The position numbers were made by a program, and so were the translations under genes. Below, piece after piece: positions 1 through 64,000 of a stretch of 64,000 nt of DNA (position 1 is its first letter; every line of letters starts with the position of its first letter). Source of the DNA: a virus; the IMG/VR virus record IMGVR_UViG_3300020446_000009, positions 1-64,000 of that record. One strand, 5' to 3'. Below the pieces are notes generated by a model. The model searched no databases. It was not told the origin of the DNA and was given only the letters and a program-made list of their open reading frames with translations.

Positions 1-725
1 GGTTTATGCTTAGGATTTTCTAAGTCAAATATCTTTTTTACGGCCATAAATATATCCAGATTCTCTTCTTGTGAACGGGGAGATTCATGAATTTCCCATC
101 CTTTACCTTTTAATTTATCACCTTTTTTATCTTCACCCCTAGATCTTGATTTTAACCATAACATTCCTACTCTATCTATTTTTTTCCCATAGCATTCTTC
201 ATAACATTGAGCATAAACTGCACATTGTAATTCATATGTGGTTTGCATATGATTAGATGTTTTAAAATCTATAATCCATCTTTCATCTCCAATTTCGCAT
301 ACTAAATCAACAGTACCTGCTATTTTTAAATCATCGGAAAATAAATGAGTTTCAGTTTCAATAAGAGTTGGTTTATGAGTTTCCCAAAAATCAACAAACT
401 TTAAAAACATTCTCCAAACATCAGGTTTAAATTTAGGATTACCCTTATCATTTAGGTATTTCATTTCGTTACCCTCAAAATATTCTTCAATTAACTCATG
501 TACTGCTGTTCCTTCTTCAGCAGCTTTTTTTACTACATAATCCGCAGTATAACCATGTCTTTTAAGCCAATCTTCAAAATGTTTACCCTTAGGATAACAA
601 TTTAAAACATAGGTAACAGATGGATAAAATTCTCCATTACGTCTATAATAGCGTGAATCTGGTAAAGTAATTTGTTTGTGATCATCCGATATCTCTAGGA
701 TACGATCATATGATTTTTTGATCAT
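1..725 (-). CDS. RecB/Cas4-like PD-(D/E)XK nuclease, C-terminus off the window
   Basis: I translated this reading frame by hand; it starts at 725 and is still open at base 1, giving 241 residues. It shows the PD-(D/E)XK exonuclease signature: a GTAVHELIEEYFEG helix (H76), GTVD (D140), a WIIDFKTS strand (D153, K155) and a downstream QCAVY motif (Q167-x3-Y171). This arrangement is typical of RecB-family and Cas4-like nucleases. In phages such proteins process DNA ends or take part in recombination; the exact role here is unknown. Its ATG overlaps the stop of the upstream primase gene as ATGA, suggesting translational coupling in a replication operon. The C-terminus is missing only because the window ends. 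Confidence 0.85.
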   Translation of the reverse strand, partial: MIKKSYDRILEISDDHKQITLPDSRYYRRNGEFYPSVTYVLNCYPKGKHFEDWLKRHGYTADYVVKKAAEEGTAVHELIEEYFEGNEMKYLNDKGNPKFKPDVWRMFLKFVDFWETHKPTLIETETHLFSDDLKIAGTVDLVCEIGDERWIIDFKTSNHMQTTYELQCAVYAQCYEECYGKKIDRVGMLWLKSRSRGEDKKGDKLKGKGWEIHESPRSQEENLDIFMAVKKIFDLENPKHK

Positions 726-1651
726 AATGATAATTTTTTTTCCATTAAACCTGAATAGGTAAGTGGGAAAGTATTTTGGATTAATTTAGTGAAATTAACA
801 AAGCCCATTTCACTTGGGTCTTTATCCTGCATGTCTACAAGATAGACTTCTTTACCTTCTGCCATTAAATTTTCACAAAAACGTAAAGCTTGTTTAATTG
901 CATCTTTATCTAATGCAATATAAATTTTATCTACTATTGAAGTAACTATTTTTTTCATTAAATTACTTTGAATATTTTTTCCTAATAAAGGAATAGCATT
1001 TCGTTTAATAGTTATAGCATCAAACATCCCTTCACATAAAACAATTGGAATTTCCCAATTGATTAAATGTTCATTTGGGATAATATTACGTGATGCTTCT
1101 GGGTTACGATATTTAACATAAGGTTCTTGTTCAAATGAACGAGCAGTAAAATAATTTAAACTACCATCTTTATCATAAGTTGGAAGGATAATCATATTTG
1201 CATATCTACCCTCTTTGCAGTAACCTATATTATATTTTAAAATATCGTATTTACTAATATTTCTTTTCTTTAAATAAGCTATGGCATGGCGAGCAGATAT
1301 ATCACTTAAATCACCAGTAGATAGAGATATATATTCATTAGGTAATGCTATACTATATTGAATTTTAGTATCTTTAATAGAACGGGAAGAAGATATTAAT
1401 GATTTTGCCTCTGAAATTTTTTCTATAGGGGCTTTTATTAATCTAAATAATTGATATAATGTATTACCTTTTTTATCACAAACCCAACAGTGCCAAGGAT
1501 TTTTACCTTCTCTATTTTCCGTTAAATTAACTTCCATTTTAGGTTTATGATGGTGACAAAAAGGACAGTGGTAAGCATAATTGTTACGTGCTGTTTGTTT
1601 GCCCGATCCTAATACAGAATTAACTAAGTTAACTAATAACTGGTTTACCAT
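722..1651 (-). CDS. gp61: DnaG-type DNA primase, T4 gp61-like
   Basis: 309 residues. An N-terminal zinc-binding domain has the pattern CPFC (C29, C32) followed by WHCWVC (C55, C58), as in CHC2-type primase zinc fingers. A TOPRIM domain follows, with the CEGMFDA glutamate motif near residue 204 and the acidic ALDKDA motif near residue 245. This is the architecture of bacterial DnaG and phage T4 gp61, which make RNA primers for lagging-strand synthesis together with the replicative helicase. The length is close to T4 gp61 (about 340 residues) and much shorter than bacterial DnaG, because the C-terminal helicase-binding domain is absent. The stop codon overlaps the start of the downstream nuclease gene by four bases. 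Confidence 0.9.
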   Translation of the reverse strand: MVNQLLVNLVNSVLGSGKQTARNNYAYHCPFCHHHKPKMEVNLTENREGKNPWHCWVCDKKGNTLYQLFRLIKAPIEKISEAKSLISSSRSIKDTKIQYSIALPNEYISLSTGDLSDISARHAIAYLKKRNISKYDILKYNIGYCKEGRYANMIILPTYDKDGSLNYFTARSFEQEPYVKYRNPEASRNIIPNEHLINWEIPIVLCEGMFDAITIKRNAIPLLGKNIQSNLMKKIVTSIVDKIYIALDKDAIKQALRFCENLMAEGKEVYLVDMQDKDPSEMGFVNFTKLIQNTFPLTYSGLMEKKLSL

Positions 1652-1675
1652 AAACGGTAATATATAACATTTAAT

Positions 1676-2152
1676 TTAATCTTCAAAAATATCCTCAAAT
1701 TCAGCATCAGCAAAATCTCTAGTATAAAATTTTCCTAACACATTATCATTAAAATATTCTTCAGGTTTTTCTAATACCTGATATATCATTTGATATTTTA
1801 CCTCATAATAAGTAAGTAATTTTTTGCTATTAGCTACTTTAAGTATTTCTCTATCAAATGCTTCTGGTCCTTCTTCTAATAATATTTTTTTAATTTCTGC
1901 ATGAGAACCATAATATGTAATCCAATCTGATTCTTTAACTGCAAGTTTAAAAGCAGGTTTTCTACCTACTACATGTTCCATTTTAGCTAACTCACGTTTT
2001 CCTATTTTCATTTTTTTAGTATGATATAGGACTTTTTTTCCAATATAAGATTTACCTGTGGGTTTATGTGTAACCATATAGATAAATCCTAAAGTATTTT
2101 CTGGAAATTGTGAGATATCGCCTATTTTGTTTTGTTTATAGGTCCAACTCAT
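1676..2152 (-). CDS. GIY-YIG nuclease-domain protein
   Basis: 158 residues. A degenerate GIY-YIG core is visible: GFIYMVTHKPTGKSYIGKK at about residues 22-40, then W-x-x-YYGS near residue 77 and a DREIL strand near residue 100, a set common to phage-borne members of this superfamily. The domain cleaves DNA in homing endonucleases and UvrC-like repair enzymes. Here it stands alone with no recognisable DNA-binding extension, so it may be a small nuclease or a homing relic. A candidate promoter lies 16 bases before the ATG. The neighbouring primase and nuclease fit a DNA-metabolism role, but the target is unknown. Confidence 0.75.
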   Translation of the reverse strand: MSWTYKQNKIGDISQFPENTLGFIYMVTHKPTGKSYIGKKVLYHTKKMKIGKRELAKMEHVVGRKPAFKLAVKESDWITYYGSHAEIKKILLEEGPEAFDREILKVANSKKLLTYYEVKYQMIYQVLEKPEEYFNDNVLGKFYTRDFADAEFEDIFED

Positions 2153-2167
2153 AAAAGGGGTTTAGTG

Positions 2168-2175
2168 ATAAATAT
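2168..2175 (-). promoter_or_regulatory. Candidate late promoter upstream of the GIY-YIG gene
   Basis: The coding strand reads ATATTTATCACTAAA, ending about 16 bases before the ATG at 2152. The same ATATTTAT core stands before many other genes in the window. The promoter role is inferred. Confidence 0.5.
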
Positions 2176-2177
2176 TA

Positions 2178-2375
2178 TTATTTTTTTAAAGAAAAATTAG
2201 ACCAAAATCTTTCAAAACTAAAATATCCAACAGTTTTAAGAATAGTATCTAATCCCCCAACTGCTAGTCCAAACTTCCAATCACCACTTACTAACCATCC
2301 AGAAAGAATAGTAATAGAAGTTGCTATTACTCTCCATATAAGAGTTTTAATAACTGTACTTTTATAACTTTCCAT
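2178..2375 (-). CDS. DUF2061 small membrane protein
   Basis: 65 residues with two hydrophobic segments (about 14-30 and 35-52) and the family pattern KTLIWRVIATSITILSGW followed by GGLDTILKTVGYF. This matches DUF2061, a family of small predicted inner-membrane proteins. From general knowledge, members often neighbour sulfate-activation genes such as cysC in bacterial genomes; the biochemical role is unknown. The gene overlaps the upstream nucleotidyltransferase by 14 bases and closes a tight four-gene operon with APS kinase and sulfotransferase. It may therefore be an accessory of the sulfation pathway, for example in transport, but that is inferred from position only. Confidence 0.75.
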   Translation of the reverse strand: MESYKSTVIKTLIWRVIATSITILSGWLVSGDWKFGLAVGGLDTILKTVGYFSFERFWSNFSLKK

Positions 2376-2712
2376 CTTTTCTCATTTGTTCTCGAATTTT
2401 AGTAGCTGATATTTCTTTTACTTGTTGAGGAGGAACATGTTCTATAATTTTATAACCAACTCCTCTACCATAATTTACTGATTCAATATCAGGTATAATA
2501 ATTACTTTAATTCTTTTAGTTTGGATTTCATGGGCAAAACGATCTATTAATAAGCCTTTTATATATTCAGCCTGCCAAGGTTGATTCTCATCAGTTTCAA
2601 CATCTCGTATAGCTATACAAACATTTTTGCCCTCTTTTAATCTTTGATCAATTAACCATTGATGGCCTTCATGCCAAGGTTGCCATCTACCTATGAATAG
2701 AGAGTATTTCAT
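2362..2712 (-). CDS. Small HxGH-type nucleotidyltransferase (adenylyl/cytidylyl-transferase fold)
   Basis: 116 residues. The nucleotide-binding signature GRWQPWHEGHQWLI (HEGH at 14-17) and the C-terminal ISATKIREQM motif (101-110) define the HxGH nucleotidyltransferase superfamily, which includes NMN adenylyltransferase, cytidylyltransferases and ATP sulfurylase. The length is that of a minimal single-domain enzyme. It overlaps the APS kinase gene by 26 bases, so its product is probably used with APS kinase. ATP sulfurylase also has HxGH and ISGT-x-(V/L)R motifs, so a minimal sulfate-adenylylating role is conceivable. An NMN-adenylyltransferase role in NAD metabolism is the conventional alternative. 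The sequence alone does not decide between them. Confidence 0.8.
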   Translation of the reverse strand: MKYSLFIGRWQPWHEGHQWLIDQRLKEGKNVCIAIRDVETDENQPWQAEYIKGLLIDRFAHEIQTKRIKVIIIPDIESVNYGRGVGYKIIEHVPPQQVKEISATKIREQMRKDGKL

Positions 2713-3118
2713 CTATAGTATCTTTAATATATTTGTTAGTAGTATCTATATGTTTATCTTTTTTACCTACCTCAAAATTATCAGCAAAATATTTTTCTCT
2801 ACCTCTAATTTCAGATGTATGTAAATATATCATAATGGGATCTAAATCTTTTATTTCATCCCTTACATCCATAAAAGGAGCTACTACAGAAACTATAACC
2901 GTAAAATTCTTATGATATAGAAAACGAATTAAATCATTAACTTTTCTAAGATTTTTTTTTCTTCCTTCTTCTGAGTAGTCGGTATTTTTAAAAATGCTTC
3001 GCATTTCATCTCCGTCTATTCTAATAACTTTATTTATTCCATTATCTAGTACTTTACCTAAAGCATCTCCTAATGTTGTCTTACCTGATCCAGGTTGTCC
3101 ATAAAACCAATATATCAT
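2687..3118 (-). CDS. cysC: Adenylyl-sulfate (APS) kinase
   Basis: 143 residues. A P-loop GQPGSGKTT (7-15) is followed by IDGDEMRSIF (34-43), the DYSEEGRKKN segment (47-56) and a VVAPF strand (78-82). These correspond to the DGD-x-(V/I)R, FS-x-E-x-R-x-EN and ISPF landmarks of CysC. The enzyme phosphorylates adenosine 5'-phosphosulfate to PAPS, the universal sulfate donor. It is shorter than typical bacterial CysC (about 200 residues). The start overlaps the sulfotransferase stop as ATGA, so donor-making and donor-using enzymes are translationally coupled. A generic small kinase is the alternative, but the motif set favours APS kinase. Confidence 0.85.
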   Translation of the reverse strand: MIYWFYGQPGSGKTTLGDALGKVLDNGINKVIRIDGDEMRSIFKNTDYSEEGRKKNLRKVNDLIRFLYHKNFTVIVSVVAPFMDVRDEIKDLDPIMIYLHTSEIRGREKYFADNFEVGKKDKHIDTTNKYIKDTIDEILSIHR

Positions 3119-3939
3119 AATTTGTATTCAAAGGTATCAAAATACCACTTAAAATTATTATAAATCCATTTATAGGTGTGATTACCTAATATTTCTTTTG
3201 TGTCATCTGGTAATGCTCCTAAAGTATTTCTAATAGTATGATCACCATATATTCCATGTACATCATCATCTTCAACTGTAATTTGAGGTATATGTTGAAA
3301 ATTATGTTGAAAATATTCTAACTCTAAAAACTTATATATACCCTTAAAAGTATCTTCAGGAAAACTACATAAATCTTCATATCTAACAAAATAAAAATGT
3401 TGTGCGGTTTTATCTAATAATGTTTGATTTAGTTTATGTAAAGCATATCCTACAGGATGACCTAATGACCATTTTTCTACTCTTAATTGTGTTGTAATAC
3501 CTTCTAAAGTAGCATTATTTATTTCACCATAATCTGTGTCGGGTCTTGACCTAAATTTTTTTTCCATAGAAGCAAATATAGCTCGTAAATCACGAACCAT
3601 AAAAATAATTTTAGGTGGTTCTTCTAATATCTCGTTCATTATAGAGTAGTAGGCACCCCATGCTCTATTTTTATCTAAAATATAAGGTTTATCTGTTAAA
3701 GCAGCAACATATCCTTTAAAACCTTCTCTACAATAAGCATAAAATCCTTCTTTCCATTGTTTAACATCACCTGCTTTAGATTCATGGTTGCCATTATACC
3801 CAATACGAGTACCAAGCATCATATCAATCATACCAGAAGTTGGTGTAACATGAAATTGTGGATTTTGTCCTACAATATTTTGTAGTAAAGTACTTCCTGC
3901 CCTAGGCATGGAAGATTGGTAAAATATGGTTTGTTTCAT
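3115..3939 (-). CDS. PAPS-dependent sulfotransferase
   Basis: 274 residues. The N-terminal SMPRAGSTLLQNIV loop (from residue 10) is the 5'-phosphosulfate-binding motif of the sulfotransferase family. VRDLRAIFASMEKKF (from residue 115; R116, D117, S124) is the 3'-phosphate-binding motif. The length fits cytosolic-type sulfotransferases. These enzymes move sulfate from PAPS to a hydroxyl or amine on a sugar, protein or small molecule; the acceptor here is unknown. The gene heads a four-gene overlapping cassette with APS kinase, a nucleotidyltransferase and DUF2061, and lies directly downstream of a run of adhesin genes. Sulfation of virion glycans or host-surface glycans is a reasonable inference. 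Confidence 0.88.
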   Translation of the reverse strand: MKQTIFYQSSMPRAGSTLLQNIVGQNPQFHVTPTSGMIDMMLGTRIGYNGNHESKAGDVKQWKEGFYAYCREGFKGYVAALTDKPYILDKNRAWGAYYSIMNEILEEPPKIIFMVRDLRAIFASMEKKFRSRPDTDYGEINNATLEGITTQLRVEKWSLGHPVGYALHKLNQTLLDKTAQHFYFVRYEDLCSFPEDTFKGIYKFLELEYFQHNFQHIPQITVEDDDVHGIYGDHTIRNTLGALPDDTKEILGNHTYKWIYNNFKWYFDTFEYKL

Positions 3940-3976
3940 AACCTATAATATAATAAAACTATTTTAAAAAAACAAA

Positions 3977-6886
3977 TTAAGCTCCAGATCCTGAAATATA
4001 TGCTAATTTAATATGATTTACAGTAGTTGGAATATAAGATTCAGAACAAGCAACACAACCTACTGGAGTAGCTGCTGGGCTTCTCCATCCACCACCAATA
4101 GTAGCTGATGATCCATTTCCTCCTGCACCTGCAAATGTCATTCCTGTAATCATATTATCTATAGCTGACCATGAAGATCCATTCCAGCAAAATTGAGTTT
4201 GACCAGAAACTCCTGAAGGAGTACATTGTCCTCCTACATATAAAAATCCATCTGTAGTTCCTAATCCTACTCCATAACCGGTTCCAGATGGTAAAGAAGT
4301 TGCTGAAGACCAAGAAGAGCCATCATATGTACAAGAAGTAGTAGAATATCCATCTCCTCCTATAGATTGAGCAGAGTTTTGAGTTCCAGCTATCCCTACT
4401 GAATTTATACTAGTTCCATAGTTACCTCCAGATGCCCAAGAAGTACCATTATATTCTTCAGTATTGTTAATATTAGAAGATGCTGGCCAACCAGCAACTG
4501 TAATAGCTGCATTTTGGCTTCCTGCTGCATCTATTCTATATCTACCTGTTATACCACTTCCTCCTGCAGACCAAGTAGTTCCATTCCACTCATTTGTTTC
4601 AGCTACTGTGGATCCATCCCAACCAAAAACTGATAAAGCAGCATTTTGAGTTCCTGTTCCTCCCTGTCTATATTGGGCTGTAGATAAAGCACCAGCTGTA
4701 GACCAAGCAACTCCAGAAAAAGTTTCAGTACAAGTTAATGCAGGATAGCAACCACCAAATATTAAAGATGTATCCCAAGTACTACCTGCTCCAGCATGAT
4801 ATGCTCTTGCATTATTTATAGCACTATTTGTAGACCATGATGCAATACTACTTGTAAATTGTGAATTCATCCATTCACAATTATATACAGGGGGATCATA
4901 AACTTGTGTAAAAGTTTGAGCTAGAGTAGTAGTAGGATAACTACCGGGATAACCACCCGCTCCTACAACACCAGTACCACTTTGTGAACTACCTTGTGCC
5001 CCATATTTATTACAACTATAAGTAGGCCCAACAGACCAAGTACTTCCATCATATAATTCAGTACAACGTGTAAATGAAGGCCATGCACCTGATAAATTTG
5101 AAAATCCAGTCATTGCAGCATTTACTGTACCACCTGTTACTCCATAACCAACCCCAGTAGCCATATTGGGCCCCGCAGACCAAGAAGTACCATTATAATC
5201 TGCATGAGCACAGTTTCCATAAGCATTTACATTACCACCAGCCATAAGAGCTGAATTACTAGATTCTCCTGCTTCATTAAATACATGATTATACATAGGA
5301 GCAGCGGTTTCTGCTGACCATGAAGTACCATTATAACTTTCAACAGTATTTAACCTACCAGATGGAGAATAATAACCCGCTATTTGCAATGTATCATTTG
5401 TAGTTCCTACCATTCCTTGATATCCCTTAGCAGAAGGGATTGCAGTTTCAGATGCCCAACTAGTACCATTATATTGTTCATGACATGTTCTATATGTAGG
5501 AGTAGTGTACCCACCAGTTCTAACAGCTGCATTTTGTGTTCCTGTTCCTCTAGTAGCATAAAGAGCATAAATATTATTACCACCAGTACTCCAAGAAGAT
5601 CCATCCCATTCTTCAGTAGCACTTGTATATGATGGATTATTATAACCACTAAATATTACCGCCGAATTTTCTGATTCTCCAGCCCCTCCTCCTCCTTGTC
5701 TAGAAGTAGATATTGAAGATATAGTATTATAAGTACAAATTGTTAACCCACTTCCTCCTTGTTGAGGGATTACTGGTGTTTCACACCATACATAAGTTCC
5801 AGTAGTGGAAGGATAACTACCAGGATATCCTCCTGCTCCAACAACAGAAGTGCTAGTTTGACTTGTTCCCTGGGATCCATATCTATTTGTTGGTCCATTA
5901 GGTCCTGTTGACCATGAGGTACCATTATATGTTTCAGTCCAAATATAATTAAAACTAGGCCAAGAAGCAGGCACTGCGGCATGTCCTAAAAAGGAAGCAT
6001 TTACAGTTCCGGCACCTTGAGCATATCCTCTACCATTATTTAAACAAGCACCAGCTGACCATGAACTTCCATCCCATATATAGTGATCACATCTACCTGG
6101 GGACCATGAAGGTGCTTTATATCCTCCAAAAGTAGAAGCACTATCTGAACTTTCTCCTGCTCCTCCTGGTTGATGTGAACCTCCTCCGGGTACAGAAGTA
6201 TTTGATGACCAAGATGAACCATTATATATTTGGGAAGTGGATAAATAAGAGGGTGCTACATATCCTCTTGCTGTTATAAAAGAATTTGTTGTTCCTGCTC
6301 CTGATCCTCTAGTTTGGTTAGAAGGAGAATTAGGACCAGTTGCCCATGAAGAACCATTATAAGTTTCCATCCAACATCTATAAGCAGGAGCACAATAACC
6401 CCCTAAATATATGGCCGCATCAGCAGTTCCCGCTGATATTTCTTGATGGTACATTCTTCTAATTAAAGCACCACCAGCAGACCAAGATGAGCCATTATAT
6501 TCTTCAGTACATTGAACACATTGACTTGAAGGATTTATATAACCACCCCATATTACTGTAGCATCACCAGTAGCTCCTGCTCCACCACCCCAAGCTCTAC
6601 CTGTTGATATATTTGTGATTGACGAATAAGCGCATGTCCCGGGTTGAGCTGCTACATAAGGAACTAATTGACATGTAAAAGCACAAGTACCACCATATAA
6701 ATTTTCCTCTAAAAAAGTACTTCCAGAAAAGAAAGAGCTAGGCCAACTACCAGAATAGTAGCTATAGTACATTTTATTTTCATTATCACACCAGAATAAA
6801 GTTCCAGGATCTGTTGTTTTATATTCGGCAGAAGATGTACCTACAAAAAATGAACCGCTAATTGATAAGTCTTGTAAAAATGCCAT
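3977..6886 (-). CDS. Large adhesin/tail fibre with three kelch-like beta-propellers
   Basis: 969 residues. After a short N-terminal domain ending near the YYSYYSGSW stretch, there are 18 kelch-like blades of about 45-50 residues. Most blades carry a small-residue/GG strand and then a (T/x)-E-x-Y-(N/D)-G-(S/T)-S-W signature. They group into three sets of six, about 85-370, 385-665 and 675-960, each ending in a truncated closing blade. Sets one and two share a near-identical GAGGYPGSYP segment, indicating internal duplication. Cysteines recur before the TEEY motif. Kelch propellers bind ligands through their loops, so a receptor-binding fibre is likely. It is followed by the sulfation cassette with only short spacing. 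Confidence 0.75.
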   Translation of the reverse strand: MAFLQDLSISGSFFVGTSSAEYKTTDPGTLFWCDNENKMYYSYYSGSWPSSFFSGSTFLEENLYGGTCAFTCQLVPYVAAQPGTCAYSSITNISTGRAWGGGAGATGDATVIWGGYINPSSQCVQCTEEYNGSSWSAGGALIRRMYHQEISAGTADAAIYLGGYCAPAYRCWMETYNGSSWATGPNSPSNQTRGSGAGTTNSFITARGYVAPSYLSTSQIYNGSSWSSNTSVPGGGSHQPGGAGESSDSASTFGGYKAPSWSPGRCDHYIWDGSSWSAGACLNNGRGYAQGAGTVNASFLGHAAVPASWPSFNYIWTETYNGTSWSTGPNGPTNRYGSQGTSQTSTSVVGAGGYPGSYPSTTGTYVWCETPVIPQQGGSGLTICTYNTISSISTSRQGGGGAGESENSAVIFSGYNNPSYTSATEEWDGSSWSTGGNNIYALYATRGTGTQNAAVRTGGYTTPTYRTCHEQYNGTSWASETAIPSAKGYQGMVGTTNDTLQIAGYYSPSGRLNTVESYNGTSWSAETAAPMYNHVFNEAGESSNSALMAGGNVNAYGNCAHADYNGTSWSAGPNMATGVGYGVTGGTVNAAMTGFSNLSGAWPSFTRCTELYDGSTWSVGPTYSCNKYGAQGSSQSGTGVVGAGGYPGSYPTTTLAQTFTQVYDPPVYNCEWMNSQFTSSIASWSTNSAINNARAYHAGAGSTWDTSLIFGGCYPALTCTETFSGVAWSTAGALSTAQYRQGGTGTQNAALSVFGWDGSTVAETNEWNGTTWSAGGSGITGRYRIDAAGSQNAAITVAGWPASSNINNTEEYNGTSWASGGNYGTSINSVGIAGTQNSAQSIGGDGYSTTSCTYDGSSWSSATSLPSGTGYGVGLGTTDGFLYVGGQCTPSGVSGQTQFCWNGSSWSAIDNMITGMTFAGAGGNGSSATIGGGWRSPAATPVGCVACSESYIPTTVNHIKLAYISGSGA

Positions 6887-6888
6887 AA

Positions 6889-7962
6889 TTAAGATGATAA
6901 TAAAGTATTTGATCCTGAAGCATATGCCCCTAATATAGTAGTACCAATTCCTCCTGGTGTATTTTCGAGTACATAAGATACTGCTAATGAATTACAATTA
7001 TCCCAACCACTAAATGCTATGGCATTACCTGATCCATTGGCATTATCCCCACCTCCTGTATACCAAACTGAGGGTAAATTAAGTGGAGAAGTTGACCAAG
7101 AGGTACCATCAAATGTTTCTACAACACAAGTTACCCCTGAGGGAGTGCTTCCTCCTATTATATAAGTATCATTAGTTGTACCCGCAGAACCATGAGATGT
7201 TTTAGCTGTAATTCCATTGGGTCCTGAAGACCATGCCGTACCATTATATGTAGATGATTCTACTCTAGCACAATATGGTGATACAAATTGTCTTCCACCT
7301 TGGTATATAGCTGCATTTTGTGTTCCTGTCGAAGTAAAATATTGTCTTTTATTAATATTATTTCCTCCATTTGACCAACTACTTCCATCATATTCTTGGG
7401 TTGCAGATTGAACGGAATATGATGGTCCTACACCCCCAAATGCTAAAGCAGCATTTTCAACACCATTACCTGCTAAACCATATCTATTATAAGACATACT
7501 TCCACCTATTGTCCAAGAAGTACCATCATAATGTTGGGTTTTACCAGAACAAACAAATTTACCAGGAGCACCAGAGCATCTATCTCCAATTTCTAAGCCT
7601 GAAGATGTTCCAGTTCCTGCCCTTCCTCCTTTTACTTTTCCAAATAGTAAATTTCCCCCTGATGACCAAGAAATACCATTATATTCTTGTGTATCATTTG
7701 TATATATAGTACCAGGAGCACCCCCAGCTGCTGAAAAAGCATCATTAGCTGTTCCTACTGCGTTTCCATAAAGTTTTTGAGTAATTTGTGCTGCAGCAGA
7801 AGTCCAGGCATTACTTCCTGCTTGACAGCAAGTATAATATACTCTATTTTCTTCTAAATTATAAAATAAACTACCAACTGAACTTGTATTAGCTGAAGAT
7901 GTTGATACAAATAAAGGTAAAGTAAATGACCCAGTTACTGCGGTATTTAAATATTCTGCCAT
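6889..7962 (-). CDS. Adhesin with one six-bladed kelch-like propeller
   Basis: 357 residues. The N-terminal about 55 residues (MAEYLNTAVTGSF ... NTSSVGSLFYN ... VYYT) resemble the N-termini of the proteins at 8363..9394 and 3977..6886, suggesting a common attachment domain. The rest forms six kelch-like blades with motifs such as TQEYNGISWS, TQEYDGSSWS and VETFDGTSWS, closing with a truncated blade. This is a single-propeller version of the neighbouring three-propeller protein. A host-receptor-binding role at the tail tip or fibre end is inferred from the fold and from the adhesin neighbours. It is packed two bases from the next adhesin gene. Confidence 0.72.
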   Translation of the reverse strand: MAEYLNTAVTGSFTLPLFVSTSSANTSSVGSLFYNLEENRVYYTCCQAGSNAWTSAAAQITQKLYGNAVGTANDAFSAAGGAPGTIYTNDTQEYNGISWSSGGNLLFGKVKGGRAGTGTSSGLEIGDRCSGAPGKFVCSGKTQHYDGTSWTIGGSMSYNRYGLAGNGVENAALAFGGVGPSYSVQSATQEYDGSSWSNGGNNINKRQYFTSTGTQNAAIYQGGRQFVSPYCARVESSTYNGTAWSSGPNGITAKTSHGSAGTTNDTYIIGGSTPSGVTCVVETFDGTSWSTSPLNLPSVWYTGGGDNANGSGNAIAFSGWDNCNSLAVSYVLENTPGGIGTTILGAYASGSNTLLSS

Positions 7963-8358
7963 TTATAATATATTTGATGAGCTAATATGTAGCCATTCTT
8001 GATTAATTTCATTCCAATAATATAATCCTCCAAATGATCCTGTAGGTTTAGGTACAGGTGGTTCCCATTTAAATGAACTAGTATTTAAAGTCCAAGATGT
8101 ATGGGGTTGAGGTTTGTAAAATACATCTAATTCACTATCATATTTCCACCCTACCCCAGCAAAATTTCCTCTTAATGCTTTAGATTGGTCTTCAGAAGGA
8201 TTATCTGAATTTGCCTGGTAGTGTATTCCTTCTCTTGTGTTATAAGAAGTTTGTATCCATTGTCCTTCTTCTTCACTTTTATAAGTATCAAAAAATTCTT
8301 GACTACCTTTTAATACTTCTGTTACTGTACCATTAACTACTCTTGCAAAATATGCCAT
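7963..8358 (-). CDS. Conserved marine-phage virion-type protein of unknown function
   Basis: 131 residues. The layout MAYFARVVNGTVTEVLKG ... WIQTSYNTREG ... NFAGVGWKYDSELDVFYKPQP-x-x-SW ... W-x-PP ... YYWNE is familiar from many marine T4-like phages, where such proteins accompany tail-fibre genes. The family has no assigned activity. It is soluble, tryptophan-rich and has no transmembrane segment. It sits between two adhesins in one apparent transcription unit, so a small tail-fibre or baseplate accessory is likely. No catalytic motif is visible. Confidence 0.6.
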   Translation of the reverse strand: MAYFARVVNGTVTEVLKGSQEFFDTYKSEEEGQWIQTSYNTREGIHYQANSDNPSEDQSKALRGNFAGVGWKYDSELDVFYKPQPHTSWTLNTSSFKWEPPVPKPTGSFGGLYYWNEINQEWLHISSSNIL

Positions 8359-8362
8359 AATA

Positions 8363-9394
8363 TTATAATGTTGGGGTAAAATAACCTGATTCAGTAAATG
8401 TATGAACTATATGAGGGCCGCTAGTTGATATCGTCCCTCCTGTAGCACAAGCTGAAGAGCCACAATATCTAACTATTACTATCCCAGATCCACCAGTACA
8501 ACCAGCTCCTCCACCTCCACCAGTGTTAACTCCTCCTGAAGATTGGATACCACTTTGTCCCGAAGACATCCCAGCACCACCACCTGCTCCTGTGCCTCCT
8601 CCTCCTTGACCACCAACTCCTACTGAACCAGGTGATCCTTCAGCATATATCCCACCTCCTCCACCTCCTGCATAATAAGTAGGAGTTCCTGTGATTGAAG
8701 ATTGTAATCCATCTCCCCCATTTCCCGATTTATGTGGTGTTGCACTACATCCTGTATTACCAGCTGCACCCCCACCACCAGAATTATAGTCACGATCACT
8801 AAAAGAAGACCAAGTACTACCAGGTGCACCAGGGCATCCTTGATCCGCAGTATGGGCACCACCTCCAGGACTAGAAGACCAACCTGAAGATCCTCCTCCA
8901 CCTGATCCCCCAGAGCAACCTGCTCTACCAACATTCCAAGGACCCCAATCTCCTCCTGCTCCTCCTCCATCAGAGGTTATAGTACAGGTACCATTAGTAA
9001 GGGTACTATCATCCCCATTAGTGAAAACACTTCCTCCTGATCCTACAGTTACTGTCCAAGCAGTATTATCTTGAATGCATATAGTACTTTCAGCTGTGGA
9101 TCCACCTCCACTAGATTCTCCTATTACAGATGAACGATATCCACCAGCTCCACCTCCACCATCACCACTACCAGGGCCACCTCCACCGCCACCGGCAACA
9201 ACAAGATATTCTAAATCATATGATGGTGGTGTAGGAAGATAACTACTAAAGTCACTACTACCACAAAATACAAATTTACTATTTGAATTATTCCACCATA
9301 AGTATCCTCCACTAGAAGTATTAAATGCAGATTCACTTAAATTAAAATTTGGAGAAGAACTTCCTGAAAAAGATGTATTTAGTAAAAAAGCCAT
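8363..9394 (-). CDS. Glycine-rich adhesin with a swapped receptor-binding region
   Basis: 343 residues. The N-terminal about 55 residues (MAFLLNTSFSGSS ... NTSSGGYLWWNN) share a pattern with the two kelch adhesins downstream. From about residue 60 the protein becomes a glycine-rich domain that begins YLVVAGGGGGG and contains many runs of four to six glycines separated by short polar loops. This resembles phage glycine-rich domains and, in general character, the gp38-type adhesins of T-even phages, whose glycine motifs frame variable receptor-binding loops. It ends with GGSGIVIVRY and a FTESGYFTP segment typical of such domains. It heads the 9394 to 3977 adhesin block behind a candidate late promoter. 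Confidence 0.72.
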   Translation of the reverse strand: MAFLLNTSFSGSSSPNFNLSESAFNTSSGGYLWWNNSNSKFVFCGSSDFSSYLPTPPSYDLEYLVVAGGGGGGPGSGDGGGGAGGYRSSVIGESSGGGSTAESTICIQDNTAWTVTVGSGGSVFTNGDDSTLTNGTCTITSDGGGAGGDWGPWNVGRAGCSGGSGGGGSSGWSSSPGGGAHTADQGCPGAPGSTWSSFSDRDYNSGGGGAAGNTGCSATPHKSGNGGDGLQSSITGTPTYYAGGGGGGIYAEGSPGSVGVGGQGGGGTGAGGGAGMSSGQSGIQSSGGVNTGGGGGAGCTGGSGIVIVRYCGSSACATGGTISTSGPHIVHTFTESGYFTPTL

Positions 9395-9409
9395 ATCATA
9401 TTATATATG

Positions 9410-9417
9410 ATAAATAT
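9410..9417 (-). promoter_or_regulatory. Candidate late promoter of the adhesin-sulfation unit
   Basis: The coding strand reads ATATTTATCATATAT, ending 16 bases before the ATG at 9394. No similar motif was seen in the gaps between 9394 and 2178, so the adhesins and the sulfation cassette may share this transcript. Promoter function is inferred. Confidence 0.5.
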
Positions 9418-9423
9418 GGTTTA

Positions 9424-10371
9424 TTAAATAGAACTTAATACTGTATTTATGTCAAATATCTGTTTTACATCCATATAAGGGCATTCATGAATATTATTTT
9501 CAAATTGATAATCAAAAGTATAAGAACCTATAAGTTGGTTAGCCTTTTTAGGTAATTTTGCCGTTAAATTAGTATGTAAATTATAACCAAATACATTAGG
9601 TGAAGTACCTACCCATAATACTGTAGATTTTTTATTTAAAGCAGCCGCAGCGTGTTGTAAACAAGAATCAATTAAAGCAAGTTTTTCTGCTTTTACTACT
9701 AAAGAAAATAATTCCATATTAGACATTTTTTGATCTAATCTTTCTACATTATCTAATTTATAACCATTTGGTCTAGTTATTTGAATAATATGGTATTGTT
9801 GATAATACTTTTTAACTATCTCCTGAGCTATTTCTATAGGCATATCTCTAGTCCAGGAATATGAATATTTTTGGCCTTCCATAGGTCCACCTCCAGATTG
9901 AATTACCATTATAGGTTTTGGTCTATCCCATAATCCTAAAAGCATACCTTGAGGGTAATTAGGTAAAATAACAGGGGATTGTTTTTTATATTCTATATCC
10001 ATTAAATCACACCAATTATGTACTAAATGTTTTTTCTTAGTAATATGGTCTGATTGATTATATGGTTCATGTTTTGAAATAATTACATCTTTTCCTTCAA
10101 TATAATCTTCATAAAAATATGGAGCTTGACCCAATTGAAATATTCTATCCACATCTGAATTATTTAAAAATACTTCAGGCCAAGAAGTAACCATTATTAA
10201 TTTGCGATCAGGATATTTAGTTTTAATATCTTTAATTAAAGCGGTACCAGCAATATTTTTACCTAAACCACCCTGAATATGCCATATAAAATTTTTTCCT
10301 TCAGAAATAGGTTTTGTTTTTTCTGATTGGGTAATTATTTGTTTAGGTTGGTAAGTATATCCTTGTTGCAT
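9424..10371 (-). CDS. GT9 (heptosyltransferase)-like glycosyltransferase
   Basis: 315 residues. An N-terminal GGLGKNIAGTALIKDIK segment resembles the G-(G/D)-x-(V/L)-x-x-T entry loop of GT9 ADP-heptose transferases. A C-terminal DSCLQHAAAALNKKSTVLWVGTSP segment (near residue 235) matches the D-S-x-x-x-H-x-A-A-A-x-x-x-x-x-x-x-L-(F/W)-G donor-site region of that GT-B family. Such enzymes transfer sugars onto lipopolysaccharide cores in bacteria. In a phage it may instead modify virion proteins or host glycans. It lies immediately downstream of five 2OG oxygenase genes, so a combined hydroxylate-then-glycosylate role is possible. The acceptor and donor sugars cannot be read from the sequence. 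Confidence 0.65.
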   Translation of the reverse strand: MQQGYTYQPKQIITQSEKTKPISEGKNFIWHIQGGLGKNIAGTALIKDIKTKYPDRKLIMVTSWPEVFLNNSDVDRIFQLGQAPYFYEDYIEGKDVIISKHEPYNQSDHITKKKHLVHNWCDLMDIEYKKQSPVILPNYPQGMLLGLWDRPKPIMVIQSGGGPMEGQKYSYSWTRDMPIEIAQEIVKKYYQQYHIIQITRPNGYKLDNVERLDQKMSNMELFSLVVKAEKLALIDSCLQHAAAALNKKSTVLWVGTSPNVFGYNLHTNLTAKLPKKANQLIGSYTFDYQFENNIHECPYMDVKQIFDINTVLSSI

Positions 10372-10372
10372 A

Positions 10373-11044
10373 TTAAAATTTTAATTCAGTTAAACTACCT
10401 TCTTCCCCAAATCCTACTTCGGGTACAATATTAAATGCTACACTACAACGTGTAGTTTTTGATTTATTTAAGGGTACTGAATGATGTAAATAAGAAGGAA
10501 ACATTAAAAACAAACCAGGATTAAATTGAATATCAAAATGTTCCCAAGCATATTTTAAATTTCTTTTATCATTAACTCTTTTAGGAGAAATATATGATGT
10601 ATTAAATCCACCCATCATTTTATGCAATCTAATTGCTGGAGTTTTTTCCTCTGGTTGGCCAAAATAAAATACTCCCGAAATTAAACTATTAGGATGGGTA
10701 TGTTGTGTATGATGTTGTCCTGGATGTTTATAGGATAACCATGATTGGCCAAATCTATAGGATTTATAATCATAAGCTAACATATCTCCATAAGTTTTAG
10801 CTACTCCTAAAATAAAAGTTTTTAAACCTTTACATTCAGGTTCATCTAAAAGATAAGAATTAGATGATCTATCCCCATAATTAGCTACATCTACTCCCTC
10901 TTCTTTACTATCACCAGCCATTTCTTGTTTATAAAAAAATTCAGTTAAATAACCAAAAGATTCGGGTAATTGGGTAGTAAATACTGGAGTGGGGAATAAC
11001 TCTATTACTTCATATTTAATTTTTTCTTCATGCATAACGACCAA
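10373..11044 (-). CDS. 2OG-Fe(II) oxygenase, phage PF13759-type (1)
   Basis: 223 residues. The core has the marks of the putative 2OG-Fe(II) oxygenase family common in T4-like marine phages: SWLSYKHPGQ, then HTQHTHPNSLISGVFYF with the metal-site histidines, and GLFLMFPSYLHHSV with the distal histidine. A RCSVAFN strand follows, whose arginine would bind 2-oxoglutarate. Such enzymes hydroxylate proteins or small molecules. The start could be the first or the fourth codon (both Met). The gene overlaps the paralogue at 11028..11669 by 17 bases, and the two proteins align along most of their length, so tandem duplication is likely. Confidence 0.8.
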   Translation of the reverse strand: MVVMHEEKIKYEVIELFPTPVFTTQLPESFGYLTEFFYKQEMAGDSKEEGVDVANYGDRSSNSYLLDEPECKGLKTFILGVAKTYGDMLAYDYKSYRFGQSWLSYKHPGQHHTQHTHPNSLISGVFYFGQPEEKTPAIRLHKMMGGFNTSYISPKRVNDKRNLKYAWEHFDIQFNPGLFLMFPSYLHHSVPLNKSKTTRCSVAFNIVPEVGFGEEGSLTELKF

Positions 11045-11669
11045 ATATTATTTCTGATATTGTTTCCTGTTCTCCTAAAGTACCTTTAGTTAAAGCATTT
11101 ACACCAAGTGCTTTTCTTACTCTATTAGTTCTATTAGGTGGTACACCATGACTTAACCATGATGGAAAAATAATAAAATTATTTTGTTTAGGTGTAAAAT
11201 ATATTTCTTCTTGAGAAAATGGGTGTTTTTGATAATCATCTAATAATGCTGGTTCAAAGTATGAACGATTAAATGATCTTACTTCTTTAGAAAAACATAT
11301 AGCAGAATCATTAGGTTGAACATCATAATAAAATACCCCGGCCAATAAAGTATTTGGGTGGGTATGTGCTTTATGAAACATACCAGGTTGTTTATATGTT
11401 AACCAAGATTGTGCAAATTCTAATTTTTTATATTTGTAACGCATTATATCAGTTGCATATTCTTCAAAACATTTCATAAAAAAATTATTTAAAGACTTAC
11501 AAACAGGATGATCTATAATATATGAATTTTTAGATATTTCCCCATATGCTGCCTGAGAGGCACGATTCATTGGTTGAGCATCAAAATATTTTACTACCTC
11601 GCTAGTATCTCCCTCATATGTGTTTACATAAAGAGCAGTTGGAAAAATTGGATGTATTTCTGCAGACAT
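11028..11669 (-). CDS. 2OG-Fe(II) oxygenase, phage PF13759-type (2)
   Basis: 213 residues, paralogous to the downstream gene. SWLTYKQPGMFHKAHTHPNTLLAGVFYY contains the proximal iron ligands. FIIFPSWLSHGVPPNR holds the distal histidine, and RKALGVN supplies the likely 2-oxoglutarate-binding arginine. The protein begins with an IHPIFPTALYVN strand equivalent to ELFPTPVFTT in its paralogue. It is soluble, with no targeting signal. It belongs to a run of five oxygenase genes with overlaps or spacing under 20 bases, all probably on one transcript. Hydroxylation of virion proteins is an inference; no substrate can be read off. Confidence 0.8.
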   Translation of the reverse strand: MSAEIHPIFPTALYVNTYEGDTSEVVKYFDAQPMNRASQAAYGEISKNSYIIDHPVCKSLNNFFMKCFEEYATDIMRYKYKKLEFAQSWLTYKQPGMFHKAHTHPNTLLAGVFYYDVQPNDSAICFSKEVRSFNRSYFEPALLDDYQKHPFSQEEIYFTPKQNNFIIFPSWLSHGVPPNRTNRVRKALGVNALTKGTLGEQETISEIIFGRYA

Positions 11670-11687
11670 TATCCTTAATGTATAAAA

Positions 11688-12284
11688 TTATTGGTTGGGA
11701 GACACGAAATTAAAAGCAATAGATATACGTTCCGAATCTGTATTGTTTCTCTCTACTGAATGTTTAACCCAAGAGGGGAATAAATAAAACATAGATTCCT
11801 TAGTAATACATGGTACCGTCATTGCATTAGCCATTGTTTGTTCCCTTTCTACTTTAGAAGTCAAGAAAAATTCGGCATTATCTCCTCTATGCAACAATAA
11901 ATTCCCCATATTTTTTTCAGGAACTTGAACATAATATGTACCACTTAATACACTATTTTGATGGTCATGTTGTTCATTATAATCGTATTTACCATTAATA
12001 TTTATCCACCAATTTCCTAATATTAAATTTGATGTACCCATGTAGCGCCGCGGTACATCATTAACAAATACAGTTAATTCATTAAATAATTGCTCAAGTG
12101 ATGAAGGAATAGGGGTAATAAGTTCTCCACTATGCCATCCACCCCTATTTGATATATTGACACCAGGTTTTTCATTTTTAACCTTATAACAATATTCCAC
12201 TATTGGTTTATTATCAATATCTTCTACGGGGCATTCCCAAACCGGAGTTGCCCACCATAACCTTTCAAAAACCTTAAATTCCAT
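11688..12284 (-). CDS. 2OG-Fe(II) oxygenase, phage PF13759-type (3)
   Basis: 198 residues. The N-terminus reads RLWWATPVWE, like the F-P-T-P-(V/L) strand of the two paralogues downstream. EQHDHQNSVLSGTYYV (H106, H108) carries the proximal metal site. FYLFPSWVKHSVERNN has the distal His (H175), and ERISIAFNF holds the likely 2-oxoglutarate arginine (R186). This is the third member of the same family in a row but more diverged, so the cluster may have grown by successive duplication and specialisation. Only 18 bases separate it from the next gene. Confidence 0.8.
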   Translation of the reverse strand: MEFKVFERLWWATPVWECPVEDIDNKPIVEYCYKVKNEKPGVNISNRGGWHSGELITPIPSSLEQLFNELTVFVNDVPRRYMGTSNLILGNWWININGKYDYNEQHDHQNSVLSGTYYVQVPEKNMGNLLLHRGDNAEFFLTSKVEREQTMANAMTVPCITKESMFYLFPSWVKHSVERNNTDSERISIAFNFVSPNQ

Positions 12285-12293
12285 AACTTTATT

Positions 12294-12914
12294 TTATCTA
12301 AAGGGACGTCCGCCAGTCCAAAATACTAAACAACGTCTTTCTCCTCTTGTAATTGGTTTTACTCTATGCATACAAAAAGCAGGAAATACTACTACATCTC
12401 CTTTTTCTCTTGGTACAGTTAAAAAATTATCTTTACCACCTAACCAAATTTCAAAATCACCACCCTCATAGTCATTAGAATCTGATAATTGAACAGTCAT
12501 AGCTAATTTACGTTTATTAACACTATATGCTCCTATATCCATATGCCAATCCAAATGTCCTCCATCTTCAGGATAAATTACATAATGAATAGGATCAGTA
12601 ACAATATCAATATCAAAGTGAAATACTTTTTGATTTGCCTCTACAGCCATTGGAAATAACAATTCATATAACCATTGAGAATGTTTTTCAGGGCGAATAT
12701 AAGCTATATCCCTATTATTAGTTTTATATGAATCCGTAACATTCCCCATTTCTTCAGTTCCTGTTTTACCTTTTGAAAATTCATAATTAGAATGAACCAT
12801 ATCAGTTAATTCTTTAATCATTTGATCACTAAATACATTTTTATAATAATAAAATGTATTCCAATTTGATTGGGGTTGAAAATTATTATAAGGGATAAGT
12901 GGGAAATTACTCAT
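12294..12914 (-). CDS. PKHD-type 2OG-Fe(II) hydroxylase
   Basis: 206 residues. A canonical HxD iron motif (HMD, H124/D126) is followed by a GGDFEIW strand, FPAFCMHRV with the distal histidine (H183), and an arginine exactly ten residues later (R193) for 2-oxoglutarate. The order of motifs and the GDVVVFPAF-x-x-HRV-x-PI-x-x-G-x-R string match PKHD-type hydroxylases such as PiuC/YbiX and the prolyl-4-hydroxylase superfamily. The C-terminus ends in basic GGRPFR. It overlaps the neighbour at 12907..13497 by eight bases. A protein-hydroxylating role is plausible given the superfamily; the target is unknown. Confidence 0.85.
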   Translation of the reverse strand: MSNFPLIPYNNFQPQSNWNTFYYYKNVFSDQMIKELTDMVHSNYEFSKGKTGTEEMGNVTDSYKTNNRDIAYIRPEKHSQWLYELLFPMAVEANQKVFHFDIDIVTDPIHYVIYPEDGGHLDWHMDIGAYSVNKRKLAMTVQLSDSNDYEGGDFEIWLGGKDNFLTVPREKGDVVVFPAFCMHRVKPITRGERRCLVFWTGGRPFR

Positions 12915-13497
12915 TTTCTTCTAATTTATGGTGGCAAAACCATCCTGTTAAAACATATTTTGTTTGTGTAGGTGAAGGTACACCCCTATGTAAATACATC
13001 CAATCTGAAGGCCAAATTAATAATTTACCTTGTTTTGGGGTTTCAAAATGATGTTGGTAAAAAAATTCTGTTTCTCCCCTGTCAGTAACATCATTTAAAT
13101 ATACCATCCATACTAATACTCTACTTGAATGTTTTAATCCTGCTCTTTCACAATGCCAAGTAGAAAAACCTTCTTCAGGAAGATAACGTTGCATATTAAA
13201 ATGGGACCAAATTCTAAATGGATCCATTTTTTCCATAGCATATTGGTGCCTTAAAGAATAATCATTTTGAGATTTTTCAATTATATCAACTAAATTTTGG
13301 AGTAAAGGACCCCAAGTATCATGTTTTAAATACCCAGGATGGAAAGTTATATCAGTAGATTTTTTACCTGAATCAGAACTTTCTCCCTCGGGTCCATATA
13401 AAACACCAGGTGTTTTTTCATCTGATGCTTCAAATTTATCTATAAATGCTTGACATAATTCAGGCGATAAGGCATTTTCTTTACGATACAGAAACAT
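12907..13497 (-). CDS. Prolyl-4-hydroxylase-like 2OG-Fe(II) oxygenase with an HxE site
   Basis: 196 residues. The jelly-roll motif order is that of prolyl-4-hydroxylases: NMQRYLPEEGFSTWHCERAG, VWMVYLND, GETEF, GKLLIWPSDWMYLHRG and K-x-VLTGWF. Proximal ligands are H115 and E117, so the usual HxD is HxE here. The distal histidine is H170 and the 2-oxoglutarate lysine is K180, at the family's ten-residue spacing. Glu for Asp is tolerated in some members but can affect iron binding. It is transcribed first among the five clustered oxygenase genes and lies just downstream of a coiled-coil protein. Confidence 0.83.
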   Translation of the reverse strand: MFLYRKENALSPELCQAFIDKFEASDEKTPGVLYGPEGESSDSGKKSTDITFHPGYLKHDTWGPLLQNLVDIIEKSQNDYSLRHQYAMEKMDPFRIWSHFNMQRYLPEEGFSTWHCERAGLKHSSRVLVWMVYLNDVTDRGETEFFYQHHFETPKQGKLLIWPSDWMYLHRGVPSPTQTKYVLTGWFCHHKLEENE

Positions 13498-13500
13498 ATA

Positions 13501-14187
13501 TTATTTTTGTTCTGTAGATTGTTGCAATTGAAGTTTTGCTTCCTTAAAGCTTAATAAATTACCATCTTGTTTTTGCAACCTTTCTACTGTTTTAAGTGGT
13601 CCTACAGCATTAATAACTTCAGCCGGGCCTGCATTTGGTCCTAAAGCCTGTGCCCTATTAGTTAATGCTAAACGATAAGAAGTAGCTTGATGGGTATTTA
13701 CATCTTTAGTATCAAATGTACCATCATCTAATTCATCTTTTAATTTAGACCAAGTTTTTAATTCACGAACACGATCATGTGCTACTTGTTCCATATTAGC
13801 TCTGCCATACAAACTTTCATCTAAATCAATTTGAATTTTTCTTTGTTTAAAATCATCTCCTTCCTCAATTGCCTTTTGCATTTTTGCTTCTAGCTTTTCA
13901 CGTCTTAAAGCAGCGCGACGCATATCAAATGAAAGACCCATTAAAGCATCAAAATGAGCAGACATTTCTCTTACTGATTGCCAATATTTTGAAGCGGCAG
14001 TTGGATGTTTACCATCATTAAGTACTGAAATACGCATCTCTGTTTCAGTACGGAAAATTTGTTTTTTAGTCCAATTATCAGTAAGTTCTTCTTTTAATTG
14101 AAGTATAGATTGAGCATCCTCTTGTTTGAGAACGCTCAATATAGGTTTTAAGTCTTCTGTTACGACTAGATCTTTTTCTTTAGTCAT
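13501..14187 (-). CDS. Charged helical protein of unknown function
   Basis: 228 residues, not recognised as a named family. It is highly charged and probably mostly helical, with a long amphipathic or coiled-coil stretch around residues 85-160 (RREKLEAKMQKAIEEGDDF and following). The C-terminal half contains a short Gly/Pro segment (QALGPNAGPAEV) and a glutamine-rich tail. There is no signal peptide or membrane segment. It lies between a small virion-type gene and the oxygenase run. A structural, scaffold or chaperone role is possible, but nothing in the sequence shows it. Confidence 0.5.
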   Translation of the reverse strand: MTKEKDLVVTEDLKPILSVLKQEDAQSILQLKEELTDNWTKKQIFRTETEMRISVLNDGKHPTAASKYWQSVREMSAHFDALMGLSFDMRRAALRREKLEAKMQKAIEEGDDFKQRKIQIDLDESLYGRANMEQVAHDRVRELKTWSKLKDELDDGTFDTKDVNTHQATSYRLALTNRAQALGPNAGPAEVINAVGPLKTVERLQKQDGNLLSFKEAKLQLQQSTEQK

Positions 14188-14241
14188 GTTTATAACTTTA
14201 GTTTATGAATTAATATACAACTTTATTTTTAGTATTCCAAA

Positions 14242-14499
14242 TTATGCTTCAGGAAGAGAATATGTTACTGCCGATCCACTATTAGGTCCTTCAGTAATAA
14301 AAGAACCAGAAATAGAAGCGGATACTAGTGTTTGTGCTTCAGAAAATGTTTTTTCAGTAGCTCCTACTCTAGATGCCCAAGAAGTATTTTCTGTAGTCCA
14401 TACTTCACCAGGATGTCCTGCAACATGAGCAACTTCGTTTTCAGCATGGGTAATAAACCCTTTTCCTGTGTTTGTAGCGTGGTAATATTTTAGTGCCAT
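14242..14499 (-). CDS. Small virion-type protein
   Basis: 85 residues, not assigned to a family. It contains SISGSFITEG, the same S/G-rich SGSF-type strand found repeatedly in the fibre proteins of this window, and begins MALKYYHATNTGKGF. A candidate late promoter stands 18 bases before the ATG, so it appears to head a unit leading into the oxygenase genes. A minor structural or fibre-tip component is the most likely reading. No catalytic motif is visible. Confidence 0.5.
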   Translation of the reverse strand: MALKYYHATNTGKGFITHAENEVAHVAGHPGEVWTTENTSWASRVGATEKTFSEAQTLVSASISGSFITEGPNSGSAVTYSLPEA

Positions 14500-14516
14500 G
14501 ATTAAATTATTTTATT

Positions 14517-14524
14517 ATAAATAT
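14517..14524 (-). promoter_or_regulatory. Candidate late promoter upstream of 14242..14499
   Basis: The coding strand reads ATATTTATAATAAAATAA, ending 18 bases before the ATG at 14499. It would drive the small virion protein, the helical protein and the five-oxygenase run. Function is inferred from recurrence of the motif. Confidence 0.5.
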
Positions 14525-14531
14525 ATTATTT

Positions 14532-17500
14532 TTAATTATTATTATCAAGTCTTGTTTTAAGATCATTAATTTGTTCTTGTTGTTCTTGAATTGATTTTAC
14601 AAGTGCAGATACTAATTTAGTATAATTCATACCTTCTATTTTACCATCTTTTTCAGATATTAAATTTGGGTAAAGATTTTTTACTGATTCTGCTGTAAAA
14701 CCAATATCGGGTGCTTTTGTTGATTTCCAATTAAATTCAACGGGTTTTAATTGCATTACTTTATCAAGTTGAGATTCCATTGGTTGGATATTATCTTTAT
14801 ATCTCTCAGCTGAGGTTTCAATTAAACAAGATACTGTAGTTTTTCCAGTTGCTCCTGAATAAGAGAATGTTTGTTGAAATTGTCCTTGTGGATCAATACT
14901 ATAAGTGCAGTTACTCTGGTAAGGGTAATTTGCAGTACAATAACCACCAAACATTGTAGCACCACCAAGTCCTCCTTCTGTTGAAGTATTACCACCATGG
15001 TATCCAGTAAGCATGTTATTACCTGCAGACCAAGATGTTCCATCATATATAACAGTTCCTAGATAGGAATACGTTGGTGAATTACTATTTCCTCCCGTAT
15101 TGAAAGCAGCATTTTGAGTTCCTGAACCTCTACCACCACATTCTCCACTAGGTAATGAACCTCCTGAGGACCAAGATGTTCCATTATAATGTTCAGTAGA
15201 TGTAAGTTTCCCAGGATCACCACCTGCACTTAAAGCAGCATTTTGGGTTCCTGCAAACATCATGTTATCTATATTATTGCTTAAACCACCACTACTACTC
15301 CATGATGAACCATCATACTCTTCAGTATAATTATATCTTGAATATGGGCTATAATTAATAAGTCCTCCAAAAGTTACACCAGCATTTTGGGTTCCCGCAG
15401 TTCCTCTTAATCTCATATTGTTATTAATCAAGGTACCACCAGAAGCCCACGATACACCATTATAATGTTCAGTATCTGAGAATGGGTATCCTGCTACTTG
15501 TAAGGCAGCAGTTTGAGATCCCATCCCATTAGAATTTTCACTACTATTAATTAAAAAAGGACCATTACTCCAAGATGAACCATTATATTCTTCACTACAA
15601 TTATATTGACCATATGGAGATGGACAATTACCAAGAAATGCTAGTGCAGCATTTTGAGCACCCGCTCCTCCTCGATATCTTAAAACATTATTTGTAATTG
15701 CAGGAGCTAATGACCATATATAACTACCTCCTAAACTTGAATTTAAAAATGAATATTCTACACTACCAGTTACTTGCAAAGAACCTGTTGAAAGAGATCC
15801 ACTTCCTTGAATACCACCTGTTTCACCTAATATAATTGAGCTACCTGATAATACTGTATGACCTACTGTGGGAAGAAGACTACCAGATCTAAATGAATTA
15901 GTAGCATCTCCACCAAATGATCCAGTCATTGTACCTCCAAATGATCCTGTAAATGATCCCGTGGCAACTGTATTTCCTGTAGTTCCATTAAATGATAAAG
16001 TTGTTCTAAAATACGGATCAGGTTCTGTAAATTCTTCAGTACAAGTATCATGACCTATAGGAGTATATGCACCCGCAACTAACATACATTTTGAAGTTCC
16101 GGCACCTGCTCTTTGACATGCATTAGTAGTAATCATGGCACCTGTTGAACTCCAAGAAGTTCCATTATATTGTTCAGTACAGGTACTACAGTTATAGTTT
16201 TCATCCATTCCACCTGCTGATATTCCAGCACTACTATTACCTGCTACAGCATTTGATTGTTGTGCGTTAATTAACGAACCACCTGTTGACCAAGAAGTTC
16301 CATCATATTCTTCAGTGTAACCATGGGTATAATTTGGGGTCAAATTGTACCCACCTGCTGTCATTGTAGTATTTTGAGTTCCTCCTCCAGCAAGACACAT
16401 TCTACAATTATTTAAAGAACCACCTGTAGTCCATGTTGTACCATCATATTCTTCAGTCTTAGTAACTATATTCCAAACATTATATTCACATCCACCAAAA
16501 GTTAATCCAGCTGTTTCATTTCCCGAGCCAGCAAATACAAACATAGTATTGATTTGGTTACCACCACTTGACCATGAAGAACCATTATAATGTTCAACAG
16601 AGCAAATAGCCATCCAAGTGGGAGTATCTGTACACCCACCAGCTATATAGGCAGAATTTTGGGTACCATCCCCAGCATGACATGATCTACCAACAATTGA
16701 AGAACCTCCAGTAGCCCATGAACTACCATCATATTCTTCAGTACATGTACTAAAATTCCAGTTATTAGTACCAGCCATTAATATACCTGCATTTTGAGTT
16801 CCTCCCGCAGCTGAACATGCTCTATTATTAATTAATGACCCACCTGTAGACCAGGAACCAGGAAGAGATTGTATATGTGCGAATCCCGCACTACCTGTAT
16901 TTTCTAAACTACCAGATATAATAGCAGATCCGGTGTGAGGAAATCCTCCTCCTCCACCACCAGAAATTCCAGTTAGTCCCGATCCGTCACCTACAAACGA
17001 TCCAGTAAATGATCCAGTTGCTGATACATCTCCAGTTGTATTAGAATAGTCGAATGTATTACATAAATTTAATGGAAGATTGTATTCTTCAGTTACACTT
17101 AAAAAGTTTTGACTATTACATCCACCACCTACACTTAAATTAGCTGAAGAATTATTAGTAGATGCCATACTATATCTGCATGAAGGCATAGTTGTACCAG
17201 CTGACCAAGAGGTACCATCATATAATTCTGTTAAGTCTGAGATGGAGCAAAATCCACCAAAAAGTACTGCATCATTTTGTGTTCCTCCACCTCCACTACA
17301 TGCTCTTGCCGAAATCATAGTACCACCTGATGACCAAGAAGTACCATCATATAATTCTGTATTTTGGCATGCAGTATATTCATCTGTTCCACCTGCAGCT
17401 AAAGCAGCATTTTGGGTTCCTGCACCCATACTTGATTCTCTTGCCGCAATTAAACCACCACCTGTTCCCCAAGAAGTACCATTATATTCTTCTGTACAAC

Positions 17501-18137
17501 TATAAATTGTAACTGAAGGACCACCACCAAAATAGTTTCTACCCCCATGTGCTAGGGCAGCATTTTGGGTTCCTTCTCCTCCTATACCATATCTAGCTTG
17601 AATTAAAGCACCACCAGTAGACCATAATGTACCATCATATTCTTCAGTACAAGATGAGTAAGATGGATGAGGTTCACCTCCAAATATTAATCCTGCATTT
17701 ATAGTTCCTGCTGTTCCTGCTTTATTGTGGCCATCAATTAAAGCACCACCTGCTGTCCATGAAGAACCATCATATTCTTCAGTACATAAACAACAGGCAG
17801 CAGGGTTTGCATAGCCACCAGCTGCTACTGCGGCATTTTGGGTTCCAAATCCCCCTACCTGAGTCCTTCCTGTAATTAAACTACCACCAGCGCCCCATGC
17901 TCCTGAACCAGAATAAAATTGATAAGCAAATTTTACACTACCAGTTACATTTAAACTACCTGATATATCAGCAGATCCGGTGTGAGGAAATCCTCCTCCT
18001 CCACCACCACCACCACTACCAGCATTTTCGGCATATGAAGCAGTTATAGCATAAGAGGCAGAGTTTATTAATCCAGTGGATTCAATGCTACCACTTACTG
18101 TAAGAGAACCGGTAATTATAGGATTGTGTATTAACAT
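14532..18137 (-). CDS. Tail fibre with three kelch propellers and an S74 autochaperone
   Basis: 1201 residues. Strand-rich linkers with TGSFTGSF and VGDGSGLTG repeats separate three six-bladed kelch-like propellers (about 75-352, 429-706 and 806-1082); most blades end in TEEYDG-x-SW-type motifs. The C-terminus from S1109 (SAERYKDNIQPMESQLDKVM) is an intramolecular chaperone of the Peptidase S74 family. It carries the S-x-x-R-Y-K Ser/Lys dyad and a final coiled coil (IQEQQEQINDLKTRL). These domains fold trimeric fibres and are then cut off by self-cleavage just before the serine. The paralogue at 18139..22527 lies one base upstream in the unit. Confidence 0.82.
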   Translation of the reverse strand: MLIHNPIITGSLTVSGSIESTGLINSASYAITASYAENAGSGGGGGGGGFPHTGSADISGSLNVTGSVKFAYQFYSGSGAWGAGGSLITGRTQVGGFGTQNAAVAAGGYANPAACCLCTEEYDGSSWTAGGALIDGHNKAGTAGTINAGLIFGGEPHPSYSSCTEEYDGTLWSTGGALIQARYGIGGEGTQNAALAHGGRNYFGGGPSVTIYSCTEEYNGTSWGTGGGLIAARESSMGAGTQNAALAAGGTDEYTACQNTELYDGTSWSSGGTMISARACSGGGGTQNDAVLFGGFCSISDLTELYDGTSWSAGTTMPSCRYSMASTNNSSANLSVGGGCNSQNFLSVTEEYNLPLNLCNTFDYSNTTGDVSATGSFTGSFVGDGSGLTGISGGGGGGFPHTGSAIISGSLENTGSAGFAHIQSLPGSWSTGGSLINNRACSAAGGTQNAGILMAGTNNWNFSTCTEEYDGSSWATGGSSIVGRSCHAGDGTQNSAYIAGGCTDTPTWMAICSVEHYNGSSWSSGGNQINTMFVFAGSGNETAGLTFGGCEYNVWNIVTKTEEYDGTTWTTGGSLNNCRMCLAGGGTQNTTMTAGGYNLTPNYTHGYTEEYDGTSWSTGGSLINAQQSNAVAGNSSAGISAGGMDENYNCSTCTEQYNGTSWSSTGAMITTNACQRAGAGTSKCMLVAGAYTPIGHDTCTEEFTEPDPYFRTTLSFNGTTGNTVATGSFTGSFGGTMTGSFGGDATNSFRSGSLLPTVGHTVLSGSSIILGETGGIQGSGSLSTGSLQVTGSVEYSFLNSSLGGSYIWSLAPAITNNVLRYRGGAGAQNAALAFLGNCPSPYGQYNCSEEYNGSSWSNGPFLINSSENSNGMGSQTAALQVAGYPFSDTEHYNGVSWASGGTLINNNMRLRGTAGTQNAGVTFGGLINYSPYSRYNYTEEYDGSSWSSSGGLSNNIDNMMFAGTQNAALSAGGDPGKLTSTEHYNGTSWSSGGSLPSGECGGRGSGTQNAAFNTGGNSNSPTYSYLGTVIYDGTSWSAGNNMLTGYHGGNTSTEGGLGGATMFGGYCTANYPYQSNCTYSIDPQGQFQQTFSYSGATGKTTVSCLIETSAERYKDNIQPMESQLDKVMQLKPVEFNWKSTKAPDIGFTAESVKNLYPNLISEKDGKIEGMNYTKLVSALVKSIQEQQEQINDLKTRLDNNN

Positions 18138-18138
18138 C

Positions 18139-21100
18139 TTATTTATTTTCTTTTATAATATTTTTTAACTCATTAATTTGTTCTTGTTGTTCTTGAATAG
18201 ATTGAATTAATATTGATACCATTTTAGAATATTGTATTCCTTCAACTTCACCCTTTTGATTATGTCCAATAAATTCAGGGTATAATTTATTTACTTCTTC
18301 TGCAACTAACCCAATATGTTGATCTTGTGTTGGAGACCAAGTATAAGATACAGGTTTTAATTGCATTACTTTATCTAATTGTGGATTTAGTGGTTGAATA
18401 TCTTCTTTATATCTTAAAGCAGAAGATTCTACAAATGTAGTTGATGTTGTAGTTCCAGTATCTTTATCATAAACAAATCCTGGAATATATGAACCTGGTG
18501 GTGAAAATTCTTCTGTACAATTAAATCTAGATGGATAAAATCCTCCAGCAAATACAGCTGAGGTTGAATTACCAAATCCTGCAACTTGATTTCTTGATTG
18601 AATAAATGAGCCCGCCGAACTCCATGAACTACCATCCCATGTTTCCCCACTAGAAATTACAGTTGGGGTTCCTGATGCTCCTGCACCATGTCCTGCTAGA
18701 TAAGCATTAGCGGAAGCAGCAGCTGCACCTCTCCAATAACTTATATTTATTGTATTAGTTCCAACCGTCCAACTAGATCCATCATACTCTTCAGTACAAT
18801 TAAAATAAGAATTAGAATATCCTGGGCCTCTACCTCCTATTAATAATGAAGAGTTTTGGGTTCCTGCTCCTCCATGTGCCGCCCTTCCTACAATTAAAGC
18901 ACCACCTGATGACCAAGATGAACCATCATATTCTTCGGTAGCTGTCATAAAATTAGAAGTTCCATATCCACCATAAGCTAATCCGGCATTTTGTGTACCA
19001 CCCGCGGCATGGTTTTTTCTTGTATTAATCATAGCACCTCCAGTAGCCCAGGAAGTACCATCATATTCTTCAGTATCAGATATGATTGATGGTGTATTAC
19101 CCCCTGTTCCTATAGCAGCAGTTGAGGTTCCTGCTCCCTTCATTTGTTGTCTTGCTGTAATTATATTACCACCTGCACTATAGGAAGTACCATTATATTC
19201 TTCAGTACAATTAGAATAAGATGGACCTACATAACCACCAAATACTATTCCAGCTGTTGATGATGCACCCGCCCCACCAGGACTTGATTTACTTTGGTTT
19301 AAAGTATCAGCACTAGAAAAAACAGCAGTTCCCGCAGTTGAATCAAATCTTGGGAATGATACACTACCAGTTACATTTAAACTACCTGATATATCAGCAG
19401 ATCCTGTAAAAGGAAATCCACTCCCACCTCCAGCATTTTCAGCATAGGATGCTGTTATGGCATAAGAGGAACTTAAAACTAATGCTTCACTTCCTCCATC
19501 AGTTTGTACTCTTAATCTACCACTATGTACACTTACTCTTCTTTGAGATGAAGTATCTGATCCAATAATAAGTTCATCAACTATAATTTTTTTCCTAGTA
19601 GATCCTACATGGAAACTAACGTGACCATCTGCATCTCTTGATATTTCAGTACCTCCTAAATTAATTGTAGAACCACTTAAATATAAATCTTTCCAACGTA
19701 AAGATGAAGAACCTAAATCATATGTTTCATTTTGAGAAGGAACTAAGTGCCCACTAGCAGTTATAGCCCCTCCCGACCCATTTAAGTGACTAATAAGGTG
19801 TCCACCTTCAGTTACTACTATATGCCCCGAACTTGTAGCTGCAAATGTAACAGTAGCAACATTAGCACTACTTAAAGTTACACTTTCGGGTATAATTTGT
19901 GTGTTACTAGAATCGTATACTATAACATTAACATTTAAACTATTAAAGTTATGAGTTACTGTTTCCGAAACAGAGTTTGTAAATGAAGAAGTTACTGTAG
20001 TTTCTGTTGAAATACTTGCAGTTACTCCTGTTAATCCACTACCATCTCCCGATATAGTACCTCCTACAACAGTTAATGATCCCGATATACCAGCTGAACC
20101 TGTAAATGGAAAGCCAGTTCCTGTTCCACCACCTGAACCTGTTGCCACAGTAACAGCAAAAGTTGAAGAATCTCCTTTAGTAAAAGTAATAGTATTACTT
20201 GTTGCAGAAGCAGTTGTTAATAAACTACCAGTGTTAACACTACCCGCATTTTCGGCAAAGGATGCTGTTATAGCATGAGAAGAAGTTATAGCATAAGATG
20301 CACTTGTAACTGTCCCATCTACATTAGATGCCGCTACATAAGAAGCTGTTTGAGCTGTAGTAACATAAGAAGCTGTTGTTGCTGTACCTTGTAAAGATCC
20401 GGTTGCAACTAAATCATATAAATCAATTAGTTGAATTGTATTGCCCATTCCATTACCATGAACAGTACAATAATATTTTAATGAGCTTGAAGTAGCAAAA
20501 TCTACATCAAATTCTACATAAGCACCTGTGTTACCTGCTGTACCTACTGTTGTAACACCTGTTGTATATGAAGTGTTATCAGGTAATCTAAAAGCTAATG
20601 GATGATTATTATTTGTAGAATCAGATAGGTCAAATCTATAAGTAGTACCTTTATTAAGAGATAATTTTGGTGCTGTTACACCATCAAAAGCATATTTATT
20701 ACCTCCATCACTTACTACTGTTACAATAATTTCATCATACTTATCTTCAGTTTGTAATACATTAGTCCAAGCTGAACCTGAATATACTTGATATTTGCCT
20801 ACAGTTGTATTAAAAATTACATCACCATTTTGAGCTGTAAATGTTCCTCTTTCAGTTGTAGTAAGTGAAGCAACTCTAAATGGAGAGGAAGTTACAACAA
20901 CGGCATCGGAAGCACTTAAATTTAGACTTGTTGGAGAAAATAAAGCAGGTATGCCTGTTAAACTGGGATCTAAATTAAACCCATAAGAAGTAACAGATCC
21001 AGTTATATTAACAGAACCTGTGATTGTTTGATTTCCTATAAAAGTATTACTACCTGTAGTAGCATATGAACCTGTTTTACTTGTAAGGGTTGTTATATCG

Positions 21101-22527
21101 GCTACATTTCCTCCTATGCTAGCAGCTATAGATGCAGAAGTTGATGTAAAGGCACCTGATATATCAGAAGCAATTTGGGCCGAACTTGATAATAAGGTAT
21201 TGCTTAATTCGGATTCTGCTGTTGTAATTCTTGTACTAAATGAAGCACTATCCGCTACTAAACCGGCTACATCAGAAGCAACTGAAGAACTGTTAGTAGT
21301 TATACTGGCTACATTTGCCGCTATACTACTAGCAAATGAAGCACTATCTGCCTTAGTAGCAATATTTGTTGCTAAGGAACTAGATAGTGAAGCAGTAGCA
21401 GTATTTAATACTGATGTTATTATTATATCTTCTCCATTAATTTTATAAGAACTACCAGTTACTAAAAGCGATCCTGTTCTTATATGGGTATCATCTAGAG
21501 TATCTCCAAATTTAGTTGAACCACTTGAAAATATTACAGAAGAAGTTTCATATATTGTTTTCAGATAATTAATAGAGGCAGTACCTTGTACTGCTATATC
21601 TTCTGTAAATGTTTTAGTTCCCGCTATAGACTGATTTCCTGTTATTTTTACAGCACTACCATCTAAAGTAGCTATATCAGTTGCAATAGAAGCACTTGTT
21701 GAAGTAAAAGCACCTGATATATCAGAAGCAATTTGAGCTGAACTAGATATTGTACCTGCGGCAACAACTCCAGTTAAACCAGAACCATCACCAGTAAATG
21801 AACCAGTATATGTTATAGTGGTTGTAGATAATGATGAACTAAAAGTTTCCTGAGATGTTACTCTTGTACTAAATGAGGCACTATCTGCTACTAAACCAGC
21901 TATATCAGAAGCGGCGGAAGCACTATTTGTAATTATGCTAGCGACATTTGCCGCTATACTACTAGCAGCTGAAGCACTATTTGTAGTTATATCAGATTTA
22001 TTTGTTGATATATCTGCTGATAGACTTGAACTTAAACTTGCGGTTGCACTATTTAATTCTGCTTCGGTAGCAAAAGTTGCATCTAATGATGAGCTAAAGG
22101 TTTCTTGAGCTGTTACTCGTGTACTAAATGATGCAGAAGGTGCTGTAAAAGCACCTGATATATCAGAAGCAATTTGGGCCGAGCTACTAAGTGTTCCGGC
22201 TGCTGTTACACCTGTTAAATTTGATCCATCTCCTGTAAATGAGCCCGTAAATGAGCCTGTAAAATTACCATCTCCACTTGTAGCAAAAGATGCAGAAGTA
22301 GCAGATAATACTGTACCATCTACACTACCCCCACCTACGTAAGAAGCAGTTAATGAAGTATTTGCTATATTGGCTACAGTAGCTAAAGAAGAAGTACCTA
22401 CAATATTTCCTATAAAACTTCCTGTAAAAGAACCAGAAAGAGATGATCCAGAAATAGATGTAAAATTTGCAGCGGTTCCATCAATATTAGAACTAGCAGA
22501 GAGATTGACTCCTTTTAAATATGCCAT
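18139..22527 (-). CDS. Large tail fibre with cupredoxin-like insert, kelch propeller and S74 autochaperone
   Basis: 1462 residues. The N-terminal third is low-complexity Ser/Ala/Thr-rich fibre shaft with near-identical SAQIASDISGAFT repeats and TGSFTGDGS motifs. Residues about 595-710 resemble a type-1 copper-binding fold: a first NNHP histidine, then YYCTVHGNGMG offering Cys, His and Met ligands. A T-HNFNS-x-NV strand pair follows. Residues about 1060-1345 form one six-bladed kelch propeller. From S1369 (SALRYKEDIQPL) there is an S74 chaperone with its terminal coiled coil. It is a receptor-binding fibre candidate; whether the copper site is occupied is unknown. Two candidate promoters precede it. 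Confidence 0.82.
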   Translation of the reverse strand: MAYLKGVNLSASSNIDGTAANFTSISGSSLSGSFTGSFIGNIVGTSSLATVANIANTSLTASYVGGGSVDGTVLSATSASFATSGDGNFTGSFTGSFTGDGSNLTGVTAAGTLSSSAQIASDISGAFTAPSASFSTRVTAQETFSSSLDATFATEAELNSATASLSSSLSADISTNKSDITTNSASAASSIAANVASIITNSASAASDIAGLVADSASFSTRVTSQETFSSSLSTTTITYTGSFTGDGSGLTGVVAAGTISSSAQIASDISGAFTSTSASIATDIATLDGSAVKITGNQSIAGTKTFTEDIAVQGTASINYLKTIYETSSVIFSSGSTKFGDTLDDTHIRTGSLLVTGSSYKINGEDIIITSVLNTATASLSSSLATNIATKADSASFASSIAANVASITTNSSSVASDVAGLVADSASFSTRITTAESELSNTLLSSSAQIASDISGAFTSTSASIAASIGGNVADITTLTSKTGSYATTGSNTFIGNQTITGSVNITGSVTSYGFNLDPSLTGIPALFSPTSLNLSASDAVVVTSSPFRVASLTTTERGTFTAQNGDVIFNTTVGKYQVYSGSAWTNVLQTEDKYDEIIVTVVSDGGNKYAFDGVTAPKLSLNKGTTYRFDLSDSTNNNHPLAFRLPDNTSYTTGVTTVGTAGNTGAYVEFDVDFATSSSLKYYCTVHGNGMGNTIQLIDLYDLVATGSLQGTATTASYVTTAQTASYVAASNVDGTVTSASYAITSSHAITASFAENAGSVNTGSLLTTASATSNTITFTKGDSSTFAVTVATGSGGGTGTGFPFTGSAGISGSLTVVGGTISGDGSGLTGVTASISTETTVTSSFTNSVSETVTHNFNSLNVNVIVYDSSNTQIIPESVTLSSANVATVTFAATSSGHIVVTEGGHLISHLNGSGGAITASGHLVPSQNETYDLGSSSLRWKDLYLSGSTINLGGTEISRDADGHVSFHVGSTRKKIIVDELIIGSDTSSQRRVSVHSGRLRVQTDGGSEALVLSSSYAITASYAENAGGGSGFPFTGSADISGSLNVTGSVSFPRFDSTAGTAVFSSADTLNQSKSSPGGAGASSTAGIVFGGYVGPSYSNCTEEYNGTSYSAGGNIITARQQMKGAGTSTAAIGTGGNTPSIISDTEEYDGTSWATGGAMINTRKNHAAGGTQNAGLAYGGYGTSNFMTATEEYDGSSWSSGGALIVGRAAHGGAGTQNSSLLIGGRGPGYSNSYFNCTEEYDGSSWTVGTNTINISYWRGAAAASANAYLAGHGAGASGTPTVISSGETWDGSSWSSAGSFIQSRNQVAGFGNSTSAVFAGGFYPSRFNCTEEFSPPGSYIPGFVYDKDTGTTTSTTFVESSALRYKEDIQPLNPQLDKVMQLKPVSYTWSPTQDQHIGLVAEEVNKLYPEFIGHNQKGEVEGIQYSKMVSILIQSIQEQQEQINELKNIIKENK

Positions 22528-22550
22528 GGTTTATTTTAGATATCTTTATT

Positions 22551-22558
22551 ATAAATAT
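22551..22558 (-). promoter_or_regulatory. Candidate late promoter, proximal copy, before the 1462-residue fibre
   Basis: The coding strand reads AATATTTATAATAAAG, ending 24 bases before the ATG at 22527. It is one of two copies 41 bases apart in the same gap. Confidence 0.5.
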
Positions 22559-22591
22559 TGATTGAAACTAACTTATACTACAAGCTTTGTT

Positions 22592-22599
22592 ATAAATAT
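22592..22599 (-). promoter_or_regulatory. Candidate late promoter, distal copy, before the 1462-residue fibre
   Basis: The coding strand reads AATATTTATAACAAAG, just after the stop of 22608..23156. Together with the copy at 22551 it makes a tandem pair in the gap 22528-22607. Confidence 0.45.
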
Positions 22600-22607
22600 T
22601 AAATAAG

Positions 22608-23156
22608 TTATTCCAAATAAAATCCAGAAATTTGAAGTGTATATTTATCCTTCATTCCTCCATTCATAGATAAGTGAAGTACTTTATCGGACCATAAAAA
22701 TCCATCTCCTGCCTTCCAATCTACTGATGTTTTCCATTTTTTATTATTGTTTATATCTTGATATTGAATCATATGTCCTACTTTCCAATCTTCAAGATAA
22801 ATATTTGCACGTACCTTAGTACGTTTATCATTTGGGTATAATTTTTTAAATTTAAAAAAAGTATCCCTATGTAATGTTACAACATTTCCTGGGGGTTGTA
22901 AAATTGAGGAGCATGTTTTTGCCTCAATATTTAACTCTTTAGCTAATTCTTTAACTATAGGATGTTCAACGTCATGCCATATTTGTTGTATAACTGTATT
23001 ATTTTCATCAAATGAATAACCATCACCATATTCAGTATATAAATCGTTTTGTTCCTCTCTTTGATAAGAAATACAAGAACCTTTATGTACAGAATAGTCT
23101 GCTAAAGGTGGGAGAAAGAAATTATAATCAAAATCTAAATTTAGGTGTTGTAACAT
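22608..23156 (-). CDS. 2OG-Fe(II) oxygenase of hydroxylase type
   Basis: 182 residues. QPPGNVVTLHRDTFFKF contains a canonical HxD iron pair (H96, D98). GDGFLWSDKVLHLSMN carries the distal histidine (H161), and a lysine exactly ten residues later (K171, in KDKYTLQISGF) would bind 2-oxoglutarate. The Q-PPG-x-x-x-x-x-H-x-D phrasing resembles aspartyl/asparaginyl beta-hydroxylase-like and phage hydroxylase groups more than the PF13759-type paralogues at 10373-12284. It has its own candidate promoter 15 bases upstream and lies directly downstream of the carbamoyltransferase and glycosyltransferase genes, which suggests part of the same protein- or glycan-modifying set. Confidence 0.8.
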   Translation of the reverse strand: MLQHLNLDFDYNFFLPPLADYSVHKGSCISYQREEQNDLYTEYGDGYSFDENNTVIQQIWHDVEHPIVKELAKELNIEAKTCSSILQPPGNVVTLHRDTFFKFKKLYPNDKRTKVRANIYLEDWKVGHMIQYQDINNNKKWKTSVDWKAGDGFLWSDKVLHLSMNGGMKDKYTLQISGFYLE

Positions 23157-23170
23157 TATTTAACTTTATT

Positions 23171-23178
23171 ATAAATAT
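23171..23178 (-). promoter_or_regulatory. Candidate late promoter of 22608..23156
   Basis: The coding strand reads AAATATTTATAATAAAG, ending 15 bases before the ATG at 23156. The extended sequence matches the copy at 22551 closely. Confidence 0.5.
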
Positions 23179-23181
23179 TTA

Positions 23182-24750
23182 TTATTTTTGGATGTGATAA
23201 TTTTCTAAAATTAATCCATCCATTTCTGTATTTTCTAACATCCATATAGCATCTCTATAAGTGTTAAGTATAGGTTTACCCGCTATATTAAATGATGTAT
23301 TAAGTAGTACTCCAATTCCTGTTCTTTGATCCATCCAAGTTAATAGTTCATATAACCAAGGGTTTTGTTTTTGGGTTACAGTTTGAACCCTAGCTGTCCC
23401 ATCAATATGAGTAATTGCCTCTAATTTAGATTTATATTCTTCTTTAACCTTAGGGCAAAAAGACATCCACCTTGATTCCTGATTAAATTCAAAAAATTTA
23501 TTTACATCTTTTAATCTAACTACAGGAGCAAAAGGTCTATAATATTCTCTATTTTTTACTTTTTTATTTAAAATATCTTTCATATTAGGAATTGAAGGGT
23601 TACATAATATACTTCTATTTCCTAAAGCCCTAGGACCTATTTCACTTCTTCCTCTTACTACACCTATAATTTTTCCTGGTATTAATAAATCATCTATTAT
23701 TTTTTCTGGAGTTATATAATCCGATTTATGTTTATGGACATATTCATGTAAAGAATTTTTATCCCATACTTCTGGTCCCATATATGTAGCATCAAAAGCA
23801 GTTTTTGGTTTTAAATAACTTAACATAAAACCTAAAGATAAACCACTATCATTTGGATTAGGAGGAATAAATGTTCTAGTTATATTATTTACAGCAGTAT
23901 TATTTAATATATTTAAAGCACAACCCCCGGATAATATTAAATTACCTTTACTAGCATCTATATAATCTTTACTTACTTCATAAAATATATCCTCAAATAT
24001 TTTTTGTGAAGTTCTACTCATATCTAATTCTAAATCTCCTTCTAAACATTTAGGAAGATTAAGGTCTTTTTTTAATTGAGCATAATTTCTTAATTTACTA
24101 AATTTAAAATTATCATGACCTTTATAATATTTTCTTAATGATGGGATCCATTCCTTTCTAATTGATCCATACCCTGATAATCCCATTAATTTTCCAGCGT
24201 ATACTAAATAAGCAAATGACCAAGGATCTTGTCTTATTGAAGGGGTATATCTACCAATTTCAGCATATTTTTCCCCAATATTATAATCATAATCCATCCA
24301 ATCTAATTCAACTCCTTTTTCTCTGGTGGCATTATAAAAATTAAAACACCCATCATTTCCACCACCATCAAAACTAATAATTTTAGCTTCTTGTAAATCT
24401 GATTGGTAAAAAGCACCACTGGCATGGCCAAATTGATGGTATACTTCTATTATATTTTTGCAATTAAAAAAAGAAAGGATATTATCTTTTTTACCTAAAT
24501 GAGAGCTCCAAGTATTTACATCATCATGATTACAAATTAAATTTTCATAATTTTCAGCACCATATTTTTCCTTAAAATAATTTAATATTTGCCGAGTACA
24601 ATTTAAAGGATTATGGGTAAAAAAATACCATAATAAACCGGCATTTTTTACATTAGTATATCTTTCTAATTCTAAAATTTCTAAAATTTGATCACCTTTT
24701 GATACAGTAAAAGAACAATTATGGCCAGAATATATAGCTAAATTATACAT
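23182..24750 (-). CDS. O-carbamoyltransferase, NodU/CmcH/TobZ family
   Basis: 522 residues. The N-terminal Kae1-like domain has GHNCSF near the start, the metal-binding YHQFGHASGAF (H105, H109) and ISFDGGGNDG (D128). The C-terminal domain has LSGGCALN, SEIGPRALGNRSIL and YYRPFAPVV, hallmark motifs of the NodU/CmcH/TobZ carbamoyltransferases. Family members use carbamoyl phosphate and ATP to place a carbamoyl group on a sugar hydroxyl of a nodulation factor, antibiotic or polysaccharide. The length is normal (about 520-570). It starts two bases after the multi-domain glycosyltransferase gene ends, so it probably decorates the glycan that enzyme builds. Confidence 0.9.
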   Translation of the reverse strand: MYNLAIYSGHNCSFTVSKGDQILEILELERYTNVKNAGLLWYFFTHNPLNCTRQILNYFKEKYGAENYENLICNHDDVNTWSSHLGKKDNILSFFNCKNIIEVYHQFGHASGAFYQSDLQEAKIISFDGGGNDGCFNFYNATREKGVELDWMDYDYNIGEKYAEIGRYTPSIRQDPWSFAYLVYAGKLMGLSGYGSIRKEWIPSLRKYYKGHDNFKFSKLRNYAQLKKDLNLPKCLEGDLELDMSRTSQKIFEDIFYEVSKDYIDASKGNLILSGGCALNILNNTAVNNITRTFIPPNPNDSGLSLGFMLSYLKPKTAFDATYMGPEVWDKNSLHEYVHKHKSDYITPEKIIDDLLIPGKIIGVVRGRSEIGPRALGNRSILCNPSIPNMKDILNKKVKNREYYRPFAPVVRLKDVNKFFEFNQESRWMSFCPKVKEEYKSKLEAITHIDGTARVQTVTQKQNPWLYELLTWMDQRTGIGVLLNTSFNIAGKPILNTYRDAIWMLENTEMDGLILENYHIQK

Positions 24751-24752
24751 TA

Positions 24753-27700
24753 TTATAAAACCTCTCTGTCTTTAAAATTTATATTAGCAAATTTTTCGTA
24801 ATCTTGTAAACTTCTTTTATCACCTAAATTATATTTACCTAAATCCCCATTTTGTTCAACTAGCATTTTAAGTCTATTTACAGCTACAGTATGTTTTTCA
24901 TGATGGTTTTTAAAAGTATTTATATGTTTAGCGGGTGTTTCTGGGTGAATACGATGCCAAGCTAATATTTTAGTAGGTAAATATATATCATATCCGGAAG
25001 TATAAGACCTTAAAGCTAAAGCAAATTCTTCTCCTGTATAATAATGTTCAGGATCTTGTTCTATTTCTTGTACCCATTTTCCCCAACTAAAAATAAATCC
25101 ACCATATAGTAAAGATACATTTTGGTTAACTTCATTTGTAGATCTTTCATCTTGATAACCACCATAAATTGGCCAATATTGATCTGTTAAACGTCGAAAT
25201 GTAGGCACATTTAAAACAGTAGGGTTATTTAAATGAGTAAATTCATAATCAATTCCCTTATCATCATCCCTATGATAACCTGGAGGAAGAAATGATATTA
25301 AAGGATTAGGAGATTTATTAAGTAATTCATTAAATTCTTGAATTATAGTTTTATCCCAATTTTGTAAAAATCTAGTATGGGCATCTACTTGAAGACTATA
25401 TTTTTCCCCATTATAAAATTGTTGAGAAATATTACGAGCCCAACACCCTCCTTCAGATTCTGTCCAATCAAATTTTGATAATTTAATATTATATTTTTGA
25501 ACTAAATCATCTAATATATTTTCAGAAGTATTAGGAGTGGAATTATCATACTGCATACATACTCCAAAATATAAATTTTCAGGGGATGAAGACTTATTAA
25601 TGCAATCTAAAATTGTATGTCTAATTTCATAATCTTTAAAAGATGCTATAGATACAAATATAGTAGAATCTGATATATTTTGAATAGGGGGTTTTTTAAA
25701 TTCAAAACCTAAAAAATTTTCTAAATCATGAAGAGATCTAACATAAGAAGGATCTTTAGCAAATAATATTTTATTTAGTTCTTCTACTGAATTATCGTCT
25801 AAAATAGGATTTTGGAAATTATTGGGTGTTCTATAAGGTATATCTTTTTTAGTTTTATAATTATAATTATGCCATATAGTAGCTTCAGAAGCTACTTTTG
25901 GATTCCATCCCTTTAAAAAAGAAAGATAGGTAGCAGTATCTTCTTCACCACTAAAAACCATACGTTCTGGGATTTGTACTTCTTTTAACCAATCTGCTTT
26001 AACAAAAGTAAATCCTGCAGTAACCCATTTAGTATCCTTTACTTCATAATTTTTTAAAGATGGAAGATTTTCCGCTTGACATCTATTATCTATTGGATCA
26101 TCTGGGTGGATGAATTTTTTAATTTTTAAAGGAGTATTATAAGGTAATTTTAAATATTTTTTTGTTGGATCCGGAACATCAAAATTATTAGGATAAGTTG
26201 TTAAAATAACTTTAGGTTCATTTATACTATTATACTGGTGTATTAGAATTAAGTCCCAATTTTCTTTAAATCTAGAATGAGAATCTATATTTAAAAAATA
26301 AGATTCATTTGTAAATTTTTCTTTAATCCTATTTCTAGCCCAAACTACGCCTTTAGTATCTTCCCAATGAATATATATTAACTCTAAATTAGGATAATTT
26401 AATTCTAATAATTCATGATAAACATCTATTTCATCTTGTACACATACTACTACTTTTACTTTATTGGGGTTAGATACTTCTTCATATAAACTTTTTAAAG
26501 TATCAAATATTTGACTATCTCTGTAACTGGCTATAGAAACAAAGGTTATATCATTATTAAATTTACTTACATCTAAATATTCTCTACACCAATTATGTCT
26601 TGCTTCGGGATCATTTATATAATAATCTTTATGGATATGAGTAATAGGTTTTGTATTTATATAAAATTTTTTATCTATTATATCATTCATAAAACTTCTA
26701 ATTTTATAAACATAAGTAGATAAAGTAGAATTATCATTACCTATAAATGATAAACCACGAGAACATATAAGTTGTTCAATAAGTGGAATCCAATTTATAT
26801 TTATATTTTTAAATTTTAGTTGTTGTTCTAAATCATTGTAAAAAATTAATTCATACCCATATTCTTCTAAATTTGAAAAATAGTTTTTATCTTCTAAATC
26901 AGTAGCAATATATAGTTTACTATTCTTAGGAATTATATCCTTAATATTATTTAAAAGTTGTTCGGGACTAATAAATAAATCTTTATATTGAAAATCATTT
27001 CTTCTTATATGCATTGAATAATATGATTTATCTCCTAATAAATTTATAAACTGCCAGGCAATATCCCTTAATTTGTTTTTATATACTACATACTTACCAA
27101 TAAGTTGTTTTAATGAAGTTTCATGTTTAGTATAAAAAGATAAATAAAAATTACCTAATAAATTTTCATTTAAATATATAATTTTTGAATTATCAAATAT
27201 TGTTTCAGATTTTAATTCTTTTCTTCCTTTTAGGAATTTTTGAGGGATAGGAATTTTTTCAAAATTAATTACATGTTGAACTGCATCATAATTTAATACT
27301 TTACTTACTTTTTTTAATTCATCTAAATTATGTTCTATTTTATGGATATCACATAATTCTTCAAAAGATATATGTTTAATTCCTAAATTTTCTACTTCAA
27401 AGTAATCGGATAAATTACTTACACCTTCTGTAAGGTACATAGAATAAGAAGGGGGCAATACTAAGGTTCTATCTGTTAAATAGGATAAGCATATTGCTTG
27501 TTCAAAGGACATTCTAATATTATTAAAACCCCCTGACCATGGTTGGAAAAATAAATGTCCTTTACTACCTGTATAAAATTTAAATAAATATGGAAAATCC
27601 CATTTAGATTCATATATGTAATCTGTTCTTTCTTGATCGATATTAGATAATAAAATAGTATCTGTTAAATTTCTAGCTTTATTTATTTCTATTTTTTGTG

Positions 27701-28439
27701 TAGGGGAATGGGTATAATCTTGTTTAAAAAATATTTTTTCTTTATCTATTGATTCTATAGCATTAGGATAATGTAATATTTTACTTATAGTTTGAGAATT
27801 ATTTTTGTTCCAAATTGTACATCTTCCTAAATTGTCTTCTAATATAAATTTTACATTATTTTTTTCTAACGCGTAATGTAAGCCCCACATTTCAGCTTCC
27901 CATTTACTAGTTTTTTTTCTAATAGCTATACAAATTTGCTTATAATCATTAATTATTTTTTTTAAAGTATAAAAAGTAATAGCAAAAGGATACATTATTC
28001 CATATTCATCTTCTTGAATTGTTTTTGTATCTTTAGTTAAAGCAGTAAAATTAATCCATCTTTGACCTATTACTTCATTATGATTAGGATATAAATTAAC
28101 AGGTTCTAAAAAAACCATATCAGGATCTAAAAATAATAATCTATCTGAGGGTTTAAATTTTTTATGTTTACATAACCAACTAATAGATTCATATTTATTT
28201 GGTATTCCACCCCACCACTTACCATCTTTAATTTCCCATTCTTTAGCCCAATCCGGAAGTTCAATTACTTCTACATTAGGAAATGTAAAATCTATAATTT
28301 CTTTATTGTGATTGTGGTCAAAGGAAGATAAAAATATAATTTTACCTTTTTGTTTAACTTTATCAGCTGACCATTTAAGTAACTGTAATTGCCATTTTTG
28401 GTAAAGACATTTACTTGTGCTTACAATTATATAATCCAT
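24753..28439 (-). CDS. Four-domain glycosyltransferase with two Skp1-Hyp GlcNAc-transferase-like (GT60) domains
   Basis: 1228 residues, four apparent domains. Residues 1-260 have an NKYESISWL ... LLFLDPDMVFLEPV pattern and a W-x-AEMW-x-x-x-x-A helix, resembling plant peptidyl-serine galactosyl- and Hyp-arabinosyltransferases. Residues about 290-590 resemble GDP-fucose protein O-fucosyltransferases (GGFNNIRM at 303, MHIRRNDF at 476). Residues 630-905 and 926-1228 are two copies of the Skp1-hydroxyproline GlcNAc-transferase type: VSIASYRD/VSIASFKD, GVVWARN/GGCWARN, the D-S/A-H-x-RF metal site (719, 1019) and FSGEED/YTGEEF. No signal or membrane segment is seen. It sits between a prolyl-hydroxylase-like gene and a carbamoyltransferase. 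Confidence is high for the GT60-like halves, moderate for the first two. Confidence 0.82.
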   Translation of the reverse strand: MDYIIVSTSKCLYQKWQLQLLKWSADKVKQKGKIIFLSSFDHNHNKEIIDFTFPNVEVIELPDWAKEWEIKDGKWWGGIPNKYESISWLCKHKKFKPSDRLLFLDPDMVFLEPVNLYPNHNEVIGQRWINFTALTKDTKTIQEDEYGIMYPFAITFYTLKKIINDYKQICIAIRKKTSKWEAEMWGLHYALEKNNVKFILEDNLGRCTIWNKNNSQTISKILHYPNAIESIDKEKIFFKQDYTHSPTQKIEINKARNLTDTILLSNIDQERTDYIYESKWDFPYLFKFYTGSKGHLFFQPWSGGFNNIRMSFEQAICLSYLTDRTLVLPPSYSMYLTEGVSNLSDYFEVENLGIKHISFEELCDIHKIEHNLDELKKVSKVLNYDAVQHVINFEKIPIPQKFLKGRKELKSETIFDNSKIIYLNENLLGNFYLSFYTKHETSLKQLIGKYVVYKNKLRDIAWQFINLLGDKSYYSMHIRRNDFQYKDLFISPEQLLNNIKDIIPKNSKLYIATDLEDKNYFSNLEEYGYELIFYNDLEQQLKFKNININWIPLIEQLICSRGLSFIGNDNSTLSTYVYKIRSFMNDIIDKKFYINTKPITHIHKDYYINDPEARHNWCREYLDVSKFNNDITFVSIASYRDSQIFDTLKSLYEEVSNPNKVKVVVCVQDEIDVYHELLELNYPNLELIYIHWEDTKGVVWARNRIKEKFTNESYFLNIDSHSRFKENWDLILIHQYNSINEPKVILTTYPNNFDVPDPTKKYLKLPYNTPLKIKKFIHPDDPIDNRCQAENLPSLKNYEVKDTKWVTAGFTFVKADWLKEVQIPERMVFSGEEDTATYLSFLKGWNPKVASEATIWHNYNYKTKKDIPYRTPNNFQNPILDDNSVEELNKILFAKDPSYVRSLHDLENFLGFEFKKPPIQNISDSTIFVSIASFKDYEIRHTILDCINKSSSPENLYFGVCMQYDNSTPNTSENILDDLVQKYNIKLSKFDWTESEGGCWARNISQQFYNGEKYSLQVDAHTRFLQNWDKTIIQEFNELLNKSPNPLISFLPPGYHRDDDKGIDYEFTHLNNPTVLNVPTFRRLTDQYWPIYGGYQDERSTNEVNQNVSLLYGGFIFSWGKWVQEIEQDPEHYYTGEEFALALRSYTSGYDIYLPTKILAWHRIHPETPAKHINTFKNHHEKHTVAVNRLKMLVEQNGDLGKYNLGDKRSLQDYEKFANINFKDREVL

Positions 28440-28442
28440 TTA

Positions 28443-29693
28443 TTAAGGTTGATACGCCCAATCTTTTAATTTATAGTGTGCATAAAAATTTCTATAAAAA
28501 GTACCTTTAAAGGGATCGGGACGACCATGTAAACAGGTAGCTGATTCATATAAAATTATATCTCCAGGTTCAGCATATATTTTATGCCATTCCCCGTCAT
28601 GTGATTGAAAGTGTAATGGCCAATCTTCAGGTTCTTTATCCGGGCCACAACCACAAGCTAAATTTTTATCTACTATTATAATAGAAGAAACATGGTGGGT
28701 TTCTAATCTATCTACATGATTTATTAAACTAGCTCCCCTTTTATAAGATCTTATACCATATAACATAGTAGGAATTAAAGGAACTTGAACCCATTGTTGA
28801 TGGAATGGTAAAAGTTGTTGGTGAATTAATTCTCTAAGAGAAACTAAATTATCAAAGGACATCATTTCACTACCATAACCCCCATCTGGTGTATTAATAA
28901 CATCTTTTACTCCATTCCAATTTTCCTCTTGTATATTATTTTGTAATAATTTATAAGCATCATTTATAATACCCCAAACTTGAGAAGGTAATTTTTCAAC
29001 TTTAAAACCTACTTCATTAAGACGAGGTAAATCGTCTTTAGTTTTAAATATTTTTTGATTAGGAGGTGGTATTGATACTACTTTATTAGAATTATTATTT
29101 TTCCAATGTTCTTGAGACAATCGATCATCTTCACACCCATCCCATTTTTTTTCTCTCCACCAAGAAGTTATAATATATTTTTTTCCTTTTTTTACCTCAG
29201 TTCCTTCATGAAGCATATCATGTATAACCTGCCCATCAATCATATTAGGCCAATATATAGCTTTACCTATTTTAGGTTTAACACTAAAATTAAATTTTGG
29301 AAAATCTGTTTCTCCTCCTTCTTCAGGTATATTTAAATACACCATAAAAGTATGGGTTCTATTACCAGATGCTAAACAATGATTTATAAATGAATCTCCT
29401 TCAAAAAAATCTGTATGGGGTTTGAAGAATTGACCTGGTTCATATAATTGGCCTTGGATTGATTCACCTCGATTTATATCAAGTCCTAATTTTTTTGCTA
29501 TTCTTTTTTTAATTCTTTTTATTAAGGGATTTTGTTCAGGTAAGGAAGAAGTACTAGATGTTCTAGTTTCTTCATATTGACTTTTATCATTTCCTCTACC
29601 AGCAACTGTAGAACGGGTGTGATTTGAATCAATCATTTTAATAATTGCTTCACAATCTTTTTTAGATAAAAAATTAGAGATTTGTTCAATCAT
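28443..29693 (-). CDS. Two-domain prolyl-4-hydroxylase-like 2OG-Fe(II) oxygenase
   Basis: 416 residues. Domain 1 (about 1-185) is a P4H-type hydroxylase: Y-EPGQFFKPHTDFF (H93, D95), FMVYLN, GGETDFP, then H162 and K172 in LHEGTEVKKGKKYIITSWW, the ten-residue His/Lys spacing of prolyl-4-hydroxylases. Domain 2 (about 215-416) has its own iron site, HVD (H326, D328), a distal H389 in CLHGRPDPF, and arginines R391/R401. Two different hydroxylase domains in one chain are unusual. It is transcribed just before the glycosyltransferase with hydroxyproline-transferase-like domains and just after a Pro-rich fibre gene. Prolyl hydroxylation of that fibre is therefore a specific testable idea. Confidence 0.85.
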   Translation of the reverse strand: MIEQISNFLSKKDCEAIIKMIDSNHTRSTVAGRGNDKSQYEETRTSSTSSLPEQNPLIKRIKKRIAKKLGLDINRGESIQGQLYEPGQFFKPHTDFFEGDSFINHCLASGNRTHTFMVYLNIPEEGGETDFPKFNFSVKPKIGKAIYWPNMIDGQVIHDMLHEGTEVKKGKKYIITSWWREKKWDGCEDDRLSQEHWKNNNSNKVVSIPPPNQKIFKTKDDLPRLNEVGFKVEKLPSQVWGIINDAYKLLQNNIQEENWNGVKDVINTPDGGYGSEMMSFDNLVSLRELIHQQLLPFHQQWVQVPLIPTMLYGIRSYKRGASLINHVDRLETHHVSSIIIVDKNLACGCGPDKEPEDWPLHFQSHDGEWHKIYAEPGDIILYESATCLHGRPDPFKGTFYRNFYAHYKLKDWAYQP

Positions 29694-29747
29694 AACTTAG
29701 AATTTTATTTAATAATATAATAACTTATTTTATTTACTCAAAGTAAT

Positions 29748-30005
29748 TTACAAACTACCTGAATAATCATTTATAACTTCATTTGTAATATCAATTGTGT
29801 CATAATGGTCAGTACCATATCCATAAGAACCAGATTCAAAAGACCCACTTGGAATTTTAACTTCATTAATTGTATTTAAATGGCTATTAATAACAGCAGA
29901 TTCTCCCTCTCCTGATATTGATATAGGATCTTCCCATGATACTATCGTATCATTATAAGAAGATGATATTAACCAATCATTAAAATCTAAAAAGCTTACT
30001 TCCAT
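29748..30005 (-). CDS. Small acidic virion-type protein
   Basis: 85 residues, strongly acidic, not recognised. It contains SGSFESGSYGYG and GSL strands in the style of the fibre proteins here and ends in DYSGSL. There is no signal or membrane segment. It lies 13 bases after the proline-rich protein gene in transcription order and before the hydroxylase-glycosyltransferase genes. The 54-base gap that follows (29694-29747) is A/T-rich with no clear promoter or terminator. It is most likely a minor structural or adaptor protein. Confidence 0.5.
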   Translation of the reverse strand: MEVSFLDFNDWLISSSYNDTIVSWEDPISISGEGESAVINSHLNTINEVKIPSGSFESGSYGYGTDHYDTIDITNEVINDYSGSL

Positions 30006-30018
30006 ATTTTATTATTTT

Positions 30019-30843
30019 TTAACATCCTGAACATGGGATATACATATTTGATGCAGAACCACCTGTATAAACAGTAATAGTATTATTTCGTACACATACA
30101 TATGTAGTTGAAACATATGAAACTTGACTGTTCATGTATGTTCCATCACAACAAGTGTAAGCATACACTACATAACTTGAATATATACTTTTATTAACTT
30201 GATATCTGTAACATGTAACACTTGTTGGTGCTGGTGTTGGACTAGGTGTAACAGGTGCTGGTGTAGGACTTGGGGTAGGTGAAGGGGTTCCTACACAATC
30301 TGAACAACTATCATATTCAGCATAACCCGCATAATTTGGACTACTAGTTGAAGTAGAATATATTGTAGCACACCCAAAACCATAAACAAAAACAACAACC
30401 CCTGCATTTAAATTACCATCATAAGATAAGTTTCCGGATCCTCCACTACATCCATAAAAAGTATAACTAGCAATAGCTACAGGTGCAGGTGTAGGTGGTG
30501 GTGTAGCAGGTGATGGCGTTGGTGGGTTAGTTGGTGGATTTGTTACAGGTGGTGGTGTTGGTGGACTAGTTGGTGGACTTGTAGTTGGTGATGGAGTAGG
30601 TGGTGGTGTAACAGGTGATGGTGTTGGTGGATTAGTTGGAGGTGATGTTGGTGGAGGTGTAGGTGCATTTGTAGCAGTATTACAATTTCCTTGGTTAGAA
30701 AATTGAGTACCTGTCCAATATCTCCATATTGTACTATTACTGTAATAGCCTGATGGTCCAAGAGTACTACCACGCATATCGGCATATAGTTTAGTTGCTG
30801 TTGCTAAACTGCTACTATCAAGATAGAAATATTGGTTGGCCAT
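30019..30843 (-). CDS. Cysteine-rich modular fibre protein with long proline/threonine linkers
   Basis: 274 residues. An N-terminal module (1-55) ends in SGYYSNSTIWRYWTGTQF and a cysteine. Residues 61-122 are a P-T/S repeat (PTPPPTSPPTNPPTPSPVTP and similar). A cysteine-containing globular module (about 124-186) is followed by a second Pro-rich linker (187-207) and a C-terminal cysteine-rich module beginning CYRYQV. Pro/Thr/Ser linkers resemble hydroxyproline-rich and mucin-like glycoprotein segments, which are classic substrates for prolyl hydroxylation and O-glycosylation. The gene probably heads the unit that also encodes the prolyl-hydroxylase-like enzyme, the glycosyltransferase and the carbamoyltransferase. 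A virion surface fibre is inferred. Confidence 0.7.
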   Translation of the reverse strand: MANQYFYLDSSSLATATKLYADMRGSTLGPSGYYSNSTIWRYWTGTQFSNQGNCNTATNAPTPPPTSPPTNPPTPSPVTPPPTPSPTTSPPTSPPTPPPVTNPPTNPPTPSPATPPPTPAPVAIASYTFYGCSGGSGNLSYDGNLNAGVVVFVYGFGCATIYSTSTSSPNYAGYAEYDSCSDCVGTPSPTPSPTPAPVTPSPTPAPTSVTCYRYQVNKSIYSSYVVYAYTCCDGTYMNSQVSYVSTTYVCVRNNTITVYTGGSASNMYIPCSGC

Positions 30844-30850
30844 TACTTAT

Positions 30851-30858
30851 ATAAATAT
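30851..30858 (-). promoter_or_regulatory. Candidate late promoter of the Pro-rich fibre and modification unit
   Basis: The coding strand reads AAATATTTATATAAGTAATG, so the ATATTTAT core ends only eight bases before the ATG at 30843. It would place 30019..30843 and the enzymes down to 23182 on one transcript. Confidence 0.45.
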
Positions 30859-30859
30859 T

Positions 30860-31015
30860 TTAAAATGTATAATTTTCAGTCATATTATTCTCATTATAAA
30901 ATTCTACTAATGCATCAAAATCAATATTTTCTTTAGTAGCTCCTTCACAGTGTGCAATTATTTTATCTGCCTCACTTTTCATAAATGGTGATAAATCTTC
31001 GTACGTTAGTGGCAT
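30860..31015 (-). CDS. Small acidic protein, 51 residues
   Basis: A short open frame I translated by hand: MPLTYEDLSPFMKSEADKII to a C-terminal NYTF. It is acidic and helical in character with no recognisable family. It lies in the gap between the two Pro-rich fibre genes, on the same strand and tightly packed with the next small frame. Its coding potential is plausible from spacing, but no homologue can be claimed. Confidence 0.45.
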   Translation of the reverse strand: MPLTYEDLSPFMKSEADKIIAHCEGATKENIDFDALVEFYNENNMTENYTF

Positions 31016-31020
31016 TTTTA

Positions 31021-31140
31021 TTAATTTTTATTTTTTAAATATTCATCTATGTCAAAAGATTCTATTGGCATTCCCATTGACCCACATATTACACTTATTT
31101 CTGTTTGTAATTCTTCTGATAATTCTTCAAATTTTGTCAT
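31021..31140 (-). CDS. Small acidic protein, 39 residues
   Basis: A second short open frame, MTKFEELSEELQTEISVICG and on to KNKN. It resembles its neighbour at 30860 in size, charge and the short acidic-helical start, so the two could be diverged copies. It lies 13 bases from the 910-residue fibre gene. No promoter or ribosome-binding site is visible. It is a weak call. Confidence 0.4.
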   Translation of the reverse strand: MTKFEELSEELQTEISVICGSMGMPIESFDIDEYLKNKN

Positions 31141-31153
31141 AATTATTTTATAT

Positions 31154-33886
31154 TTAATCTGTTCTTAAATAATAAGTTACCCCATCAACCATACTAACAC
31201 CCGAAACTGATATGTAAGCAAATCTTTCAGGGGTAATAGTAGATCCAGTTCCATTATTATCCACATATGAGTTTGATAAACTTAAAGTAGCTGACCATCT
31301 TCCTTCTTGTCCTAAACTATTAGTAATAACTTTGTTTGAAAATGATGTAGATCCTGGATCAGTACCACTACTAGAAGAAATTGCCATAAAAAATCCAAAA
31401 GAATTTGTAATAAATTGAGTTAGAAGTAAATGATTAACATTTCCAGCTCCTCTTAATCCTTGTCCTAATACAACTACAGGAAATCCTCCACCAAGATAAG
31501 CACAATCAGTTCCCGATAAATTTACCATTGTAGTTGTTGGGCCTAATCCTTGACCATATACATTCCAAGCAGGGTTACAAGGAATTGATGCATCAGCAAA
31601 AATACTTCCATGGTGGAATCCTGGTTGAATACCATTTGTTTGTTGGAATAACCCAGGGGCAGTGTAAGTTGATCTCCAAAATATGGTTCCTGCCCTAAAT
31701 ACCCAACCATTAAATCCAATAAAATTATTATAATCCTCACATGCTTGGTTAATATTATATTGTGTGGTTCCTAAATTCATTAGGTAAAGTCCAGATGTAG
31801 GAGATGGAGTTGTAAGGGTCCCTACATTAACAGGTGGGGGTGTTGGTGGAGATGTAGGTGGTTGAGTTGGAGGGAAAATAACTCCAGGAGTAGCACCCGT
31901 ACAATTTCCTAAAAATGTTACACTTGCTCCAGGAGTATTTATTGTTGGTTTAACACGTGTACAAACTGGATCTGTATCCCCACCATCTACACTTCTAGTT
32001 TGGGTATTACCATCACAATCAATATAACTAAATGTAGATACTGCGTCATGTTTAGCTTCTAATTCATATTCATAACAAGTAAATCCTAAACAAATTGGAT
32101 CATTACAATTACCTCCTACTACAACTCCTGCAATATCATAAGGAACTGCATTGGTAGAAGTACCAGTAATTGTACCACATATTGTAGTACCAAAAAGTTC
32201 AAATTTTATAAGGTCTCCATTACTATAGGGTCCTGCATATTGATCATTTGTAGTAACATGATATGTACCACCTCCACTACAACCACTTATTTCATATTTG
32301 TAAATAGTAGTTCCTGTTGGAGCAGGAGTTGGGGGTACAGTTGGAGCAGGAGTTGGTGGGTTTGGAGTATCACAAGTACCACTTGCTCCAAAAAACTGCC
32401 CATCCCAATATCTCCAATTATTACCTAAACTTATATATTGTGCGGGAACCGAACCTAATGGGGGTATTGCATTATAATATACATTATTAGCTAATGTCCA
32501 ATCGGCATTATCAAAATATAATCTTTGTTTAAAAACTGTAGTTCCAGGGGAATTTCTTGTACAAGCAGCATCGGCAGTATCTCCTTGATAAACATCAGTC
32601 TCTGTAAGATCAGAATCATATCCACATGTAATTATAACATTAACAGCATCACTTATAGGATCAGATGGGTCAGCTGCCCCACCATAAACTCGTATTTGTC
32701 TACCTGTGGAAGAATTATAATCAAAATTATCTCTTTTTAAACTTAAATCATTTAATCTATTACCCCATGGACCACTATAATTAGCAAAACCCATCCATCC
32801 TGAATCATAAACTGTACCACTATCATCTATTACAGTAACTCTATTAGGTCTTTCAAATGATTCAATTTGAATACGATTGGCATATTGAGTATCTGAAGAA
32901 GGTATATCTACAGGATCATAAATTATATAGTTCATACTAGAACTATAAAAATCTAAATGAGAACTAGAGGTACAACTGTAAGTTCTATTAGTTGATGATA
33001 TAGGTGCTGGAGTAGGTGGTCTAGTAGGTGGTGAAGTTGGAGGTGGAGTTGGTGGTCCTGTAGGAGGAGATGTAGGAGGTGGGGTAGGTGCATCATATAT
33101 ATTATTATCTGAACTACAAGGACCTAAATTTTCTATTACTACATCTTGATTTACAGTTAAATTATTTTGATCCTGACAAAATGTTATATTGGGCATGTAC
33201 TCAATATTAAAATAACCAGACCCATGAGCTCGGGTTGGGGTATCAGAAGAACAAACTTCCATAGCATAATCAGGGAAAACTTCGGTTTCAAGTGTTGCTC
33301 CCGTTAAACAATCAGTATGACTTACATATAAAGAATCAGTTAAATCATAATTTTCAACATAAAAAGTGTGACAAGGTAATTGATAACTACTAGTTATACC
33401 TTGAGCAGTTCCATCTTTAGCACAAAAAGGACCAAAGGTCCCAAATTTACCTATTTGTTCTACTCTATATGAACCATCAGTAGCAGTACATGGTACATAT
33501 CTTACTTGACCATCATTACCATTATTATCATATGCTCTATATATAGTACAAGGTTCAGCAGTAACCGGTGCAGGAGTAGGAGCTTGAGTTGGTGGTGATG
33601 TAGGTGGTGAAGTTGGTGGATCAGGAGTTGAAACAGGAGCAGGTGTAGGAGCAGGGGTTACAGGATAATTTCTATATTGTATAGATTCTGATACATGGCT
33701 TAAACTAGTTATATAACCAGCAAAATCGGGGTCAAAAAATTCTTGATCTGAATTAGATATTAAACCAGTAAATGTGGTTTGTCCATCAACATTATCTCCT
33801 CCTTGTTTAATACCTCCAGCAATAGATTTTTCATCATCCGCTGATGATGAGTACATATCAAAATTTCCTCCTACTGGTACACCCAT
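31154..33886 (-). CDS. Large cysteine-rich modular fibre with four proline-rich linkers
   Basis: 910 residues. Four Pro/Thr/Ser linkers, near residues 75-114, 265-297, 505-529 and 667-695, read like PTPAPTPAP and PPTSPPT. They separate globular modules with paired cysteines; for example, CYEYELEAKHDAVSTFSYIDC resembles the C-terminal module of 30019..30843. A RYWDGQFF-x(5)-C segment near 495 matches the RYWTG-x-x-F module of that protein and of the baseplate protein 47366..51781. The C-terminal about 200 residues form a separate domain, perhaps adhesive. This looks like a long, flexible, multi-domain virion fibre whose linkers could be hydroxylated and glycosylated. Confidence 0.7.
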   Translation of the reverse strand: MGVPVGGNFDMYSSSADDEKSIAGGIKQGGDNVDGQTTFTGLISNSDQEFFDPDFAGYITSLSHVSESIQYRNYPVTPAPTPAPVSTPDPPTSPPTSPPTQAPTPAPVTAEPCTIYRAYDNNGNDGQVRYVPCTATDGSYRVEQIGKFGTFGPFCAKDGTAQGITSSYQLPCHTFYVENYDLTDSLYVSHTDCLTGATLETEVFPDYAMEVCSSDTPTRAHGSGYFNIEYMPNITFCQDQNNLTVNQDVVIENLGPCSSDNNIYDAPTPPPTSPPTGPPTPPPTSPPTRPPTPAPISSTNRTYSCTSSSHLDFYSSSMNYIIYDPVDIPSSDTQYANRIQIESFERPNRVTVIDDSGTVYDSGWMGFANYSGPWGNRLNDLSLKRDNFDYNSSTGRQIRVYGGAADPSDPISDAVNVIITCGYDSDLTETDVYQGDTADAACTRNSPGTTVFKQRLYFDNADWTLANNVYYNAIPPLGSVPAQYISLGNNWRYWDGQFFGASGTCDTPNPPTPAPTVPPTPAPTGTTIYKYEISGCSGGGTYHVTTNDQYAGPYSNGDLIKFELFGTTICGTITGTSTNAVPYDIAGVVVGGNCNDPICLGFTCYEYELEAKHDAVSTFSYIDCDGNTQTRSVDGGDTDPVCTRVKPTINTPGASVTFLGNCTGATPGVIFPPTQPPTSPPTPPPVNVGTLTTPSPTSGLYLMNLGTTQYNINQACEDYNNFIGFNGWVFRAGTIFWRSTYTAPGLFQQTNGIQPGFHHGSIFADASIPCNPAWNVYGQGLGPTTTMVNLSGTDCAYLGGGFPVVVLGQGLRGAGNVNHLLLTQFITNSFGFFMAISSSSGTDPGSTSFSNKVITNSLGQEGRWSATLSLSNSYVDNNGTGSTITPERFAYISVSGVSMVDGVTYYLRTD

Positions 33887-33887
33887 T

Positions 33888-34877
33888 TTATCCCAATTTA
33901 GTTTCTATAGCTTTAATACGTTCTTCTAGTTCTAATATTGCCTTATGCATATGAGCTAATACTGGTCTATCGTTCATAGTTAAATGTCCATTATCATCAG
34001 TAAATACTGCATAAGGTAAAACTTCTTGAACTTCTTGAGCTATAAAACCAGCATCAGGTTTATTATCTTTTATGTATTCGTAGGCAGTGAATTCTTTTAA
34101 TGTTTTTAATCCTTCTCCAATTTCAGTAATTTGAGATTTTAATTTTTTATCAGAGGTTGTTATAAAGTTAGTAGCAGTGACAGTTGAAGAAGCTACTATA
34201 GTACCTGCATTTGTTGATGGAGATGTACCTACCCCTAAACAGTGAGATTGTAAATGGCTAGTAAATTGTGAAGTACCTGTTCCGGTTACTGTAAGTAATC
34301 CTCCAACATCTACACCATGAGTTGTTTCTATACTACCTGTAGATAATATAGTATATGTATTTCCTGCTAATGAAGAGGTTACTACCATATCATTAGTAGT
34401 AGTATTTCCTCTATTTGTAACCATTTGAAGATTATCCTCAGAAGCAGTATAAGAAGCTTCTACTGAAGATAAAATGGCATAACCTGAGGTACCTTGGGGG
34501 AAATTAATTATTGCTGTATCTGCTGTTGGGAAAGAAATATCTTCTGTTAAAACTACATCATAATTAGAATCAACAATAGTTACATTTAGGGGTCTAGTAT
34601 TTAAGTTATGTGTTATATTCCATACACTACTAGCTACATTTTGGATGTGTTGATAACCTCCAGCATCCGTTCTTACATTAGTAAAAACATTTCCACTACC
34701 ATCTACAACGAGAGCAGTTGTTGAATTTGAAGCAGATAAATTTATGAATTGAGCGTTAGACGAAGTTAGTGAGCCTGTTATATCTACACTACTTGTAACG
34801 GTTAAACCGTTTGTTACATCTAAACTATTTAAAGCGGCATCACTTCCGGATATGATGACCTTTTTCCAACTTGGCAT
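33888..34877 (-). CDS. Tail fibre with S74 autochaperone
   Basis: 329 residues. The N-terminus MPSWKKVIISGSDAALNS resembles that of 35355..36701 (MATWKKLVVSGSN), suggesting a shared attachment piece. A central strand pair, W-x-ITHNLNTRPLNVTIVDS and later FPQGTSGYAILS, is common in T4-like marine phage fibres. From S242 (SDKKLKSQITEIGEG) begins an S74 intramolecular chaperone with the S-x-x-x-LK dyad, GFIAQEVQEVLP and a terminal coiled coil. Self-cleavage before S242 would leave a short fibre of about 240 residues. It is the first gene after the 34946 candidate promoter and its roughly 70-base leader. Confidence 0.8.
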   Translation of the reverse strand: MPSWKKVIISGSDAALNSLDVTNGLTVTSSVDITGSLTSSNAQFINLSASNSTTALVVDGSGNVFTNVRTDAGGYQHIQNVASSVWNITHNLNTRPLNVTIVDSNYDVVLTEDISFPTADTAIINFPQGTSGYAILSSVEASYTASEDNLQMVTNRGNTTTNDMVVTSSLAGNTYTILSTGSIETTHGVDVGGLLTVTGTGTSQFTSHLQSHCLGVGTSPSTNAGTIVASSTVTATNFITTSDKKLKSQITEIGEGLKTLKEFTAYEYIKDNKPDAGFIAQEVQEVLPYAVFTDDNGHLTMNDRPVLAHMHKAILELEERIKAIETKLG

Positions 34878-34945
34878 ATTAACAATTTATTATGGTTGGT
34901 TACAGGATTGCCTGCCCACTTCCCTTACGGGCCTATAATATACTC
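34878..34945 (-). promoter_or_regulatory. Unusually long leader with a GC-rich hairpin before the fibre gene
   Basis: Between the motif at 34946 and the ATG at 34877 lie about 68 bases. They contain a G/C-rich island, GGCCCGTAAGGGAAGTGGGC on the coding strand. It can form a CCC-GUAA-GGG hairpin with a GNRA loop, or a longer GCCC/GGGC pairing. Most other genes here have leaders under 25 bases. A structured 5' leader is possible; no known riboswitch was recognised. Confidence 0.35.
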
Positions 34946-34953
34946 ATAAATAT
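34946..34953 (-). promoter_or_regulatory. Candidate late promoter upstream of the S74 fibre gene
   Basis: The coding strand reads CATATTTATGAGTATATTATAGG, 69 bases before the ATG at 34877 and immediately after the terminator at 34957..34987. The position between a terminator and a new gene supports a promoter. Confidence 0.5.
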
Positions 34954-34956
34954 GAA

Positions 34957-34987
34957 TAAAAAAGAGCTAACTATCAAGCTAACTCTT
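34957..34987 (-). terminator. Rho-independent terminator after 34979..35332
   Basis: The coding strand forms a 10-base-pair stem, AAGAGTTAGC with GTTAGCTCTT (two G-U pairs), around a six-base loop. A run of six T residues follows. The stop codon of the upstream coiled-coil gene lies inside the stem. This is the clearest intrinsic terminator in the window. Confidence 0.8.
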
Positions 34988-35332
34988 CTTTTTTTGATCT
35001 TTTTCAAGAAACCTATATTGGTTTTGAAGCTTTAAGGTAACTTGGAAAACATGCTCCAATTGACCACCTTTGAAATTGGCTTCTTTTATAAAGTGGAGTA
35101 AAAACATTAATTCCTGTTCATCTAAAGAATTTTTATTTTTACTTGAAAGGATAGAAAGTCTTTCTTTTAAAATTCTAACATCCTCATTTAATTTATTAAC
35201 CGTAGATTGAAGTTTTTGAGAATTTTCTACTAAAAGTTCTTTGTGTCTTTCCCATGATATGGATGGTGAAGCTTGCTCCACCATCCAATCTGGAATATTC
35301 CCAATTTCAACATTTTTTGCCTTGAAACCCAT
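34979..35332 (-). CDS. Coiled-coil protein of unknown function
   Basis: 117 residues, charged and largely helical, with a heptad-like stretch around 34-65 (ENSQKLQSTVNKLNEDVRIL and following). The N-terminus reads MGFKAKNVEIGNIPDWMVEQ; the C-terminus is a basic KDQKKKS tail. There is no signal peptide or membrane segment, and no family was recognised. It closes the transcription unit that begins near 39982, and its stop codon sits in the stem of a strong terminator. A small structural or assembly factor is possible. Confidence 0.55.
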   Translation of the reverse strand: MGFKAKNVEIGNIPDWMVEQASPSISWERHKELLVENSQKLQSTVNKLNEDVRILKERLSILSSKNKNSLDEQELMFLLHFIKEANFKGGQLEHVFQVTLKLQNQYRFLEKDQKKKS

Positions 35333-35354
35333 TTGAATTAAACATAATTAAAAA

Positions 35355-36701
35355 TTATGAATATATCCAAATGTCTTCACTATCACCGGCAACATATAGG
35401 TTACCTTTTTTATTATACCTAGCACCTGGGTCATTAGCACCATTTGGATCATTTCCATTAGTATTAATAGCCGCTGCCATAAATGCATCTGGTGTAAAGG
35501 CATTTTGGGAAGCATCAAATGAAGCATCTACACCAAATCGAGTTGTAGCTGCATCAAATCCGAAGCATTCACCATCTGTTGCACCAGTTTGTTGTATTAC
35601 AATACCACCATCTCCTGTTGAAGTTGATCCAGAGGCTAATCTGATAAATCTATCAGCTACATCTAAATCTTCTGTGTGTTGGAATGAGGCAGTACCTAAT
35701 ACTGTTAAGTTTCTAGAAATTGTAGCATCTCTAGTAACTGTTAAATCTTGTCCAATTGTTACATCATCTGGTAATCCAATTGTTACAGTATCAGCTGTTG
35801 CTGTACTAACTTCAACTTCATTAGCTGTTCCAGAGAATGTTAATGTTTCAGTTAATAGATTAACTGCTTGAGCATTTGAACCATCAGTTAAATTTAACGT
35901 GGTTGCTATTCCTGTTAATCCACTACCATCACCAGTAAATGAACCAGTAAATGAACCAGTAGCATCTGTAATAGTTTGAAGTCTAGTAACTGTATCTCCT
36001 AAATTAACTACTGTTGTACCTAATGTAATGGTAGAGTTTTGTAATTTAGCATTTGTGATACCAGAATCTTTTACTTGAAGACTATCAGTAGCAATTTCGA
36101 TTGTAGAATCATCTACATTTGCTGTAACAGTTAATGTTTGGTTAGCACCTGCGGTAGTAATACCTGCTCCACCAGCAATAGTAAATGTTTGAGAATCTAA
36201 ATCTACTGCACCTGTTCCTGAATCACCTGAAAAGTCTAAATCTTCTTGTGATATTTGGTTATCAACATAAGCAGTTGTGGCTACTTTAGTCGAGTTATCA
36301 CCTGCAGTTTGTGTGGTTGCTGTTGTACCATCCGCTATGGATCCAGTAAATGAGCCTGTATACCCAGTTATATTTAATTGGGTTACTGTATCTCCTAAGG
36401 ATACATCATCACCACCAAATGTTATACCGTCATTGGCTAATGAGGAATTAGGTACAGCACTTAAACTAAAGTTTAAGGTATCCGTTCCAGCATTAGCAGT
36501 CATTAATAACCCAGCTCCTGACGAAGAGGCAAAGGTTAAATTTCCTTGTGAATCGTTTGCAAGTAATTCCGTGCTCAAGAATGAAGCAGTAGAGAATGAA
36601 TTTCCTGCTGCTGGTACCTGTGATGCACTTATATATCCTGAGTCATTATTTAACTGAGATATATTACTACCCGAAACGACGAGTTTTTTCCAAGTTGCCA
36701 T
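35355..36701 (-). CDS. Tail fibre/structural protein
   Basis: 448 residues, rich in Ser, Thr, Gly and Ala, with the strand repeats seen in other fibres here (YTGSFTGSIADGT, TGSFTGSFTGDGSGLTGI). It has the N-terminal MATWKKLVVSGSN shared with 33888..34877 and a TTAYVDNQIS segment common in phage tail-fibre proteins. A C-terminal domain follows a DRFIRLASGS strand and ends GNLYVAGDSEDIWIYS, with no S74 chaperone. It is probably a fibre or baseplate-attached rod. The upstream gap 36702-36764 holds only A/T-rich sequence with a short perfect palindrome. Confidence 0.65.
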   Translation of the reverse strand: MATWKKLVVSGSNISQLNNDSGYISASQVPAAGNSFSTASFLSTELLANDSQGNLTFASSSGAGLLMTANAGTDTLNFSLSAVPNSSLANDGITFGGDDVSLGDTVTQLNITGYTGSFTGSIADGTTATTQTAGDNSTKVATTAYVDNQISQEDLDFSGDSGTGAVDLDSQTFTIAGGAGITTAGANQTLTVTANVDDSTIEIATDSLQVKDSGITNAKLQNSTITLGTTVVNLGDTVTRLQTITDATGSFTGSFTGDGSGLTGIATTLNLTDGSNAQAVNLLTETLTFSGTANEVEVSTATADTVTIGLPDDVTIGQDLTVTRDATISRNLTVLGTASFQHTEDLDVADRFIRLASGSTSTGDGGIVIQQTGATDGECFGFDAATTRFGVDASFDASQNAFTPDAFMAAAINTNGNDPNGANDPGARYNKKGNLYVAGDSEDIWIYS

Positions 36702-36764
36702 TGAGAATAATTGTTTTTAGTTAATTAAATAAAATTTTATATCGATTATACGTATTCATAACCT

Positions 36765-37910
36765 TTAATCTAATGCAGCCCAAACTGAAGAAGATTGAAA
36801 GTAAAGTCCTCCATAGTCTGCAGTTGCAGAAGGTGATGGGGCATCTATATTTGCAAAAAATTGTGCTACACCCTCTGAGTTAATTTTAAAAGCATCATAA
36901 CTAGCAGAATTAACTACAAAAAAGTCAAGATTTGATGCTGTTTGAGTTACTAAAAGTGATCCTGTAATGCGAACATCCCTAGAAGAAGTTAAAAATGTTG
37001 ATCCTATATACCAATCATCATCACCTCCACTACCACCTTCAATAACTATATTAACACCCTCTTTACCAAAGCTTTCGGTTAAAGTAATATCTTGTATTCC
37101 TGAACCTGTAAAATTAACAAATTGGGTATTTCCTTTAGTATATGATCCTGTGTATAAAACATCAAGACCTATATCATCTAAAAATTCTTGTACTGCTATT
37201 TGATAAGCTCCTACTTCATAACCACCAGCAGGAGTTCCTGCTACGTTTTGGTTAAAAATAGTAGCTAAAGAAGAGCTATAAGATAGTTCTACTATAGCAA
37301 ATGATGTAATACCAGATGAAGCTGCTTTATCATCCTCTTCTGCTAATATTCCATTAGCACTACTAGTTATATAAAATGAAGCTTGTTGGGTATTTTGCCT
37401 ATTTTGTACTCTACTAATTTCATATTGTGCAAACTCACCTGAGATACCACTTGATAATGAAGCAGTAGATGCTTGAAGTAATAGTACTCCAAATTTATTA
37501 TCAGTAGGAAGATAATTAGAATCTTCACTACCTGTAATATTATTAAAATTAATTGGGTTATTTGTAGGTGAAGTTAATGACCCAGAATTAATAAAATATT
37601 GTCCTTTAGGAGGGCTAACTCTACCTAATCTATTAGTTCCTGTAGCTGAAGGAACGGCATCTACTTCAATAGTATTATTACCAAGATCAACAGATACAAT
37701 AGTTACACCCGAAGGAAAGTTTGAAGATGCTATTAATTGTTGACCAGGAATTATATCATTAGCACCAAAATATCCACTAACATCTACAACATTAGTTAAT
37801 GTTGTTGAACTGGTATCACAATCAAATCTTATCCTTATAAAGGAATTAGTACCATTAGCAAATATAGTGGCGTTATCTATTGCGCCATAAAACAATCGGT
37901 CTTGAGCCAT
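36765..37910 (-). CDS. Virion structural protein
   Basis: 381 residues. It contains a NFTGSGIQDITLTESFGKEG segment and a following VNIVIEGG strand, which resemble [16 protein letters not shown] and VTVTLEGG in the neighbouring collagen-like protein, so the two share a domain. It ends with ITGSLLVTQTASNLDFFVVN and a FYFQSSS-type C-terminus typical of T4-like fibre or tail-associated proteins. No enzymatic motif, signal or membrane segment is visible. It lies 14 bases after the collagen-like gene in the same unit. Confidence 0.6.
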   Translation of the reverse strand: MAQDRLFYGAIDNATIFANGTNSFIRIRFDCDTSSTTLTNVVDVSGYFGANDIIPGQQLIASSNFPSGVTIVSVDLGNNTIEVDAVPSATGTNRLGRVSPPKGQYFINSGSLTSPTNNPINFNNITGSEDSNYLPTDNKFGVLLLQASTASLSSGISGEFAQYEISRVQNRQNTQQASFYITSSANGILAEEDDKAASSGITSFAIVELSYSSSLATIFNQNVAGTPAGGYEVGAYQIAVQEFLDDIGLDVLYTGSYTKGNTQFVNFTGSGIQDITLTESFGKEGVNIVIEGGSGGDDDWYIGSTFLTSSRDVRITGSLLVTQTASNLDFFVVNSASYDAFKINSEGVAQFFANIDAPSPSATADYGGLYFQSSSVWAALD

Positions 37911-37924
37911 CTACAATTATATTT

Positions 37925-39964
37925 TTAGAATAATTGAGCCTTTACAATAATTGGAGAGAAATTGTCTATTCCCGTTATTTTTAATATATTATAATTGCTA
38001 CCTAAATTCCATTGTTGATTTATTGTTGGGATATTACCAGAATTACCTGTACCTGTAGCACTAATACCTGAAATATTGGCTACATTAATACCCGTTTTGC
38101 TTCCAAACGTTCCAGCTCCTTCTTGTGTACCCGCAGGTAATGTCACTTGCATTGGAGCTGATTCCTGATTATCAGCATATATTAACAACCCGTGTAGTTG
38201 GCAACTACCACTTAAAGCACCTGGTGCTGTAATTGATATTGCAGTTACATCTCCACTATTATCTGTAACACTGGCGCTAAATGCAGGAACGTATGCTGCA
38301 CTATCACCCGCAGTTCCTCCTGTTGAATCAACATCTAATGTAAATGTATCCGCATCTGATACGGCAACAGCAGAATATTTGTAATCCTGATTAGCATTAC
38401 GAACCATTACACAATCACCATTACTTAGACCATGGCTAGTACTAGTTACAGTAAGTGTAGTACCTGATCTAGTCCATGATTTACTTCCAAAATAATCACC
38501 AGTAGAAGTTAATTCTAATCTATGAGTAGAATTTGATGAAGCAACATATCTCATAGCAGTATTATATACTACATCTACTCCTCCACCACCACCTTCAAGT
38601 GTTACTGTGACTCCTGATCCCGAAGTTACAACATCTGCAACACCTGAACCTGTAAAATTAATTCCATCTATGTTTGTAGCTACAGTACTACCACTTTGTT
38701 GTACTAATACTGCGGACCCATCAATTCCAGATGTACCTGAAGTTCCGGATGTACCAGAAGTACCACTTGTTCCAGAAGTACCATCTGCTCCATCAGTAGC
38801 AGAGGTTCCAGATGTACCTGAAGTTCCGGATGTACCAGAAGTACCACTTGTACCCGATGTTCCACTTGTACCTGATGTACCATCAATACCCGAAGTACCA
38901 GAAGTACCAGAAGTACCATCTACGGCTGAAGTACCACTTGTACCTGATGTACCTGTTGTTCCACTTGTGCCTGAAGTACCTGAAGTACTATCTACACCTG
39001 AAGTACCAGATGTTCCATCTGTAGCAGAAGTTCCAGATGTACCGGATGTTCCATCTGTAGCAGAAGTTCCACTTGTTCCCGAAGTACCAGAAGTACCAGA
39101 TGTACCTGAAGTACCAGATGTTCCACTTGTTCCCGAAGTACCATCAATTCCTGAAGTACCATCTTCTCCAGATGTACCAGAAGTACCAGAAGTACCATCT
39201 ATAGCTGATGTGCCTGAAGTACCGGATGTACCATCATTTGAAACACCTGAGCTACCACTTGTTCCTGAAGTACCGGATGTACTATCAACTCCAGATGTTC
39301 CTGAAGTCCCGTCTGTAGCAGAAGTTCCGCTTGTACCAGATGTACCATCAATTGCGGATGTACCACTTGTTCCTGAAGTACCATCATTTGAAACTCCCGA
39401 GGTACCACTTGTACCTGAAGTACTATCTACACCTGAAGTTCCAGATGTACCAGCATCTCCTGAGGTTCCAGAAGTACCATCTACGGCTGAAGTACCACTT
39501 GTACCTGATGTACCAGATGCTCCATCATTACCATCTACTCCTGAAGTACCAGATGTACCAGCAGTAGCTGAAGTACCAGAAGTACCATCCACTCCAGATG
39601 TACCATTTGCTCCATTAGATCCATTTACACCTGATGTTCCTGAGGTTCCAGCCGCCCCAGCTGCTCCATCATTACCACTTGTTCCACTTGTTCCCGAGGT
39701 ACCAGCAGATCCTCCTCCACCTCCATAAGAACCAGTAAAATGTAATTCTCCCGTAGAAGTATCAACCATTACTGTTTTATATGCAGTATTAGAATTTTCT
39801 GCTATTGTTGGATTTTTAAGAGATCCAGTTACAACAAGAGAACCTGAAATTGTTATATCGTAATCTTCAGCTCCAGTTAGGGCATCTACAGACTGGGAGA
39901 CGTGCCATGACTGTATTGTAGCCCCTTGGACTATTTGTGATTCATAATTAAGTACTTTGGCCAT
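37925..39964 (-). CDS. Collagen-like Gly-Thr-Ser triplet-repeat virion protein
   Basis: 679 residues. Residues about 85-418 are an almost uninterrupted Gly-x-y repeat dominated by GTS with occasional GVD, GID, GAA or SND triplets, a collagen-like pattern lacking proline. The N-terminal 80 residues have the [10 protein letters not shown] strand seen in fibres. The C-terminal about 250 residues form a separate domain that shares [11 protein letters not shown] and GVTVTLEGG with 36765..37910. Phage collagen-like stretches form trimeric rods in tail fibres. With no prolines in the repeat, stability would come from other means, such as Thr/Ser glycosylation; that is speculation. Confidence 0.75.
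38707..39714 (-). repeat. Low-complexity collagen-type coding repeat (GTS triplets)
   Basis: About one kilobase of 9-base coding units (Gly-Thr-Ser and variants) with third-position variation, entirely within 37925..39964. The repetition also opens long spurious frames on both strands, including one rich in VPEVPDVP on the plus strand. Confidence 0.85.
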
Positions 39965-39981
39965 TTTACTTACTGTTTGTT

Positions 39982-39989
39982 ATAAATAT
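39982..39989 (-). promoter_or_regulatory. Candidate late promoter of the collagen-like gene unit
   Basis: The coding strand reads ATATTTATAACAAACAG, ending 18 bases before the ATG at 39964. It would drive 37925..39964 through 34979..35332, ending at the terminator. Confidence 0.5.
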
Positions 39990-39996
39990 AATTTTT

Positions 39997-40902
39997 TTAT
40001 TGTCTATCTACATTTATTAATATAGTTGTGTCAGTTGTTTTTGAAGTAGGTAAAGGTTGGGGTAATTTACCAACTGCAATTAAATCTCTTTGATCATTAT
40101 ATAAACCCACTGTGGTTACATATGGTGAAAAAGACGCACTAGTTGCAAAACCCCAAGGTGTACCATTAGATCCACTTATTACAGATGGATTTTGAGTAAA
40201 GTTATATTCACTTTCTCCTAAAGTACACTTGTATTGTGTTTCGTATATTGTATATGAACTAGAAAATGAACAAGTTACATTTAAATTACTAACGAATGTA
40301 GATATTTCTTCATCCCAATAATTTCTCGTTCGTTCTCCTCCAGTTAATACAATAATACCATGTTCATAAATAATATTACCTATATAAGTAGATCCAGAAA
40401 TTAATCTTCCTTCACCATCATCTTCATAACTACCACTAGGGGTAATAAAATTAAATGATTCTGGTTGTATATAATCACCATACATATATTGAGGTATAGA
40501 TAATACTCCAATAGTAGAATTAGAAGCAGTTGGAAAATATCTATAGGCTTCTAAAGTTGTATTTTCAAAATTTTGATATAAAGGTGAATATGCTCTACCG
40601 GTTATAGTTCCATCAGGATTAAAACTAGCAGTAGATACTGTTGAAGTTTCACCACTACCTGATATATAATTTGAATAATATAATTGTTTTGTTTGATTAT
40701 AAACTAAAGATTGAGCCTTTCTATTATTAGAAGGCCCAGTTAAAGTTTGATCTGTTAAATAATTTGTATTTTTTCCTAAATATCTTCCTATATTGACATT
40801 GCTTCCTGATAATGATGTTTGTCCCTCAAATTTAAATCCTTTGTTTAAGTTAAGAGGTGATACTATTACATCCTGAGCATTGAGAGTCTTGAAAGCGGCC
40901 AT
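39997..40902 (-). CDS. Virion structural protein (paralogue A)
   Basis: 301 residues. The C-terminal region (YNFTQNPSVISGSNGTPWG ... VTTVGLYNDQRDLIAVGKLPQPL) aligns with the same region of the next gene upstream, 40906..41934 (FNYSENPSFISGSTGEV ... TSVGLYNDSNELLAVSKLSRPI). They are therefore paralogues with different N-terminal parts. The NYS-x-NP-x-FISGS motif is familiar from T4-like marine phage structural proteins. There are no catalytic or membrane features. Both lie in the stretch between fibre and baseplate genes, so a tail or baseplate subunit is likely. Confidence 0.6.
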   Translation of the reverse strand: MAAFKTLNAQDVIVSPLNLNKGFKFEGQTSLSGSNVNIGRYLGKNTNYLTDQTLTGPSNNRKAQSLVYNQTKQLYYSNYISGSGETSTVSTASFNPDGTITGRAYSPLYQNFENTTLEAYRYFPTASNSTIGVLSIPQYMYGDYIQPESFNFITPSGSYEDDGEGRLISGSTYIGNIIYEHGIIVLTGGERTRNYWDEEISTFVSNLNVTCSFSSSYTIYETQYKCTLGESEYNFTQNPSVISGSNGTPWGFATSASFSPYVTTVGLYNDQRDLIAVGKLPQPLPTSKTTDTTILINVDRQ

Positions 40903-40905
40903 TCA

Positions 40906-41934
40906 TTAGAAATCTAATTTGATTCTTACTAAAGATTCTTTTGTGAAATTCTTTTGTATAGGTCTTGATAATTTAGATACAGCTAATAATTCATTTGAAT
41001 CATTATATAAACCAACTGAAGTAGGATATACTTGAGGATTATTAATAAAATAACTGTACACTACTTCACCTGTTGAACCTGATATAAATGATGGATTTTC
41101 AGAATAATTAAATTCACTATTTCTAGCTCTAATAAATACAAAATCTGAAGTAATTGTTTCTTCAGAATTTAATGTAAAAGAAGCACCAGATGATATAGTA
41201 TTATATAATTTTCCTTGATTTAAACCATCGGTATTAGCACTAAGATTAGTACCTAAAGCAATACCATAAGTTGAATCATCTAAAGCGGCACCATTTAGTA
41301 TTATAGTGGAAGAATCGGGAAGGAATAAACCGTAAGAACCAATAGTAGTACTACTTCCTCCTGCTCCTGCGTACCCATTTCCAGCATAAGCCGCTCCATT
41401 TGAACCACTTACTACTTCAAATGCTCTTTGAGTACCATAAAATGTAGGTAAAGTTACATCCTTTGAATTATCAGTTAAAACAACACTTCTACTACCATTT
41501 GTTAAAGTTAAATTCATAGAACCAGGTAATAATTTTTCTTTATATCTAGCTCTATTAATTGATATTACATAAAAATATTGGTTAGTAGTTACACCACCAA
41601 ATGAAAAATCTGAGTTTTCATCTTCTAAAACTAAACTTCTATATTGACCATATACTGTTCTAGAATAAGATAAAGTAGTAGATACATCAGCATTAAATGC
41701 TAAAGATCCTCTACCTGCTTTATCTGCAAAAGCTACATCAAATTGAACCTCAGCATCTGTGGCAGATGGTGTGGATTGGTATACGGCATAATAATAATCT
41801 CCTGATCTGTCTCCTACTTGAGCAGATGAAGTAAAAAAAGTACTTAATGTTGGAGCATTCCCACTCCATACTGTTGATGAAACAGAGTCAGCACTAACTA
41901 AAAAATCTTCGGCTTCTAATCTTTTAAATCCCAT
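40906..41934 (-). CDS. Virion structural protein (paralogue B)
   Basis: 342 residues, paralogous to 39997..40902 over the C-terminal third, including FNYSENPSFISGSTG and VGLYNDSNELLAVSKL. Near residue 165 there is a small Gly-rich stretch (AAYAGNGYAGAGGSS). The N-terminus MGFKRLEAEDFLVSADSV resembles MAAFKTLNAQDVIVSPLN of the paralogue. It is four bases from the next gene. It is probably a baseplate- or tail-associated subunit; the T4 counterpart cannot be named from sequence alone. Confidence 0.6.
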   Translation of the reverse strand: MGFKRLEAEDFLVSADSVSSTVWSGNAPTLSTFFTSSAQVGDRSGDYYYAVYQSTPSATDAEVQFDVAFADKAGRGSLAFNADVSTTLSYSRTVYGQYRSLVLEDENSDFSFGGVTTNQYFYVISINRARYKEKLLPGSMNLTLTNGSRSVVLTDNSKDVTLPTFYGTQRAFEVVSGSNGAAYAGNGYAGAGGSSTTIGSYGLFLPDSSTIILNGAALDDSTYGIALGTNLSANTDGLNQGKLYNTISSGASFTLNSEETITSDFVFIRARNSEFNYSENPSFISGSTGEVVYSYFINNPQVYPTSVGLYNDSNELLAVSKLSRPIQKNFTKESLVRIKLDF

Positions 41935-41940
41935 GGCTTA

Positions 41941-42600
41941 TTATGTTGCAGTTTTATTAACGGTTATTGGGATAGTTATTCTAGCACCACTATCTAATCC
42001 TACTACTGTTAAAGTTGTTCTAATAGTTGTATTAGAACCAAATAAAGTATTTACAGTAGTTGCTTTAAGATTAATTTGTGAACCAATTACTGTTTTAGAA
42101 ACATTAGTTCCTAATGTAGTTGTAGCATTTTGAGCTGTTGCTGCTTCACTATTAATACCCATACCAGTAAAAGTATTCATTAATCTAGTATCTGCTATTG
42201 TTGCTGAATATCCACTGGTTTCAAAGGTTTGCTCGTTATCTAAATAATTTAATGTTTGTGGTGTAATAGCTAATGCTGCTCCTTGTTTAAGTGTAATAGC
42301 ATCATAACCAAGATTTAACACTGGTAATTTAGCTGTACCACGAGGTAGAGTTACCAACTTATATTTCATAATTTGACTTTCATCTGGAAATGCTTCTAAT
42401 AATGGCATTCCATCAATAGCTTCTCCATAATATGAAGATCCAGATGGGTGGGTTGGATTAAAAAGAGTATAATCTATCTCGTCATCAGATAGAGCAAATT
42501 GTGTGATGCGGAAAGAACCATCGTTACGAGCAAGTAATTCACGACCTTTCTTTGTTAAAATGGCATCAACAGTTATTACAGTATTATTTAGATATCCCAT
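41941..42600 (-). CDS. Conserved T4-like virion structural protein
   Basis: 219 residues. The opening MGYLNNTVITVDAILTKKGR, followed by DEIDYTLFNPTHPSG and YGEAIDGMPLLEAFPDE, is a highly conserved pattern of marine T4-like phages. There it is annotated only as a virion structural protein. The second half is Thr/Asn-rich and strand-forming. It is packed against the paralogous pair 40906 and 39997 and has its own candidate promoter 24 bases upstream. A baseplate or neck position is likely. Confidence 0.65.
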   Translation of the reverse strand: MGYLNNTVITVDAILTKKGRELLARNDGSFRITQFALSDDEIDYTLFNPTHPSGSSYYGEAIDGMPLLEAFPDESQIMKYKLVTLPRGTAKLPVLNLGYDAITLKQGAALAITPQTLNYLDNEQTFETSGYSATIADTRLMNTFTGMGINSEAATAQNATTTLGTNVSKTVIGSQINLKATTVNTLFGSNTTIRTTLTVVGLDSGARITIPITVNKTAT

Positions 42601-42623
42601 TTTGTAAATATATATATTTTGTT

Positions 42624-42631
42624 ATAAATAT
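42624..42631 (-). promoter_or_regulatory. Candidate late promoter of 41941..42600
   Basis: The coding strand reads ATATTTATAACAAAATATAT, ending 24 bases before the ATG at 42600. It overlaps the stop codon of the preceding gene by one base. Confidence 0.5.
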
Positions 42632-45600
42632 TAAATTATTCTTTTTTCAATTAAATCCTTAAGTACTTCATCAGGATTGCGATCATATTTTTCGATTCTA
42701 TGCTCAGGTAATAAAATACCAGGTGAAGAAGAAGCAGATACAGGGAAACCATATGGTTTTTGTTGATCTAAAATTATAAAGTTTCTATTTTCTTTATATC
42801 TTCTTACCACAAAGAAATCTAAATTTGTTGGTTGTTTATTTATAATATCTCCATTTGAGGATGTGTATTCAAATGGTGGGGCAATGGTTATATGTAAACC
42901 ATCATTTTCAGGATTAGTACTATAAGGATCTATAGGTGGTCTAACTCCCTGTTTTCCACCTGCTGAAGTAATAGTGTAAACTAAGTCTTCATTATTTTCA
43001 AATCTAATTTCATCTCCTATTTCTAATGACCAAGGATCAACTACGGGATCAAATTCTACAAAGTCAGGTTCAATAGTAGATGGGAATACTACTTCTGTAT
43101 CTCCTACATAAGGTATTTTAGCTTGAACATAGTATTGACCATTAGTATTATTTCCATCTTCATCAAAAATACCATATGCTTGATTTAATATAGAAGAAGA
43201 CATAAATAACATATCTGTAGTACCCGAGATTCTTCTCCAATATGGTCCAACAGCTCCATTTACATTTTGATCACTATTTGCAATTGGTGATGTAATATTA
43301 TATTTTAATACTGGGCTAGTGTTATAACCACTAGTTAATCCTGGGTTAAATGTTGTCCTCCATGAAGGTCCATTTTTAATGTAATCCCCATCTCTTATAT
43401 AGGATCTAAAGAAATCATCATTTCTTCCACTATCACCAGGTTGGGTTATTTGCCCTTTAACTTTAAGGAACATTCCTGATCCTTGTTTTACATTTTTTAA
43501 TTTAAATTTAATACTCCATTTATATACTACATTAGCTCCATCTATACCAATGTTTCCTTGACCATCATTATACCATCCTCCTCCAATTAATACTTGGGCT
43601 TCTTTTCTATTTGTACTATCTGAAGACCAGTCAGAATTACCATATATTTGTTGGATAATTATTTTTTCTAAATACCTACTATCTGGTTTAAATTCAATTT
43701 GATTATTTGATATATAATATTGACGATCAAATCCACTAGGACTTGGTTCAATAGTTAAAGTTTTATAAACAGATTCATCTGATAATCCCGCATTTTCAAT
43801 TGGGGTTAAAGTAATTTGGGATATTTCAAAATTATTGCTATTAGCAACAAATACTTCACTAGGGTTAGTTGGTACTTTTATAAATGGGGCTAATGTTACA
43901 TTAGCAATTTGTCTATATTTGTCCTTAGATTGTCTTGAAGTATATAAATCTCCTTTCTGCCAATGTTTAGAACTTCCATTAGGTCTTCTATATCTTGCAG
44001 GGAATGTTGATGAGTAAAATATAAATTCACCGTCAACTTCATATTTATCTGATAGATCTGCTCCCAGAGTATTAGGAGTAATTGCCGCAGAATCTAATGG
44101 GAATAAAAGTGTACTAGCAGCACTACCAGTAGGAAGATTTGGAGTAGTATTAGTAGTAAAAGGTGTAATATCACCACTAGCAAAACTAGCAGTTGTTAAC
44201 TGATTCCCTACAGTTAAATCTTCAGTATCATTATTTGTTGAAGCAACTGGGAAATCGGAGTTTGATTGAGCAGCATTAATATTAACAGCAAGATTTGTAA
44301 ACCCACTCCCAATTCCTAAAGTACCATAGAAAGGACTTCCAGACATAATAATGTTATTAGTATGCCCTAAACTTGAGGTTTGAGAATATAATATTGGGGA
44401 TGGATATTTACCTAATTTAAAAGTAGAAGATAATCCTTTATTTAATCTTGATAATTCCTTTGCTTCCTCTATACTTTGTAAACTAGTTTTTACTCTTGTT
44501 GGTTTTGCATCATAATCATACAATTGGAAAGTTTTTTCAAAAAGTGAAAAGTTTATGTCTGATAATGTAGGATCGTATATTGTCCCACTTTCATCAATTA
44601 AATATTTAACATAATATGCCGTTTTTCCATTTAAATTAGGATATGTATCTATTATTTTATTAAAATAAGCAATATATGAATTTCTTAGTTGTACATTAGG
44701 TATTTTACCTAATGGTGAACCTTTTCCTTTATTTACAATCTCAGGTGTAGATATGTCAGCCTGATAATAAAAAGAGTTTGTACTATCTACATCATCATTA
44801 GGATTATATTCATTTATTTGTCTTCTACTTGTAGATGATCCTATATATCGTGCAAATGAAGAACCCAACTGGGTATAATGTGATTCGGGTACAGTTGCCC
44901 TAACCGCCTCATCTTTTATAATTTGATCAAAATTAATAGGATTAAGTACATCTACTGAATAATCTACATCTTGTAAACGTTCATTTGGTCTTTGTCCAAA
45001 TACATTATTATTAATAGGATCACAATCATCGTTAAGTTCAAGATAATTATTGAAAGTAACAGGTACTAAATCTTGAGCAGGATATACTAAATTACCAAAA
45101 CTCATAGTATAATTATTTACTATAAGTGATGAATTGAAATTAGATGATTCATTTCCTACTTCTACTGCTAATCTAAGATTATCACCTATAGAAATTTCAT
45201 AAGGTTGTAATGTAGTTTTTAGCGTAGATTCTAAACCATATAATATATTAGTAGAATTAATTGATGTTACATCACTTGCTATTACATTATTATTTTGATA
45301 TAATTTTAAAGTAGCACTTTGCCATGTATTAACATCATCTCCACTTCCGGTTCCGCCATATTCAAATTCATTATCACCATAACTACCAGTTCCATATGAA
45401 GATGATCTTATTACATTTATTGAAGTATATCCAAAATTAACTGATGCTGTTATTTGGAGTTCTTCTAGAGGAGTAGTATCAAAAGTATATACACCATCAG
45501 TTGGTCTTTCATTAGCTAATGAGCTGGAATAAGCAATATAAACAGTTTCAAATTCATTAGCAGGTGGACCTACGGGTTGAGATCCTGATCCATAAGAGCC

Positions 45601-47340
45601 ACTAGAATAATTTTGTTCTCCATATCCTGCTTCTATAGAACCAGTAGAAGTAACAATATAAGTTTTAAAAGGTCTATGTAAAAATCTATTATATTTATAA
45701 AAATTTCCATTCCCCGTTCCTACAGTTGCTAATCCTCTATATAACCATAATGATTGAGATTCTTTTACTGGTATATTAAATCCTTCTGGGGTACTATATG
45801 TTGTAGGGGTAGCATTTATATTTACTAATTCTACATTAAATAAAGGATCAAAATTAGGATTTGCAGTTTTTTTAGTATCTAAATTGCTGCCACCTCTAAT
45901 TACAATTTGATTTGTATCTTCTTTATAATAATAAATTAATTCATCTCCACCCGATGTTACAAAAGCAGGACCTATTTGAGTCAAGTTAGTTTGAGCAGAA
46001 TATGATATAAAACTTGAAGATGGGATTGCTACATAACTAGCTGAGGCGTTAATGAAGAATGGAGGAGTTGAAGGTTGATATGTAGCAGATCCATCTTTAT
46101 CTCTTTCTGTTGAACCTGAATAAAAGGCTTGTAAAGGATCATCTAATGTACCCCCAGTAGAAATTAGTGTTCCATTAACATAATAATTAGCTCCAGCCCA
46201 ACCTCTAAAAAATTGTTCTGTTGGATATGAAGTAGATGAAGATGGGAAATAACCTTGAGGTATAGATTTATCAATACCTGTGGCTAATGTTGGTTGTACT
46301 ACAGTACCTGAAGAGGAAGCATACACAACATAATCTCCTGTTGCCAGGAAAGTATCAGTTACATCTGCTGGTCTATTAGTATCAGTAGCAAAAGAAGTTA
46401 ATTTTGATTCTTGATTTACAAATAAATGACTATAATTTTGAGTACTATATTTAGTAACATTAAATAATTGATAATCCTCAGCATAATGCCCACTTCCATT
46501 GTGAATAAAGCTACCTGTAGAATTAATTGGGTTATACATTACAAATCGTGCCCATTCTGAATGTTTAATAAAATCACTTAATATAGCACCAGTGGATGAC
46601 ACATTATTCATTTTAATGTGTTTTACTTTAAATCCATCATTCCATAACCATGCATATCCAGCACTAGAAGGATAATAATTAGCTCCTATAAAAGTAGATT
46701 CAGGAACACCCCAATCAATATTAAATGGTTTTGGAATTGAACCAGTTGAAGGTGTACCAAAAGACCCAGAAGAAGCTACTATATATTTTGTTGAGCTCCC
46801 AGTAACATCTGTTTCATGATAACCTCTTAAATCACTACCATTAAATGTAGCAATAAGGGGTTTTCTAGTAGTAAAAGATGAAGTGCTATGGGCATAACTT
46901 TGAGAAATAGGATTATTAGCATCTCCAGATGGAACATTACCAGTACCACTAGAAGCGCTTACTATCATATAAGTTAAACTAGAACCAGTGTGTATACTAT
47001 CTATATTATAGTCTATAAAATATGATGAACTACCACTTACTTCTAATCTAAGAGTACCTTTACTATTTAAATCATCAAGTTGGGTTAAAAAACTTATTAT
47101 AGATTCTTTATTATTTATATCATCTTCATCTAAGTAAATTTCAGTAGCACTTACTTCATTCGTTGTACTACCTGGAAGTAAACTACCACTATTTAATCTT
47201 ATATCACCAGCTCCGGGTGCTACTGAGGATGTTAAATAATCAAATCTATAGTTAAAATTAGCAGACCCACTATAAAATCCAAAAATTTTATTTGATCTTG
47301 AAAGATTTTGTAACGCAAAGTAGTAATCTTGTACTGCCAT
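42631..47340 (-). CDS. Very large baseplate-associated structural protein
   Basis: 1569 residues, Ser/Thr/Gly/Tyr-rich, beginning MAVQDYYFALQNLSRSNKIF. It contains many short beta-forming segments, a YSGSGSYGSGSQPVGPP-type linker and later sections with GSGMFLKVKGQI and WRRISGTTDMLF strands. No enzymatic or transmembrane features are visible and no T4 counterpart can be named securely. Its size and place next to the gp6/gp25 genes suggest a wedge or baseplate-periphery subunit, in the position of T4 gp7-gp10. It has its own candidate promoter 13 bases upstream. Confidence 0.55.
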   Translation of the reverse strand: MAVQDYYFALQNLSRSNKIFGFYSGSANFNYRFDYLTSSVAPGAGDIRLNSGSLLPGSTTNEVSATEIYLDEDDINNKESIISFLTQLDDLNSKGTLRLEVSGSSSYFIDYNIDSIHTGSSLTYMIVSASSGTGNVPSGDANNPISQSYAHSTSSFTTRKPLIATFNGSDLRGYHETDVTGSSTKYIVASSGSFGTPSTGSIPKPFNIDWGVPESTFIGANYYPSSAGYAWLWNDGFKVKHIKMNNVSSTGAILSDFIKHSEWARFVMYNPINSTGSFIHNGSGHYAEDYQLFNVTKYSTQNYSHLFVNQESKLTSFATDTNRPADVTDTFLATGDYVVYASSSGTVVQPTLATGIDKSIPQGYFPSSSTSYPTEQFFRGWAGANYYVNGTLISTGGTLDDPLQAFYSGSTERDKDGSATYQPSTPPFFINASASYVAIPSSSFISYSAQTNLTQIGPAFVTSGGDELIYYYKEDTNQIVIRGGSNLDTKKTANPNFDPLFNVELVNINATPTTYSTPEGFNIPVKESQSLWLYRGLATVGTGNGNFYKYNRFLHRPFKTYIVTSTGSIEAGYGEQNYSSGSYGSGSQPVGPPANEFETVYIAYSSSLANERPTDGVYTFDTTPLEELQITASVNFGYTSINVIRSSSYGTGSYGDNEFEYGGTGSGDDVNTWQSATLKLYQNNNVIASDVTSINSTNILYGLESTLKTTLQPYEISIGDNLRLAVEVGNESSNFNSSLIVNNYTMSFGNLVYPAQDLVPVTFNNYLELNDDCDPINNNVFGQRPNERLQDVDYSVDVLNPINFDQIIKDEAVRATVPESHYTQLGSSFARYIGSSTSRRQINEYNPNDDVDSTNSFYYQADISTPEIVNKGKGSPLGKIPNVQLRNSYIAYFNKIIDTYPNLNGKTAYYVKYLIDESGTIYDPTLSDINFSLFEKTFQLYDYDAKPTRVKTSLQSIEEAKELSRLNKGLSSTFKLGKYPSPILYSQTSSLGHTNNIIMSGSPFYGTLGIGSGFTNLAVNINAAQSNSDFPVASTNNDTEDLTVGNQLTTASFASGDITPFTTNTTPNLPTGSAASTLLFPLDSAAITPNTLGADLSDKYEVDGEFIFYSSTFPARYRRPNGSSKHWQKGDLYTSRQSKDKYRQIANVTLAPFIKVPTNPSEVFVANSNNFEISQITLTPIENAGLSDESVYKTLTIEPSPSGFDRQYYISNNQIEFKPDSRYLEKIIIQQIYGNSDWSSDSTNRKEAQVLIGGGWYNDGQGNIGIDGANVVYKWSIKFKLKNVKQGSGMFLKVKGQITQPGDSGRNDDFFRSYIRDGDYIKNGPSWRTTFNPGLTSGYNTSPVLKYNITSPIANSDQNVNGAVGPYWRRISGTTDMLFMSSSILNQAYGIFDEDGNNTNGQYYVQAKIPYVGDTEVVFPSTIEPDFVEFDPVVDPWSLEIGDEIRFENNEDLVYTITSAGGKQGVRPPIDPYSTNPENDGLHITIAPPFEYTSSNGDIINKQPTNLDFFVVRRYKENRNFIILDQQKPYGFPVSASSSPGILLPEHRIEKYDRNPDEVLKDLIEKRII

Positions 47341-47352
47341 TTAACTTTTGTT

Positions 47353-47360
47353 ATAAATAT
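47353..47360 (-). promoter_or_regulatory. Candidate late promoter of the 1569-residue gene
   Basis: The coding strand reads AATATTTATAACAAAAG, ending 13 bases before the ATG at 47340. Confidence 0.5.
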
Positions 47361-47365
47361 TTTTT

Positions 47366-50300
47366 TTACGAAAATTCACTACACCTATTAATTGTTGTAA
47401 ATTCAGTTCCTGTCCAATATCTTACTATATTACCATCAGAATAATATCCACTACTAGCAAATAGTATTCTACCTAAACTATCATTTGTTGCTCTATAGAT
47501 TGCTGTAGCATCTTTTAATATAATATTATCTAATCTAAATGCATTATTTATATTATTACATGCTGATGATTTACTTGAACTATATCCTAAGTATACTGTA
47601 TATAGATCTACATTTTCTTGAATATCAGTTACAGAACCAGATATTAATTGGCCAACATTATACCAACCATAAGGTACAGATGCTGTAATATGAGCGGTTC
47701 TTGTTAATGATGATGTAATAGCTGGATAGTAAGAATTACCTATTGATTGAGAATAAATTATATTATTATATAAACTAGCTGTTTCCACTGTTGGAGGTGT
47801 TATGTTACCATAAATGTTTACTTCAAATCCACTTGAACTATTTGATGCCGATCCTGTAATCATACTAAATGTTAAAATTGATGCTGTTGGTTGTAATGCA
47901 CTAGCTGTAACAGATATTAGTTGATTATAGTTTGAATAATTTAATGGTTTATTTGGTATTCTAATATCAAAACTAGCAGTTCTAAAAATACCAGGTGATC
48001 CCGATGGGTGTATTAATTCATAATATGGAGAAGAACCACCAGATGAGGATATAAAGTTTATACTACCTTCTATACTAGCATTTGATAAAGTTGGAGGTGT
48101 AATTATACCTAAGAAATCAACACTAAATGTAGTTGCGAATTGCATATCACTTCCTGTAAATGCAGGAGGTATTCCTCCTGTTAATTCAGTAACTAAAAAT
48201 TCATCATCGGATCCTGATAATGCTACTATTCTATATAAGTATTCAGGTATATTGTTCCAAGTATAATATGCACTACATGGATCTTCATCTGCTATCCCCT
48301 CTCCTCTTTGTAATTTAGTTCTTTTAGATGAACCACTAAATTCACCATTATAAAATTCACGTTGATCATCTCTATTATAAATTTGAGGACCAAAAACAGT
48401 AGCTATTGTTTCATCCCAATCTTGAACTACCCCAAATCTATTATTAGCACCAGTACCATCTGAACCCGAAGGTGAAGTAGTTAAATTATTAAAGGTATTA
48501 AATACTCCTGCGGCACCACCACTAACATGATATAAAGACCCACTATTATAATTTTGAACAAATGGTTTAACTGAACCTGATAATTGTTCATCTCTAAAAC
48601 TTAATTGAGTTGCTCTAAGTTTATTTCTTTCGAGCATATGTTGTTTTACTACTACTCCTGAACTTAAACTAGTTCGAGCGGGAGTAAAATCTTTAATCAT
48701 TTTAAATAATGAATTATCAAAGAATTTTATCAGACGAATAAAATCTCTAACATCATAACTGTGAATATATTTTTCAAAATAAGCATCTCTTAAAATATCT
48801 AAATCAGGATAATTGTAACGAGATTCAGATACTTGTCTTGGATCCCCTATATAATCTCCTAGGTTAAAATTACCTATTTGATTAATAATATCTGTATCTA
48901 CTTGATTAGTAGGGGAAAATGCTACTTCTAAATAATTAGTATTAGGAGTATAATTTTGTGTTGTGTACGATTTTTGCTCTAGGGCAACAAGAGGAGATAA
49001 AGTGTCTCCTGAGGGAATTATGTTATCTTCAAGAGTAATTTTATCTGTAATACGGTTTTTTATTCCAACAGGTACTTGATTTAAGTAAATTGATTCTTTA
49101 TTTGTTGCAAAGCTACTAGAGGATAAAAAGTAAGTATCTACTTGATGTGCACTGGAAGAAGCATTCCAATAAAAATAAGACATATCCCAATTGTCTTCTA
49201 TTAAATTCCAAGTAGCACTTCCTTCAAATGAACTTGTTACTGATGACCCAGTAACTGTAGGATGTATAGATGATCTAGAACTTGTATTAAGCATAGAACC
49301 TAAAGGAGCTCTAAATGCTAATTCATTAGGTGTTGAATTAAGAGAATTACCAACACAAGAATAGGGATTTAAAACATAATTATCAAAAGAGGATTGGCTA
49401 ATAGCAGGACCCCAATATCTAATTTCTTGTAAAGACCCTGAAAAGAATTCATATCCAGAAAAACTTTGTGAAGCTGGAAAATGTATCCAATCTGATCCTT
49501 CATAAAAAGATGAAGTACAAGCTATTGAACTAGAAGCTTGATGTAAAATTGAATGATCTCCTTTATTAGCTACAAACAAACTAGCAGTATCAGTTGAATC
49601 AAAATCAACAATAGTTTGGATTGACCACCAATCACCATCAAATATTGGTAAATAAACACTGGCAGTAGGTGCTCCAGGAGTAATTCCTTGAGGGTAAAAT
49701 TTAACTGTACCGTATTGGTTTTCTAAATCTGTTCTAGAACCGGAATAAGATCCACTTGTTTGGCTAGAACCAGTATATTCTATAACTAATGCTGATTGAT
49801 TTGTTTCAGTTGTATATAATAATTGATTTACTGATCCCGTAGGTATACCTGGGGTTTGGAATCTAAGTTGTACAGTTTTAGGTGTAGGTTGATAATCAAA
49901 TTCTTCATTTGTATTAAATGAGGATGACATAAAATTACTACCATCTAAATCTAATTTATAATTAAATATTTTTTGTTCTAATTCCCAATTTTGAGTTGTA
50001 TTTAATGCCTGGTCTCCAAATTCATTTACCCTTAAAATAGTATCAGGAATACCATAAGAAGTAATTAATGCTTTTAACCCAGCTACTGTTCCTTTAGTTT
50101 TAAGTAAATATGGAATATTATGGTAGATACGTTTATATAATCGCTTATTAGCATTATCTAATGGTATTGTATCACTTGAAGCGGATATTGGGGATAAAAT
50201 TAGTTCTTTTTGACCTGTAACAGGGAAAGAAGGTGTTTGAATTTCATTATATGGAAATGAACTACCAGAGGGTGTAATACCTAAAAAGGCAGTAAATAAA

Positions 50301-51781
50301 TCATTAGTATTAAAATTATTTGAATATAATTTAACACCAAAATCTTTTATAGCATCTGCTACTAAATCTTTTGAAATACCAAAATCTAATCTATTATCAG
50401 CATCAAATTTATTTACAATATCTTTAGTATAAATCCAAATATTATCAAAATGTTGACCAATCATATCAACAAATAATTCATATCTTTGATTTGATGGATC
50501 TTCTCTTAAATAATCAGGGATTGAAAAATATAACCAATCCTGATTTTGTTGATCATAATTTGAAGCAGATAAAGCTTGACCCCCATAATATGGACTTTTA
50601 GGATCGGCACTACCTAACCAATTTAATACAGTAGCTGATCCAGTAGAGAAGAGGGTGTATGGCTTAGATGTACTTGATTTTGGGTAACTAGATGTTGAAC
50701 CGGAATTGTAGTAGAGGAAGTATTCATAATTATCAAAATTTTTAATTACATTATCTAATTTTCCTTGATATGAAGCTTTAGATGAACTAAAGGCAATTGA
50801 CCCTGTAGTACTACCTGTTATATCAGATTCTAGTGAGGCAATTGAATTTTGGTAACCTTCTATTAATCCTACTTTATAATAAAAATTTTCTAAACGAGTT
50901 AAGGCAGAAGAAAATTTTATGTACTCCGATCTATCTTCATAATTAATATTAATATTTATTCCTTTTTCATTTAACAAACTATTTATTTGTTGTTGTGAAG
51001 AAGTAATATCGGTCCCAATTAAAGTATCATAAGTTGCTACTTCAGAAGAAACTCCACTTTCATCTTTAATATTTAAACTATAATTAGGACCCGCTATAAA
51101 AGAAAAATCTTGGGGTTCAAAAATAGGTATTGGGAAGTTAACTTGATATCCCTTTGCAGAAGAAAGATCTTCAATTACCCAACACTGTGATTTTAAATTA
51201 AAATCAGAAGGTAGGGGTTCATATAATTTAATTAAAACCGTAGGATTATCATCTACAGTAGTATCTAATTGTATGTTATTAGCTATAACTAAATTATTAG
51301 AACCAAAATTTAAATAAAAATCAACAAAATAATCTTTAGATTCTCTATAAGAAATAAAATCATTTGAAGATGAAATAATACTATCATTACTAATAACTGA
51401 TGAATCTAGTCTAATTTCTGTTCTATCAGCACTAATTTCAGATATATAATAATTTTCCTGAATAGAGGAACTTAAATGTTTTTTATAAAAATAATAATTA
51501 ATAAAATAATTACCCTCATCATATCCTAAACTTTTAAGATCCTGGATTGGGTCTAAATTTACATGTCCATCTTTAATTGTATATGTAAATAATTCTTCGG
51601 TATTATTTGGGAATATTAAATTTTTATTATCATCATACACATAATATTCAATATAATCCGTAGATTGAGAAAAAGCAGTATCTACCTCAGATGATGGTAT
51701 TATATTAACATCTTCTTGAGAATACGTTTGTACTGCAAACGTCTCTGGATTAATAGGTAAAATTAGAATATTCTCCTCCAT
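47366..51781 (-). CDS. Large baseplate wedge-type protein with lectin-like and RYWTG modules
   Basis: 1471 residues. The middle contains IPYLLKTKGTVAGLKALITS and YGIPDTILRVNEFGD, a segment known from large baseplate proteins of marine T4-like phages. A region near 700-790 (WWSIQTIVDFDS, FSGSLQEIRYWGPAISQSSF) resembles a concanavalin/laminin-G lectin domain. The last 45 residues (SSGYYSDGNIVRYWTGTEF-x(5)-C) match the RYWTG module of the Pro-rich fibres 30019..30843 and 31154..33886. The N-terminal about 450 residues are Asp/Asn/Ser-rich and unassigned. The gene position after gp6 suggests a gp7-type wedge protein, but the assignment is not firm. Confidence 0.6.
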   Translation of the reverse strand: MEENILILPINPETFAVQTYSQEDVNIIPSSEVDTAFSQSTDYIEYYVYDDNKNLIFPNNTEELFTYTIKDGHVNLDPIQDLKSLGYDEGNYFINYYFYKKHLSSSIQENYYISEISADRTEIRLDSSVISNDSIISSSNDFISYRESKDYFVDFYLNFGSNNLVIANNIQLDTTVDDNPTVLIKLYEPLPSDFNLKSQCWVIEDLSSAKGYQVNFPIPIFEPQDFSFIAGPNYSLNIKDESGVSSEVATYDTLIGTDITSSQQQINSLLNEKGINININYEDRSEYIKFSSALTRLENFYYKVGLIEGYQNSIASLESDITGSTTGSIAFSSSKASYQGKLDNVIKNFDNYEYFLYYNSGSTSSYPKSSTSKPYTLFSTGSATVLNWLGSADPKSPYYGGQALSASNYDQQNQDWLYFSIPDYLREDPSNQRYELFVDMIGQHFDNIWIYTKDIVNKFDADNRLDFGISKDLVADAIKDFGVKLYSNNFNTNDLFTAFLGITPSGSSFPYNEIQTPSFPVTGQKELILSPISASSDTIPLDNANKRLYKRIYHNIPYLLKTKGTVAGLKALITSYGIPDTILRVNEFGDQALNTTQNWELEQKIFNYKLDLDGSNFMSSSFNTNEEFDYQPTPKTVQLRFQTPGIPTGSVNQLLYTTETNQSALVIEYTGSSQTSGSYSGSRTDLENQYGTVKFYPQGITPGAPTASVYLPIFDGDWWSIQTIVDFDSTDTASLFVANKGDHSILHQASSSIACTSSFYEGSDWIHFPASQSFSGYEFFSGSLQEIRYWGPAISQSSFDNYVLNPYSCVGNSLNSTPNELAFRAPLGSMLNTSSRSSIHPTVTGSSVTSSFEGSATWNLIEDNWDMSYFYWNASSSAHQVDTYFLSSSSFATNKESIYLNQVPVGIKNRITDKITLEDNIIPSGDTLSPLVALEQKSYTTQNYTPNTNYLEVAFSPTNQVDTDIINQIGNFNLGDYIGDPRQVSESRYNYPDLDILRDAYFEKYIHSYDVRDFIRLIKFFDNSLFKMIKDFTPARTSLSSGVVVKQHMLERNKLRATQLSFRDEQLSGSVKPFVQNYNSGSLYHVSGGAAGVFNTFNNLTTSPSGSDGTGANNRFGVVQDWDETIATVFGPQIYNRDDQREFYNGEFSGSSKRTKLQRGEGIADEDPCSAYYTWNNIPEYLYRIVALSGSDDEFLVTELTGGIPPAFTGSDMQFATTFSVDFLGIITPPTLSNASIEGSINFISSSGGSSPYYELIHPSGSPGIFRTASFDIRIPNKPLNYSNYNQLISVTASALQPTASILTFSMITGSASNSSSGFEVNIYGNITPPTVETASLYNNIIYSQSIGNSYYPAITSSLTRTAHITASVPYGWYNVGQLISGSVTDIQENVDLYTVYLGYSSSKSSACNNINNAFRLDNIILKDATAIYRATNDSLGRILFASSGYYSDGNIVRYWTGTEFTTINRCSEFS

Positions 51782-51787
51782 ATTTTT

Positions 51788-52294
51788 TTAGTATCCTCCT
51801 CCACCGGATCCTCCTCCACCTCCACTAGATGAGCCCCCACTAGACGAGCCAGCACCTGATCCACCTCCACTTGATATTCCTGTGGAAGTACTTGAAGAAG
51901 CTCTATTTAAACCTTCTTCTTGTGGTGTTAATGATCCAGTTATATTTAATGATGTCCCCGAAACTGTTTCCGCTAATTCAATTTGAGTACTTAATAGTTC
52001 TTCTCTTAATGAAGTAATTTCCTGTTGTAATGCTTCAACCATTTCATTATTTTCCTCAAAATTAATATATTCACCACTTGTTTTAACTAAATATTCATGG
52101 GAATTTTTAGCTCCTAAAGTAGGTATTTCATAAAATAATTCATCGTATAATTGGAAAAATTCTTCAATTGTAGGTGTTTGAGATATAGCATCAACAATAG
52201 AAGTAACACCCAACTCTGAAAATTGAGTATTAATAGTTTTTGGGTATTGAGCTTTATTAAATACCCTTTTTTTTGTATCTACTTTTTGAGCCAT
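51788..52294 (-). CDS. Coiled-coil protein with Gly/Ser-rich tail
   Basis: 168 residues. A helical segment (EMVEALQQEITSLREELLST, near 84-105) suggests a coiled coil. The last 35 residues are a Gly/Ser tract with GGGG runs, ending GGGGSGGGGY. The N-terminal part (IVDAISQTPTIEEFFQLYDE) is compact and helical. It overlaps the upstream gene by one base and sits between the gp6-following protein and the large wedge protein, so it is likely a small baseplate adaptor. The Gly/Ser tail could be a flexible linker. Confidence 0.55.
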   Translation of the reverse strand: MAQKVDTKKRVFNKAQYPKTINTQFSELGVTSIVDAISQTPTIEEFFQLYDELFYEIPTLGAKNSHEYLVKTSGEYINFEENNEMVEALQQEITSLREELLSTQIELAETVSGTSLNITGSLTPQEEGLNRASSSTSTGISSGGGSGAGSSSGGSSSGGGGGSGGGGY

Positions 52295-53388
52295 TATCCA
52301 TTTACAACTTTAAATACATAATCATCATCTTTTACAAATGTACTACCTGATATAGTAGTTTGTATTAGAATCTTATAATTTCTTTCGGGTTCAAACCCAT
52401 TCATATATAAATCAAAATAATTTCCAGTGCTATCACAACTAATTTTAGTAAAAGTTGAATCAAAATCAATTATAAATTCATTTGTGTCTAAATCCTTAAC
52501 GGCATAAAATGATGCTGTAGGTAAATAATGATTAGTAGTGTATATAGATGAAGTTTGGAAAGTTCGAGTAGGATAAGTAGGCCTTACATTTAATCTAAAA
52601 CGATTTATACTTTCAGAATAAAATATACCTGGGTTTTCATCTAATGCTATAGTTACATCAGATGTAGTAAGTGGGGATAAACTCCCAGTTTCATAAGAAA
52701 AATCATCCCATTTAAACTCTAAATGTGGGGGATATATAGTATGAGTATCAACAGAAAAGAATTTAAATTGAGGTTGATTAGCACTACCAGATATAAATTC
52801 TTGGCTATCTACTAGTTTTACTATAAATGAATCCGTACCTATACTAATTAAATTACCATATAAAACTAAACTATCAGTACCTAACATAATTTCTACTAAT
52901 TGTTTAACTCCTATATTAAGATCTTTTATAGTTCTTCTATCCATGGATTGTGTAATAGGACCATATGAGGAAGTAGTATCTAAAATATCTCCTCCTGGGG
53001 TAGTCCATGCACCTGATCCTGAATAATATCTCCAATTCCAACTAACTCCATCTGTTGATTGTGGTGAATCTAAATATTGACCACTACCATTATCAAAAGA
53101 TCCGGATACTAAGCCCACTTCTAATGTAGTGGCTTGATTTACTCCTTGAACATTTGCGGCATATAATCTTAAGTTACTATCCCAAGTTCTACCATTAAGG
53201 TAACTATTGTATACTTCTACTATTTGATTTCCATCAAAATCAACAATTGACCTTGCGACTCTAGGAGATTGCCCTGAGTCAGGAAATAAATTTGAAACTT
53301 CTAGTATAGCATCATCCCCTGTATTCATATTAGGGTATGCTGAATATAAACTAGCGTCTCGTACCGGAAAGATTTTATATATTGCCAT
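52294..53388 (-). CDS. Baseplate-region structural protein
   Basis: 364 residues, beginning MAIYKIFPVRDASLYSAYPN and MNTGDDAILEVSN. This resembles a DNRLRE-type carbohydrate-binding beta-sandwich opening (D-x-S/T-L-Y-x-x-x-P-x-x-N-x-G-x-D). The remaining sequence is strand-rich with a NWRYYSGSGAWTTPGG segment. It lies immediately after the gp6-like gene in transcription order. It may be a T4 gp8-like wedge component or a decorated baseplate protein; the sequence does not settle this. Confidence 0.55.
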   Translation of the reverse strand: MAIYKIFPVRDASLYSAYPNMNTGDDAILEVSNLFPDSGQSPRVARSIVDFDGNQIVEVYNSYLNGRTWDSNLRLYAANVQGVNQATTLEVGLVSGSFDNGSGQYLDSPQSTDGVSWNWRYYSGSGAWTTPGGDILDTTSSYGPITQSMDRRTIKDLNIGVKQLVEIMLGTDSLVLYGNLISIGTDSFIVKLVDSQEFISGSANQPQFKFFSVDTHTIYPPHLEFKWDDFSYETGSLSPLTTSDVTIALDENPGIFYSESINRFRLNVRPTYPTRTFQTSSIYTTNHYLPTASFYAVKDLDTNEFIIDFDSTFTKISCDSTGNYFDLYMNGFEPERNYKILIQTTISGSTFVKDDDYVFKVVNG

Positions 53389-53389
53389 T

Positions 53390-55234
53390 TTATAAAGTTA
53401 CTACTTTTCCTCTAATATCTTGATTTGGATATTTCAATTCAAATATAGATGGGTCTAATGATGGGTAAATTACCCCATTTTGAGTTGCTCCATCAATATC
53501 ATATGCATATTGAGAATATCCCGAAGATGTTCCTCTTTTATTACTTATAATCACTTTTTTTACAGTTTGAACACCTTCAATATTATCTAAAAGTGAAAAT
53601 AAATTTCTATATATAATAGGTTGATTAACTTGCCAATTATTAATATTAAAATAATTTTGAAGTGAGTTAATACAATTTGTTAATATTTCGTTATTATTAT
53701 AATTAGGTAATGTTATAATTTCAAAATTACAATCAATATTAATAATAAATGCATCTTTTATAGATACAGTATCACCTATCATTCTATATTGATTTAAATA
53801 AGTTTTTAAGTTTGATTTTAAAGTAGATGATCCAGTTTTTAACTTTCCGTTTTGATCTTGAGATAAAATATACAAACATAATGAAGATAAGTTATCATCC
53901 GCTTTAGGTTTTTGAGCATATCCTTTAGATACTACCCCAAATCTAGAAGGCATACTTAAAGCTCTAACTAAATAATCATCCGATGTTACATTTCTTAACT
54001 GGGATGAGTATTGTGAAATAGTGTTTTGTCTAATTTCTTCAACTGTATCACCATCTTTTCCTCCTGAAGCAGCATTTTCATTATTTGCTGCTAAAGTTCC
54101 AAATATATAATTTGCTGTAGTAGTATTTAAGTTAGTATTATTAAATTGTATAGTAGAGGTATTTAAACTAGTAATACTGTTAGCCGCTACATTTGATTCA
54201 ACCCCACCACCTGTATAATATCTAACAGTTAGGGTTGTATTAGATGGGGCAATACCGTAAGTATTTGTAAATATAAAATTAGTAGGGGAAAAAGCAGTTG
54301 TTAATTTATCTTTTTCAAATGGTAATCCTATTCCTACATTAAAAGGATTTGGTGTAATTTCTTCATCAACTGATTCGGGATTACCAGATCCAAATTGAAG
54401 TTGTAAGGTACTTGCATTTTTAAATCGTGTTGCAAATCTACGTTGTACTTGTTTATTTTTTAATATGTAAGGAGCATCTTCACTATTTTGGTAATTGTTA
54501 GGATCATTTACATTTGTGTTTTTAACTCCGTCAAAAACCATATCTTGAGCTAAATGATCAACTTCATACCACTCATTCCCATCATTATCTATACAATCTA
54601 TTATTCCAGCTATATTTGTTGAAGAAATTTCTACAGTTGGGAATTCAGTTGGTGTAGAAAAAGAAAATGTTGTAGAATTAATCGTGCCTGAAACTGCTTT
54701 TCTAGTTTTCTTTAATAAAAAGTATGTGGGAGAATTATCTGATACTTGAGCTACAGTTACAGTAGTTGGATCTAAAGAGCTTGAAACAGAAAAATCTATG
54801 GGATCTTCTATAATAAATTTAACGGATGAATTTGCTGTGGATGTTACTTGTGTATTTGCGTTAATAAATAAAGAATAATTATAATCAGGAACAGCAGACC
54901 CACTTACTTGTTTAGAAGGAACTTGTTGATAAAAATCTAAATCTACAGATGATAAACCAGTTACTTTTGGTTTATAATTAAACATATAAGCTAAATCGTA
55001 CATATTAGACGATTGCTTAGAATATTGTATAAAATTTTCTTGAAATTGATTATCTAAATAAAAGGATAAAACATCACCTACATATGATGCCATTTCCATG
55101 AACATTACCCCAGGTGATGATGCATCAAAATCAGTATAAGTATTTGGAAAATAAGTTTGAGCATAATTAATTAAATCAGCTCTAAATCGATCAAAATCCT
55201 TATTTAAATATTTTATTTCTCTATTAGTGGCCAT
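53390..55234 (-). CDS. gp6: Baseplate wedge protein gp6 (Baseplate_J-like)
   Basis: 614 residues, close to T4 gp6 (about 660). The N-terminal signature MATNREIKYLNKDFDRFRAD, DFDASSPGVMFMEMASYVGD and VLSFYLDNQFQENFIQ is typical of the gp6/Baseplate_J family in T4-like phages. A C-terminal DTVEEIRQNTISQYSSQLRN and VTSDDYLVRALSMPSRFGVV is also characteristic of this family. gp6 forms the inner ring of baseplate wedges and joins neighbouring wedges. It overlaps the gp25-like gene by one base, the T4-like order 25-6. Confidence 0.9.
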   Translation of the reverse strand: MATNREIKYLNKDFDRFRADLINYAQTYFPNTYTDFDASSPGVMFMEMASYVGDVLSFYLDNQFQENFIQYSKQSSNMYDLAYMFNYKPKVTGLSSVDLDFYQQVPSKQVSGSAVPDYNYSLFINANTQVTSTANSSVKFIIEDPIDFSVSSSLDPTTVTVAQVSDNSPTYFLLKKTRKAVSGTINSTTFSFSTPTEFPTVEISSTNIAGIIDCIDNDGNEWYEVDHLAQDMVFDGVKNTNVNDPNNYQNSEDAPYILKNKQVQRRFATRFKNASTLQLQFGSGNPESVDEEITPNPFNVGIGLPFEKDKLTTAFSPTNFIFTNTYGIAPSNTTLTVRYYTGGGVESNVAANSITSLNTSTIQFNNTNLNTTTANYIFGTLAANNENAASGGKDGDTVEEIRQNTISQYSSQLRNVTSDDYLVRALSMPSRFGVVSKGYAQKPKADDNLSSLCLYILSQDQNGKLKTGSSTLKSNLKTYLNQYRMIGDTVSIKDAFIINIDCNFEIITLPNYNNNEILTNCINSLQNYFNINNWQVNQPIIYRNLFSLLDNIEGVQTVKKVIISNKRGTSSGYSQYAYDIDGATQNGVIYPSLDPSIFELKYPNQDIRGKVVTL

Positions 55235-55641
55235 TATGTAAAGTTTAATTGTAAATCATCTGATATACCAGTATTTGCTACATAATATTTTATGCTTACC
55301 GTAATTTGATTTCTATCATTATCACTACTTATTCCTAAATCTTCTACTACTACTCTAGGAAAATAAACAGATAATTTTTCTTGGATATCTTCTTTTATAA
55401 AATCCAAATTATCATCTGTAATTTGTGTAAATATAAATTCTCTTAACCCTGCTCCAAATTCAGGATTACCTGGTCTTTCACCTGGGTTAGTAAGAAAATA
55501 ATTTACTAAATTGTTTTTAATAGCATCTTTAGTTTGATAATTGGGGATAAAAACAGAATTTCCAGTAAATGGAATATCTACACCTATAGCTACTCTAGGT
55601 TTAGTATCATTAGGAAATATTTGTTTTGCTCCAAATGCCAT
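55234..55641 (-). CDS. gp25: Baseplate wedge protein gp25 (GPW/gp25 family)
   Basis: 135 residues, the normal length for gp25. The family core LVNYFLTNPGERPGNPEFG and AGLREFIF contains the conserved ER-x-x-NPEFG-x-x-L-(W/R)-x-(Y/F) pattern of T4 gp25 and phage P2 gpW-type wedge proteins. gp25 sits at the inner baseplate and helps start sheath contraction. Its order with the gp6-like gene supports the call. Confidence 0.92.
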   Translation of the reverse strand: MAFGAKQIFPNDTKPRVAIGVDIPFTGNSVFIPNYQTKDAIKNNLVNYFLTNPGERPGNPEFGAGLREFIFTQITDDNLDFIKEDIQEKLSVYFPRVVVEDLGISSDNDRNQITVSIKYYVANTGISDDLQLNFT

Positions 55642-55970
55642 TATTGTCTATTCATTAATCCCATAATTTGATCCATTGATACATTACCTTCAGGCAATTG
55701 ACCATTTGGTCCTGCTGTATCAGTGTTTGTAACTCTTAAAGGTTGATCAATTTGGGATGTATTAAATGAAGCAGCAGTATCACCTAAAATATTTCTATAT
55801 GATTCTCTTAATTCACTTTTACTTTTTGTTGGTGGAGTTGCTACAGGGGCTTTTTCTTGAATTGGTTGTTTATTTGATTTTACAGCCTCTAAAAGAATTT
55901 CTTTTAATTCGTCTTGAATTGCTCCCTTTACTTCTTCTCTAATTAATTTTCTTAGTACGTCTAGTTTCAT
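55641..55970 (-). CDS. Small baseplate-region helical protein
   Basis: 109 residues. The first half is an amphipathic helix (MKLDVLRKLIREEVKGAIQD and on), followed by a Pro/Lys linker and a C-terminal SMDQIMGLMNRQ helix. Such small leaders precede gp25-type genes in some T4-like phages, with no assigned role. The gene overlaps the gp25 start by one base. A candidate promoter lies 22 bases before the ATG. Confidence 0.55.
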   Translation of the reverse strand: MKLDVLRKLIREEVKGAIQDELKEILLEAVKSNKQPIQEKAPVATPPTKSKSELRESYRNILGDTAASFNTSQIDQPLRVTNTDTAGPNGQLPEGNVSMDQIMGLMNRQ

Positions 55971-55991
55971 AATACAGATATAACGTTATTT

Positions 55992-55999
55992 ATAAATAT
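55992..55999 (-). promoter_or_regulatory. Candidate late promoter of the gp25-gp6 unit
   Basis: The coding strand reads AATATTTATAAATAACG, containing both the ATATTTAT motif and a T4-like TATAAATA, ending 22 bases before the ATG at 55970. It is the best place to test which of the two elements matters. Confidence 0.55.
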
Positions 56000-56003
56000 T
56001 AAA

Positions 56004-57329
56004 TTAAAATGCTTTTAAATCGTTTGATTGAATATAATATGCTAATTCATTTATCAATACAGTATCTTCAGCACTAAATGAGGGGTCTCCTTTTACTATC
56101 ACTACCCCTTGAGGATTTTTACCTACAGCTTGTCTTCGTTTTAAATTTCCTACTGCGTTTTGATCTACAGTTTGAACTTCTAAAGTAAATCCATTTACAT
56201 TTTTAGTTGGTTCAACTGCATCCTCAGTTTTAGCTTTATTTTCTAATTCTCTTAATTCAGAATTTATTTCATCTAATTGAGTATCAGGTGCACACTTAAA
56301 TACTAATTGATCTATTGCCTTTAAAATTAACAACAAAATTACAATAGCGGCTACTAAAAAGACAAGGGCAACTATTAGGGCAATATTTAACTGTTTATTA
56401 CTATCAATAAATTCTTGAATTACTTCTCTAACTTTTTGTATTTGCAATAAAGGAATAGGTATAGGAGGTGTAGTAGGGATACCGGCTAATGCAATATTAA
56501 CTTCTTTAAGTTTTAAAGCTATAAAATTAAATAAAACAGCTAGAGCGGTATTGACTGCTACCATTGCATATATTTGATTTAATTGCCTTACAATACTATT
56601 TCTTTTTCTAACAGCTTGTCTTAATTGATCAGGTGTAGGGCATTGGGCTTTTTTTAAATCTGCAAGTTTAGTAATCCCAAATATTACAAGTAAACCAATA
56701 GCTAAAGGAATCAATTTAAATAAAATTATATTTTGCATTTTATAAATTGCCTTTCTCCTAATATTTACTACTTTTTCAGGAATGGAATATGCTAATTGTT
56801 TAGCTTCTTCTATTTTTTCATTTACTTGGTTTCTTACTTCTATAGCAGCTTGTTCAGCCGCCCTTGAGATATTAACTAACCCTTTAGTTTTTATATCAGT
56901 TTTAACTGCTCTTTCACTAGTTAAGACTTCTAAATTTGTAGGTACAAAACCTTTAGCCATTACTAGCAATTGTGTTTGTACTAATGCTTTTTGATTGTAA
57001 GGAAGAATAGGAATACCTAACTCAATAGTAAATTGACCTTGGTCATCACTTTGAACTTGTTTACCCGTAGCTAGTACAGGTTGGATTTTAGCCTTAGATA
57101 GGGGTGTACTTGTAGTTTTATCAAATATTCTTCCTTTAATTTGGTATTTTTCAATTACAGGAATATAGGGTTTTAACCTATTTTCTATTTGTTCTGGGGA
57201 TAGTTGTTCTTTAGTATCTTTAGCCTGTTTTTTTAAATTATTTATATCAAGATCAACACCAATAGCTTTTTTACCCGCTTCGGTTTTTATAAATTCTTTT
57301 GCTAATTGTAAAAGTTCTTTTGATTCCAT
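56004..57329 (-). CDS. Membrane-spanning baseplate-region protein with CarboxypepD_reg-like domain
   Basis: 441 residues. Residues 62-140 resemble a carboxypeptidase-regulatory-like beta-sandwich (IKGRIFDKTTSTPLSKAKI, then DDQGQFTIEL). Three hydrophobic segments of membrane-span length follow at about 201-220, 253-274 and 314-337. Amphipathic and charged helices lie between them. Virion baseplate proteins rarely carry membrane spans. This one, between the gp5-like and gp25-like genes, may be ejected into or inserted in a host membrane, or be a cell-bound assembly factor. The order of neighbours argues for a tail or baseplate role. No T4 homologue is recognised. Confidence 0.6.
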   Translation of the reverse strand: MESKELLQLAKEFIKTEAGKKAIGVDLDINNLKKQAKDTKEQLSPEQIENRLKPYIPVIEKYQIKGRIFDKTTSTPLSKAKIQPVLATGKQVQSDDQGQFTIELGIPILPYNQKALVQTQLLVMAKGFVPTNLEVLTSERAVKTDIKTKGLVNISRAAEQAAIEVRNQVNEKIEEAKQLAYSIPEKVVNIRRKAIYKMQNIILFKLIPLAIGLLVIFGITKLADLKKAQCPTPDQLRQAVRKRNSIVRQLNQIYAMVAVNTALAVLFNFIALKLKEVNIALAGIPTTPPIPIPLLQIQKVREVIQEFIDSNKQLNIALIVALVFLVAAIVILLLILKAIDQLVFKCAPDTQLDEINSELRELENKAKTEDAVEPTKNVNGFTLEVQTVDQNAVGNLKRRQAVGKNPQGVVIVKGDPSFSAEDTVLINELAYYIQSNDLKAF

Positions 57330-58585
57330 TATAATACTTTTACTACTTTAGACTTATATGAATCTTTCTTATCTTCAAAGGCATTTATTGTCTCTACTAA
57401 TTGAGTAGCAATTGAGGGAGCTACTTTTAATGCTGGTTCTGTTGATAATGCGTTAGCTAATTGTTTTAAAGTATCAAGTATACCTTCAAGTTCGGGCATA
57501 AATGTATCACCTAGTATAACAGGTTGATTTGCTTCAGAACTACCTAATTTTAATTCTCCACTTTCAATAGCCATACTACCACTAGTAGAAATTCCAATTC
57601 CTTCATTAGCTGATAAAGAAACTGATTTTTGCCCTGATATTAATACACTATCTTTAGTAGAATTTAATAAAACTCTTTCTGAATTAAGAATTATTTGGGC
57701 TCCCTTATATGAATTAGGATATATAGGTGATTCTTTTAACCCAGTATAATTGGTAGAAGCCGCCTTAATAGGAATAAGTTGATTAGATGTTAAATAAATT
57801 GATGAAAGATCTTTATTTATATCTTCAATTTGTGGGATCCATCCTTCATCCCCCGAGTCTAAAGGTTGTCCATTACGTAATATAGTGATTGGGTTACCTT
57901 CTTCTCCATTTTCAGACCAATTATTTTTATATACTCCATTTGACCTAGCAGTTGAACCTAATCTTATACTATTACTAAATCTTCCTTCAAATATATTATC
58001 ACCTACAAAAGGTAAAACGGGACGAATATCTGATTGTTCATTAAAAGTCCCACCCGTAGGGTTATCTCCCTGTAAATCTATTTCTGTAGACTCATCTTCC
58101 ACTCTCCTAACAGATCCTCCTTCTATAGATTGATAATCTCTACGTTGTTCTGGGTCTTTTTTATTGTCAAAAACATTTGGGTATGCATTATGATGGGGAT
58201 GATTCCAAAGGGATATAGCATTTAGATAATAGTATACTTGAGAAGAACTTTGTTTACCTATCTCAGTATCTGGGAGATGTAAAAGTAAAACTATTTCATT
58301 TACTAATGGATAATTTTTAAATTGTGGAAAAAATGGTTTTGCAATTGGGGTAAAACTATTTTTAAAAGATGGGCTAGATATTGGTTCAAAATTAATAGTT
58401 CCTATTCCGTTCCACCCTCCATATTTTTGAAATTTTTCTTGATTAGTTTCATCTAAAACAATATCCGTTACTCTAGCAGGTATCATTTGTAGTTGCAATT
58501 TTTCAATTGAATCAACTAACTTTGATATATCACTACTAGAATTTAAGGATTGGCCTAAATATGCAATTCCAGTTTTAAGAGCCAT
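57329..58585 (-). CDS. gp5: Baseplate hub/spike protein, gp5-like without lysozyme
   Basis: 418 residues. The N-terminal region (ARVTDIVLDETNQEKFQKYG, then GIGTINFEPI, PFFPQFKNYPLVNEIVLLLH) reads like the OB-fold of T4 gp5 and VgrG-type hub proteins. A repetitive strand-rich C-terminal part (VLISGQKSVSLSANEGI, then GSMAIESGELKLG) resembles the gp5 C-terminal beta-helix spike. No lysozyme catalytic motif is visible between them, so any peptidoglycan-cutting activity must lie elsewhere. It overlaps the upstream small protein by 11 bases. Confidence 0.75.
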   Translation of the reverse strand: MALKTGIAYLGQSLNSSSDISKLVDSIEKLQLQMIPARVTDIVLDETNQEKFQKYGGWNGIGTINFEPISSPSFKNSFTPIAKPFFPQFKNYPLVNEIVLLLHLPDTEIGKQSSSQVYYYLNAISLWNHPHHNAYPNVFDNKKDPEQRRDYQSIEGGSVRRVEDESTEIDLQGDNPTGGTFNEQSDIRPVLPFVGDNIFEGRFSNSIRLGSTARSNGVYKNNWSENGEEGNPITILRNGQPLDSGDEGWIPQIEDINKDLSSIYLTSNQLIPIKAASTNYTGLKESPIYPNSYKGAQIILNSERVLLNSTKDSVLISGQKSVSLSANEGIGISTSGSMAIESGELKLGSSEANQPVILGDTFMPELEGILDTLKQLANALSTEPALKVAPSIATQLVETINAFEDKKDSYKSKVVKVL

Positions 58586-58925
58586 TTTCTTCCTTAAAAT
58601 TATTGTTTAGTTTATCTAATTCCTCTATTAATTGTTGTTTTTCTTCTTCACTAATCCCCAATGCTTCTTCGCCACTAGTATTGTTTAATGCGCGTTGCAC
58701 TATAGTGGCCATTTTAATTAATTGTTCATCGTTTTTGACACCAATTTCTAAATAATCTTTGATGAGAGGAACAATTAAAGTTGCATCACCTATATCTTTT
58801 ACAAGAGGTTTTAATTCAGAAATCAACCCCGAAATTTGGTTTTCTTTCTTTTTTTGGTTATCATAAATTTCACCTAAAATATCCGAAAACTTCTTTTTTC
58901 CAAATACAATGTTATCCAGTGCCAT
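58575..58925 (-). CDS. Small helical protein before gp5
   Basis: 116 residues if started at the ATG at 58925. The longer frame (ATG at 58940) would begin inside the ATATTTAT promoter-like motif, so the shorter start MALDNIVFGKKKFSDILGEI is preferred. It is charged and helical, with an acidic C-terminus (SEEEKQQLIEELDKLNNNF). Its frame overlaps the hub gene by 11 bases, suggesting coupling. No function is recognised; a baseplate assembly factor is possible. Confidence 0.55.
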   Translation of the reverse strand: MALDNIVFGKKKFSDILGEIYDNQKKKENQISGLISELKPLVKDIGDATLIVPLIKDYLEIGVKNDEQLIKMATIVQRALNNTSGEEALGISEEEKQQLIEELDKLNNNFKEENGS

Positions 58926-58938
58926 GATGTTTTTGATC

Positions 58939-58946
58939 ATAAATAT
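58939..58946 (-). promoter_or_regulatory. Candidate late promoter of the hub gene unit
   Basis: The coding strand reads CATATTTATGATCAAAAACATCATG. The motif ends 14 bases before the preferred ATG at 58925, and its last two bases belong to a competing upstream ATG. This spacing supports the downstream start. Confidence 0.5.
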
Positions 58947-58961
58947 GGATATAGTTAAGGG

Positions 58962-59672
58962 TTAGAATCGAGCGTAACCATTTTCAAGGTAAAATATATA
59001 ATTACTCTTAAAAATTTCATGTAACTGGTTAGCTATTTTAGTAATCTTTGGTGTTTTTACATCTACCATTTCACGAATGTAGATATATAATGCTTTTTTA
59101 TTAAAAACATCTAAATCTTCACGTTTACGGAATAATTCCAATATTGCATCCGCTATTTGAGCATCATTTTTTTTAGGAAATAAGTCAAATATATTTTTAG
59201 TAGTATGGGCTACAAATAAATCTATGTATTTATCTAAATCGCTTTTTACAGCATCATCACCCATATTGTAAGTGTAATTTGATCCTTCCTTAGAAAGTTC
59301 ACTTACATCCGTTTTTTTAATCTTTTTATTATAATTTTTAGTATTATATAATATAAGCCAACGTTTAACTATAGTACCAAAATAAGAATAGGCTTTTGCC
59401 CCCCGAGAAGGATCAAATAAATGTATTTTTGATAATAAAAATGTAATTATTTCATGTTGTAGATGCTCCAAATTCTCTACTTCAGTATGGTAGAATTTGA
59501 AAGTATGTATTATATTTTGTGTGAGTTTGAAAAAGGGATAATGAATTTCTTGTTGATATATCATACTACGAACATCAGAATCTGGTTCGTTATTATATCT
59601 TACAATGGCGTTTTCGGTATCCTGGGTAAAATAGTTTTTACTCTTCTTCCTCCTTTTACGAGGTTGTTCCAT
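58962..59672 (-). CDS. gp55: Late transcription sigma factor, T4 gp55-like
   Basis: 236 residues, longer than T4 gp55 (about 185). The core (FFKLTQNIIHTFKFYHTEVE, then LEHLQHEIITFLLSKIHLFD and GAKAYSYFGTIVKRWLI) corresponds to sigma-70 region 2, the part that binds RNA polymerase and the -10 element. The N-terminus is basic (KRRKKSKNYF). gp55-type factors redirect host RNA polymerase to late promoters, in T4 with the gp45 clamp and gp33. This protein would read the ATATTTAT elements in the window, which is a testable pairing. Confidence 0.85.
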   Translation of the reverse strand: MEQPRKRRKKSKNYFTQDTENAIVRYNNEPDSDVRSMIYQQEIHYPFFKLTQNIIHTFKFYHTEVENLEHLQHEIITFLLSKIHLFDPSRGAKAYSYFGTIVKRWLILYNTKNYNKKIKKTDVSELSKEGSNYTYNMGDDAVKSDLDKYIDLFVAHTTKNIFDLFPKKNDAQIADAILELFRKREDLDVFNKKALYIYIREMVDVKTPKITKIANQLHEIFKSNYIFYLENGYARF

Positions 59673-59675
59673 GTT

Positions 59676-59954
59676 TTAACTGTTAGTTTTAAATCGAGAT
59701 AGTGCATTTTGCAACTTTTTTATTTCATTAAAAAACCAACCAATTTCATCATCTGAACTAAAACTACCCCTAGTGTCTAGTTCTTGAAGTTTTTTATCTG
59801 CGTCTTCAATTGATGATCGAAAATTATTAATAAACTCTCGCTGTGATACAATTATATCCTCTGCTTTCTCGTTTTTGATTAAAAGGTTTATGGTCGTATA
59901 TCCAAAGATTACGACCACTGCACCAAGAATGTATATTATTATTTCTAATGTCAT
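59676..59954 (-). CDS. Small membrane-anchored coiled-coil protein
   Basis: 92 residues. One N-terminal membrane segment (IIIYILGAVVVIFGYTTINLL, about 5-25) precedes a charged coiled-coil-like tail. It overlaps the HD-protein start by one base and lies just before gp55. No family is recognised. Some T4-like phages have short membrane proteins here; the function is unknown. Confidence 0.55.
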   Translation of the reverse strand: MTLEIIIYILGAVVVIFGYTTINLLIKNEKAEDIIVSQREFINNFRSSIEDADKKLQELDTRGSFSSDDEIGWFFNEIKKLQNALSRFKTNS

Positions 59955-60733
59955 TATAAACTATCTAACATGGTTTTAAGACCTTCACTTTTAACTGTAT
60001 TTAAAGCCTTAGATTTTAGGTTAGATTTAGGTTTTGACGATAATGTAAAATTTTTCTTTTGATTATCCACGTTATTTTCTCCTCTTAGTTTAGGTAGCCA
60101 TTCTTGTTCAAATTCTATACGAGCAGCCATTAAATCAGCCTGGTGGAGAATATAAGGTAATGAAGTACGTGGTTTTTGTTCGGGCATAAAAGTATGAAGG
60201 TATTTTTTATTAGATTCATCATATAACCCATCATGGGTCTTAATAGCCAACATTTCATTAAATGAATAAGATATATCATGTGCCTGGAGGAGATATAGAC
60301 TTCTATCAGGTACGGAAGCAAAGGGTACTTTAGTATTAAACATATAATTTTCCCCTAGCTTATCTTTTCTCCATTGATCAGTTTGAGGTATATAGGAGGC
60401 ATTTTCTTCATCCCCCATTTTACCTAAATCATGATTAATAGCAGAAAATACTAATTCTTCAATAGTAAAAGTACTAGTATCAACACCTTCTTCTTTCCAC
60501 AATTCATATTGTTTAAGAGAACACCTAACTACTCTGTTTACATGATCTACATAACCTCCAGGAAAGGCACTATGATATTCTTTTTTATGGGCAGCGGGCA
60601 TCATTACGATACGCTCCTCATATTTTTTATAAAATTCTAATAATTTTTCTTTTCTATTAGATGAAATATGTGTTCTTATATTATCAAGAAATATTCCCCA
60701 ATTTGATTGGATTTTTTCGGCTGTCAAACTCAT
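59954..60733 (-). CDS. HD-domain phosphohydrolase
   Basis: 259 residues. The HD motif set is visible: H64 in GGYVDHVNRVV, the H101-D102 pair in AINHDLGKMGDEE, and a later QAHDISYSF-type segment. HD proteins are metal-dependent phosphohydrolases acting on nucleotides, (p)ppGpp or cyclic dinucleotides. A role in nucleotide turnover, or in neutralising a signalling nucleotide made as a host defence, would fit a phage. The substrate is not deducible. The C-terminal 30 residues are Lys-rich and probably disordered. Confidence 0.78.
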   Translation of the reverse strand: MSLTAEKIQSNWGIFLDNIRTHISSNRKEKLLEFYKKYEERIVMMPAAHKKEYHSAFPGGYVDHVNRVVRCSLKQYELWKEEGVDTSTFTIEELVFSAINHDLGKMGDEENASYIPQTDQWRKDKLGENYMFNTKVPFASVPDRSLYLLQAHDISYSFNEMLAIKTHDGLYDESNKKYLHTFMPEQKPRTSLPYILHQADLMAARIEFEQEWLPKLRGENNVDNQKKNFTLSSKPKSNLKSKALNTVKSEGLKTMLDSL

Positions 60734-60736
60734 ATA

Positions 60737-60934
60737 TTAGTATTTATTAAGTTCGCTTGATGCCATAGGCTCCGCCTCAACCATACTTCTAAGTTCTTCA
60801 ACAATCCCTCCAGCTTTAACAATATTAGCTTTATAGGATTCAATAGGAGCTTGTGTATTAACAATACCTTGAAGTGTTGCTAATGTTGCCTCTAAATTGT
60901 CTAGTTTTCGATTAATTAAATTTCTATTTCTCAT
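60737..60934 (-). CDS. Small coiled-coil protein
   Basis: 65 residues, mostly one helix (RKLDNLEATLATLQGIVNTQ and on). It lies directly before the HD gene, with its own leader of about 70 bases from the motif at 61007. No function is recognised. The 112-base region 60935-61046 holds a G/C-rich palindromic patch (CCCCCCGGG and GGTTATAACC) and no other gene. Confidence 0.5.
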   Translation of the reverse strand: MRNRNLINRKLDNLEATLATLQGIVNTQAPIESYKANIVKAGGIVEELRSMVEAEPMASSELNKY

Positions 60935-61046
60935 AACTCATTTTTTTTAAAATTCCCCCCGGGTTATAACCTTTGTTCCTATCCCTTTTTTCATACAACC
61001 CGTGATATAAATATACAAGAAAGGGATTATTTTGTCACGCTATTTT
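60935..61046 (-). promoter_or_regulatory. Intergenic leader with G/C patch and candidate late promoter at 61007
   Basis: The coding strand has GTATATTTATATCACGGG at about 61001-61014, then about 70 bases to the ATG at 60934. That stretch includes a perfect GGTTATAACC palindrome next to CCCGGGGGG. The long leader resembles that at 34878-34945, so a structured 5' untranslated region is possible. Confidence 0.35.
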
Positions 61047-61466
61047 TTAAATTTTATTAGTAATCTTATAAATTTTGTGAAGATGCGCACATTTTTCGTA
61101 TTCTTCTCGTTCTTCAAAAAATCTTATTATTAATTTTAGTGTTTCTAACAAAACAGGTATATTCTGTTTGGTAAGAGCATAAAGATGATTACTTTTATCT
61201 ATATCTATATCTTTAATGTAATACCAAGCTCTATTAAATACGGTAAATTCTGAAGATTTTTTAGTCCCTATTTCATCAAAACTACCATCTACCTTTTTAA
61301 AGAATGCTTTTATTTTTTCATTAAACACAATATTATTATTTATCAATTTCATAAACATCCCAATTTTACCTTCGGGTGTTGACATAAAATCAATATATAT
61401 TTCCTTAGCTGGGGTGCTGTTTTTTCCATCATCAAACAACCCAAATATTTTGTTTATATTAGGCAC
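61047..61466 (-). CDS. Helical protein of unknown function, GTG start
   Basis: 139 residues beginning with GTG (read as Met), PNINKIFGLFDDGKN. The protein is mainly helical with several tyrosine-containing turns (AWYYIKDIDIDKS, CAHLHKIYKI). It has no named domain. The start overlaps the stop region of the small gene 61459..61638 by eight bases, so the two are probably co-translated. No function can be inferred. Confidence 0.5.
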   Translation of the reverse strand: MPNINKIFGLFDDGKNSTPAKEIYIDFMSTPEGKIGMFMKLINNNIVFNEKIKAFFKKVDGSFDEIGTKKSSEFTVFNRAWYYIKDIDIDKSNHLYALTKQNIPVLLETLKLIIRFFEEREEYEKCAHLHKIYKITNKI

Positions 61467-61638
61467 TACCTTGCAGTTTTAATTGTTTATACGCTATATA
61501 ACCTGCATCACATAATGGGATTTCCTCTGATTCTTTGATTGAAGCACTTAATTTAGTCCATTCCCTAAAAAACCCCTTTTTATGGGCTTTAAGACCTGTC
61601 TCCTCATAAAACTTGGCATCAAACTGTTCCATTGCCAT
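61459..61638 (-). CDS. Small protein, 59 residues
   Basis: I translated this frame by hand: MAMEQFDAKFYEETGLKAHK and onward to a C-terminal LQGSA. It is charged, with a CDAGYIAYKQLKL end, and no family is recognised. The ATATTTAT motif ends only two bases upstream of the first ATG, so the internal ATG at 61632 may be the real start. It overlaps both neighbours slightly, as operon genes in this phage do. Confidence 0.55.
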   Translation of the reverse strand: MAMEQFDAKFYEETGLKAHKKGFFREWTKLSASIKESEEIPLCDAGYIAYKQLKLQGSA

Positions 61639-61639
61639 T

Positions 61640-61647
61640 ATAAATAT
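61640..61647 (-). promoter_or_regulatory. ATATTTAT motif abutting the 59-residue gene
   Basis: The coding strand reads AATATTTATAATGGCAATG. If this is a -10-type element, transcription would start near or beyond the first ATG, suggesting a leaderless message or the internal start at 61632. Confidence 0.35.
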
Positions 61648-61835
61648 TAATCTAACTTCTCTATTTCGGTTTCTTTTTCTTTGATTTTATCACAAATATT
61701 ACTAAAACTTTTAACAATATCTATTTTATCCTTATTATCAGGATGATATTGCCATAAATCTTCAGCCATACGATTTAATACAATAAGATCGTTAACTAAA
61801 TTTTCTCTGTGTTGTTCTAAAGTTATTTCTTTCAT
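61647..61835 (-). CDS. Small helical protein
   Basis: 62 residues (MKEITLEQHRENLVNDLIVL and on), charged and helical, with no named domain. It overlaps the lipoprotein gene stop by one base (TAATG arrangement), suggesting coupled translation. Function unknown. Confidence 0.5.
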   Translation of the reverse strand: MKEITLEQHRENLVNDLIVLNRMAEDLWQYHPDNKDKIDIVKSFSNICDKIKEKETEIEKLD

Positions 61836-62467
61836 TAGTCTACAATTATTTTTAATTCATGTTCTGTTATTTCACTCCAACCTTTATCTGTATTAAATGT
61901 TGCTTTAACATAAACGGATAAGGTATCACCTTTCATTCGGTTATCCAAATAAAATTGTTGCCTGGGTTTATAAGTATATTTACTATAAGTGGCAAATAAT
62001 CTATCTGAATAAGGGCAATCAAAACAAGTATTTTTAGTAATTTGATAACCCGCTATATTTAAAGGTTCCATTAATTTAGCTATATCGCTTATATCATAAG
62101 TTATATTACCAACAGGTATTTGAGCACCAGTTTGAGTTTGTAACCCAAAAGGAGAGTATACAGGTATAGTAAAGGATAAATCATCAAATGCAACCCAATA
62201 ATTACTATCATAAGCAACTTCAACTAATGGTACATCATTAACAACATATTCTTCATACAACTCATCTAATTTTCCAGCTACAGTAAAATACTTTGGACCC
62301 CAATATTCGACGTGCCAATACCCATTACCATCTTGATATGATTTAGGTGAATCAACATAAAATACAGAATCACATCTTCCATCTTTACACGGATAAAAAT
62401 CAATATCATCCTGTTTATCACAGGCAATTAGAAATACAAATGGGATTAAAATTAATTTTTTAAACAT
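61835..62467 (-). CDS. Phage-encoded lipoprotein with possible surface-export signal
   Basis: 210 residues. A type II signal peptide (MFKKLILIPFVFLIAC) ends in the lipobox LIAC with cysteine 16 as lipidation site. The next residues, DKQDDID, form a charged patch like the lipoprotein export signals that place Bacteroidota lipoproteins on the outer surface. The rest is a soluble beta-rich domain with a C-F-D-C-P-Y cysteine pair and no family known to me. Phage lipoproteins such as T5 Llp block receptors and exclude other phages, so superinfection exclusion is a possible role. The gene has the hairpin at 62490..62521 just before its start. Confidence 0.75.
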   Translation of the reverse strand: MFKKLILIPFVFLIACDKQDDIDFYPCKDGRCDSVFYVDSPKSYQDGNGYWHVEYWGPKYFTVAGKLDELYEEYVVNDVPLVEVAYDSNYWVAFDDLSFTIPVYSPFGLQTQTGAQIPVGNITYDISDIAKLMEPLNIAGYQITKNTCFDCPYSDRLFATYSKYTYKPRQQFYLDNRMKGDTLSVYVKATFNTDKGWSEITEHELKIIVD

Positions 62468-62489
62468 AACCTTTATTTATAGTATAAAT

Positions 62490-62521
62490 GTACGAAAGGC
62501 TCCCTGGGGAGCCAAACGTAC
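62490..62521 (-). promoter_or_regulatory. GC-rich stem-loop between DUF932 and lipoprotein genes
   Basis: The plus strand reads GTACG-AAA-GGCTCCC-TG-GGGAGCC-AAA-CGTAC, an inner 7-bp stem inside a 5-bp outer stem. It lies after the DUF932 stop and 23 bases before the lipoprotein ATG. On the coding strand only a short TTT follows the inner stem, so it is at best a weak terminator and may be an operator. A related element occurs at 63383. Confidence 0.55.
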
Positions 62522-62532
62522 TATATAGAAAT

Positions 62533-63339
62533 TTATGCAACATACGTTAAAGCTGTTTCATACATGTCAGCATTAACTTTCATATCTTGTCTAAAATTCT
62601 TAATTGGTCGAGCATATCTTCTCTTACCATTTCTAGTCATATATTTGAAATTACCTTCAACTATATTTTCTTGAACTCTGTTAAATACTTCCCACAATCC
62701 ATTTCCTGAATCTTGTGATCTTTGAGTTTCTAAAACTTGATTAATGGCTTGCTCATCAAACGTATTATTAGATCCACCAACTCTAGTTTCAAGTAACTTT
62801 TTAGCAAAGTCAAGTGTTTGTTCTTCACTTAATTGAACTTGTTTCATCTTATTCATTGATTCAACAGTTAAATCAAGATTTGAAATTACATTTTTAATTA
62901 CACCTTGAAGTGTTTCAAAATCATAACCCATATGACGGATTCTAAACTTCTCAAATTGCTTAGTAGAAATAACTAAACCATTTTCACAAATCATTCTAAA
63001 CAATCCAGCTTGAAATGAAAAACAACTTTTTCCATCATGTGAATTAGTCATTAGTATTTGTGGGTAAACAACATCATTATCTTTTCCTTCAATAACAACA
63101 TCATTATTTCTAAAAACAACTAAATGCTTTTGATATCCACTATTTTTAGATCTACTATTTACTTGTTTAGCATCAACAACTTTCCATCCTAATAATTCCA
63201 TATCACTAATAACTTTATCAGTAGGAATATGAGAATATTTTGAGGTAACCTCAGGCGAACCAGTTTTAGTAAAAATAGTTGGAACGGTTTCTTTTAACTC
63301 ATTTAAACTTAAAAAATTTTTGTTTTCGTAATTTAGCAT
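62533..63339 (-). CDS. DUF932 family protein
   Basis: 268 residues. Family landmarks include ILMTNSHDGKSCFSFQAGLF, RMICENGLVIS, a GLWEVFNRVQENIVEGN segment and a basic RNGKRRYARPI motif near the C-terminus, all found in DUF932 proteins of phages and plasmids. The biochemical role is not established. The gene has GC-rich hairpin elements on both sides and forms one side of the divergent gap with the thioredoxin-like gene, so it may be expressed earlier than the structural genes. That timing is inferred. Confidence 0.82.
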   Translation of the reverse strand: MLNYENKNFLSLNELKETVPTIFTKTGSPEVTSKYSHIPTDKVISDMELLGWKVVDAKQVNSRSKNSGYQKHLVVFRNNDVVIEGKDNDVVYPQILMTNSHDGKSCFSFQAGLFRMICENGLVISTKQFEKFRIRHMGYDFETLQGVIKNVISNLDLTVESMNKMKQVQLSEEQTLDFAKKLLETRVGGSNNTFDEQAINQVLETQRSQDSGNGLWEVFNRVQENIVEGNFKYMTRNGKRRYARPIKNFRQDMKVNADMYETALTYVA

Positions 63340-63495
63340 AACTCTTATTTTTATTAATTATTTACCTTGTAAATATACGATAGGCCTCCCGGGTAGCCAA
63401 ATAGAATGTACATTACTTTTAATTTATTTTTTAATACAGCGTGTCCTTCGAAAGGCTCCTTTATACATTGTCCCATACTAATATCCATATATACT
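63340..63495. promoter_or_regulatory. Divergent intergenic region between DUF932 and thioredoxin-like genes
   Basis: 156 bases without a supported gene. Minus-strand transcription starts leftward and plus-strand transcription rightward from here. It holds the palindrome at 63383..63398 and two short overlapping hairpins on the plus strand (CCTTCGAAAGG at 63445 and AAAGGCTCCTTT at 63451). Early-type promoters facing both ways are expected; no precise promoter was identified. Confidence 0.5.
63383..63398 (-). promoter_or_regulatory. Second GC-rich palindrome, before DUF932
   Basis: The plus strand reads GGCCTCCCGGGTAGCC, a near-perfect inverted repeat with CCCGGG in the centre. On the coding strand TTTGGCT-x-CCC-x-GGGAG-x-CCT-x-TCGTA-x-ATTTA aligns with the 62490..62521 element. 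It is 44 bases before the ATG at 63339. Confidence 0.45.
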
Positions 63496-63789
63496 ATGAT
63501 TCATCTAAAGAGTGATAATTTAAAGAAGTATTTAAGTATACTCCCAAAACGAGTAATGCTAATATTTGGTTCTCCGCAATGCAATGCATGCAAACAAACA
63601 ATCCCACAAATTAAAGGACAATTTGGAGACAAAATATCACTTTTGTATATTAACGGTGACCAATGGGAGAAAATTGCAGATGATTATGACATTAAATTTT
63701 ACCCAACTCTAATAATAGTGGAGAATGGTAAAGAGAAAAAGCGTATAGAAAAAGATCATATAGAACAGTTAACTAAAATTATTAAATAA
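63496..63789 (+). CDS. Thioredoxin/glutaredoxin-like protein
   Basis: 97 residues from the ATG at 63496. A longer frame reaches back to 63406, but its first 30 residues are non-conserved in character and cross the hairpins, so the internal start is preferred. A CxxC redox site (CNAC, in FGSPQCNACKQTI) and a cis-proline region (KFYPTLIIVENGKE) mark a thioredoxin fold of about the size of T4 NrdC. It may serve ribonucleotide reductase or another redox enzyme. It is the first plus-strand gene and is followed, after one base, by a membrane protein. Confidence 0.8.
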   Translation: MIHLKSDNLKKYLSILPKRVMLIFGSPQCNACKQTIPQIKGQFGDKISLLYINGDQWEKIADDYDIKFYPTLIIVENGKEKKRIEKDHIEQLTKIIK

Positions 63790-63790
63790 C

Positions 63791-64000
63791 ATGGAAGAGT
63801 ATTTTTCGACACTATTACTACTAACATTTTTTAATGGAGGGCTAGCTATCACGATAGTATATTATTTTATTGCGATACAGAAAGTCAAGGTAGCGTATGA
63901 GGCAATGCTGGCGTCGCAATCTTCCCTACAGAACCAACAGACTATCCAAAATACAATGTTGAGGGAGAAAGCTGATGATTTAGATATGCTAATTCTGGAT
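63791..64000 (+). CDS. Membrane protein with coiled tail, C-terminus off the window
   Basis: The frame is open from ATG 63791 to the window end (70 codons). An N-terminal hydrophobic stretch (TLLLLTFFNGGLAITIVYYFIA) is followed by a charged Gln-rich helix (QSSLQNQQTIQNTMLREKAD). It looks like a small single-span membrane protein. Only one base separates it from the thioredoxin-like gene. Function unknown. Confidence 0.55.
   Translation, partial: MEEYFSTLLLLTFFNGGLAITIVYYFIAIQKVKVAYEAMLASQSSLQNQQTIQNTMLREKADDLDMLILD

Follow-up and report, generated by a model that had tools for sequence, protein, structure and literature searches.

A prolyl-4-hydroxylase and glycosyltransferase gene cluster beside proline-rich proteins in a marine phage suggests hydroxyproline-linked glycosylation of the virion

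Prolyl 4-hydroxylase (P4H) is one of the commonest accessory genes in pelagic viromes, where its use "remains cryptic" (PMC9301287), and prolyl-hydroxylase-like structures are widespread in marine phages (PMC12774648). What, then, do these enzymes act on? In a marine phage contig, a P4H lies beside proteins with proline-rich linkers and in a cluster with sugar-transferase genes. We examined this cluster in a window of 64,000 nucleotides (positions 1 to 64,000 of IMG/VR record IMGVR_UViG_3300020446_000009; referred to as the window). The original prediction was that the phage hydroxylates proline-rich fibre linkers, adds sugars to them and caps the sugars with carbamoyl groups.

First, we asked whether the genes are what they were proposed to be. 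All of them are found where the original prediction placed them (Table 1). The 910-aa and 274-aa open reading frames hold long Pro/Thr/Ser stretches, up to 17 Pro in 30 aa, in six stretches. The residues preceding Pro in the linkers are T, A, V, S or P in about 90% of cases and almost none are charged. Neither protein matches a known family. While they were originally described as fibres, they are not proven fibres, and their virion role is inferred from position and, for the 910-aa protein, also from relatives.

Table 1. Features of the cluster, with positions in the window.
Feature	Position	Strand	Remarks
910-aa Pro-rich protein	31154..33886	-	putative virion protein and substrate
Pro-rich linker, 910-aa protein	33551..33664	-	aa 75-112 (PVTPAPTPAPVSTPDPPTSPPTSPPTQAPTPAPV)
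Pro-rich linker, 910-aa protein	33002..33121	-	aa 256-295, containing APTPPPTSPPTGPPTPPPTSPPTRPPTPAP
Pro-rich linker, 910-aa protein	32318..32365	-	aa 508-523
Pro-rich linker, 910-aa protein	31799..31888	-	aa 667-696
274-aa Pro-rich protein	30019..30843	-	putative virion protein and substrate
Pro-rich linker, 274-aa protein	30481..30663	-	aa 61-121
Pro-rich linker, 274-aa protein	30226..30285	-	aa 187-206
Small acidic protein	29748..30005	-	85 aa, no known family
Two-domain P4H-like 2OG-Fe(II) oxygenase	28443..29693	-	domain 1 H93, D95, H162, K172; domain 2 H326, D328, H389
Four-domain glycosyltransferase (GT)	24753..28439	-	1228 aa
GT domain 1, HPAT-type by homologues	27570..28439	-	LDPDM, WWGGIPNKY; predicted GT-A fold; no direct Pfam hit
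GT domain 2, protein O-fucosyltransferase-type	26691..27554	-	PF10250, residues 296-583
GT domain 3, Skp1-type GlcNAc transferase family	25851..26543	-	PF11397
GT domain 4	24777..25664	-	PF11397
NodU/TobZ-type O-carbamoyltransferase	23182..24750	-	PF16861, PF02543
PhyH-like 2OG oxygenase	22608..23156	-	weak match

The P4H-like enzyme has two domains. Domain 1 matches PF13640 (3.4e-15) and the solved P4H of Bacillus anthracis (1.8e-26), followed by the Chlamydomonas P4H and PBCV-1 vCPH. It has the HxD...H arrangement and the 2OG-binding Lys 10 residues after the distal His. Domain 2 looks like a second oxygenase domain. The putative Fe ligands of both domains and K172 are invariant in 161 homologues. 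The enzyme belongs to the P4H family, and its action on peptidyl proline is inferred from homology and linkage.

The 1228-aa GT contains two PF11397 domains (2.4e-81; 274 bits, cut-off 21) with conserved D-x-H and GEE motifs. It also contains an O-FucT domain (PF10250, 1.3e-21; 78 bits, cut-off 31.5), in which the GGFNNIR and HIRRNDF motifs are conserved. The N-terminal 290 aa were proposed to resemble plant hydroxyproline glycosyltransferases. This label appears right but rests on relatives: the window copy by itself hits no Pfam family, while 5 of 7 aligned members hit HPAT PF23452, Pfam's hydroxyproline O-arabinosyltransferase family (best 2.3e-6), and a 34%-identical homologue exceeds the curated cut-off (23.9 bits) at 1.3e-10. 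Among individual records (G numbers), the homologue in G009 scores 34.7 bits and that in G010 28.3 bits with neighbours, and standalone relatives in G031, G041, G051, G049 and G024 are over the cut-off. A profile comparison of the two sets gave 93.7%. No solved structure resembles this domain by sequence, and its structural model (mean pLDDT 67, residues 205-290 poor) gives only a GT-A fold. The carbamoyltransferase is well supported (PF16861 9.5e-63, PF02543 6.8e-14, PHROG 1601 8e-115), whereas the last oxygenase is only a sub-threshold match to PhyH (PF05721, 20.1 bits, cut-off 22), although it is conserved in the cluster in relatives (loci L005, L058, L059 and L063).

This combination of oxygenase, carbamoyltransferase and a weak match to a TET-associated GT (TAGT; 22.0 bits, cut-off 27.5) could in principle build a modified DNA base. 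We consider this very unlikely. The oxygenase is a relative of peptide-prolyl hydroxylases and the cluster sits in the tail-gene region. No TET/JBP match was found in the record either, but this counts for little since the record is a fragment and the control search also gave no match.

Next, we investigated whether the arrangement is a one-off. A single-sequence scan of viral contigs with the whole 1228-aa GT found no direct relatives, so relatives were collected through the P4H and the carbamoyltransferase instead. The set recurs in many marine and freshwater phage contigs, and a related pair is found in two Bacteroidetes genomes. A Pro-rich gene lies directly upstream of the P4H in 74 of 110 loci, compared to 0/23, 0/46 and 0/19 for three other oxygenase families of the same phages. 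In loci fetched only by the P4H and dereplicated at 85% identity, the nearest upstream gene is Pro-rich in 27 of 36, against 7.3 expected from the same loci (P 2e-14), and never downstream. Nonetheless, the loci share ancestry and the counts are not fully independent. Simple co-location with any 2OG oxygenase is rejected by these controls and by bacterial single-domain P4Hs (1/39).

The association also holds for whole records, where 11 of 13 with the P4H hold Pro-rich proteins compared to 1 of 7 relatives without it (Fisher p 0.004). There are exceptions: a few P4H-positive fragments (G019, G020) show no Pro-rich protein, and one P4H-less record (G003) has Thr/Pro-rich proteins. Importantly, matched orthologues of the structural protein PHROG 14478 have at most 3-5 Pro per 30 aa in five P4H-less cultured phages or records, while 51 of 53 in P4H/HPAT loci have at least 7. 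The more distant P4Hs of Mel-JY01 and Erwinia phage have no T/S/A/V-Pro repeats nearby, and Pro-rich hits in three cyanophages look like antisense of Gly-rich coding, judging from the matched letters only.

The cluster could alternatively modify host surface glycans for superinfection exclusion or receptor masking, its place beside tail genes reflecting a variable host-interaction region. Carbamoyltransferase, O-FucT, GDP-sugar enzymes and a sulfotransferase are typical of surface glycan editing, and the authors describing the cultured Synechococcus phage S-SCSM1 read its glycan genes as cell-wall modification (PMC9602691). However, this explanation, which we find unlikely, does not account for why the P4H and HPAT-type GT track Pro-rich virion proteins, or why the linkers are absent from orthologues without P4H.

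We then asked whether the glycosyltransferases follow the P4H as closely as the Pro-rich genes do. A standalone GT matching the HPAT family sits with this P4H in 62 of 66 loci, and HPAT and/or O-FucT are found downstream in 29 of 33 dereplicated P4H loci. O-FucT and carbamoyltransferase are sometimes fused. By contrast, PF11397 also occurs in phages without this P4H (XacN1). The hydroxyproline link rests more on HPAT than on PF11397/GT60. It is possible, though improbable, that the P4H only stiffens polyproline-II stalks and that the GTs act on something else, such as host surface glycans or other virion sites: P4H-Pro-rich adjacency is the strongest signal, and 3 of 33 dereplicated P4H loci show no recognised GT. 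Against this, GTs follow the P4H directly in most loci and the standalone HPAT-type GT is nearly always with it.

Sugars might also sit on Thr/Ser of the linkers in a mucin-like manner, with hydroxyproline, if made, only a structural or recognition element. The linkers are 19% Thr and 8% Ser, classical O-FucT enzymes generally act on Ser/Thr, and the Pfam HPAT family and O-FucT may also include Ser/Thr transferases. This reading remains doubtful, as some relatives have V/A-P linkers poor in Thr/Ser (VPVPVP, APAPAP) and keep P4H and GTs, and HPAT-type GTs pair with P4H.

Taken together, the core of the original prediction gains strong independent support, although the evidence is one of association: in the absence of mass spectrometry or enzymology, hydroxyproline, its glycosylation and the carbamoyl cap have not been observed chemically. 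We consider it more likely than not that the cluster makes hydroxyproline-linked glycans on phage virion proteins. In this model, the P4H hydroxylates prolines in the [T/A/V/S/P]-Pro linkers of the 910-aa and 274-aa putative structural proteins made just upstream. A first glycosyltransferase, the HPAT-type or the O-FucT domain, which partly replace each other among relatives, puts a sugar on hydroxyproline. The two PF11397 domains extend it and the carbamoyltransferase carbamoylates a sugar hydroxyl, perhaps on the sugar added by the O-FucT. The acceptor, the order of steps, the sugars and the benefit are inferred. The decorated linkers would be stiff, protease-resistant stalks holding adhesin domains away from the particle, or would mask it.

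Hydroxyproline O-glycosylation is regarded as eukaryotic, and we found no literature on it in phages in a search that did not cover preprints or most subscription papers. With similar confidence, we propose that a widespread system of this kind exists outside eukaryotes, in marine and freshwater phages probably of Bacteroidetes and some of cyanobacteria. This would explain why P4H is so abundant in pelagic viruses, giving part of these genes a concrete function and substrate, and it would offer compact enzymes for making hydroxyproline glycopeptides in bacteria.

How does this cluster compare with known systems? In the plant and green-algal pathway acting on extensins and arabinogalactan proteins, P4H is followed by an HPAT-family (GT95) enzyme, as appears to be the case here, on acceptors typically rich in TP, AP, SP and VP. 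The phage version is presumably cytosolic, lies in one gene cluster with the substrate and adds O-FucT, PF11397 and carbamoyltransferase steps; its donor sugar is unknown. The Skp1 pathway of Dictyostelium and Toxoplasma also uses a cytosolic P4H (PHYa) and a PF11397 GT (Gnt1, GT60) in series. Nevertheless, Skp1 has one hydroxyproline while here there are dozens of prolines in repeats, and PF11397 occurs in only some relatives, so it looks like an extender rather than the first transferase. PBCV-1 vCPH is a virus-encoded P4H related to domain 1, for which hydroxyproline in viral proteins was proposed (Eriksson 1999, cited in PMC9301287), but it is a single-domain enzyme of a eukaryotic algal virus and no coupled HPAT-type GT cluster is known to us. 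Mycobacteriophages such as Maravista encode GTs inferred to decorate virion proteins (PMC11256854), with no prolyl hydroxylase or hydroxyproline reported there. Finally, S-SCSM1, for which virion mass spectrometry is published, carries O-FucT, a P4H-domain-2-like oxygenase and carbamoyltransferase in one region (ORF112-117) and has Pro-rich repeats in annotated virion proteins; it differs in having single-domain oxygenases, genes not beside the substrate and extra GDP-fucose synthesis genes.

The 68,559-bp IMG/VR virus record, of which bases 1-64,000 form the window, carries T4-type baseplate genes within this window. The closest cultured relatives of the gp6-like protein are found in Flavobacterium phage immuto (44.5% identity) and Microcystis phage Mel-JY01. 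Those genomes are 160-190 kb, so the record is probably a fragment. In transcription order on the minus strand, we find a 910-aa and a 274-aa protein with Pro/Thr/Ser-rich linkers, an 85-aa acidic protein, a two-domain P4H, a 1228-aa GT, a carbamoyltransferase and a PhyH-like protein. The gaps between genes from the P4H to the PhyH-like gene are only 2-25 bases, which is consistent with a single transcript. Other features of the window and of related loci are listed in the table below.

Features noted in the window and in related loci
Sequence	Coordinates	Strand	Feature
Window	2687-3118 and 3115-3939	-	APS kinase-like gene (PF01583, 1.5e-15) next to a sulfotransferase (PF13469)
Window	10373-13497	-	Five consecutive 2OG-Fe(II) oxygenase genes (PF13759 x3, PF13640 x2), used here as negative controls; at least three conserved as a set in relatives without the two-domain P4H
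Window	14532-22527	-	Two large fibre-like proteins with repeated kelch-like TEEYDGTSWS.GG blocks
Window	37925-39964	-	Tail-fibre-like protein with long GTS collagen-like repeats almost without Pro
G014 (relative)	13062-14618		P4H-adjacent Pro-rich protein containing GPP collagen repeats
L028 (relative)	17708-19800		UDP-galactopyranose mutase (TIGR00031) and a sugar epimerase-like ORF near the P4H-GT genes
L263 (Saprospiraceae MAG)	3-5809		P4H plus giant GT pair
L264 (SAG AG-470-E04)	7956-13840		P4H plus giant GT pair

Domain 1 of the P4H matches the solved Bacillus anthracis P4H at 1.8e-26, followed by Chlamydomonas P4H, one structure of which holds a (Ser-Pro)5 peptide, and PBCV-1 vCPH. The putative Fe ligands of both domains and the 2OG lysine of domain 1 are invariant in 161 homologues. 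The GT holds an O-FucT domain (1.3e-21) and two PF11397 domains (2.4e-81) with conserved motifs. Its first 290 residues have no Pfam hit alone, but relatives match HPAT (PF23452). A profile comparison links them to a second, standalone HPAT-type family (93.7%), and the structure model predicts a GT-A fold.

Next, we investigated the genomic neighbourhood of P4H relatives. These are common in IMG/VR: 350 candidate stretches were confirmed and 80 kept, mostly at about 47-58% identity among those kept. A Pro-rich ORF, defined as having at least 9 Pro in 30 aa, lies directly upstream in 74 of 110 and within three genes in 89 of 115. By contrast, three other oxygenase families of the same phages give 0/23, 0/46 and 0/19 upstream, and bacterial single-domain P4Hs give 1/39. 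When the analysis is restricted to loci fetched by the P4H and dereplicated at 85% identity, 27/36 have the Pro-rich gene upstream against 7.3 expected if Pro-rich genes were placed at random in the same loci (P 2e-14), and none downstream. At 70% identity, the numbers are 14/20 against 3.5. Most group-B relatives, which share the P4H-GT-carbamoyltransferase(-PhyH) order with the window, lack a Pro-rich gene right upstream. Nonetheless, most of the larger records in this group hold one, either elsewhere in the record (G008, G010-G013) or next to the P4H (G009 and G014). On records of at least 20 kb, Pro-rich proteins occur in 11/13 with P4H and 1/7 without (Fisher p 0.004).

In many marine relatives, the Pro-rich protein is an orthologue of PHROG 14478, annotated as 'virion structural protein' (E to 1e-251), which provides a matched control. 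Orthologues in MW202828 and in P4H-less cultured phages of Flavobacterium, Cellulophaga and Tenacibaculum, for which P4H absence rests on their not being among the P4H tblastn hits, have at most 3-5 Pro per 30 aa. In P4H or HPAT loci, 51 of 53 have at least 7 and 36 have at least 9. The structural protein is therefore shared, and the linkers go with the P4H. We consider prolyl hydroxylation of the linkers likely, although this is inferred from homology and conserved linkage; the linkers may function as stiff or protected stalks.

Interestingly, the glycosyltransferases also track the P4H. A scan started from the standalone HPAT-type family found 66 loci, amongst which 62 hold the P4H and 57 a Pro-rich protein. 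Three of the four loci without P4H begin at the HPAT gene, leaving one locus, L248, as the one real exception. Two large records (L242 and L247) have a distant single-domain P4H, an HPAT-type fusion and a Pro-rich protein in a different order. Of 33 dereplicated P4H loci, 10 have HPAT-type only, 14 have O-FucT with or without PF11397, 5 have all three, 1 has PF11397 only and 3 have none recognised. HPAT-type and O-FucT thus partly replace each other, as alternative first transferases would. We infer, with somewhat more confidence than not, that the glycans sit on hydroxyproline; hydroxylation only and editing of the host surface are rival explanations. The residue before Pro is T in 35%, A in 18%, V in 14%, S in 14% and P in 8.5% of cases, while Lys, Arg and Glu are nearly absent; glycosylation of Thr/Ser is a further alternative.

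O-FucT and carbamoyltransferase are fused in three loci (L099, L120 and L138), which suggests that the carbamoyl goes on the sugar which O-FucT adds, but carbamoyl capping is only a tentative inference. The sugar mutase and epimerase-like ORF of L028 may hint at the donor sugar. The APS kinase-like and sulfotransferase genes of the window represent a possible sulfation step, and locus L117 also has a similar small kinase and a sulfotransferase-like ORF just after its HPAT-type gene.

Outside the IMG/VR contigs, two Bacteroidetes genomes, L263 and L264, carry a two-domain P4H followed by a 1516-1533-aa GT of similar make-up. L264 also has a Tat-signal-like protein with PTVSP repeats about six genes off, a possible cellular version of the system. 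The pair is rare (1 of 299 genomes in each order sample). Cultured Synechococcus phage S-SCSM1, whose virion proteome has been measured, has O-FucT (ORF113), a P4H-domain-2 relative (ORF114, 36%) and carbamoyltransferase (ORF117), with long Pro-X repeats in VrlC and the central spike, both annotated as virion proteins. Ten other phages without the two-domain P4H gave no Pro-X coding repeats, apart from hits in three that look antisense to Gly-rich coding.

In the literature searched, no phage hydroxyproline-glycosylation system was found, and the use of viral P4H is called cryptic (PMC9301287). What would be new here is the occurrence in phages of a chemistry that is known in eukaryotes, which our data suggest but do not yet demonstrate. 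The parts themselves are known: P4H and HPAT in plants, P4H and GT60 on Skp1, viral P4H in PBCV-1, and phage virion glycosylation.
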